Assembly (NCBI GenBank): GCA_902581005.1
Contig: CACHMT010000012.1
Coordinates: 1 to 32,771, forward strand
DNA length: 32,771 nt
Direction: 5' to 3'
Origin: an uncultured Alphaproteobacteria bacterium
Lineage (GTDB): Bacteria; Pseudomonadota; Alphaproteobacteria; Rhodobacterales; Rhodobacteraceae
The notes under the pieces were generated by a model, which ran no database searches, had not been told where the DNA came from, and saw only the letters and a list, made by a program, of their open reading frames with translations. Each line of letters begins with the position of its first letter. Position 1 is the stretch's first letter. This document shows, in pieces, positions 1 through 32,771 of the stretch. The position numbers and the translations under genes are program-made.

Positions 1-318
1 GCCGATATTGGAAGTTTCCATGATGATATGATCGTAGCAGAATTTTTAATGAAACACCCTGAACATCGATTTATTATTCGCAGAATACAAACGAATGCTT
101 GGGCTCCATACTCCGAAATACACGATAATTTAATTGATGAACATTGCAAACCTATAGATATGCTACGTTGTAAACTATCCTTTTTTGGCGCGTCTAAATT
201 TGATCCGAAATCAGACAGGTGGGTTAGAGTAAACTTATTTCAAGGAGCACCTCTAAAAAACGAACTTAATGACCAAAAAAATGACGATTGGTGGATGCCT
301 ACACTCGAATATTCATAA
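1..318 (+). CDS. Hypothetical protein, 5' end outside the window
   Basis: The reading frame is open from base 1 (it reads ADIGSFHDD before the first in-window ATG at 28), so this is the 3' part of a gene that starts to the left. The visible 105 residues are polar and rich in Trp, Asp and Asn, with no signal peptide or membrane segment in view. I do not recognise the family. Its TAA stop overlaps the ATG of the next gene by one base (TAATG at 316-320), which suggests translational coupling and a shared role with the DUF3726-like gene. It is probably real because the frame is fully open and ends exactly at the coupled start. Confidence 0.6.
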   Translation, partial: ADIGSFHDDMIVAEFLMKHPEHRFIIRRIQTNAWAPYSEIHDNLIDEHCKPIDMLRCKLSFFGASKFDPKSDRWVRVNLFQGAPLKNELNDQKNDDWWMPTLEYS

Positions 319-932
319 TGGATCTTTCTTTTTCGGAGCTAAAAGACTTAGTATTTAACGCAAGTATGGGTAGCAACCTTCCTGCTGGGGTCTGTGAAGA
401 TTTATCGTTTGGTGTTAGTTTTCTAGAGTCTCGTTCTTTGCCTGGTTGCAAAGAGCTTTTATATTCCCTTAATTGTAAACGCCACCCACCCGTATCACCT
501 CAAAAAAACGGCGTAAGTTTAATTTTTAGCAATTCACGAGCAATTTTCGAAGGGGTTAGCGCAATTGATTTGCTTGTTTCAGAGTCTTGTAAAAGTGTGA
601 TATTGGAAAATATTGACTCTTCGATTCTTTTGGTTGGACTAGCTTCTAACTATTATGGTTTTAGTTTTAGTTTCCATAAAAATAAAGAAATCTGTGCTGC
701 ACTTTTTAATGATCAACTTAATTGGAAAAACGACAACTTCAGACGTAGCAATGATATAGAGATACGCTTAAACAATAGTGAGCTGAATAATCCAATAGCT
801 AAACGCTCAAGAATGTTGTTAGATGAAACTGTATTCAAAGAACTTTCTAATCTAGCATATAACATGCTGGTTCCCGAAAGCGAAGTATCTCGAACAACGG
901 GAGCAGGAGCTGGAAATATAGATAATGATTAA
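318..932 (+). CDS. DUF3726-like protein of unknown function
   Basis: A 204-residue protein. The N-terminal pattern LSFSELKDLVFNAS followed by a Gly-Val-CED-type segment, and the C-terminal VPESEVSRTTGAGAG with an Asp-Asn-Asp end, match my memory of DUF3726 (small alphaproteobacterial proteins ending in a SR-GAGAG-DND motif). No biochemical role is known to me. I place the start at 318, where the ATG overlaps the upstream TAA by one base, rather than at the ATG at 288, which lies inside the upstream gene and would add ten residues not expected for the family. The stop lies only 5 bases from the convergent stop of the EF-hand gene, leaving no room for a separate terminator. Confidence 0.65.
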   Translation: MDLSFSELKDLVFNASMGSNLPAGVCEDLSFGVSFLESRSLPGCKELLYSLNCKRHPPVSPQKNGVSLIFSNSRAIFEGVSAIDLLVSESCKSVILENIDSSILLVGLASNYYGFSFSFHKNKEICAALFNDQLNWKNDNFRRSNDIEIRLNNSELNNPIAKRSRMLLDETVFKELSNLAYNMLVPESEVSRTTGAGAGNIDND

Positions 933-937
933 TTGTG

Positions 938-1582
938 TTAGTTAAAATTACCTAAGCCTTGTAACAATGGCGCAAAATTTTGAAGCACACCAGGAAGTGA
1001 CCTTATATCTTCAATTACCCCATCTTTTGCAGATACGATTGCTGAAAACAAGTCATTTCGATCCTGTGATATTTCATCAATTGAAAGACTATTAGATCCA
1101 TCATAATCAATATTAGCCATTAACGTTTGGGTAATCAGAGGCAAAAAAGGTACAATTGCAACATACACTCCAAAGGTGGTAGTCTTATCTAAGTCATCAT
1201 TAGTATTTTGGCCTAAGAGAACTGAAACCAAGCTTAGGGAACGTAGTCCTCTATTTAATTCAGCTCGGTGAAGTCTCTTGTCTTTGTTTACATCTAAAAA
1301 TTTAAATAAATCTTGAAGGCATTTGTCTTGCTCAGGGTTTCTGCATGACTCTACTACTGAGCTGTTTAGCAAGCTAAGTAATTCTCCATATTTGCTCTCT
1401 ATTAAGGGATCATTACTTTCGCATTTATAGTATATTGTGTCCTGCGTTTGCTGGTTTTTTAGAAAACTGTAATCAGACCCATCCCAGTTTTCTGGAGGAT
1501 ATCTTTCTACTAGTTGTCCTCTATCTATTTGATAAAAGTAGTTGAAGTTTGGATTGTTATCACTCGTTTGGATGCCGTCCAA
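938..1582 (-). CDS. EF-hand protein, C-terminal part of a frameshifted secreted gene
   Basis: This frame carries two EF-hand calcium-binding loops: DVNKDKRLHRAE (about residues 97-108) and DYDGSNSLSIDE (about 159-170). Both keep the Asp/Asn/Ser ligands at positions 1, 3 and 5 and the Glu at 12. The only start codon near its 5' end is a TTG at 1580-1582 with no ribosome binding site, and the frame overlaps the upstream signal-peptide frame by 58 bases. Adding one A to the run GAAAATTGG (minus strand, near 1583) would join the two frames into one exported protein of about 285 residues. I therefore read it as the C-terminal part of one gene, not a separate cytoplasmic protein. A calcium-binding envelope or secreted role is inference. 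Confidence 0.6.
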   Translation of the reverse strand: MDGIQTSDNNPNFNYFYQIDRGQLVERYPPENWDGSDYSFLKNQQTQDTIYYKCESNDPLIESKYGELLSLLNSSVVESCRNPEQDKCLQDLFKFLDVNKDKRLHRAELNRGLRSLSLVSVLLGQNTNDDLDKTTTFGVYVAIVPFLPLITQTLMANIDYDGSNSLSIDEISQDRNDLFSAIVSAKDGVIEDIRSLPGVLQNFAPLLQGLGNFN

Positions 1583-1797
1583 TTTTCTACATTTTTGGGA
1601 AACACAAAATTAAATTCAACTTGAGTGTCATCTTCATAAATATAGCCATTGCTTCCAAAAAATAAAGCATATTGCTCTATTGAAAACTTACAAGATTTAC
1701 CAGACCAATACCCTTGATACTTTAAAGGAATTTGATCAGAAAATGCGTTACTAGTTACTACGTAAAAAGAAAACACTGCAAGTATAATTGTTCTCAT
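1525..1797 (-). CDS. Signal-peptide N-terminal part of the frameshifted EF-hand protein
   Basis: The start is the ATG at 1795-1797, preceded on the minus strand by AAAGGAGATGT, a strong Shine-Dalgarno sequence; the longer frame from 1818 would bury that site. The protein opens MRTIILAVFSFYVVTSNAFS, a clear Sec signal peptide with likely cleavage after SNA. A short mature stretch follows with YQGYWSGKSC, typical of small secreted proteins with paired cysteines. The partner cysteine (IYYKC) lies in the other frame, which supports one gene split by a one-base indel. The residues after about position 85 (WTASKRV and on) are probably out of frame. Whether the indel is real or an assembly error cannot be told from one sequence. 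Confidence 0.6.
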   Translation of the reverse strand: MRTIILAVFSFYVVTSNAFSDQIPLKYQGYWSGKSCKFSIEQYALFFGSNGYIYEDDTQVEFNFVFPKNVENWTASKRVITIQTSTTFIK

Positions 1798-1904
1798 ATT
1801 ACATCTCCTTTCATCCAAAAGGTAGACTAACCTGGCATCTGAGTTTAGTTTATACTATAGATTGGTCGAGAAATCGAAAGTATTTTTACAGTGAGGAGTT
1901 TCAG

Positions 1905-2876
1905 ATGGCACTAGAGCACGATAACTCAATGATGGAAAACTTATACTGGTGGGGTGTGCCCACTCTTTTCAGATGTCCTCAGGATAAAGTTTTAGGAAGT
2001 GACATTTCATTGGTGGGCGTTCCGCATTCCACAGGAAATGGGACAACGGAAAGAGATCAACACCTTGGCCCTAGAGCTCTAAGAAATATATCATCAATTG
2101 GTAGACGAGCACATTTAGATTTTGGAATAAACCCCTGGGATGTTGCAAAAATTGTTGATGCAGGTGATGTGCCTTTCCCGAGAGCGAATGATAACGAACA
2201 TTGTATCGCGCAAATAACTAATTTTTTTAAAACAATAGATAATGCCAACTCTAAACCTATCTCTATTGGAGGAGACCATTCCATAACGGGAGGGATCATT
2301 CAGGCTCTTGGAAAAGGTAAGCTTTCAGATGGAAAACCTGTCAGTTTGCTACATTTAGATGCGCACACTGATGTTTTCACGAAGGTGGACCACTTTTTAG
2401 GTGCAAAAAAGTCTGCAGCACATTGGGGTGCATATCTTGCGGATCAGGGAAATGTGGATCCAAAATCATCGATGCAAATTGGTCTAAGAGGACACCCGCG
2501 CACATTGGATTGGCTGGAACCTAGTTATGAGTACGGGTATAATGTCGTGACGATGAAAGAATTTAGGAAAAGGGGTCTTAAGTCCGTAATAGCACAAGCA
2601 AAAAAAATACTCGATGGTAGGCCTGTATATATTACGTTTGATCTGGACTGCCTTGATCCAACAATAGCACCTGGTGTAGCAAATTTGGAGGCCAGTTCTA
2701 GGGGCTTTGATATAGACGAAGCTATAAGTTTAGTAAGATTAACTCGGGGGATGAATGTTATTGGTGGAGATATAGTTTGTATGATGCCCACAAAAGATAG
2801 CCCAAATAATATAACCGCACATACAGCAATGGCTATAATGTTCGAAATGATTTCAATTATTTCAGAAAGCACCTAA
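1905..2876 (+). CDS. Agmatinase/arginase-family ureohydrolase
   Basis: A 323-residue ureohydrolase, the usual family length. The two-manganese centre is complete: GGDHS (His125), DAHTD (Asp152, His154, Asp156) and FDLDCLDP (Asp246, Asp248). The family hydrolyses guanidino compounds such as agmatine or guanidinobutyrate, releasing urea. The glutamate of the usual DxVEVxP motif, which contacts the guanidinium group in arginase (rat Glu277), is Cys292 here (DIVCMMP), and the agmatinase-type GTGTPE loop is replaced by APGVANLEASS. The substrate is therefore open. I start at the ATG at 1905, which has GAGGAG at 1892-1897; the in-frame ATG at 1788 lies upstream of a poorly conserved stretch. The gene precedes, and may be co-expressed with, the TPR and glutamate-synthase-like genes. 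Confidence 0.85.
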   Translation: MALEHDNSMMENLYWWGVPTLFRCPQDKVLGSDISLVGVPHSTGNGTTERDQHLGPRALRNISSIGRRAHLDFGINPWDVAKIVDAGDVPFPRANDNEHCIAQITNFFKTIDNANSKPISIGGDHSITGGIIQALGKGKLSDGKPVSLLHLDAHTDVFTKVDHFLGAKKSAAHWGAYLADQGNVDPKSSMQIGLRGHPRTLDWLEPSYEYGYNVVTMKEFRKRGLKSVIAQAKKILDGRPVYITFDLDCLDPTIAPGVANLEASSRGFDIDEAISLVRLTRGMNVIGGDIVCMMPTKDSPNNITAHTAMAIMFEMISIISEST

Positions 2877-2951
2877 CTTAGACCAGAAAACTATATTTGA
2901 AATTTTGAAATAATGCTTTAATTCTCTACCAAAACAAATATGAGGTTTGTG

Positions 2952-3470
2952 ATGAAAAAAATTAGTTTCGCTACTTATTATGGCTTGTTAGGTCTTATAT
3001 TTATTTTCAATATTAATGCTGGAGGAGGAGGCTCATATTCTTCTGGCTCGAGCTCTTCTGGGTCCAGCTCCGGGGGTAGTAGTTTAACTTCAGGCGATAT
3101 GATGAAGGCGATGCAGTTGAAGAATAGACTGGGCTCAATCGAAAGATTGCTTTACAACGACCAGTTCAGTCAAGCTTTGACACAGGTTAGACTGTTAGAT
3201 AATGAGTACCCAGATAACGCTGATATAAATAATTATTATGGCTTTATCTACAGGAAAATGGGGCAGTACGGTAAGAGCGGGCAGTTCTACAAAAAAGCGC
3301 TTCAGCTAGATCCACGGCATAAGGGGGCTCTTGAGTATCAAGGAGAGTTATTCATTAAAACCAATAAAAAAGAGTTGGCAGAAAAAAATCTTATTTTACT
3401 CAAAAACATTTGCGGTACTTCTTGTCCTGAATACAAAAAATTAGAAAAAGCATTGAAAAAAGCATATTAA
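2952..3470 (+). CDS. Secreted TPR protein with Ser/Gly linker
   Basis: The start at 2952 is preferred over 2940 because TGAGG at 2941-2945 is well spaced for it. The first 24 residues form a Sec signal peptide (MKKISFATYYGLLGLIFIFN, then INA). A low-complexity Gly/Ser stretch of about 25 residues follows, then two or three TPR units, the clearest being DINNYYGFIYRKMGQYGKSG with QFYKKALQLDP. A Cys pair (CGTSCPEY) near the C-terminus could form a disulfide, fitting a periplasmic location. The function is unknown; TPRs usually mediate protein contacts. It lies 75 bases after the ureohydrolase stop and 57 bases before the GlxB/MgsA-like gene. Confidence 0.7.
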   Translation: MKKISFATYYGLLGLIFIFNINAGGGGSYSSGSSSSGSSSGGSSLTSGDMMKAMQLKNRLGSIERLLYNDQFSQALTQVRLLDNEYPDNADINNYYGFIYRKMGQYGKSGQFYKKALQLDPRHKGALEYQGELFIKTNKKELAEKNLILLKNICGTSCPEYKKLEKALKKAY

Positions 3471-3526
3471 ATTTAAAGGTGAGCAGTTAGACGATGTATT
3501 TACTTAATTCTGAAAGAGCAATCTGA

Positions 3527-4423
3527 ATGTGTGGTATAGTTGGTCTATTTGCAAAACAAGAGAATATATCTGCTAATCTAGGGGTACATCTTTCAAAAAT
3601 GCTTGAAAGTATGAGCGATAGAGGTCCCGATAGTGCAGGTTTAGCGATTTACGGAAAGCCATTGGCTAGTAAAACTAAGATAACGGTCCAGTCTAGATCT
3701 CCCAAACACGACTTTCAAAAGCTAAAAAAGTTTTTATCTGCTAAGAAAGAAATATCTTTCAGTCTTAACATTCATTCCACGCATGCAGTCATAAAGCTTG
3801 ACGTGAAGCAAAAAGATCAGGTTACCAATCTCATAAATGATAGCTTCTCCAATTTAAGAATATTAAGTGTTGGCAAAAAAATGGAAATTTATAAAGAGAT
3901 AGGCAAGCCGGCTGAAGTCGTAAAAAGATTTGAAATAGCTAAAATGAAGGGGTCCCACGGTATTGGCCACACCCGCATGGCAACAGAATCCGCAGTTACA
4001 ACACTTGGTGCACATCCATTCTCCACAGGCGAAGATCAATGTTTGGTACATAATGGTTCGTTATCAAATCACAACTCTCTTCGACGAGAATTAATTAGAA
4101 AAGAGATGACCTTTGAAACAGAAAATGATTCTGAGGTAGCTGCCAGCTTTATTACTTACAGAATGAATAATGGAAAAACACTTAAGGAAGCTTTGGAAAG
4201 CGCCCTTGTAGAGCTTGATGGTTTTTATACGTTCGTAGTTGGTACGGAAAACGGTTTTGGCGTTCTAAGAGATCCGATCGCCTGCAAGCCCGCTGTACTC
4301 GCTGAGACTCCTGATTATGTAGCTTTTGGGTCCGAGTATAGAGCCTTAACCTCTTTACCAAACATAGAAAAGGCCAAAGTCTGGGAGCCAGAGCCCGCTA
4401 CTGTTTACTTTTGGGGACATTAA
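3527..4423 (+). CDS. Class II glutamine amidotransferase subunit (GlxB/MgsA-like)
   Basis: A 298-residue protein beginning MCGIVGLF, so Cys2 becomes the N-terminal nucleophile after Met removal, as in class II (Ntn) glutamine amidotransferases. Family motifs follow: SDRGPDSAG, GHTRMATES, GAHPFS, VHNGSLSN and ETENDSEVAA. The length and the two genes that follow match GlxB of the rhizobial glxBCD set and MgsA of N-methylglutamate synthase. Such subunits release ammonia from glutamine, or in MgsABC bind a ligand, for the FMN subunit. The stop is followed after two bases by the ATG of the GXGXG subunit, so the set is a tight operon. No gmaS or glutamine-synthetase-like partner lies in the window, so glx and mgs cannot be separated. 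Confidence 0.85.
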   Translation: MCGIVGLFAKQENISANLGVHLSKMLESMSDRGPDSAGLAIYGKPLASKTKITVQSRSPKHDFQKLKKFLSAKKEISFSLNIHSTHAVIKLDVKQKDQVTNLINDSFSNLRILSVGKKMEIYKEIGKPAEVVKRFEIAKMKGSHGIGHTRMATESAVTTLGAHPFSTGEDQCLVHNGSLSNHNSLRRELIRKEMTFETENDSEVAASFITYRMNNGKTLKEALESALVELDGFYTFVVGTENGFGVLRDPIACKPAVLAETPDYVAFGSEYRALTSLPNIEKAKVWEPEPATVYFWGH

Positions 4424-4425
4424 AA

Positions 4426-5103
4426 ATGCATATTCTTGATTTTAACAAATTGTCCTTAAGAGACATTAATAAGACTTTGCAAGAATCTGATAAAAATAGC
4501 TTTTTTTCGGTAAGAAACCCAAAAGGAAGCCACGCGTTAGCTGTTGGTATCAATAAAAAGATTACCGTGAAAATTGTTGGTAGTGTTGGATATTACTGTG
4601 CAGGAATGAATAAATTTTCTGATATTAAAGTTGAAGGATCAGCTGGCCCAGGATTAGGCGAAAATATGATGTCAGGGAACATTTATGTTACCGGTGATGT
4701 AAGTCAATATGCAGGAGCCTCGGGGCATGGGGGAAGCATATTGGTCGGAGGAAATGCCTCATCAAGGTGTGGTATTTCAATGAAGGGTGTAGACATCATC
4801 GTAAAGGGGAATGTTGGCCACATGTCTGCCTTCATGGCACAGAAGGGGAATTTGGTTATTTTCGGTGATGCTGGACATGCTTTAGGGGATAGCATCTACG
4901 AAGCTAATATATATGTCGCAGGTGAAGTTGCCTCTTTAGGTGCAGATTGTATTGAGAAAAAAATGACAAAAAAGCATCTTAGTAATTTAGAAAATATTTT
5001 ATCAAATGCTAATGTTTCTGATTATAATCCAGATACCTTTAGGCGGTTTGGTTCTGCTCGTTCACTTTATAACTTTAATGTAGATAATGCTAAAATATAT
5101 TAG
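4426..5103 (+). CDS. GXGXG-domain subunit of glutamate-synthase-like enzyme (GlxC/MgsB-like)
   Basis: A 225-residue protein made mostly of the right-handed beta-helix GXGXG repeat found at the C-terminus of large glutamate synthase. Repeated turns include GSVGYYCAGM, GSAGPGLGENM, GASGHGGSILVGGNA and GNVGHMSAFMAQKG. In one-chain glutamate synthase this domain is structural and links the amidotransferase and FMN domains. I use the ATG at 4426, two bases after the upstream stop with GGGG at 4413-4416 as its ribosome binding site. The longer TTG start at 4411 would overlap the preceding gene. The next gene's GTG start follows 9 bases after the stop, so the three subunits are presumably made together. 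Confidence 0.85.
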   Translation: MHILDFNKLSLRDINKTLQESDKNSFFSVRNPKGSHALAVGINKKITVKIVGSVGYYCAGMNKFSDIKVEGSAGPGLGENMMSGNIYVTGDVSQYAGASGHGGSILVGGNASSRCGISMKGVDIIVKGNVGHMSAFMAQKGNLVIFGDAGHALGDSIYEANIYVAGEVASLGADCIEKKMTKKHLSNLENILSNANVSDYNPDTFRRFGSARSLYNFNVDNAKIY

Positions 5104-5112
5104 GAAAATTAC

Positions 5113-6429
5113 GTGAAAAAGAAATCAATAACAGAACCAAGAACTTCGCATACTTTTGATGCATATACAAACTCTGAAATTAGAAGAGCAGCTGAGACTG
5201 GTATATATGACATAAGGGGAGGGGGGTCTAAAAGAAGTTTACCAAACTTTGATGATTTATTATTTCTTGGAGCTTCAATTTCTAGGTATCCTTTAGAGGG
5301 CTACAGAGAGTCTTGCAATACAAAAGTGATCCTAGGCGACCGATTTAGTTCTAATCCTCTAAATCTTGAAATTCCAATTACTATAGCAGGAATGAGCTTC
5401 GGAGCTCTATCGGCGCAAGCAAAAGAGGCTTTAGGAAGAGGTGCTAGTTTGGTTGGAACATCGACAACAACAGGTGATGGGGGAATGACAAAAGAGGAAA
5501 GAGGTCATTCAAAACAGCTAGTCTATCAACTTCTCCCTTCTAGATACGGAATGAACCCTGATGATCTTAGAAAGGCAGATGCAATCGAAATCGTTGTAGG
5601 TCAAGGTGCGAAGCCAGGTGGTGGAGGAATGTTACTTGGTCAAAAAATAAATGATAGAGTTGCAGAAATGCGAACGCTGCCAAAAGGAATTGATCAAAGA
5701 TCACCATGTAGGCATCCTGATTGGACAGGGCCAGACGATATGGAGATCAAGATACTTGAATTGAGAGAAATTACTGGATGGAAGGTCCCTATTTTTGTAA
5801 AAGTTGCTGGTTCTAGACCATATTATGATGTGGCTCTAGCTGCCAAATCTGGTGCCGATGTCGTGGTTGTAGACGGAATGCAAGGAGGTACAGCAGCGAC
5901 TCAAGAGGTGTTTATCGAAAATGTAGGTATACCCACGCTGGCGTGTGTAAGACCTGCTGTAAGAGCATTACAGGAATTAGGCTTGCATAGAAAAGTGCAG
6001 CTGATTATTTCGGGAGGAATAAGGAATGGTGCTGATGTCGCAAAAGCATTGGCTTTAGGTGCTGATGCGGTATCGATTGGATCTGCTGCATTGATTGCGC
6101 TTGGAGACAATGATCCCAGGTATCAGAAAGATTATGAAAAATTAGGCACAACAGCTGGTTCGTTTGATGATTGGCACGAAGGACTCGATCCTGCAGGTAT
6201 AACGACTCAAGATAAAAAACTGGCTAAGCGTTTAGACCCTAAGCTAGGAGGGAGGCGGTTGGCGAATTATCTTAACGTAATGACAATGGAAGCGCAAACC
6301 ATTGCAAGAGCTTGTGGTAAAAATGATCTTAGAAACTTAGAACCAGAAGATCTATGCGCTTTAACGGTGGAGTCGGCTGCGATGGCTGGAGTGCCATTAG
6401 CTGGAACTAACTGGATTCCTGGCACTTAA
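5113..6429 (+). CDS. FMN-binding glutamate-synthase-domain subunit (GlxD/MgsC-like)
   Basis: A 438-residue protein with a GTG start at 5113. It contains the FMN-dependent TIM barrel of glutamate synthase: AGMSFGALSAQAKEALGRGA, then GQGAKPGGGGMLLGQK, KVAGSRPYYDVALAAKSGAD, VDGMQGGTAAT and SGGIRNGADVAKALALGADA. In glutamate synthase this barrel aminates 2-oxoglutarate; in MgsC it joins glutamate and methylamine to give N-methylglutamate. No cluster of cysteines for the [3Fe-4S] centre is visible after the barrel; that segment reads DPAGITTQD. This fits my memory of GlxD/MgsC rather than GltB or archaeal glutamate synthase. The stop abuts the convergent stop of the DNA ligase gene with no base between. 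Confidence 0.87.
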   Translation: MKKKSITEPRTSHTFDAYTNSEIRRAAETGIYDIRGGGSKRSLPNFDDLLFLGASISRYPLEGYRESCNTKVILGDRFSSNPLNLEIPITIAGMSFGALSAQAKEALGRGASLVGTSTTTGDGGMTKEERGHSKQLVYQLLPSRYGMNPDDLRKADAIEIVVGQGAKPGGGGMLLGQKINDRVAEMRTLPKGIDQRSPCRHPDWTGPDDMEIKILELREITGWKVPIFVKVAGSRPYYDVALAAKSGADVVVVDGMQGGTAATQEVFIENVGIPTLACVRPAVRALQELGLHRKVQLIISGGIRNGADVAKALALGADAVSIGSAALIALGDNDPRYQKDYEKLGTTAGSFDDWHEGLDPAGITTQDKKLAKRLDPKLGGRRLANYLNVMTMEAQTIARACGKNDLRNLEPEDLCALTVESAAMAGVPLAGTNWIPGT

Positions 6430-7998
6430 TTATTCTAAAAAACTTTTTCTAATTTGCTCCAAAGTTTCTACTTCATTAGTTGGCTTATCCCATCTAATTC
6501 TTTTGAACCTGGGAAACCGTAAAGCAATTCCCGACTTATGTCTATGACTCAAAGACATTTCGTCGAATGCAATCTCTACGACCAATGTTTTTTCAACCTC
6601 TCTAACAGGTCCAAATCTGTTTATAGTTTTTGATCTTACAAATTTATCTAATCTATTTAACTCTTCATCGGTAAAGCCGGAATATGCCTTGCCTATAGGA
6701 ACAAGTTCCTTTTCTTTGTTAAAGACACCAAAAGTATAGTCTGAGTAAAAAGAACTCCGCTTTCCATGTCCTCTTTGTGCATACATAATTATTGCATCTA
6801 CATTCTTTGGGTTTCTTTTCCATTTAAACCATTTGCCACGCGGTCTCCCAGCAATATAAGGACTGGAAACTGATTTGATCATTACACCTTCATGTATTTG
6901 CTTATTGGATATATCTCTTATTTTGTCTAAAAATCTCCAGTCTTTAAACTCAATTGTTTCCGATAAAAACATTGGAGATCTATTCGTGCTAAAATAGGAA
7001 CTTAGAACTTTTTTCCTTTCAATGAGCGTTTTATCTCTTAAATCATCGCCGTTGAAAAACAAAACATCATATACCTTTATAAAACATGGATTTTTTTCTA
7101 TAAACTTTTCTGAGGGAGCTTTTTTATTTAGCCTTTGCTGAAGGTCGTTAAATGTTTTTGGATCATTGTTAATTCCAGCGAGTAATTCTCCATCTAGTAC
7201 AAAATTACCTTGTATTGTCTTAATTATTTCTGGAAAAGACTTAGAAACTTCATCGCCTGTCCTCGAATAAAGGCGACATCCTCCACTATGGCTTACAATT
7301 TGGACTCTAATTCCATCCCATTTATATTCAGCAACGAATTCTTTTGGATTTGCTGCTGCCAAATCTTTTTCCATCACAAGCGGATGAGCAAGCATCATTG
7401 GATGAAAAATGTCATAGATTGAAATCTTCGGTTTACTACCCTTATTCTCAAGCCAGGAAAACAAATTTGTGTAAGGAAAGTGTAAACCGTGCCAAATCTT
7501 TTCAATTTCTTCAAGATCAACGTTGCCATAATTTGCTAGTGCTTGCTTTACAAGCCTGCTTGATACGCCTATGCGCAAGCCTCCTGTAAAAAGTTTAATA
7601 AAAGCCCATCTTTGATCAGCCGTACTAATGTTTAGAATATTAATTATATGGTTCTTAATCTCATCAGTTTTAGCCTTTTCTAGGTTTTCGAATAAAGAAG
7701 AAAGTCTCGGCATATTGCCACCTTTTTCTTGGTCCCATAACAAAGATATAGTTTCAGCTAAATCACCTACATAGTCGTAAGATAGGTCAAATAAGTGTTC
7801 GTCTTGCTTTTCTTTGATTAAATCTTTAAAAAATGAAGATTTTATGTTTTTAAAGTTAAGTGAGCCGGTAAGTGCTGCCAAAGCATACCCTCGGTCGGGG
7901 TCAGGTGTTGAGCTAAAATACTGTTCTAATAGTGATAGTTTTCTGTTCCTCGAGCTCGTCAAAATAAGATCTGATAGTAAATTCGAAAAAGCTTTCAT
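6430..7998 (-). CDS. ATP-dependent DNA ligase (ligase-associated repair cluster)
   Basis: A 522-residue ATP-dependent DNA ligase. An N-terminal helical DNA-binding domain (about 1-200) is followed by the adenylation domain with EYKWDGIR, where Lys226 is the residue adenylated. Other nucleotidyltransferase motifs are LDGELLA, EGVMIKS and KWFKWKR, and a C-terminal OB-fold follows. It seals nicks in duplex DNA and is an accessory to the NAD-dependent LigA every bacterium needs. Its ATG overlaps the exonuclease TAA by one base (TAATG on the minus strand), so the two are translationally coupled. With the helicase and phosphoesterase on the opposite strand it forms the known ligase-associated DNA damage response set. 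Confidence 0.93.
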   Translation of the reverse strand: MKAFSNLLSDLILTSSRNRKLSLLEQYFSSTPDPDRGYALAALTGSLNFKNIKSSFFKDLIKEKQDEHLFDLSYDYVGDLAETISLLWDQEKGGNMPRLSSLFENLEKAKTDEIKNHIINILNISTADQRWAFIKLFTGGLRIGVSSRLVKQALANYGNVDLEEIEKIWHGLHFPYTNLFSWLENKGSKPKISIYDIFHPMMLAHPLVMEKDLAAANPKEFVAEYKWDGIRVQIVSHSGGCRLYSRTGDEVSKSFPEIIKTIQGNFVLDGELLAGINNDPKTFNDLQQRLNKKAPSEKFIEKNPCFIKVYDVLFFNGDDLRDKTLIERKKVLSSYFSTNRSPMFLSETIEFKDWRFLDKIRDISNKQIHEGVMIKSVSSPYIAGRPRGKWFKWKRNPKNVDAIIMYAQRGHGKRSSFYSDYTFGVFNKEKELVPIGKAYSGFTDEELNRLDKFVRSKTINRFGPVREVEKTLVVEIAFDEMSLSHRHKSGIALRFPRFKRIRWDKPTNEVETLEQIRKSFLE

Positions 7999-8987
7999 TA
8001 TAGTTCGCTTGTTTCATCTCTATGTTGAAGAGAAAGTGGCTCAGCTTGAATTCCGTTTTTTTCGCACCAATATTTCAGAGCATCTTCTCTTCCGTGTGTT
8101 ATCCAAACTTTTTCTGCGCCAGTCTGTTTAATAGTATTGGTAAGCTCATTCCAATCGGAATGATCCGATATAACGAGAGGAATTTCAATTTGGCTTTGCT
8201 TAGCGCGCTGTTTGACTTGCATCCAGCCTGAAGCATAACATCTAGTAATATTTTCAAAACGTCGTGACCATCTATCCTTGAGTGCAGAAGGGGGTGCTAC
8301 AATGATTTTCCCTTTAAAGTCTTTTTTGTTGTCTAAAGTAGCCTTTCTTAGAGTGCCAAGCCTAATTCCCTTGCTTTGATAAAAGTCACACAATTTATCC
8401 ATTGATCCATGAACAAAAATATCGTCTGAAAACCCTGCCTCTCGAAGAAGCCAGATAATCCTTTGTGCTTTACCAAGTGAATAAGCTCCAATTAAGAATG
8501 TATTTTCTCTATTTTTAGAAATATTGTTCAGCAATCGCTCAATTTCCATTTCTGGTTTATTAAATTTAAATATTGGCAATCCGAAGGTAGCCTCGGTAAT
8601 AAGCAAATCACATGGAACGACCTCAAAGGGATCTAAATGTCGATCTAATATTGTTTTATAGTCCCCAGTAACCAAAATTCTATGCTTTGCTGTCTCTAGT
8701 AAAACTTGTGCGCTTCCCAATATATGTGCCGCGGGGTAAAACGTGACGCTTATCTTTCCTATTTTCACCGAATGCCCATATTTGATTGTTTGAAAACTGC
8801 TTGCACAGTTCTCGCCATATCTAATTTTCATAATTTCAGAGGTTTCAGGAGTGCAGAGTACATGCTTGTGACCTGCTCTTGCGTGATCAGCGTGCCCATG
8901 GGTTATTATTGCCCTTTCTACAGGAAAAAAAGGGTCTATATATGTATCGATGTCTCTAATATAAAGTTTGTTATCAATAGATATCAT
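7998..8987 (-). CDS. Ligase-associated MBL-fold DNA exonuclease
   Basis: A 329-residue metallo-beta-lactamase-fold nuclease of the mRNA 3'-processing-factor/SNM1-like type. The zinc signature THGHADHA sits at residues 29-36 and is followed by PAAHILGSAQVLLE, VTGDYK and ISDHSDW further on. The length and order fit the bacterial ligase-associated DNA exonuclease family, which is thought to trim ends before ligation. It is coupled to the ligase through a one-base stop/start overlap. Its ATG lies at 8985-8987, only about 17 bases from where the divergent helicase coding region seems to begin, so the promoters of the two arms probably lie inside the opposing reading frames. Confidence 0.9.
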   Translation of the reverse strand: MISIDNKLYIRDIDTYIDPFFPVERAIITHGHADHARAGHKHVLCTPETSEIMKIRYGENCASSFQTIKYGHSVKIGKISVTFYPAAHILGSAQVLLETAKHRILVTGDYKTILDRHLDPFEVVPCDLLITEATFGLPIFKFNKPEMEIERLLNNISKNRENTFLIGAYSLGKAQRIIWLLREAGFSDDIFVHGSMDKLCDFYQSKGIRLGTLRKATLDNKKDFKGKIIVAPPSALKDRWSRRFENITRCYASGWMQVKQRAKQSQIEIPLVISDHSDWNELTNTIKQTGAEKVWITHGREDALKYWCEKNGIQAEPLSLQHRDETSEL

Positions 8988-9004
8988 ATTTAGAAAGATT
9001 AGTT

Positions 9005-11422
9005 ATTACAGTAAGTTTTAAACATAATCCAATTGACATATGGCTCAAGAAAAAAGGTTGGTCTTTATATGATCATCAAATTGAAACCTTAAGCTTGATT
9101 AAGAAGGGGTTTGATGTAATTTTACATGCCCCAACGGGCGGGGGTAAAACAATTGGTGGTTTTATGCCCCCGATCGATGATTTTATAAATAATAATTACA
9201 AAAGCCAGGAATTCCATACTTTATATATATCACCTTTAAAAGCTTTAACAACTGATGTTAAAAGAAATTTACTCAACCCTATCAATGATTTAAAGATTAA
9301 TATTAAAGTTGAGACGCGAACAAGTGACACGTCAACATATAATAAAGCTAAGCAAATTAAAAAGCCTCCTAATTTTCTGATGACAACTCCTGAGTCATTC
9401 GCACTTCTGATGGCAAGGACGGATGTCGTTAATTTGTTTAAGAATTTAAAATTTGTTATTATTGACGAGCTGCATACATTTTTCGATTCAAAAAGAGGGC
9501 ACTTATTAAGCTTAAATGTAGCAAGGCTAAGATCCATTAAACCGTTTCAAGTGATTGGGCTCTCAGCCACTCTTAAGAATACTAATCTTGCTAAAAAATA
9601 TATTTCAAATAGTAAGAATACAAAGCTCGTCAGTACACAATCAAAGGTCGCACCAGAAATTACGATATTAAACTCAAGAAATAGAATTCCTTGGTCGGGC
9701 CATTCCCCGAGATATGCTCTTTCAGAAATATATTCAGAAATACTAAAATTTAGGTCATCTATTCTTTTTGTAAACACACGAGCTCAGGCAGAAATATTAT
9801 TTGAAAGCCTCTGGGCAATTAACAATAAAAATAAAAAAATAGCGATTCATCACGGAAGTCTAGAAAAAGACCTTAGGAAAAAAGTAGAAAAGGAAATAGT
9901 AGAAGGCCATGTAGAGTGTGTAGTTGCCACCAGTTCATTAGACTTGGGGCTTGACTGGGGTAATATTGACTTAGTAATGCAGATAGGAGCTCCTAAAGGT
10001 GTTGCAAGGTTGGTCCAGAGAATTGGCAGAGCAAATCACACGATAAATACTCCTTCAAGAGCTATTCTAGTTCCAACTAATTGTTTCGAGTATGTAGAAT
10101 GTATTGCTGCAAAAAAGTGTGTGGAGTTAGATTTTCTAGAAGATGAAATATATTCTGAAGGCTCTTTAGATGTACTTGCCCAGCATATTGTTGGTGTTGC
10201 AATTTCCCAAAGATTTAAAAAAGAAAATTTATACAAACAAATTAAAGAAGCATGGCCGTACAGAAATCTTAATATTGCGGATTTTGAGAAAACTCTTTCA
10301 TTTGTTGAAACTGGAGGTTATTCCCTTCAGGCTTATGAAGAGTATTCGCGATTGAGGAGGGATGGAGAATATTATGAAATTAGGGATAAATCGCTAGTTA
10401 CAAAATATAAAATGAATATTGGAACTATTGTTGAAGCCGAAATGTTGCGTCTAAGGGTAGGCAATAGATATTTAGGAAATATTGAGGAGTGGTTTATTAG
10501 TGGTTTATCAGCAGGGGATACCTTCATATTCGGTGGAAAGAGGCTGATGTTTGAGAAAGTTATTGGTAATATTGCATATGCTAAAATAACCGCCCTTGAG
10601 CATCAAAAAATACCATCTTTTAAAGGAGGAAATTTACCGCTGTCGACCCATCTCTCGAAAACTGTAAGAAAGATTTTTTCCAAACGACTTGAGGCAGTAG
10701 ATCTTCCTGATAGTTTAAAAAAATGGTCAGAGCTGCAGACAAAATTTTCTTCCTTCCCAAAAGAGAATGAATTCCTTGTCGAGACCTTTAAGAGAAAAAA
10801 TGGCAATTACGAAAAATACTATATGGCAGTTCACCCATTTGAAGGAAGAAACACGCACCAAACTCTAGGATTTCTTATTCTAAGACGAATTAAAAAGCTT
10901 GGCGTGCAACCATTTGGATTTGTTGCAAATGATTATTCTATTTTATTTTCATTTTCTAAAGCAATTAAAGACATCGACTTCCTTTTTTCTCAAGATATTT
11001 TAATCGAGGATTTATATGAATGGTTAGAAGAAACTCCATTGATAAAAAGATTGTTTAGAGAAATCGCTATAATCTCTGGATTAATTTATAAAAATCTTCC
11101 AGGCAACCAAAAAACGGGTAAACAAGTGACTTTTAATACTGACTTGATTTATGAAGTATTAAGAAAGCATGAGCCACACCATATATTATTAAAAATTACT
11201 ACAGAAAATGCAAAGAGAGACCTCGTTGATCTTGATAGGCTTTCAACGTTTCTATTTAGAATTAAAAACAAAATAAAGATAAACAAGCTCAATAGAGCAT
11301 CTGCTCTAGCCTTCTCTTTACTCTTTGAATATCATAAAGAGACACCAGATAAAAATGAACTAGATAATTTTTATTTAGAGAAGCTTGAGAACGAATTGCT
11401 CGAAGAAGTCAATGCATTATAA
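9005..11422 (+). CDS. Ligase-associated DEXH-box helicase (Lhr family)
   Basis: A superfamily 2 helicase of about 800 residues. Visible motifs are Walker A APTGGGKT, Walker B DELH, SAT (LSATLK), motif V ATSSLDLGLDWG and motif VI QRIGRANH, followed by the long Lhr-type C-terminal region. The family unwinds DNA in repair. The earliest canonical in-frame start is TTG 9095, but the frame upstream reads WLKKKGWSLYDHQ, which matches the W-GW-HQ motif expected just before Walker A, so coding must begin earlier. No ATG, GTG or TTG occurs in frame between the stop at 8978 and 9095. I put the start near the ATT at 9005 only as a guess. The 3' end overlaps the phosphoesterase gene by 11 bases. Confidence 0.88.
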   Translation: MTVSFKHNPIDIWLKKKGWSLYDHQIETLSLIKKGFDVILHAPTGGGKTIGGFMPPIDDFINNNYKSQEFHTLYISPLKALTTDVKRNLLNPINDLKINIKVETRTSDTSTYNKAKQIKKPPNFLMTTPESFALLMARTDVVNLFKNLKFVIIDELHTFFDSKRGHLLSLNVARLRSIKPFQVIGLSATLKNTNLAKKYISNSKNTKLVSTQSKVAPEITILNSRNRIPWSGHSPRYALSEIYSEILKFRSSILFVNTRAQAEILFESLWAINNKNKKIAIHHGSLEKDLRKKVEKEIVEGHVECVVATSSLDLGLDWGNIDLVMQIGAPKGVARLVQRIGRANHTINTPSRAILVPTNCFEYVECIAAKKCVELDFLEDEIYSEGSLDVLAQHIVGVAISQRFKKENLYKQIKEAWPYRNLNIADFEKTLSFVETGGYSLQAYEEYSRLRRDGEYYEIRDKSLVTKYKMNIGTIVEAEMLRLRVGNRYLGNIEEWFISGLSAGDTFIFGGKRLMFEKVIGNIAYAKITALEHQKIPSFKGGNLPLSTHLSKTVRKIFSKRLEAVDLPDSLKKWSELQTKFSSFPKENEFLVETFKRKNGNYEKYYMAVHPFEGRNTHQTLGFLILRRIKKLGVQPFGFVANDYSILFSFSKAIKDIDFLFSQDILIEDLYEWLEETPLIKRLFREIAIISGLIYKNLPGNQKTGKQVTFNTDLIYEVLRKHEPHHILLKITTENAKRDLVDLDRLSTFLFRIKNKIKINKLNRASALAFSLLFEYHKETPDKNELDNFYLEKLENELLEEVNAL

Positions 11423-12080
11423 GGACGTTATTTTTGCTAATGAAAAGTTCTCCTTCTTTGCAAATGGCGAACTTTATTGGCCAAGTAAAAAGACTTTGAT
11501 TATTTCTGATCTACATTTTGAAAAAGGTTCTTTTTTTTCTGAGTCAAATCAGTATATTCCACCTTTTGATACTATTGAGACGCTTAGACAACTTTCAAAT
11601 TTTATAAACAATCATCCTGTTGAAAAGATAATTTTTCTAGGCGATTTGATCCATGACAAATTTGCCTTTCAAAGGATGGCTACAAAATCAAAAGAACTTT
11701 TTTTTAAAATCCTTGAAAATATCGATTGTACCTTAACCGTTGGTAACCATGATAATATTAGGTTTCTAAAAGATATTGGATTAAACCTAACTGATAAGGT
11801 TGTTATTGATGGTATTTGTTTCAGTCATTATCCATCAATTAATCAGACATTCTCTGTTTTTGGTCACTTTCATCCAAAAGTTAAGCTTATAATTAATTCT
11901 AGAGGAATTTGGGTTGCATGCTTTGTATTAAATACAGAAAGAATATTGATGCCATCATATGGTTATTATACGGGAGGCCTCTCTATAAAAAGCACACAAA
12001 TAAAAAAGTTATTTGATGCCCAATACGAAATTTTTCCGTTAGCGAAAGAAAAAATTTATAAGCTGAGTTTAAAAAAATAA
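11412..12080 (+). CDS. pdeM: Ligase-associated metallophosphoesterase (PdeM family)
   Basis: A 222-residue calcineurin-like phosphoesterase. The two-metal motifs are in order: SDLHFEKG, GDLIHD, GNHD, then SHYP and GHFHP. The length and motif order match PdeM, the phosphoesterase member of the ligase-associated DNA damage response set; its exact substrate is not established to my knowledge. I start at the ATG at 11412, within the last codons of the helicase gene (11-base overlap) with GAAGAAG at 11402-11408; the longer TTG start at 11385 has no such site. The overlap means helicase and phosphoesterase are co-translated. The stop is 19 bases from the convergent stop of the next gene. Confidence 0.88.
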   Translation: MHYKDVIFANEKFSFFANGELYWPSKKTLIISDLHFEKGSFFSESNQYIPPFDTIETLRQLSNFINNHPVEKIIFLGDLIHDKFAFQRMATKSKELFFKILENIDCTLTVGNHDNIRFLKDIGLNLTDKVVIDGICFSHYPSINQTFSVFGHFHPKVKLIINSRGIWVACFVLNTERILMPSYGYYTGGLSIKSTQIKKLFDAQYEIFPLAKEKIYKLSLKK

Positions 12081-12099
12081 TATCTCTTTATTCAAAACG

Positions 12100-13776
12100 T
12101 TAATTGCCGATGGAAGAACAACACGGACATGATGACGTATTTATTATTTTAAGGGATTGTGGTCTTTGCATTATTCCTGCTCCAATGCTCGTTAAATTAT
12201 CTTTTTTAATAACCTTGTTGAATTCACCTCTTTTCTTCGCACCTGACCATCCAGTATAGATTTCAAGTTTCATATCAGAATAAGAAATGTCAATTTCAAT
12301 TGAGCTTTTTCCAGTTGCCTTCCACATATCGTAGAGATATCCATCCCTTTTGACCTTAACAGCAGATAAGTCTGGTATCTTCTTTATAAATATCTTGGAG
12401 GGACTATTCTCCTTACTTTTATTTGCCGCCTTAAGTTTTACAAACAATGTTTGGCTTTTAGGCTCGTTAAATGCTTGCTCGACCAAAATATTTGGAAAGT
12501 CGATACCTTCAAGCGACGGAGCATTGAATTTTTCTAGATTGGGGTTTCTAAATAGGTTTGACCATGCACCTGATTTCCCAACTTCAGCCATCATAGCTAG
12601 TGCAGCCCATTGTCCTCTTGGCCATTTTTCATTTAAATTAAACCAATAGCCAAAGTTAATATTATTTTCACCAAACCATCGCGGCTCAAAGTGTGCTTCA
12701 GCAAATGCTCTTAAACGCATTTCTACTGTTGTATCTCCAAATTCCTTTGCACAAGCTAACCCTAGAGCCATAAATCGTGGTTCGGGCTTCATTTTTATTT
12801 TTTTGTTGATATTGTCCCAACCAAGTTTTTTAACCGCAGTTCGATATAAAAACTCAGCAAAAACTGGATCTTGAGGCATCATATAAAAGGCTATTGTTAA
12901 TCCATTAGATGGTCCAGCTGCATGAATATGATCTATTAATGGGTCATAATAGATTGGTGTCCATTCTAGTGCTCCTGAACTATCAAAGCCGTAATACTTA
13001 TCTTTCGTATGTTCTACCCATTCTGGATAAACAGAGTGAGTATTTTTTTGAAAAATTGCATCATAAAGTTGAAGACCTAATCCAGCTGCCGATAAGCAAT
13101 AGGGCCATATTTTCGTATTTTCACAATGCGGGCCCATTCTGTTTTTTGTCCATTGTGAAGATAAATGTTCAACTAATCTATGTTGGGTCCAATCAAACTT
13201 CGATCTATCGACACCAGCTACTTGGAAGCTCGATCCCCATGTATCTTCGCCGGTCGTGTAGACGTGTAAGCTTTGAATTAAATTTAGCCAACCTTTAAAA
13301 AATAAATTCCCATCTGCACCAATCGGATCTTTCTGTAATCCCCAAGGCTCAATACCGTTTGCAACCCAGCCAGGAGTGTCATATTTTCCTACCAAGTGAT
13401 CAGGTATCCAAAGATCTATCCATTCTTGAGGATATTTGCCTCGATTAGGATCAGGTCCAATTTGAGTTAACCAATCGTAAGCAGCCCAAAAGGTAAGATG
13501 TCGTTCGCTCAAACCTTTTAATATGAAAGCATACACTTCTCGCCATGCTGGAGTAACATCAGCCATTAACCCGAGTGCATAGCTAGACTCAGAAAGGTCA
13601 AATCTAGCAAAATTCAATACAGGAGGGTTAGATGTTTTATCCCACCAATCTAAGGGTTCTCCGTCTTCAGACCAGTCATCATTAATTGAAACTTTCCGGT
13701 GTAAAAAAGTTAACCAGCCAAGCGATTTACCATTTAATGACGGAAGACTTTCAGTATTCATACTTAATTTTAACAT
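12100..13776 (-). CDS. Linalool dehydratase/isomerase-like protein
   Basis: A 558-residue protein rich in Trp and Tyr, consistent with an alpha/alpha-barrel fold. Residues spaced like the active site of linalool dehydratase/isomerase of Castellaniella (Asp39, Tyr45, His129, Cys171, Cys180, from memory) are visible: Asp60 and Tyr66 six apart, His171, and Cys218 and Cys227 nine apart in CENTKIWPYC. The region that follows, GLGLQLYDA, and GPSNGLTIAFYMM further on also fit. That enzyme isomerises geraniol to linalool and dehydrates it to myrcene. No terpene genes are nearby, so the substrate is open. The C-terminus adds a beta-rich domain ending SSCPCCSS. No signal peptide is visible, unlike the known enzyme. 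The ATG at 13761 is an alternative start. Confidence 0.65.
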   Translation of the reverse strand: MLKLSMNTESLPSLNGKSLGWLTFLHRKVSINDDWSEDGEPLDWWDKTSNPPVLNFARFDLSESSYALGLMADVTPAWREVYAFILKGLSERHLTFWAAYDWLTQIGPDPNRGKYPQEWIDLWIPDHLVGKYDTPGWVANGIEPWGLQKDPIGADGNLFFKGWLNLIQSLHVYTTGEDTWGSSFQVAGVDRSKFDWTQHRLVEHLSSQWTKNRMGPHCENTKIWPYCLSAAGLGLQLYDAIFQKNTHSVYPEWVEHTKDKYYGFDSSGALEWTPIYYDPLIDHIHAAGPSNGLTIAFYMMPQDPVFAEFLYRTAVKKLGWDNINKKIKMKPEPRFMALGLACAKEFGDTTVEMRLRAFAEAHFEPRWFGENNINFGYWFNLNEKWPRGQWAALAMMAEVGKSGAWSNLFRNPNLEKFNAPSLEGIDFPNILVEQAFNEPKSQTLFVKLKAANKSKENSPSKIFIKKIPDLSAVKVKRDGYLYDMWKATGKSSIEIDISYSDMKLEIYTGWSGAKKRGEFNKVIKKDNLTSIGAGIMQRPQSLKIINTSSCPCCSSIGN

Positions 13777-13794
13777 AAATAAAAAAATAGTGGA

Positions 13795-13813
13795 AAGTTT
13801 CTATTTGAAACTT
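13795..13813. promoter_or_regulatory. Palindrome in the divergent spacer
   Basis: The 19-base sequence AAGTTTCTATTTGAAACTT is a perfect 7-base inverted repeat around TATTT. It lies in the 98-base spacer between the divergent linalool-dehydratase-like gene and the first cyclase gene. Its size and position suit an operator for a dimeric regulator of either gene, but no regulator gene is adjacent and no other copy was recognised. It is not followed by a T-run on either strand that would make it a convincing terminator. Confidence 0.3.
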
Positions 13814-13874
13814 ATTGATTATCAGTAAAAATAAGCTGACTACTTACTTCATTTATCAAATTGAGTATTAATGA

Positions 13875-14939
13875 ATGCCCACTAAGGAAATTGACCGAAA
13901 GATTGCTGTAATTTTTGCCACTGACGTGGTGAATTACAGTAAGCATATGGAAATAGATGAAAGTGAGACTGTAAAAAGTCTTAGGTTTTATGAAAAGATA
14001 CTTAAAGGGTTGTTTAAAAAATATAATGGCAATTTATTTAATTCGGGGGGCGACTCTTTTATGGCGGAATTTGTTAGCGCTGTGGATGCGGTCGAGTGCG
14101 CTGTCGAGTTTCAAAAAAAGATAAAAACTAGTAATGCATCATCTTCTACAAAGGTTACGCTGGAATTTCGTATTGGTATCAATACGGGAGATGTAATTAA
14201 AGAAAAGGGAAATTTATTAGGTGAAGGGGTTAATATAGCAGCTCGACTAGAAGCATTAGCATTAGCAGGTGGAATTTCAGTATCTAAGAGTGTTTTTGAT
14301 TATGTAAAAGGTAAAACAAAACATCAGTTCAATGATCTTGGCATTCAAAAAGTTAAACAAAACGAATTCCATGCTTTTGATATTGTGTTAGATCCCTCCC
14401 AAAAAAGATCTCTGAAGCCTAAGCAATCAAAAAGTCTCATAACAATTCTAGCTGTAGGCATTTTAGTATTAGTTATAGGAGTGTTTTCCTTTTATTTAAA
14501 TAACGGTACGGAAATAAAGAATGCTGAACAAATTATCGCCGAGTCCGATCGGCCAATGGTTTTAGTAATGCCATTTGAAAATAGATCAGGAAATAAATCA
14601 GACGACCAGCTCAGCAGTGGTATGACTGATATAATTATCTCTTCATTAGCCAGTCATCCAAGACTTTTAGTGCAATCAAGCAGCACTAGTAATTTCATAA
14701 AGAAAAAAGGTATGTCTGATCAAGAAATAAAGAATGAATATTATGTAAACTATATCTTAAGAGGTTATAACCAAGTTTCAGGAGAAAAAATTAGAACAAC
14801 GGTAGAGCTTTCTGATGTTGTAAAGAATAAGATAGTCTGGACAGACAAGTTTGACTTTAAATTGAATGATATATTTGAAATTCAAGATACAATTTCAGAA
14901 AAAGCACTAGAAAAACTTCAAATTAAACTTACTTCATGA
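13875..14939 (+). CDS. Class III nucleotide cyclase, membrane-anchored, cut by in-frame TGA
   Basis: A 354-residue product up to the TGA at 14937. The N-terminal class III cyclase domain (about 8-175) has both metal-binding aspartates (Asp17 in FATDVVNYS, Asp60 in NSGGDSF) and GVNIAARLE. The adenine-selecting lysine four residues before the second Asp is Asn56, so the nucleotide used is uncertain. One membrane segment (about 187-208) leads to a TolB/FlgO-like domain (about 225-340, MVLVMPFENRSG). The frame continues without a break after the TGA into a TPR region, so the whole gene is probably 13875-15776 with a nonsense codon at position 355. The truncated product keeps an apparently intact cyclase domain. 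Confidence 0.8.
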   Translation: MPTKEIDRKIAVIFATDVVNYSKHMEIDESETVKSLRFYEKILKGLFKKYNGNLFNSGGDSFMAEFVSAVDAVECAVEFQKKIKTSNASSSTKVTLEFRIGINTGDVIKEKGNLLGEGVNIAARLEALALAGGISVSKSVFDYVKGKTKHQFNDLGIQKVKQNEFHAFDIVLDPSQKRSLKPKQSKSLITILAVGILVLVIGVFSFYLNNGTEIKNAEQIIAESDRPMVLVMPFENRSGNKSDDQLSSGMTDIIISSLASHPRLLVQSSSTSNFIKKKGMSDQEIKNEYYVNYILRGYNQVSGEKIRTTVELSDVVKNKIVWTDKFDFKLNDIFEIQDTISEKALEKLQIKLTS

Positions 14940-15776
14940 GAGTCCTTCGATGATGATAGAAAATATTTTAAGGACCCTGAAAACTGGCAAAGGTTTCTAA
15001 AAGCTAACCCTCTTTTCCTTTCTATGTCATTAGAGGGTGTCAAGGAAGCTGGGAAATTATTTGAGACTATTTTTGAGACAGAACCAAATAACCCTGTTGT
15101 TCTTTCTATGTATGCTTGGTATTTCACAGCCGAGGCAAATGTAGGGCTTCGCGATTGGAATATTGGAAAAGATATGATAGAAACTGCCAAGCGGGCAGTT
15201 AAATATGGCCCAGATTTATCAGATGCTAATAGCCTTCTAGCAACTTTAATGGCTAAAAATCCTAAGGAATTCCCTGAATATTCAGAAGAAGAATTGATTG
15301 AAACCGCTAGAAAATACGCGATTAATTCATCAGATTTAAATCCGACCGGCATCATAAGTATCTTATCCGCGGTAAATTCTCTTTTTATCGTAGGCCTGTA
15401 TGATCAGGCAGTTGAAAATTATGAAAAAGCTTTGAAAGTCGCTCCTCATCCGCCAGGAGATGTCAAGTTAAACTATGCTTTAACGCTTACATATTTGGAA
15501 GAGTATGAGAAAGCATATAAGTTGGCGTCTGAATTATCAGAAAACGAACAATACTTTGGAGGGTCACAAATGGGGGCTCTTGGAATTAGAGCCTTTATAG
15601 ATATGGAAGAGGGCAGGTCAAATGATGCCAAGAAAGTAGCCGAAAGGATATTAGAGATTGATAGTAGTATTAACTTTAAAAAATTAAGAAGAAGTATGAA
15701 AACATTTATAATTATGGATAGATCTTTTATGGAAAAGTTATCAACTACGCTTGAAAAAGCAGGTATAGATCCATAA
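14940..15776 (+). pseudogene. TPR-containing C-terminal part of the TGA-interrupted cyclase
   Basis: This is the same reading frame as the cyclase at 13875, beginning right after its TGA. It reads ESFDDDRKYFKDPENWQRFL and on for 278 residues of helical repeats, including NPVVLSMYAWYF and YDQAVENYEKALKVAP. The intact paralogue at 17279 and related cyclases run from the TolB-like domain through a KLT-GE-type linker into TPRs without a break, just as here if the TGA were read through. The first ATG in this part is at 15024 with no clear ribosome binding site, so separate translation is unlikely. It could also reflect a sequencing error or readthrough. Confidence 0.65.
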
Positions 15777-15890
15777 AAACTTATTCGAATGAAAATTTTA
15801 ACTGAGATCCATATTGATCTATTGCCTATCAGTAATTTTTGTATCAAGATAGTTCATATTTGGAACCCATAAAAAGGGCTTAATTCAAAA

Positions 15891-17186
15891 ATGAGTTCAT
15901 CAATTAGTAACGAAAAATCTATTAACAAGCGCTATGTTCAGGGCTTAAAAATAGCGTCAATTACTCTTTTTGGCTTATACTTAATGGGAGTATCAACAGC
16001 CATAATATTGCCTGGTTTGGAAGCACCTTTTACTAGACAGATACTCACTTTTCTTTTTTTAGGTGGCTTGTTGATATATGGCAGTGTTGCTGTCTTTGTG
16101 AACGAGTCTCGCTATCGTGTTTGTCTCTTTTTAGCGGTACTTATGCAGATGTGTTTCCCCATAGCGATTTTTTTTATTCTGAACTATGAGTATACTTTTG
16201 CTAAATTTCCAGATCTCATGGGTGGTCGTATTATGGACTACGCTTTTATCGGTGCTGCAGGCCCGATGGTAGTTTCTGTTATGTTTGCTAGATTTTATCT
16301 TTCATTATTTCTCATTTTTTATGTCTTAGCGATAACAATATTTCAAATATTTGCTATTTCCTCAACTCCAGAATTATTTTTCTCATTTAATTACAATGAA
16401 ATAGCAACAAATATTAATGCAATCAATGGTCAAGTTTTATTCAATAACTCAACGTATCTCATAGTAGTAACTGCCGGACTAATAACACTGGCATGGGTAA
16501 TTGATAGAAATCTTAAGGAAGCTACATTACAAGAAAGATCTAATAATTTATTAGGCAGATACTTTTCTCCAGAAGTTAGAGAAGAAATAGAAAGCAGTAA
16601 ACTTGATTTCAATCAAACTGCGGAAAAAGAACAAAACATCGCCGTAATGTTCACTGATATTTCTGAATTTACAAAGCTATCTGAGGGGTTGGAGCCTAAG
16701 GAGGTTCTTGAGCTACTCTCAGAGTATCAAACCAAAATGGTAGCTGCGGTATTTCAGAACGGAGGATCGGTAGATAAGTTTATTGGTGATAGCGTAATGG
16801 CGACTTTTGGAACTCCAGTATCTAGAGGTAATGATGCACAAAACGCTCTTAATTGTATAAGGCAGATGCAAATTTCTATGCGAGAATGGGAGAAGGAGCG
16901 TTCTGATAAAGGTATGCCTTCAATAAATCACAGAATTGGGGTTCATTACGGCTCTTGCTTTGTTGGCAATGTAGGTAGCGAGGATAGAGTAGAGTTTACG
17001 GTGATCGGAGATACAGTAAATGTGGCAAGTCGTATCTGTGAGGCTTGTAAAGATGTTAAATCAGATGTTTTGATTTCTGACGACGTTAAATTGCGGCTTA
17101 GTGAAAACTTACCTACCGAAGAAGTTAAGAACTTTGAAGTTAGGGGAAGGAATAAAAAAATTACTCTGCACAAACTAATTGTGTAA
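15891..17186 (+). CDS. Membrane class III adenylate cyclase with six-helix N-terminal domain
   Basis: A 431-residue protein. About six hydrophobic segments (roughly 20-40, 50-70, 77-97, 115-133, 135-157, 186-205) form a membrane sensor or anchor. A short helix (RSNNLLGRYFSPEV) then leads to a class III cyclase domain (about 248-425). Catalytic residues are complete: Asp256 (FTDISEFT), Asp300 and Lys296 (DKFIGDSVMATF), and FTVIGDTVNVASR with the Asn and Arg that act in turnover. The Lys/Thr pair is the usual one for bacterial adenylate cyclases making cAMP. It lies between two paralogous TPR cyclases on the same strand, with a 114-base spacer upstream and 92 bases downstream. Confidence 0.88.
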   Translation: MSSSISNEKSINKRYVQGLKIASITLFGLYLMGVSTAIILPGLEAPFTRQILTFLFLGGLLIYGSVAVFVNESRYRVCLFLAVLMQMCFPIAIFFILNYEYTFAKFPDLMGGRIMDYAFIGAAGPMVVSVMFARFYLSLFLIFYVLAITIFQIFAISSTPELFFSFNYNEIATNINAINGQVLFNNSTYLIVVTAGLITLAWVIDRNLKEATLQERSNNLLGRYFSPEVREEIESSKLDFNQTAEKEQNIAVMFTDISEFTKLSEGLEPKEVLELLSEYQTKMVAAVFQNGGSVDKFIGDSVMATFGTPVSRGNDAQNALNCIRQMQISMREWEKERSDKGMPSINHRIGVHYGSCFVGNVGSEDRVEFTVIGDTVNVASRICEACKDVKSDVLISDDVKLRLSENLPTEEVKNFEVRGRNKKITLHKLIV

Positions 17187-17278
17187 ATTTATATTATATT
17201 CAAAAAAAGAGAGTGATATTTTTTTCGATAGAATTAAACTAAAATTCTGAAAACTTAGAGAATAATATTTAAAAGTTC

Positions 17279-19048
17279 ATGAATGCCAAAGTAAATAGAA
17301 AACTTACGACCATTCTCGCCACTGATTGTGTTGGTTTTAGTCGTCTCATGGAAGCAAACGAAGAGCTAACTCTTCAAAATTTAAAGGCATGCAGATCTAT
17401 AATTGATCCAATAATAAAAGATTTTGGGGGTAGAATCTTTCATACAGCAGGGGACTCAGTTATTGCAGAATTTAATAGTCCTGTTGAATGTGTAAATGCC
17501 GCAATAGAATTTCAAAAAAGTATTTCAGAGAGAAATAATGCTTTGGATAATACATCGTCACTTGTTTTTAGAGTAGGAATACATTTAGATGATGTAATTA
17601 TAGAGGGGGATAACATATATGGGTCTGGTGTTAATATAGCCTCAAGGCTCGAGACTGAATGCTCCCCTGGACAAATCTTGCTTTCCAGAACCGTAAAAGA
17701 ACAAGTTTCAAAAAAAATTGAATTTGTAGTTAACTCTCTTGGGTTTAGAGCGCTAAAAAATATTTCTGACTCATTTGAAGTGTTTCAAGTTGCACATGAG
17801 TCACCTGAAAGTATAGCTAGACAGAATATAAATAACCAATCAAGCATAATTAAGAAATATAAGCCTAAATTGCTTGTAATTCCCTTTACAAATACCGGTA
17901 AAGACGAGGATAGTGAATATCTAGTAGATGGGATTGTAGAGGATTTAATTACTGAATTCTCTATGATTAAAGAGTTAGACATTTGTTCTAGACAAAGCGC
18001 CTTTGAATTTAAAGGAAAGGGAAGCCAATTTTCTGATTTTGCAAAGAATCTTAATGCAAATTTTGTTGTAGCAGGTAGCATACGATCTTCTGGCAAAAGA
18101 GTAAGAATATCAGTGGAATTAAACGACGTAACAGAAAATAAAGTCGTTTGGAGCCAAAAATATGATCGGGTGATTGAGGACATTTTTGATGTTCAAGATG
18201 AAATTGTAAGAAAAATTACAATTGCATTGGTAGGAGAAATAGAAATTTCAAGCCTGAATCGATCCAAAAGAAAGCCTGCTGAAAATATGACTTCATATGA
18301 GTATTTAATAAGAGCCAAGCAATTGCATCATAAGTTTACCAAAGAAGCCAATAGAGAAGCCTTAGATTTTGTTAGTAAGGCTATTGAAGCCGATCAAACA
18401 AATGCGCAAGCACTAGCTTGGAAGGCCTGCATTATGGGTCAAGCAAGAGCGAGACAGTATGTTGAAATTAAAGACCAAGAAGCTTATTACGAAGAAATGT
18501 CAGGTTACGTTCAAAGAGCAGTGGACTTAGATGAAAATGATTTCGAATGTAATAGGATGCTTTGTTTTGCCTATCTCACTCAGCATAAATACGATAAGGC
18601 AGAAGAGTATGGGAAACGGGCCTTTGACCTAAACCCAAATGATCCCAGAGTCTCCTCAGGTTATGGCGAGGTTCTTGTAAGAGTTGGAAGAAGCGGAGAA
18701 GGCATTGAATTATTAAAAAAAGCACTCGAGCTTGACCCGGTTCCAATGGGTCAAATAAATTCTGATAAGCGCCTAGCGGACCTTTTATTAGGTTTTTTTA
18801 TGGATAAGAATTATGTCGAGTGTTTAGAAATAGGCCAGAAAATTCAAAATATTGATTTTAGATCATGGCTATTGCTTTTAGAGGCGCATAAAAAAGTTAA
18901 AACACATCCAAGTGGATCTGAAAACCTTCTATCTTTGGTTGCTAAATTTAGAGATACCGACTTTGTAATGGAAATTGATAGGTTTCATATTCAGGATGAA
19001 AAAATAAATCAGAGCCTAACAAACCTTGCTACCGAGTTGCTGATTTGA
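17279..19048 (+). CDS. Soluble class III cyclase with TolB/FlgO-like and TPR domains
   Basis: A 589-residue protein, full length for its architecture: class III cyclase (about 5-180), TolB/FlgO-like domain (about 198-325, LLVIPFTNTGKDEDSEYL), and TPRs (about 345-560, for example AEEYGKRAFDLNPNDPRV). The metal ligands Asp16 (LATDCVGFS) and Asp59 (TAGDSVIAEF) are present, as is GVNIASRLE. The adenine-selecting lysine position is His55, so cAMP synthesis is not certain. No membrane segment separates the cyclase and TolB-like parts, unlike the paralogue at 13875. The last TPR units probably sense a partner or ligand; this is inference. The gene ends with TGA. Confidence 0.85.
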   Translation: MNAKVNRKLTTILATDCVGFSRLMEANEELTLQNLKACRSIIDPIIKDFGGRIFHTAGDSVIAEFNSPVECVNAAIEFQKSISERNNALDNTSSLVFRVGIHLDDVIIEGDNIYGSGVNIASRLETECSPGQILLSRTVKEQVSKKIEFVVNSLGFRALKNISDSFEVFQVAHESPESIARQNINNQSSIIKKYKPKLLVIPFTNTGKDEDSEYLVDGIVEDLITEFSMIKELDICSRQSAFEFKGKGSQFSDFAKNLNANFVVAGSIRSSGKRVRISVELNDVTENKVVWSQKYDRVIEDIFDVQDEIVRKITIALVGEIEISSLNRSKRKPAENMTSYEYLIRAKQLHHKFTKEANREALDFVSKAIEADQTNAQALAWKACIMGQARARQYVEIKDQEAYYEEMSGYVQRAVDLDENDFECNRMLCFAYLTQHKYDKAEEYGKRAFDLNPNDPRVSSGYGEVLVRVGRSGEGIELLKKALELDPVPMGQINSDKRLADLLLGFFMDKNYVECLEIGQKIQNIDFRSWLLLLEAHKKVKTHPSGSENLLSLVAKFRDTDFVMEIDRFHIQDEKINQSLTNLATELLI

Positions 19049-19147
19049 GAATTATTTTTGAATTTCATTGTGACTGAGGTGCTAAAGGTGTGAGGCTCGT
19101 TTTACTTATGTGGCAGGGCGTGACAATTATTTTGAGAATATTTAATT

Positions 19148-19669
19148 ATGAATAAAGCAAAAACTATTCTTTATTTCGGATATGGGTCAAATATGTCAAC
19201 TCAGTATCTCATAAAAAGAAGAAAAATTATTCCCCACGAGAGCAAGGTTGGGGTTTTAAAAGATTACCAATTGATAATGAATATGGGTGGTCCAAATTTT
19301 CTAGAACCCTCCTTTGCAAATATAAGAAATTGTAAAGGCGTAACAGTTGAAGGTGTAATACATAAAATTGATAGAGAAGATTTGCAAAAAATAGTTAATA
19401 CGGAGGGAGAAGATTACAAATTAGTGAAATTATCAGTTTATGTAGAGGGCTCAAGAAAAGCAGCATATACGCTGATATATATAACAGATGAAACTAAGGA
19501 CATTCCTCCATCCAAACGATATTTAAAAATTTTAATAAACGCTGCAAAAGACAATAATTTATCACAAAAGTATATAGATAGTTTAGAGAGTAGGACTAGT
19601 GTCTATTATCCTATTTTATCTGAGATTTTTTCTTTAAGAGTATACTTATGGGTTTGGTTAAGGACCTAA
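19148..19669 (+). CDS. Gamma-glutamylcyclotransferase-like protein
   Basis: A 173-residue protein opening with ILYFGYGSNM (residues 7-16), the substrate-binding loop of the gamma-glutamylcyclotransferase fold. A glutamate in NTEGEDYK (Glu86 or Glu88) sits where the family has its catalytic acid. Enzymes of this fold convert gamma-glutamyl amines or peptides to 5-oxoproline. The exact substrate is not readable. The C-terminal tail (SLRVYLWVWLRT) is hydrophobic and unlike the usual ending. It stands alone between the TPR cyclase and the crotonase, with a 99-base upstream gap. Confidence 0.72.
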   Translation: MNKAKTILYFGYGSNMSTQYLIKRRKIIPHESKVGVLKDYQLIMNMGGPNFLEPSFANIRNCKGVTVEGVIHKIDREDLQKIVNTEGEDYKLVKLSVYVEGSRKAAYTLIYITDETKDIPPSKRYLKILINAAKDNNLSQKYIDSLESRTSVYYPILSEIFSLRVYLWVWLRT

Positions 19670-19736
19670 ACTTGGCGATCTATACTTAATTAGTAAAGAC
19701 AATATAACAGCCAAATCAGATGAACATGGCTCAAAT

Positions 19737-19802
19737 AAACCTTTTTTAAAAAGTTTAAATTTATATAATTAATTCATTAAGTAATTTAAACTAAAAAGGT
19801 TT
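19737..19802 (+). promoter_or_regulatory. Long hairpin enclosing the crotonase ribosome binding site
   Basis: The right arm, 19783-19802 (AATTTAAACT then AAAAAGGTTT), is fully complementary to two left segments: 19737-19746 (AAACCTTTTT) and 19752-19761 (AGTTTAAATT). Only a 5-base bulge separates the left segments. The loop is 21 bases. The right arm contains the AAAGG Shine-Dalgarno sequence (19795-19799) of the crotonase that starts at 19807, so the folded RNA would hide it. A role as a translational switch is inference; it could also help end transcription of the upstream gene, though no T-run follows. Confidence 0.5.
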
Positions 19803-19806
19803 ATGA

Positions 19807-20604
19807 ATGACAGTAGAAATAGCGAAAACTGATGACGTTTGGACAATTATTCACAATCGTCCTGAAGCACGCAATGCCATGGATCCAAAGTCAGCTGATG
19901 ATTTAGTAGAGGCATTTAATGAATTCAATAAAAGTGATGCAAAGGTTGGGGTTTTTTACGGAGAGGGTGGAGCATTTTGTGCTGGTTGGGATCTCAAATA
20001 CGCTCATACCCTGGGAGAAAGTAGAGAAGAGCTCCACAAGCTAGATTTCCCAATAGGGTCTTCTGAGCCGCCGAGGGGTCCATTAGGACCATCTAGAATG
20101 GAACTGAATAAACCTTTAATCGGTGCTATAGAAGGTCCTGCAGTAGCCGGGGGAATGGAGCTCGCACTTTGGTGCGATATAAGAATTATGGCAGAGGACG
20201 CTTATTTTGGAGTTTATTGTCGTCGTTGGGGTATACCACTACTTGATGGAGGTACAGTTCGTCTTCCAAGACTTGTTGGTCAGGGCAAAGCACTTGAGAT
20301 TGCAATGACCGGCCGTAAAGTAACAGCTCAAGAAGCATATCAAATTGGATTATGCGAGAAAATTGTGAGTAAAGGAGACACTCGTAAAGAGGCAGAGTCC
20401 ATGGCTCATGAAATAGCTCGATTTCCTCAAGCAGCAGTATTGGCTGATCGTAGGTCTATAATCGAGACTAGGGGACTGACTATACGAGACGGTTTGAAAT
20501 TGGAATGGATGAATGGAGTTGACGCTAATCCCAAGGAAGGCGCAGCAGGGTTGGAACGATTTTCAACTGGGGCAGGTCGACATGGTGACTTTGAGAATAT
20601 ATGA
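19807..20604 (+). CDS. Enoyl-CoA hydratase/isomerase (crotonase) family protein
   Basis: A 265-residue crotonase. The oxyanion-hole segments GAFCAGWDLK (55-64) and GPAVAGGMELALWCD (about 110-124) are clear, so it should bind an acyl-CoA thioester. Glu118 matches the first catalytic glutamate of enoyl-CoA hydratase, but the second (rat Glu164) falls on Cys138 in FGVYCRRWGIP, with Asp147 in the following LLDGG. Simple hydratase activity is therefore doubtful and isomerase, hydrolase or another crotonase chemistry is possible. The start at 19807 has AAAGG at 19795-19799, inside a strong hairpin. No other fatty-acid oxidation gene is near. It is convergent with the aldolase-dehydrogenase gene. 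Confidence 0.88.
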   Translation: MTVEIAKTDDVWTIIHNRPEARNAMDPKSADDLVEAFNEFNKSDAKVGVFYGEGGAFCAGWDLKYAHTLGESREELHKLDFPIGSSEPPRGPLGPSRMELNKPLIGAIEGPAVAGGMELALWCDIRIMAEDAYFGVYCRRWGIPLLDGGTVRLPRLVGQGKALEIAMTGRKVTAQEAYQIGLCEKIVSKGDTRKEAESMAHEIARFPQAAVLADRRSIIETRGLTIRDGLKLEWMNGVDANPKEGAAGLERFSTGAGRHGDFENI

Positions 20605-20735
20605 TCTTTAATGCGCAAGAGTAAGTAATAATCTAAAAATATATTTTTTGAAGAAACTTCAATAAACATTTAGATATTTAACCGATTAAATTCAGTAAGG
20701 CTTTGGGGTTAAAATCTTACGGAAGATGATTTGCG

Positions 20736-22775
20736 CTATCTGAGCTCAGCAGCAGTATTCCCACCATCTACTGTTAAAACGTGACCAGTTGTTCTTTCGA
20801 GCTTCGCTAGTGCAATAAAGGCATCCGCTACGTGAACAGCTTCTACTTCTTTTTTAAGTGAATTGCCTGACATATATTCTTTTTCCGACAAATCTCTAGC
20901 TTTTGCTCGTGTCTTTATAAACTCCGATGTTAGTAGTCCAGATCTTATACGATCGGCATTAATGCCGTTAACGCGAATACCTGATGAGCCAAGCTCTAAT
21001 GCCAGTTGTCTCATTAAGAACATAGTCGTAGATTTAGGCATACCGTACGCACCCATTCCTTTGCCAGGATTAACTGCTTGCTTTGAAATGTTAAATAAAA
21101 TTTGGCCCCCTCTGCCCTGTATCTCAAGTATTTTTGCAGCCTCAATTGAAAAAGATTGATGCGCAAAAAAATTAAGCTCAAAAGATTCTCTTAGTTTCTT
21201 ATCTGGTAGATTAAGTAGCTGTCCGCTTGGAGCGTTGCCAGCATTTGAAACTAATATATCTAGGCCTCCAAAATTCCAAATTGCAGCTTCCATTGCTTTT
21301 TTAGCACTATTTTTGTCAGTAATGTCACAGCAAAATGATTTATCCCATTGTGTCAGTTTTGATAATGCAATGTCTAACAGCTTTTGATTATTATCAACTA
21401 ACAGGATATTTGCGCCCAATCGAGAAAATGCTTTAGCTGTTTCAAGTCCAATCGTTCCAGCTCCACCTGTGACAATAACTACTTTTCCTTCAAAATGAGG
21501 AGGGGTACCTTTCCCTAATTTTGCTTGTTCTAGTGACCAATACTCACAATCAAACATATCTTTTTCTTTGATAGGGTAAAATCCTCCAAATTTCTCACTA
21601 ATGATACGAATATGTAAGTTTTGTTCAGCCAGGTCAGCTATAGCAGATGCTTCTTTAGCATTTCTGCCCACCCCAATAACTCCAATACTTCGTAACCACC
21701 CATGTTTTGGATCTGCAGTCAGAATTGATTTCTTTTCATCTGCCCTTTTCGACTGTCTATTAAAATATTTTATATACCTACTAGAGAAACCCTCAATATG
21801 TTTCTTTAACACCTTTTCATCTTGATAGTCCGCTATATTTTTGATGTGAAGCGGTGCCCCTTTAGTTCTGATAACGTGATCCGGAGAGGCCATGCCTCTA
21901 TTTTCTAGCTTTGATAGGTTTTTATCATTCAGTAAATTTAATACTTGTTTGCTATTTCTTAGATCAATTATTGGCATCGGATCGTTTTTCCCTAACGATA
22001 TGTTTGCGATCAAACCTCTTATTTTGGGGAGCATATATAAATTTTTTGTGGGATGTCTTTTACCAAGCTCTAATTCTTTTTTTAAGCTAAAGAATGCAGC
22101 TACTTTATTTGTTTGCTCAATTACTCTCCGATAACTTTCTTCAGCTGTTTTTCCAAAGGTAAAATGACCATGATTTAGCAAAAGCATACCTTTTACTGAT
22201 GGGTTTTTTTCATATATTTCATAAGCTTTTTTTGCTAATTTAAAGCCAGGCATTATGTATGGAACTATAGCTAGAGAGTCGCCAAATATTTTATTACATA
22301 TCTTCTTTGCATCTGGTAAATTAGCCAAAATTAAAAATGGTGTAGAGTGAGTATGGTCCACGAATTTATGAGGCAAAAATGCATGAAGTAACGTTTCAAC
22401 AGATGGATTGGGTGAGCCACTATCAATAAGGTTATTTCTCTGGATATTAACCATATCCTCATCAGTCATTTTTTTTAACTTCCGAAACTCTCGTAGTGGA
22501 CTCAACCGTACACCTGGTAATCCTGGGGCTTCAATAGTATCAAGGTTCCAGCCTGAACCCTTCACATGAAGAATCTCTTCATCTTTTCCAAAAATATTTT
22601 TTCTAGTTACTTTAACGGATGTATTTCCACCACCGTGCATTATTAGGTCAGGGACTAAACCAATTAGTCTTGAGGTATAAACTCTTTCTCCAAGATCTTT
22701 ATCTGCAACTAATGAACCAGCTTTCCTTCTCCATCCATTCGCATCAATTTTACTATAATTATTTTTTACAAACAT
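20736..22775 (-). CDS. Class II aldolase fused to short-chain dehydrogenase
   Basis: A 679-residue two-domain enzyme. The N-terminal class II aldolase (about 1-330) has GGGNTSVK (48-55), catalytic Glu127 (PSVETLLH) and zinc ligands His141, His143 (DHTHS) and His202 (NHGHFTFG). The C-terminal SDR (about 428-679) has TGGAGTIG (436-443), NAG, Ser564 and Tyr577-x3-Lys581; Asp461 after the second strand suggests NAD(H). The architecture matches rhizobial rhamnulose-1-phosphate aldolase/lactaldehyde dehydrogenase. Here it follows mtnK and mtnA by 11 bases, so methylthioribulose-1-phosphate or 5-deoxyribulose-1-phosphate is the more likely substrate, giving DHAP plus an aldehyde for the SDR. That substrate is inference; the two domains are clear. 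Confidence 0.88.
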   Translation of the reverse strand: MFVKNNYSKIDANGWRRKAGSLVADKDLGERVYTSRLIGLVPDLIMHGGGNTSVKVTRKNIFGKDEEILHVKGSGWNLDTIEAPGLPGVRLSPLREFRKLKKMTDEDMVNIQRNNLIDSGSPNPSVETLLHAFLPHKFVDHTHSTPFLILANLPDAKKICNKIFGDSLAIVPYIMPGFKLAKKAYEIYEKNPSVKGMLLLNHGHFTFGKTAEESYRRVIEQTNKVAAFFSLKKELELGKRHPTKNLYMLPKIRGLIANISLGKNDPMPIIDLRNSKQVLNLLNDKNLSKLENRGMASPDHVIRTKGAPLHIKNIADYQDEKVLKKHIEGFSSRYIKYFNRQSKRADEKKSILTADPKHGWLRSIGVIGVGRNAKEASAIADLAEQNLHIRIISEKFGGFYPIKEKDMFDCEYWSLEQAKLGKGTPPHFEGKVVIVTGGAGTIGLETAKAFSRLGANILLVDNNQKLLDIALSKLTQWDKSFCCDITDKNSAKKAMEAAIWNFGGLDILVSNAGNAPSGQLLNLPDKKLRESFELNFFAHQSFSIEAAKILEIQGRGGQILFNISKQAVNPGKGMGAYGMPKSTTMFLMRQLALELGSSGIRVNGINADRIRSGLLTSEFIKTRAKARDLSEKEYMSGNSLKKEVEAVHVADAFIALAKLERTTGHVLTVDGGNTAAELR

Positions 22776-22786
22776 TTTTTTATCCT

Positions 22787-23872
22787 TTATTTGCTGGGAA
22801 AAAGGTCTTCTAGTTTTTGGGTGTTTGGATTGCAGACACCATTTTCTGTAATTAAGCCAGTAATCAAACTGGAAGGTGTAATATCGAAGGCAGGATTAAA
22901 TCCAAAAGTCCCTTCTGGCGTTACTTTAACACTGTTTATCTCATTATTTTTATCGTTTCCTTTCACATAAGAAACTTCTTCCTCATTTCTTTCTTCTATG
23001 GGGATTTCTTTTAGTCCATCGTAGACAGTCCAATCTATTGTTGGGGAGGGCAAAGCCACATAAAACGGCACCTCATTGTCTTTTGCAGCTAAAGCTTTTA
23101 AATATGTGCCAATTTTATTGCAAACATCACCTTTGGCTGTAGTTCGGTCAGTTCCTACAATTACCATATCAACCTGACCAGTTTGCATCAGAAACCCACC
23201 AGTATTATCTACGATGTATTCATGATCAATACCATGACTATTTAGCTCCCATGAAGTAAGCGCTCCTTGATTTCTTGGCCGTGTTTCATCTACCCATATT
23301 TTAACAGGAATCCCTTTATCATATGCCTGATACATAGGACTAGTTGCAGTACCCCAGTCAACCGTTGCCAGCCAACCCGCATTGCAGTGGGTAAGTATAT
23401 TTACGGGATCACCTTTTTTCTGATTAGAAATTTTTGATATTATGTCTAAGCCAAACTCACCAATTTTCCGATTTATTTCAACATCTTCATCTGAGATCTC
23501 CAGAGCTAACTCCATAGCTTTTTTTGTTCTATCAGTTGTGGCCACTTGCGACAAATAATCTTTACATCGATTGAGAGCCCATCTTAGATTTATTGCCGTT
23601 GGTCTTGTCGCGTTAAGAACTTCCCAGGCATTATCTAGTGCTTTGTCTGTGCAGTCCTTCTGCATTTGTTTTGCAATGCCGAAAGCAGCTGTGGCCCCAA
23701 TAAGTGGTGCTCCCCTTACCGCCATATCTTTAATTGCAATTCTGAAATCCTCTAAACTATCTAAATCGATAACTTTAAATGAGTAAGGCAACTCTCTTTG
23801 ATCGATTATTTTTACAGTATTCGAGTCTTTTTCATACCAAATAGATCTATAGTGTTTGTTGTTTACCTTCAT
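22787..23872 (-). CDS. mtnA: S-methyl-5-thioribose-1-phosphate isomerase
   Basis: A 361-residue member of the eIF2B-related aldose-1-phosphate isomerase family. It converts methylthioribose-1-phosphate to methylthioribulose-1-phosphate, and family members also accept 5-deoxyribose-1-phosphate. The phosphate-binding RGAPLIGATAAFG begins at residue 53. The catalytic Cys163 (THCNAGWLAT) and Asp241 (GTDRTTAKGDVCNKIGTY) are both present, separating it from regulatory eIF2B homologues. The ATG overlaps the mtnK stop by four bases (ATGA), so the two are translationally coupled. The acidic segment EERNEEEVSY is a modest insertion near the C-terminus. Confidence 0.93.
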   Translation of the reverse strand: MKVNNKHYRSIWYEKDSNTVKIIDQRELPYSFKVIDLDSLEDFRIAIKDMAVRGAPLIGATAAFGIAKQMQKDCTDKALDNAWEVLNATRPTAINLRWALNRCKDYLSQVATTDRTKKAMELALEISDEDVEINRKIGEFGLDIISKISNQKKGDPVNILTHCNAGWLATVDWGTATSPMYQAYDKGIPVKIWVDETRPRNQGALTSWELNSHGIDHEYIVDNTGGFLMQTGQVDMVIVGTDRTTAKGDVCNKIGTYLKALAAKDNEVPFYVALPSPTIDWTVYDGLKEIPIEERNEEEVSYVKGNDKNNEINSVKVTPEGTFGFNPAFDITPSSLITGLITENGVCNPNTQKLEDLFPSK

Positions 23873-25125
23873 AAAACATCCTTCGAATTATAATCTTGAG
23901 CCAACGTTATTAATTTTGTGACAGTATCAATATTTTGAGTCTTTAAAATTAAGTCTCTTCCCATAAGAAGATTTCTAGCCTCCAACTTTGCGCGCAGTTT
24001 AGTATCCTCTATTAACTCAAAATCAGCATTATGAGCCAAAGATAAACATCTACGATGCATCTCTATTCCACAAAATCCTACGGCGTCTGACCAGATGGAG
24101 TTTAAAAAGTTTTCTAAAGCGAATGATGATGAGTGGCCTTGATCTTCAAACAAAGTTTTTGGAAATAATATTCCATTTCTCGCACTATTCCATAATGCAC
24201 TAAATTCAGCTTGAAAATGTTCAACCGTTTCTTTCATTATAGTAGATATCCATGATTGGTAATCTGATTGCTCTGAAGTCTTTCTGTGCCCTTCTTGGCT
24301 AAAATAAGCCATCAAAAAATTTGCTAAAAGCATACCTAAGTCGAAACCCATAGGGCCATAAAATGCGAATTCAGGATCAATCACCCTAGTTTGATCATTT
24401 GTACACATAATTGAACCAGAATGTAAATCACCATGGCACATAGTTTCTGTATTAGAAGCGAATTTTCTAAGCATGTTTTGAACACAACTTTTCATTTTAA
24501 TATCGTTTCTGAGAATATTAATTATTTTTTCTAATCCCTCTGTATTACTATTCATTTCAGCATTAAAATACGGATCTGTAAAAACAAGGTTTTCTGTGAT
24601 TGCCATTAGTTCAATATTTTTTTCAAATAAAGATACATCGATTTTTTTGGTTTTGGTCTCCATATATAAATCGGATCCTTTGAAAGCAATTCTCGCACAA
24701 TGCAACCCTAATACCTCTGAAAGTCCATCAACCTTCTCGCCTTCGATTAGCTTATTCCTAAGAATTTTGTGATTCTCAAGATATTCCATAGCTATTAGAC
24801 CTTGATCACTATCGAAGTATAAAACTTTAGGGACCACCCCTGGGTCTCTCTCCTCTTGCCTAATTAATGCATTATATTCAAAAAAAGCTCTTTCAAGAGT
24901 CAACGGCCAACTGTCACCCACTAAACGAACATACGGTAAAGCCTGTTTTATAATCACCTTACCAAGGTCGCCTGTAACAATAAAAACCAAATTAAGGTTG
25001 CCGTCTCCAACCTCAGCAACATCCCAGGAATTGGGATCTGTTCCCACTTTTCCGGCAATTTCTTTTATTTTATATAGCCTTTCAGGAAGACTTTCAGGTG
25101 TTAACGCAAGGTAGTTATCTGGCAT
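23869..25125 (-). CDS. mtnK: S-methyl-5-thioribose kinase
   Basis: A 418-residue kinase of the choline-kinase-like fold that phosphorylates the anomeric C1 hydroxyl of methylthioribose using ATP. Motifs are GDGNLNLVF (nucleotide loop, 40-48), VIIKQ (Lys60), CHGDLHSGSIM (catalytic Asp233) and VIDPEFAFYGPMGFDLG (metal-binding Asp250). I place the start at 25125, which has GGAGAAAAA just upstream on the minus strand and gives the usual length; the longer frame to 25203 adds a Phe-rich stretch with no ribosome binding site. It is first in the leftward operon mtnK-mtnA-aldolase/SDR and divergent from the ABC importer genes. Activity on 5-deoxyribose is possible and cannot be read from motifs. Confidence 0.93.
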   Translation of the reverse strand: MPDNYLALTPESLPERLYKIKEIAGKVGTDPNSWDVAEVGDGNLNLVFIVTGDLGKVIIKQALPYVRLVGDSWPLTLERAFFEYNALIRQEERDPGVVPKVLYFDSDQGLIAMEYLENHKILRNKLIEGEKVDGLSEVLGLHCARIAFKGSDLYMETKTKKIDVSLFEKNIELMAITENLVFTDPYFNAEMNSNTEGLEKIINILRNDIKMKSCVQNMLRKFASNTETMCHGDLHSGSIMCTNDQTRVIDPEFAFYGPMGFDLGMLLANFLMAYFSQEGHRKTSEQSDYQSWISTIMKETVEHFQAEFSALWNSARNGILFPKTLFEDQGHSSSFALENFLNSIWSDAVGFCGIEMHRRCLSLAHNADFELIEDTKLRAKLEARNLLMGRDLILKTQNIDTVTKLITLAQDYNSKDVL

Positions 25126-25160
25126 TTTTTCTCCGATATTAGCTTCAATAAATTTAAAAT

Positions 25161-25187
25161 TTGTAAAGAAAGTAAAGCATCTATAAT
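25161..25187 (+). promoter_or_regulatory. Candidate sigma70 promoter of the ABC importer operon
   Basis: A perfect -10 hexamer TATAAT lies at 25182-25187 in the 102-base spacer between mtnK and the ABC ATPase gene. TTGTAA at 25161-25166 is a possible -35 box but the gap is only 15 bases. Transcription from about 25194 would leave a leader of about 34 bases before the ATG at 25228. Both operons read outward from this spacer, so shared control is plausible; no operator is obvious. Confidence 0.4.
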
Positions 25188-25227
25188 CTAAAAAGTGAAT
25201 CATTATTTACGTTGGGTAATACTATTT

Positions 25228-26727
25228 ATGAATAAAATTGTTTGTGAAATATATAATTTAGAAAAGGCCTTTGGCCCCAATAAGGTTTTAAGAGGTATAG
25301 ATCTAAAACTTTATTCTGGCGAAATAACTGTATTAATGGGAGCAAATGGAGCAGGAAAATCAACACTTGTAAAGATTCTGTGTGGCGTCCATCAACCTGA
25401 CTCTGGAAAAATAAGTCTATTTGGTAGTCCATTTACACCTGAAAAACCAGCAGACGCTTTTAGAACAGGAGTGGTAACAGTTCATCAGTCGATAAATGAT
25501 GGAGTTATCCCTGATTTGGATGTCGCTTCTAACTTAATGCTGGATCAGCTCAATCAAAAGGATTTTGGTTTTTTTGTGAAAGATAGTCTCTTAAGAAAAC
25601 GTGCTAGAAAAATTGCGCAAAATATGAAACTAGAGATTAATATGAAAACTCAAGTGAGTGAACTAGGTATTGCTGACAGGCAACTCATAGCAATAGCTCG
25701 TGCTATGACAAGAGATCCAAAGGTTTTAATTCTCGATGAACCTACATCATCTTTATCTGCGAAAGAAGCTGAAAGACTATTCACCACTTTGGATACTCTT
25801 AAATCTCAAGGCGTTGCTATTTTGTATATTTCACATAGAATGTCTGATATCAGAAGAATTGCTGATCGGATTGTTTCAATGAGAGATGGTACAATTTCTG
25901 GCGTGTTTGATAAAAAGCCATTGAATTTTGAGGGGGCAGTTACTGCAATGCTTGGCCATAAAATGACAGATGTATCAATTAAAATTCCTAAGGAGGGAAA
26001 AAAGGTAATTGAACTTGAAAATCTGGTTCTGTCTGAAGGTTCAAGAGCAATCAATCTATCGATATTTGAAAACCAAGTTGTTGCTATAACAGGCTTGATT
26101 GGAAGTGGTAAAAGCAAGTTGGCTTCAATACTCTTTGGAGCATCAAACCCACAAGGTGGATCAATTAAACTTGGAAATAAAAACTACAACCCGTTGAGTA
26201 CCCAAGAAGCAATCAAAAAAGGTGTGCATATGTGCTCAAAAGATAGAGCCAGTAATGGCGTGATTAAAACGTTTAATATTGAAAAAAATATTTCTCTGCC
26301 TTTTTTATCCGACTATAGCGTGGGCTCTTTGTTAAGATTCTCCAGATTAAAAGAAGTAGCAAGAAAAAAAATTGATGAATTAGGTATAGTCTGCCAATCT
26401 GAGGATGATGATATCGATACTCTTTCTGGAGGAAATCAACAAAAAGTAATGGTTGGAAGGTGGTTGATTAAAGATAGCGAGTTATTGATATTAGACGAAC
26501 CTTTTCAAGGCGTCGATATTCAAGCAAGGAGAGACATAGGTTCATTTATTAGAAAAACTGCCAAAGGAAGGGGGACCATTGTGTTTGTTGCCGAACTGGA
26601 CGAAGCTCTAGAAATTGCGGATAGAGTAATTGTAATGAACAACAAGGCAATTTTAGGAGATCATTTGAATAACAATATTAATTTAAACAAAGTACTATCC
26701 GAGATTACTGGTGAGGTTAAGTTGTAA
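25228..26727 (+). CDS. Ribose-type ABC transporter, ATP-binding protein (RbsA-like)
   Basis: A 499-residue tandem ATPase of the carbohydrate uptake (CUT2) type. The first half has Walker A GANGAGKST (about 38-46) and Walker B VLILDEPTSSLS but a weak signature (LGIADRQ). The second has GLIGSGKS, a canonical signature LSGGNQQKV and LLILDEPFQGVD. This uneven pair is normal for RbsA-type proteins. The start at 25228 is preferred over GTG 25195 because homologues begin close to the first beta strand. With the permease and binding protein it makes a complete importer. The substrate is inferred from the divergent mtnK-mtnA genes as methylthioribose or 5-deoxyribose rather than ribose; no ribokinase is present. 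Confidence 0.92.
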   Translation: MNKIVCEIYNLEKAFGPNKVLRGIDLKLYSGEITVLMGANGAGKSTLVKILCGVHQPDSGKISLFGSPFTPEKPADAFRTGVVTVHQSINDGVIPDLDVASNLMLDQLNQKDFGFFVKDSLLRKRARKIAQNMKLEINMKTQVSELGIADRQLIAIARAMTRDPKVLILDEPTSSLSAKEAERLFTTLDTLKSQGVAILYISHRMSDIRRIADRIVSMRDGTISGVFDKKPLNFEGAVTAMLGHKMTDVSIKIPKEGKKVIELENLVLSEGSRAINLSIFENQVVAITGLIGSGKSKLASILFGASNPQGGSIKLGNKNYNPLSTQEAIKKGVHMCSKDRASNGVIKTFNIEKNISLPFLSDYSVGSLLRFSRLKEVARKKIDELGIVCQSEDDDIDTLSGGNQQKVMVGRWLIKDSELLILDEPFQGVDIQARRDIGSFIRKTAKGRGTIVFVAELDEALEIADRVIVMNNKAILGDHLNNNINLNKVLSEITGEVKL

Positions 26728-26809
26728 TCCGTTAAATTTTCAAATTCTCTGTGGTGAATAAAGAATAACAAGGTAAACTAAGATTTGTATCTATTTAGGT
26801 AAATATTAA

Positions 26810-27820
26810 ATGTCCAATGATTTAAATGTTTTTATTATAAAATATGGTTTTTTAGTCCTTCTTGTTGGGCTAATAATTTTTTTTTCAATTTTCGCAAGTG
26901 GATTTGCCGGACCAAGATCAGCAGTATTCATTTTTCAATCAGTAGCCATAACAGGAATATTAGCTTTAGGCGTAACTTGCACGCTCGTAGTTGATGGCTT
27001 TGATTTATCAATAGGCTCTGTAGCCACTTCTTCTCTAATGATGTCTGCATACTTTCTTGTTATATTAGAAACCAGTGCCTTGACTGCAATAATTGCTTGT
27101 TTGCTTATGGGTGCATTTGTTGGCCTAGTAAATGGTATTCTTATCGTAAGAATGAAAGTTCCTGATCTCCTTGCGACATTGGGAATGATGTTTTTGCTGA
27201 TTGGATTGCAACGAGTTCCTACAGAAGGAAGATCAATCGCAACTGGCATGAGATTGCCTTCAGGTGAGGTAGCAGATGGCGTTTTTCCTGAAAGTTTTCT
27301 GTGGATTGGTCGTCACAGATTTGACTTATTTTTGGAAAAATTGATCCCAGTACCGGTTGTTATTTTTATTTTAGTCGCCCTATTTATTTGGATATTTCTT
27401 GAATTAACGCGACATGGACGTTTGATGTATGCCATTGGTTCAAATGAAAGAGCTGCTGCTCTTTCTGGAACTAATACTAATTTTTATAAAGTTCTTGCTT
27501 ATGTAATATCGGGAGTAACGGCATCAATAGGTGGCTTGCTTCTTGCTGCAAGATTAGGACGGGGTGATATAGCTTCTGGAAATAACTTGCTATTAGATAG
27601 CGTTGCTGCTGCGCTCATAGGCTTTGCGGTTCTCGGTGCTGCGAAACCTAATGCGCTTGGCACTGCAATAGGTGCTCTTTTCGTTGGGATCTTACTGCAA
27701 GGTTTGACAATGATGAATGCTCCCTATTACACTCAAGACTTTGTAAAAGGTGGAGTGCTTGTAATTGCACTAGTTTTTACATTTGCTCTAACTTCAAGAT
27801 CTCGTCAAGGAGGTCACTGA
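26810..27820 (+). CDS. Ribose-type ABC transporter permease (RbsC-like)
   Basis: A 336-residue inner-membrane permease of the CUT2 type with eight to ten hydrophobic segments. Family hallmarks are LALGVTCTLVVDGFDLSIGS, GLVNGILIVRMKVPDLLATL, YAIGSNERAAALSGTNT (the loop contacting the ATPase) and SGVTASIGGLLLAARLG. It would form the channel as a homodimer, taking sugar from the binding protein. It lies 82 bases after the ATPase gene with no clear terminator between, and 30 bases before the binding-protein gene, so all are probably one transcript. It ends with TGA. Confidence 0.92.
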   Translation: MSNDLNVFIIKYGFLVLLVGLIIFFSIFASGFAGPRSAVFIFQSVAITGILALGVTCTLVVDGFDLSIGSVATSSLMMSAYFLVILETSALTAIIACLLMGAFVGLVNGILIVRMKVPDLLATLGMMFLLIGLQRVPTEGRSIATGMRLPSGEVADGVFPESFLWIGRHRFDLFLEKLIPVPVVIFILVALFIWIFLELTRHGRLMYAIGSNERAAALSGTNTNFYKVLAYVISGVTASIGGLLLAARLGRGDIASGNNLLLDSVAAALIGFAVLGAAKPNALGTAIGALFVGILLQGLTMMNAPYYTQDFVKGGVLVIALVFTFALTSRSRQGGH

Positions 27821-27850
27821 TAATAAGTAAATTTAAAATGGGAGGAATTT

Positions 27851-28897
27851 ATGAATTTATTTAAAAAAATGACATCATCAATTTTAGCAACTGTGATGAT
27901 GCTAACATTACTTACTACGGGAGTGTTTGCAGCTATGCCTGCACCGCTAGATAACCCAAGCAAGGTTAAAATAGCTTTAGTGCGATATTTAAGCACTGGC
28001 GACTTTTTTCAAGCCTATTTGTCCGGTGTAGAAACGCAAGCAAAAGCTCTTGGTGTCGATTTACGGGTATTTGATAGTCGTCAAGATGCAGCTCTTCAGG
28101 CTGATATGGTAGACCAAGCTATAGCGTTAGGAGTTGACGGTATTATCATCCAACATGGTCTGACCGAGTCAATGCAGGCTGCTGCACAACGGGCCGTAGA
28201 TGCAGGAATAAAAGTAGTTGCTTTTGATGTTAATGTAGAAAATCCAAAAATTCCACAGGTTGAGCAATCTGATTATATGCTGGGTAAATTGGCTTTAGAT
28301 CAGGCAATTAAGGATAATGGTAATACTTTTAAAGCAGGTTATGTATATGTTCCTGGAATTGCACCGCTTGATCGTAGAGATAAAGCATGGCAGGAAATTA
28401 AAGCAGCTAATCCTGGCATCGAAGAAGCCGCAGTATTTGGAACATTAGATAATCCTATTGCGAATTCTAATGCCAACCAAGCAAGATCTGTTCTTCAGGC
28501 TAACAGAGATATCACCGTTATGTTTGCTCCTTATGACGAGTTTGCAAAGGGAGTAAAAATCGCGGTTGACGAAGCTGGGCTTACTGATCAGATTGATATT
28601 TATTCAGCAGACGTCTCAACAGCCGATATCTCTGCTATGAGAGAGCCTGGTTCCGCTTGGGTTGCAACGGTTGCAACGAATCCTGCAGTGGTAGGTGAGG
28701 TTTGTGTGAGATCTCTAGCAATAATGTTAACTGGTGGTGACCCGGGGAGAAGTGTTATTGTTCCACCAACTCTAATCACCCAAAAATTTCTTAATGACAA
28801 TGACATTAAGAATATGGATGACCTTGGAGCAAAAATGCCACAATTTCAGCATGCAGATGTTGCCATGACAGGTTGGATGCCGTTACCAAAAAGGTAG
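27851..28897 (+). CDS. Periplasmic sugar-binding protein of the ABC importer (RbsB-like)
   Basis: A 348-residue type I periplasmic binding protein. A Sec signal peptide spans about residues 1-28 (KKMTSSILATVMMLTLL, then TTGVFA) with likely cleavage before AMPAP. The mature part has the two-lobe pattern: VKIALVRYLSTGDFFQAYL, then QAIALGVDGIIIQHG, VVAFDVNV and AGYVYVPG. It would deliver sugar to the permease. GGGAGG at 27840-27845 is the strongest Shine-Dalgarno sequence in the operon, fitting the excess of binding protein usual in importers. A stem-loop follows the stop at 28910. The ligand is inferred as methylthioribose or 5-deoxyribose. Confidence 0.92.
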   Translation: MNLFKKMTSSILATVMMLTLLTTGVFAAMPAPLDNPSKVKIALVRYLSTGDFFQAYLSGVETQAKALGVDLRVFDSRQDAALQADMVDQAIALGVDGIIIQHGLTESMQAAAQRAVDAGIKVVAFDVNVENPKIPQVEQSDYMLGKLALDQAIKDNGNTFKAGYVYVPGIAPLDRRDKAWQEIKAANPGIEEAAVFGTLDNPIANSNANQARSVLQANRDITVMFAPYDEFAKGVKIAVDEAGLTDQIDIYSADVSTADISAMREPGSAWVATVATNPAVVGEVCVRSLAIMLTGGDPGRSVIVPPTLITQKFLNDNDIKNMDDLGAKMPQFQHADVAMTGWMPLPKR

Positions 28898-28909
28898 TAA
28901 ATTTTTAAT

Positions 28910-28936
28910 GTTGAGGTGGCTGAATGTCACCTCAAC
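28910..28936 (+). terminator. Stem-loop between binding protein and mutarotase genes
   Basis: GTTGAGGTG and CACCTCAAC form a perfect 9-base stem that extends to 11 pairs with G-U and C-G pairs, closing a TGAAT loop. No run of T follows directly (TAACAGTCC comes next), so it is a poor intrinsic terminator. Its place just after the binding-protein gene suits an mRNA-stabilising or partial-termination element that lets the binding protein be made in excess over FucU; this is inference. Confidence 0.5.
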
Positions 28937-28954
28937 TAACAGTCCTATATTTTT

Positions 28955-29407
28955 ATGCTTCACAGAATTCCAAATACATTGACACCGGATCTTTTGTACA
29001 TTTTAAGCAAAATGGGCCATGGAGATGAGCTAGTAATTGCAGATGCAAATTTTCCAGCAGCATCTACTTCTGCATTCTGTAAGATTAAAGACCCAGTATA
29101 TCTTCCAAGTTTAAATGCTCCGAAATTGATAAGTGATATTTGTAAATTATTACCTATCGATGGATTCGGTGACTATGGAGTGGCAAGAATGGAAATTGAT
29201 GGCATGCCTAATGAAGAGGGAGATGTTCACATTGCCGTCAGGAAAGTTTTAGAGAAAGTTATGATCAATAAGAAAGTTAAATTTGATATAATTTCTATTG
29301 AACGGCAGAAATTTTATTCTCACGCAAAAAATTCTTTTGCCGTAGTATCAACTGGTGAGAGTAGGGCGTTTGGATGCTTTATCTTGAGGAAAGGCGTGGT
29401 TTTCTAA
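28955..29407 (+). CDS. RbsD/FucU-family sugar mutarotase (FucU-like)
   Basis: A 150-residue RbsD/FucU protein. The family motif GHGDELVIADANFPA (residues 21-35) carries the conserved His22 and Asp30, and ERQKFYSHAK and STGESRAFGCFILRKG complete the C-terminal signature, which is more like FucU than RbsD. FucU speeds exchange between alpha and beta sugar anomers; RbsD exchanges pyranose and furanose forms. It is last in the importer operon. A sugar with no free 5-hydroxyl cannot form a pyranose, so anomer exchange ahead of the C1 kinase MtnK is the logical role, although this is inference. Confidence 0.85.
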   Translation: MLHRIPNTLTPDLLYILSKMGHGDELVIADANFPAASTSAFCKIKDPVYLPSLNAPKLISDICKLLPIDGFGDYGVARMEIDGMPNEEGDVHIAVRKVLEKVMINKKVKFDIISIERQKFYSHAKNSFAVVSTGESRAFGCFILRKGVVF

Positions 29408-29503
29408 GATAGATCTTTTAGCTTCTCGATTTGAGGTCAGGAATTTAATCTATATCTTCCAGATCAAATATTTTAAAATAATTAGCCTGAGTTTAAAATA
29501 CCT

Positions 29504-31000
29504 ATGAGTTTTACTAGAGAATATAAAGATTTTGACGCTGTTCAACTAGCTGAACTAATAAAGAATAAGCAAGTATCTCCTTTAGAAGTCTTGGAGAGTT
29601 GCATAGAATTAATTGAACTTTATAATCCAAAAATTAATGCAGTGCATCATAAGCTTTACGACTTTGCGAAGGATAATTTGCAGAAATTTTCTAATGGTCT
29701 TTTTTTTGGTGTTCCTTTTTTAATGAAAGATTTAGACAGTCCTATAGCGGGTGTTCCAAATTCAATGGCTAGCAAATACTTAAAAGATTTCAAGATGCCC
29801 TACGACAGCAATTTAGCAGATAGATTTTTAAAATCGGGTCTAAAAGTAGTTGGGAAATCCGCTACGCCCGAGTTAGGACTAATGTTTACAACAGAGTCCA
29901 AAGCATTTGGCCCAACAAGAAACCCCTGGGATCTTGATATAACTGTTGGCGGTTCTAGCGGAGGTGCGGCTTCAGCTGTTGCTTCTCGGATTGTCCCCAT
30001 TGCTCATGCCAGTGATGGCGGAGGCTCTATAAGAGTCCCTGCAGCATCATGTGGACTTATCGGTCTAAAGCCCTCTAGAGGAAGAATTTCCTTTTCTCCA
30101 AGCCATGGAGAGCTTTGGGGAGGTTTGGCAACGCCAGGTGTTTTGTCTAGATCAGTTAGAGACACTGCCTACATTTACGATAATATTTTTGGTTCAGAAA
30201 TAGGGGACCCTTACACTCTTCCTTATGAAAAAGGTAGTTTAATTAAAGCGCTAAAATTTAAAAAAACTCTTAAAATAGGCTTTTTAGCTGAGGTCTTTCT
30301 ACCTGTAGCGCTATCCGAAGAAGTAAAGAAAGCAGTTTTATACAATGCAAAACTTTGCTCTGAACTAGGGCATAAAGTAGAAGAAATAGAATTAAACTAT
30401 GAAGCAATGGAGCTTGCTAAAGCTTTTTTAATTTTAATTGCATGCCATACGTCGCAGTTATTAGAGGAATTGAGGGTATTAAAAGGAAAAAAATACAAAA
30501 ACTCTGAGTTAGAAAATACCACTAGAATGTTGGATTATGTAGGAAAAAGTTTTTCTGGCTATGATTATGCTCTTGCCCGCCATACGTTACAAGTAATTTC
30601 TAGAAGAGTTGTAGAACAGGTAGAAAGCTACGACGTAGTTTTGTTACCTGTTACTTCACAACCACCACCACTAATAGGTAGTTTGAGGCCTAAATTTACT
30701 GATGAGCTCCTTAATTCCATAGTAATGAACCTAAAATTAGGTTGGATTTTTCGAGTACCTATCATCAGAAACGCTATTTTACAAAAGCTTGCCCCAGAAA
30801 ATCTTTGGTATTCACCCGATACTTTGTTGCAAAATGCTACAGGTCAACCAGCAATGAACGTTCCTTCATATTGGACAGACAAGGGAATACCGTTAGGAAC
30901 TCAATTTGTTTCTAGGATAGGGGATGAAACTACCTTGATTAGTCTTGCAAGCCAAATAGAAGAAATTTCTTCTTGGAAGCATAGGGTTCCAACTCTCTAA
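29504..31000 (+). CDS. Amidase-signature hydrolase (NylA-like)
   Basis: A 498-residue amidase-signature enzyme. The Ser-cisSer-Lys triad is readable: Lys75 (FLMKDLDSPIAG), cis-Ser151 in GGSSGGAASAVAS and nucleophile Ser175 in ASDGGGSIRVPAASCG. The C-terminal NATGQPAMNVPSYW and GTQFVSRIGDETTL are standard family features. The FLMKDL wording and overall length recall 6-aminohexanoate cyclic dimer hydrolase (NylA), but amidase substrates cannot be assigned from motifs. No ammonia-handling or transport gene is adjacent. It lies 96 bases after the mutarotase gene without an obvious terminator, so weak co-transcription with the importer is possible. Confidence 0.88.
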   Translation: MSFTREYKDFDAVQLAELIKNKQVSPLEVLESCIELIELYNPKINAVHHKLYDFAKDNLQKFSNGLFFGVPFLMKDLDSPIAGVPNSMASKYLKDFKMPYDSNLADRFLKSGLKVVGKSATPELGLMFTTESKAFGPTRNPWDLDITVGGSSGGAASAVASRIVPIAHASDGGGSIRVPAASCGLIGLKPSRGRISFSPSHGELWGGLATPGVLSRSVRDTAYIYDNIFGSEIGDPYTLPYEKGSLIKALKFKKTLKIGFLAEVFLPVALSEEVKKAVLYNAKLCSELGHKVEEIELNYEAMELAKAFLILIACHTSQLLEELRVLKGKKYKNSELENTTRMLDYVGKSFSGYDYALARHTLQVISRRVVEQVESYDVVLLPVTSQPPPLIGSLRPKFTDELLNSIVMNLKLGWIFRVPIIRNAILQKLAPENLWYSPDTLLQNATGQPAMNVPSYWTDKGIPLGTQFVSRIGDETTLISLASQIEEISSWKHRVPTL

Positions 31001-31017
31001 CTAAAATCTTTTTGGCG

Positions 31018-31040
31018 CATAATATATATTATGTTATTTT
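31018..31040 (+). terminator. Possible AT-rich terminator after the amidase
   Basis: CATAATATATATTATG (31018-31033) is a perfect 16-base palindrome 17 bases after the amidase stop, followed by TTATTTT. The stem is almost entirely A-T, so it would be weak. A second palindrome, ACAGTTAACTGT (31088-31099), lies in the same 157-base spacer between the convergent amidase and cyclase genes. Nothing else is seen there. Confidence 0.3.
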
Positions 31041-31157
31041 TAAACTTTAATTATTTGTGACAAAACCAAATAAAAACATATACTTACACAGTTAACTGTT
31101 TAATTTAATTTTGATATTATTTCAGAAACAAGCTTTTCTAGCCTATCTATCCTGTGC

Positions 31158-32675
31158 TCATTTTATCCGATCCAAAATCTCTTCAATTTTGGTTTCCAGA
31201 GCATCCAGCCTATCCGCTATCCTTTCTGGAACATTCTTTATTTTATGAGAAGATACTTTTATATTATTTCCCTGTCCAATTTTATTTAAAACCGAAAATA
31301 CTTTAATTTCTCTTTTTACCCCTTTCATCGAAATGCTATTTAGTTGCTCTACTTCTATCAAGTCTTGAGCGTGTGCGTATGTTTCATAAGACATCAATAT
31401 CCCCCCAGGCTGTGCTGATGCCTCTAAGCGTTGAGCAACATTTACTTCACTACCAATAATTGTATAAGTAAGCCGTTGGTCGCTTCCAAAGTTACCTACG
31501 TTACAATAACCAGTATTCATGCCCATCCTAATCACGAATGGATCTGCAAAACCTTGTTTTTGCCATTTATCTTGTAAATCAGATATTCTATCGCGCATTT
31601 TCAATGCCATTTTAACGCATGCTCTTGCATCTTCTTGTTCCCCCTTACTGTCTGGGTCACCAAAAAATACCATCATTGCGTCTCCTATATATTTATCAAT
31701 TGTTGCACCGTGATCGAGCGCAATATCAGTCATCTCTGAAAAATATTCGTTAAGATACCTTGTTAGATCTTCCGGTTGAAGACCTTCCGAGGTAGATGTA
31801 AAATTTGAGATATCACTAAAAAAAATAGTTAATTTACGTCTTTTTGTAGTAATTCCAGTATCAAATTCACCAGAAAAAATTGCTTCGTGGACTTGCGGAG
31901 GAAGGTATTTAGCCAAATTTACAGATAACCTCTCGGTTTCCTCTTTTTTTCGTTCAGCATCCTCTAAAACAGCTTTCATGAGACCTTCATGTGCTTTAAG
32001 TCTTGTATTTGCGATTATCTCTTTCTGATCCCTTAAAGTCTCATTTGGTAAAAATTTGAGGATAAAAGCTCCACTTGACCAACCATCATCAATATCTTCA
32101 CTTTTTTCATCAAGTTTATAGTCAATATCGAACAAATCGCCAAAAAGGTTAATAAGAAAAATATGATAATTTCCAATTCCAAATTTCCAATTTTTCAATG
32201 GCTGAGCGAGAACAAATGCCATTTCCCATGTATCTTCTGATATACGTTTGAAACCTATATCACCTTTTAGCTTATTGCTGCGAAATTGCGCCATATAATC
32301 ATTTGTAATTTTTTGTAGCCCAGGCAAAGTTTCATCTATAAAATTGAAATTTCTAGTTCTATTGTTTGAAGACACCGATCTCATCGAGTATGTTTTTCTA
32401 GAATTATCTATGTACTTACCAAAATCAGGTAGCATAGATAACATTAAAAGCCCTTGCTCTATACCAATTGCATATAATGCGTCAGTACCAAATCTACTTC
32501 TTACCTCCTCAAATATTTTTAGTCTAATGGAACTCGGGTAATTTTTTTTTGGATCAATCTCACTTATTCCATTTTGCTTTAAAACTTTTTCACCAAGTGG
32601 ACCAAGCCCCGCTAGTACTTTTATTGTTGACGCAAGCGAAGCACCAGGAATTGTAGCTTTAATTTCACTAGACAT
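31158..32675 (-). CDS. Class III adenylate cyclase with unrecognised N-terminal sensor domain
   Basis: A 505-residue soluble protein with no membrane segment. Residues 1 to about 210 form a globular domain beginning with a helix and NGISEIDPKKNYPSS; I do not recognise it, though the pattern recalls bacterial sensory domains of the V4R/heme-NO-binding size class. A helical linker (about 225-255, AHEGLMKAVLEDAERKKEET) joins it to the class III cyclase (about 280-465). Asp288 (FFSDISNFT), Lys328 and Asp332 (IDKYIGDAMMVFF), and YTIIGSEVNVAQRLE are present, the usual adenylate cyclase set. A short coiled coil (RIADRLDALETKIEEI) ends the protein. It is convergent with the amidase gene. Confidence 0.85.
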   Translation of the reverse strand: MSSEIKATIPGASLASTIKVLAGLGPLGEKVLKQNGISEIDPKKNYPSSIRLKIFEEVRSRFGTDALYAIGIEQGLLMLSMLPDFGKYIDNSRKTYSMRSVSSNNRTRNFNFIDETLPGLQKITNDYMAQFRSNKLKGDIGFKRISEDTWEMAFVLAQPLKNWKFGIGNYHIFLINLFGDLFDIDYKLDEKSEDIDDGWSSGAFILKFLPNETLRDQKEIIANTRLKAHEGLMKAVLEDAERKKEETERLSVNLAKYLPPQVHEAIFSGEFDTGITTKRRKLTIFFSDISNFTSTSEGLQPEDLTRYLNEYFSEMTDIALDHGATIDKYIGDAMMVFFGDPDSKGEQEDARACVKMALKMRDRISDLQDKWQKQGFADPFVIRMGMNTGYCNVGNFGSDQRLTYTIIGSEVNVAQRLEASAQPGGILMSYETYAHAQDLIEVEQLNSISMKGVKREIKVFSVLNKIGQGNNIKVSSHKIKNVPERIADRLDALETKIEEILDRIK

Positions 32676-32771
32676 ATCTTATTACCCTAAGTTTTATTTA
32701 GACATTATAGACTACTCTCATTTTCCAGCCTATTTAATTTGATTTAATCACGTTTTTTCGTAATCTATTAA

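Follow-up and report, generated by a model that had tools for sequence, protein, structure and literature searches.

Which sugar enters the cell through an importer encoded back to back with genes of the DHAP shunt, and what becomes of it? This question was raised by a 32,771-nucleotide contig (the whole of which is referred to here as the window) from an uncultured alphaproteobacterium of the Rhodobacteraceae, probably a marine one. ORF calls and profile scans defined a seven-gene divergent locus. On the minus strand lie mtnK, encoding a 418-residue 5-methylthioribose kinase from the ATG at 25125 (23869-25125; TIGR01767, 460 bits, cut-off 275; solved relatives 2pyw and 2olc); mtnA, encoding 5-methylthioribose-1-phosphate isomerase (22787-23872; TIGR00512, 411 bits, cut-off 279; also with solved relatives) and overlapping mtnK by 4 bases; and a gene for a 679-residue fusion of a class II aldolase with a short-chain dehydrogenase (SDR) (20736-22775; NCBIfam NF006192, 768 bits, cut-off 639). 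Across a spacer of 102 bases between the two ATG codons (25126-25227), the plus strand encodes an RbsA-like ATPase with two ABC domains (25228-26727), an RbsC-like permease of the BPD_transp_2 family (26810-27820), a Peripla_BP_4 periplasmic binding protein (27851-28897) and a sugar mutarotase of the FucU/RbsD family (28955-29407; Pfam 102.6 bits, cut-off 25), which lies under the NCBIfam L-fucose mutarotase cut-off (71 of 141 bits). The fused double ATPase, the permease and the binding protein make up a complete CUT2 sugar importer set. The layout is the one described in the first-pass annotation. The DHAP-shunt enzymes that it had recognized are also there: MtnK and MtnA, both above equivalog cut-offs, represent the first two steps by profile, and the Aldolase_II domain of the third step is present but fused to an SDR. 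As that annotation had claimed, mtnB, mtnC and mtnD are missing from the locus; neither their products nor an MTA phosphorylase or nucleosidase was found among the seven proteins in profile scans.

As the ATPase, permease and binding protein all belong to the ribose/CUT2 superfamily, they would suit a plain ribose importer lying by chance next to the mtn genes. However, the binding protein scores 44 bits against the RbsB model (cut-off 337). Its best solved match is TLET_1677 of Thermotoga lettingae (PDB 4ry8), a distant thermophile, both by sequence (228 bits, against 126 for the runner-up) and by fold (E 2e-32, compared with 6e-27 for the next protein and about 3e-19 for ribose binders), with a TM score of about 0.8 and 37% identity. 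The title of 4ry8 names it a 5-methylthioribose transporter binding protein, and it was presumably solved with 5-methylthioribose bound. Residues V127, Y228 and T276 of the binding protein align to an Arg, an Asn and a Gln of Streptococcus agalactiae RbsB, which we take to be ribose pocket residues, and to Leu, Trp and Thr of 4ry8; 36 aligned close sequences all share V127 and T276 and have either Tyr or Phe at the position of Y228. In these alignments the three ribose-site residues are swapped much as in 4ry8 and, judged by sequence and fold, the binding protein is closer to the methylthioribose transporter binding protein than to any ribose binder. Ribose import was rejected on the RbsB cut-off and the pocket positions, and an importer placed there by chance is highly improbable given the linkage described below. 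These comparisons indicate that the cargo is likely methylthioribose or 5-deoxyribose.

The association between importer and mtn genes was followed in a family sample of 149 genomes. Binding proteins sharing 73% identity or more, termed close here, are encoded in 15 of these, the genome of the window included, and MtnK in 21. All 15 genomes with the close binding protein have MtnK (hypergeometric P 4e-16, relatedness ignored), and the close importer is missing from 6 of the 21 MtnK-carrying genomes. In 14 of the 15, mtnK is the divergent neighbour of the importer; in the exception, G108, the importer and mtnK-mtnA are on separate contigs, each well inside its contig. A search with the binding protein returned at least 563 relatives; the loci of the 80 best were taken further, a selection that favours close relatives. 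In 73 of these loci mtnK is divergent and at most 600 bp from the ATPase gene; the other seven run into a contig edge, so that the link is kept in 73/73 loci whose upstream side is covered. At least three of the 80 loci (on contigs of 179514, 24427 and 8689 bases) are probably the same as contigs in the sampled genomes. The neighbourhood of importer and mtn genes is not due to chance: the genetic tie between importer and shunt genes is conserved in close relatives, and the unlinked arrangement that the first-pass annotation had named as counter-evidence was seen in G108 alone of the 15 genomes. Genes in the 80 loci were assigned by bit-score thresholds set by hand; by these, the FucU/RbsD mutarotase is present in 16. 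Among opened loci with a binding protein at 57% identity or below, three (L031, L082 and L083) show linkage to mtnK-mtnA and one (L072) has these genes about 8 kb away, whereas in L026-L030 and genome G014 they are not adjoining; the wider binding-protein family is therefore not tied to this sugar. In rhizobia the binding protein is annotated as a generic sugar binder, and two Sinorhizobium meliloti papers mention neither methylthio terms nor the locus tags SMb2061x/SMb2062x, which are our assumption for this species. No relative was found in viral contigs scanned with patterns from the one binding protein.

The fused aldolase could suggest a different substrate. RhaEW is a rhamnulose-1-phosphate aldolase fused to a lactaldehyde dehydrogenase (as outlined in PMC3870299), and shares the two-domain layout with the fusion encoded in the window. 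With the aldolase-SDR architecture common to RhaEW and a mutarotase of the FucU/RbsD family, the locus might be read as one for a 6-deoxyhexose, rhamnose or fucose, served by a rhamnose-type CUT2 importer. However, the fusion falls below both rhamnulose models (TIGR02632, 400 bits, cut-off 568; NF006189, 358 bits, cut-off 634), is about 28% identical to RhaEW, and the binding protein is far below the RhaS cut-off (32 versus 342 bits). In three rha loci that were opened, rhaI adjoins the fusion gene in all, rhaS in two and a rhamnulokinase gene in one; none of these is present at the locus of the window, and no rhamnose isomerase, kinase or RhaS was found among ten window proteins scanned (all seven locus products plus three more). 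Phylogenetic analysis separated 44 mtn-linked from three rha-linked fusions with 100/100 support, a split that includes only three rha rows and flagged long branches; one of the 40 fusions from the related loci was excluded by the filter. The scores below model cut-offs, the lack of rha genes and the tree together led us to discard rhamnose or fucose catabolism, which we consider extremely unlikely. Relative to the RhaEW proteins examined, the fusion forms a separate lineage. A Rhizobium leguminosarum fusion (39% identity) groups with the mtn-linked fusions in the tree, yet its gene adjoins a different set of sugar-transport genes, with no mtn gene beside it. Among the 80 loci the third step takes two forms, the fusion in 40 and a stand-alone FucA-like aldolase in 16 (two of which, in L120 and L134, were assigned to family by scan), never both; neither type is found in 24, some of which are cut short.

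We predict from these profiles and neighbourhoods that the fusion is a 5-methylthioribulose-1-phosphate/5-deoxyribulose-1-phosphate aldolase joined to an aldehyde oxidoreductase. By analogy with RhaEW, the fused last enzyme may oxidise the left-over aldehyde, making the shunt oxidative, with DHAP and acetate or methylthioacetate as products; the direction of the SDR step is a guess, because the resemblance to RhaEW is so low. Nine aldehyde dehydrogenase matches in the same genome speak neither for nor against this step.

Is the imported sugar used for carbon or for sulfur? If methylthioribose were a sulfur source, it would feed sulfur or methionine salvage by way of a branch that extends past the DHAP shunt. 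A RuBisCO-like protein is encoded in 31 and a split transketolase in 28 of the 80 related loci, two relatives of the binding protein that lie on plasmids (about 55-57% identity) adjoin SfnB-type sulfur acquisition genes, and the DHAP shunt serves sulfur salvage in Rhodospirillum rubrum and Rhodopseudomonas palustris according to PMC10986504. On the other hand, genes for ARD (mtnD) and for the RuBisCO-like protein have no match in the covered part of the window's own genome, whose assembly is 72.7% complete. mtnD, whose presence elsewhere the first-pass annotation had proposed to search for, is likewise above cut-off in 0 of the 149 family genomes, with weak sub-cut-off matches in seven. In E. 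coli the return of sulfur to methionine through the shunt is reported not to be significant. A full methionine salvage pathway was rejected because mtnD is missing from the covered genome and no family genome in the sample has it above cut-off. The incomplete genome yielded just two genes with a class II aldolase domain, the second being of generic PRK07044 type (42 bits, mtnB cut-off 137). We give a role in sulfur supply a low but real probability; either carbon or sulfur may be the aim of the locus.

The cargo might also be a nucleoside, MTA or 5'-deoxyadenosine, rather than a free sugar, both being among the reported growth substrates of the DHAP shunt when supplied exogenously. The first-pass annotation had argued for the free sugar from the missing MTA phosphorylase. 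None is indeed encoded in the locus, but this argument is weak, because, the window's own genome apart, 14 family genomes have a close importer and 12 of these have a strong MTAP match elsewhere, and the assembly of the window is incomplete. MtnK is a better argument: MtnP makes it unnecessary for sugar released inside the cell, as the product is already phosphorylated and MtnK would be idle. A nucleosidase would leave MtnK work, but the sole phosphorylase-superfamily gene found in the assembly is of DeoD type. As the best structural match is, moreover, a methylthioribose transporter protein, nucleoside import has little probability, and free sugar remains the preferred cargo.

The spacers were compared for shared motifs. 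A TGTCAA-N5/6-TTGACA palindrome has at least 11/12 matches in 68 of 73 related spacers, but, less expectedly, is missing from the 102-base spacer of the window. It was picked after the spacers had been viewed, and the shuffle controls kept single-base composition only. As its halves equal what we take to be the -35 consensus, the palindrome may represent two back-to-back promoters. A regulator containing a sugar-binding domain accompanies relatives of the locus, whereas the window is without one and no matching regulator was found in its 72.7%-complete assembly; the one regulator scanned (from L064) is under the cut-offs of both models that it matched.

The importer dedicated to these sugars had been put forward as the novel element. 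This claim did not hold, because methylthioribose ABC importers (mtrACB, 4ry8), a tested importer in Bacillus subtilis and 5-deoxyribose clusters are on record. mtrACB, which is predicted to act as an ABC importer for methylthioribose in Bacillus cereus and Enterobacteria, resembles the system of the window in that RbsA/RbsC/RbsB-like genes adjoin mtnK and mtnA; in contrast, it accompanies the methionine salvage set mtnBCDE under the control of MetJ or an S-box (as summarized in PMC3228920), whereas the locus of the window lacks mtnBCD and encodes an aldolase of the DHAP-shunt type. In the Klebsiella copy (L031), whose binding protein is about 31% identical to that of the window, mtnK follows the binding protein gene instead of facing the ATPase gene. 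The 5-deoxyribose salvage clusters drdK-drdI-drdA encode a kinase, an isomerase and a class II aldolase, as here; according to PMC6079011, sugar transporter genes are present in four of the clusters drawn there and a fucose mutarotase homologue in one, and the Bacillus thuringiensis kinase, isomerase and aldolase together act on both sugars. The drd aldolase is fuculose-1-phosphate-aldolase-like, in contrast to the aldolase-SDR fusion and alphaproteobacterial CUT2 importer of the window. In E. coli, the DHAP shunt operon mtnK-mtnA-ald2 is under MtnR regulation. It shares the three enzyme steps and a linked transporter gene and allows growth on exogenous 5-deoxyribose; its transporter is a putative permease rather than an ABC importer, and the available portions of PMC12632272 and PMC10986504 do not describe ald2 as a fusion. 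Both halves of the system, import and shunt, are already known; the unusual part is the fused last enzyme.

Taken together, these sequence comparisons lead us to propose, with a probability of roughly 0.77, that the locus supplies the DHAP shunt with an imported free ribose substituted at C5, 5-methylthioribose being the likeliest and 5-deoxyribose a probable further substrate. In the scheme that we infer, from the ligand through each enzyme activity to the direction of the SDR step, the binding protein would capture the free sugar in the periplasm, the ATPase and permease would bring it in, and the mutarotase may equilibrate its anomers. MtnK would then phosphorylate C1, MtnA would convert the product to the ribulose-1-phosphate, from which the aldolase domain of the fusion would release DHAP and an aldehyde. 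The SDR half would probably oxidise this aldehyde to acetate or methylthioacetate and so help to drive the unfavourable aldol cleavage, as RhaEW does. A more ambitious version, which we hold tentatively and at somewhat less than even odds, is an import-fed oxidative DHAP shunt in which the dedicated importer would take up methylthioribose or 5-deoxyribose excreted by other cells, the non-RhaEW fusion clade would yield DHAP and acetate or methylthioacetate and so pull the cleavage, and the RuBisCO-like protein and split transketolase of many relatives would form an undescribed second branch.

If true, NCBI entries named only bifunctional aldolase/short-chain dehydrogenase would gain a function, and the generic sugar binder of rhizobia a ligand. 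The single conserved importer would be a marker gene searchable in metagenomes, and methylthioribose and 5-deoxyribose, by-products of SAM, would be a carbon source exchanged among Alphaproteobacteria.

The seven genes that the first-pass annotation had assigned to a divergent locus were recovered at their positions and with their families by ORF and family scans of the window, and its 102-base spacer was borne out, the mtnK ATG lying at 25125 and the ATPase ATG at 25228. On the minus strand, mtnK and mtnA overlap by four bases, and 11 bases separate the end of mtnA from the gene encoding a class II aldolase fused to a short-chain dehydrogenase (SDR; 20736..22775). The window is contig 12 of an assembly of 1.53 Mb (68 contigs, 72.7% complete); its relatives suggest that the bacterium is marine.

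In a sample of 149 family genomes, the window's own included, the binding protein had matches in 17, of which 15 were close (73–100% identity) and two weak (38–40%), and MtnK was present in 21. All 15 genomes with a close binding protein also carried MtnK (P about 4e-16, relatedness ignored), and the close importer was absent from six of the 21 MtnK genomes. A wider search yielded at least 563 relatives of the binding protein. Among the best 80 of these, mtnK lay divergently and less than 600 bp from the ATPase gene in 73, and in the remaining seven the contig edge came no more than 187 bases from the first visible gene. The divergent pair predicted for related genomes is thus conserved in these 73 loci and in 14 of the 15 family genomes, but not in genome G108, whose importer lies on one contig and mtnK-mtnA on another. 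The same best 80 loci included mtnA in 72 cases, the fusion in 40 and FucU in 16. In a class-wide sample of 385 genomes, only 5, the window's own among them, matched at E ≤ 1e-60, so the system is patchy. The link between importer and mtn genes is weaker among more distant relatives: among the loci opened in which the binding protein is no more than 57% identical to the window's, mtnK and mtnA adjoin the importer in three (L031, L082 and L083), lie about 8 kb from it in L072, and are not beside it in L026–L030 and genome G014. The binding proteins of L027 and L029, about 55–57% identical to that of the window, have SfnB-type sulfur acquisition genes and LLM-class oxidoreductase genes as neighbours, with no mtn genes in the fetched stretches; the wider binding-protein family may have other sulfur compounds as ligands.

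By sequence, the closest solved relative of the binding protein is 4ry8 (228 bits; next 126; first ribose binder 72), listed as a 5-methylthioribose transporter solute binding protein. A Foldseek comparison of its AlphaFold2 model (mean pLDDT 87) also gave 4ry8 as the closest fold (E 2.4e-32; next protein 6.0e-27; ribose binders about 3e-19). V127, Y228 and T276 of the window align with Arg, Asn and Gln of S. agalactiae RbsB, which we take to be ribose-pocket residues, and with Leu, Trp and Thr of 4ry8. V127 and T276 did not vary across 36 aligned close sequences, in which Y228 was Tyr or Phe, and in a wider set of 20 position 228 was always aromatic. These pocket positions speak against ribose as cargo, and they leave methylthioribose and 5-deoxyribose undistinguished. 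Excerpts of PMC6079011 state that B. thuringiensis enzymes of the pathway accept both sugars.

The MTAP cut-off was passed by 132 of the 149 family genomes, whereas MtnK was found in 21. Since MtnP yields the 1-phosphate directly, MtnK is needed alongside it only for free sugar, and free-sugar uptake is best argued from the joint occurrence of MtnK and the importer. The sole phosphorylase-superfamily gene found in the window's assembly, from which more than a quarter of the genome is absent, is DeoD-type.

The fusion passed one NCBI fusion model, NF006192, whose name goes no further than bifunctional aldolase/short-chain dehydrogenase; its scores against both rhamnulose models fell short of their cut-offs. 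Fusions encoded beside mtn genes are 43% or more identical to it, and plasmid fusions annotated as rhamnulose enzymes about 28%. In a tree of 50 proteins, 44 mtn-linked and 3 rha-linked fusions part at 100/100 support. The three further proteins, from Ruegeria, from R. leguminosarum and one unannotated, fall on the mtn side, which is therefore not confined to mtn loci; the R. leguminosarum fusion has other sugar-transport genes and glycerol-3-phosphate dehydrogenase genes as neighbours and no mtn gene. In Ruegeria sp. THAF33 (L174), a fusion of this kind (about 61% identity) comes immediately after mtnA, with no mtnK or importer in the fetched stretch, an arrangement that looks like a version for intracellularly made sugar. 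Of the best 80 loci from at least 563 relatives, 16 have a stand-alone FucA-like aldolase instead of the fusion (two of the 16 were scanned for family), and none has both; this exchange supports a role for the aldolase half in the third step. Excerpts of PMC3870299 describe RhaEW as oxidising the aldehyde with NAD+, without reductase activity with NADH, and those of PMC6079011 such aldol cleavages as unfavourable, with equilibrium constants near 1e-4. By analogy with RhaEW, and given the unfavourable cleavage, the last step in this locus would probably be oxidative.

A RuBisCO-like protein and a split transketolase occur in 31 and 28 of the best 80 loci, respectively, and adjoin the importer or mtnA, for example in L098, L099, L107 and L159 among L086–L165. 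An isomerase of the RuBisCO-like kind could convert 5-deoxyribulose-1-P to DXP, on which the transketolase could act.

The motif TGTCAA-N5/6-TTGACA was found with at least 11/12 matches in 68 of the relatives' 73 mtnK-ATPase spacers, against 0.2% of shuffled spacers. Because it was selected after inspection of the spacers, and because its halves match the -35 consensus, it may represent an operator, a pair of divergent promoters, or the two combined. Of the best 80 loci, 61 include a regulator with a sugar-binding domain; none with a Sugar-bind domain was found in the window's 72.7% complete assembly or seen at L086, its nearest neighbour in the fusion tree. The window's own spacer has 8/12 motif matches, which is chance level, and L086 keeps the motif; this control may therefore have been lost in the window's copy. 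The E. coli DHAP shunt has a DeoR-family repressor, MtnR, according to excerpts of PMC12632272.

Elsewhere in the window, Pfam detects a linalool dehydratase/isomerase domain (PF18566; 55 bits, against a cut-off of 26) in the protein encoded at 12100-13776, which matches no NCBIfam model. Three adjacent genes at 3527-6429 resemble glutamate synthase pieces (an amidotransferase, a putative GXGXG-like protein and a GltB-like protein), all below NCBIfam cut-offs; their layout may resemble that of N-methylglutamate synthase. Positions 6430-12080 hold a known set, the ligase-associated DNA damage cluster, whose ligase, exonuclease, DEXH helicase and PdeM each score above the relevant NCBIfam cut-off. 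Several proteins at 13875-19048 and 31158-32675, judged by reading, resemble class III nucleotide cyclases.

The importer had been proposed as the novel element, which the literature contradicts. In the portions available of the papers cited, B. cereus and Enterobacteria are predicted to have methylthioribose ABC importers (PMC3228920), a Klebsiella copy being present in our distant locus L031; B. subtilis MtrA (YfnA) is a methylthioribose importer reportedly authenticated by experiment (PMC5743806); PMC4239095 and PMC9502454 also mention methylthioribose transporter genes; published 5-deoxyribose clusters contain sugar transporters, the Denitrovibrio cluster with a fucose mutarotase homologue, and their authors proposed uptake of exogenous sugar (PMC6079011); and the E. 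coli DHAP-shunt operon has a putative permease gene (PMC12632272). The importer idea is therefore not new. Neither a DHAP-shunt role for the fusion nor the RuBisCO-like and transketolase neighbours are described in the available text of the papers found, a search that left most subscription papers outside. Taken together, this is a real and conserved locus that most likely serves to import and degrade methylthioribose or 5-deoxyribose; its parts are known, and joining them to the fused aldolase-dehydrogenase makes it a variant.
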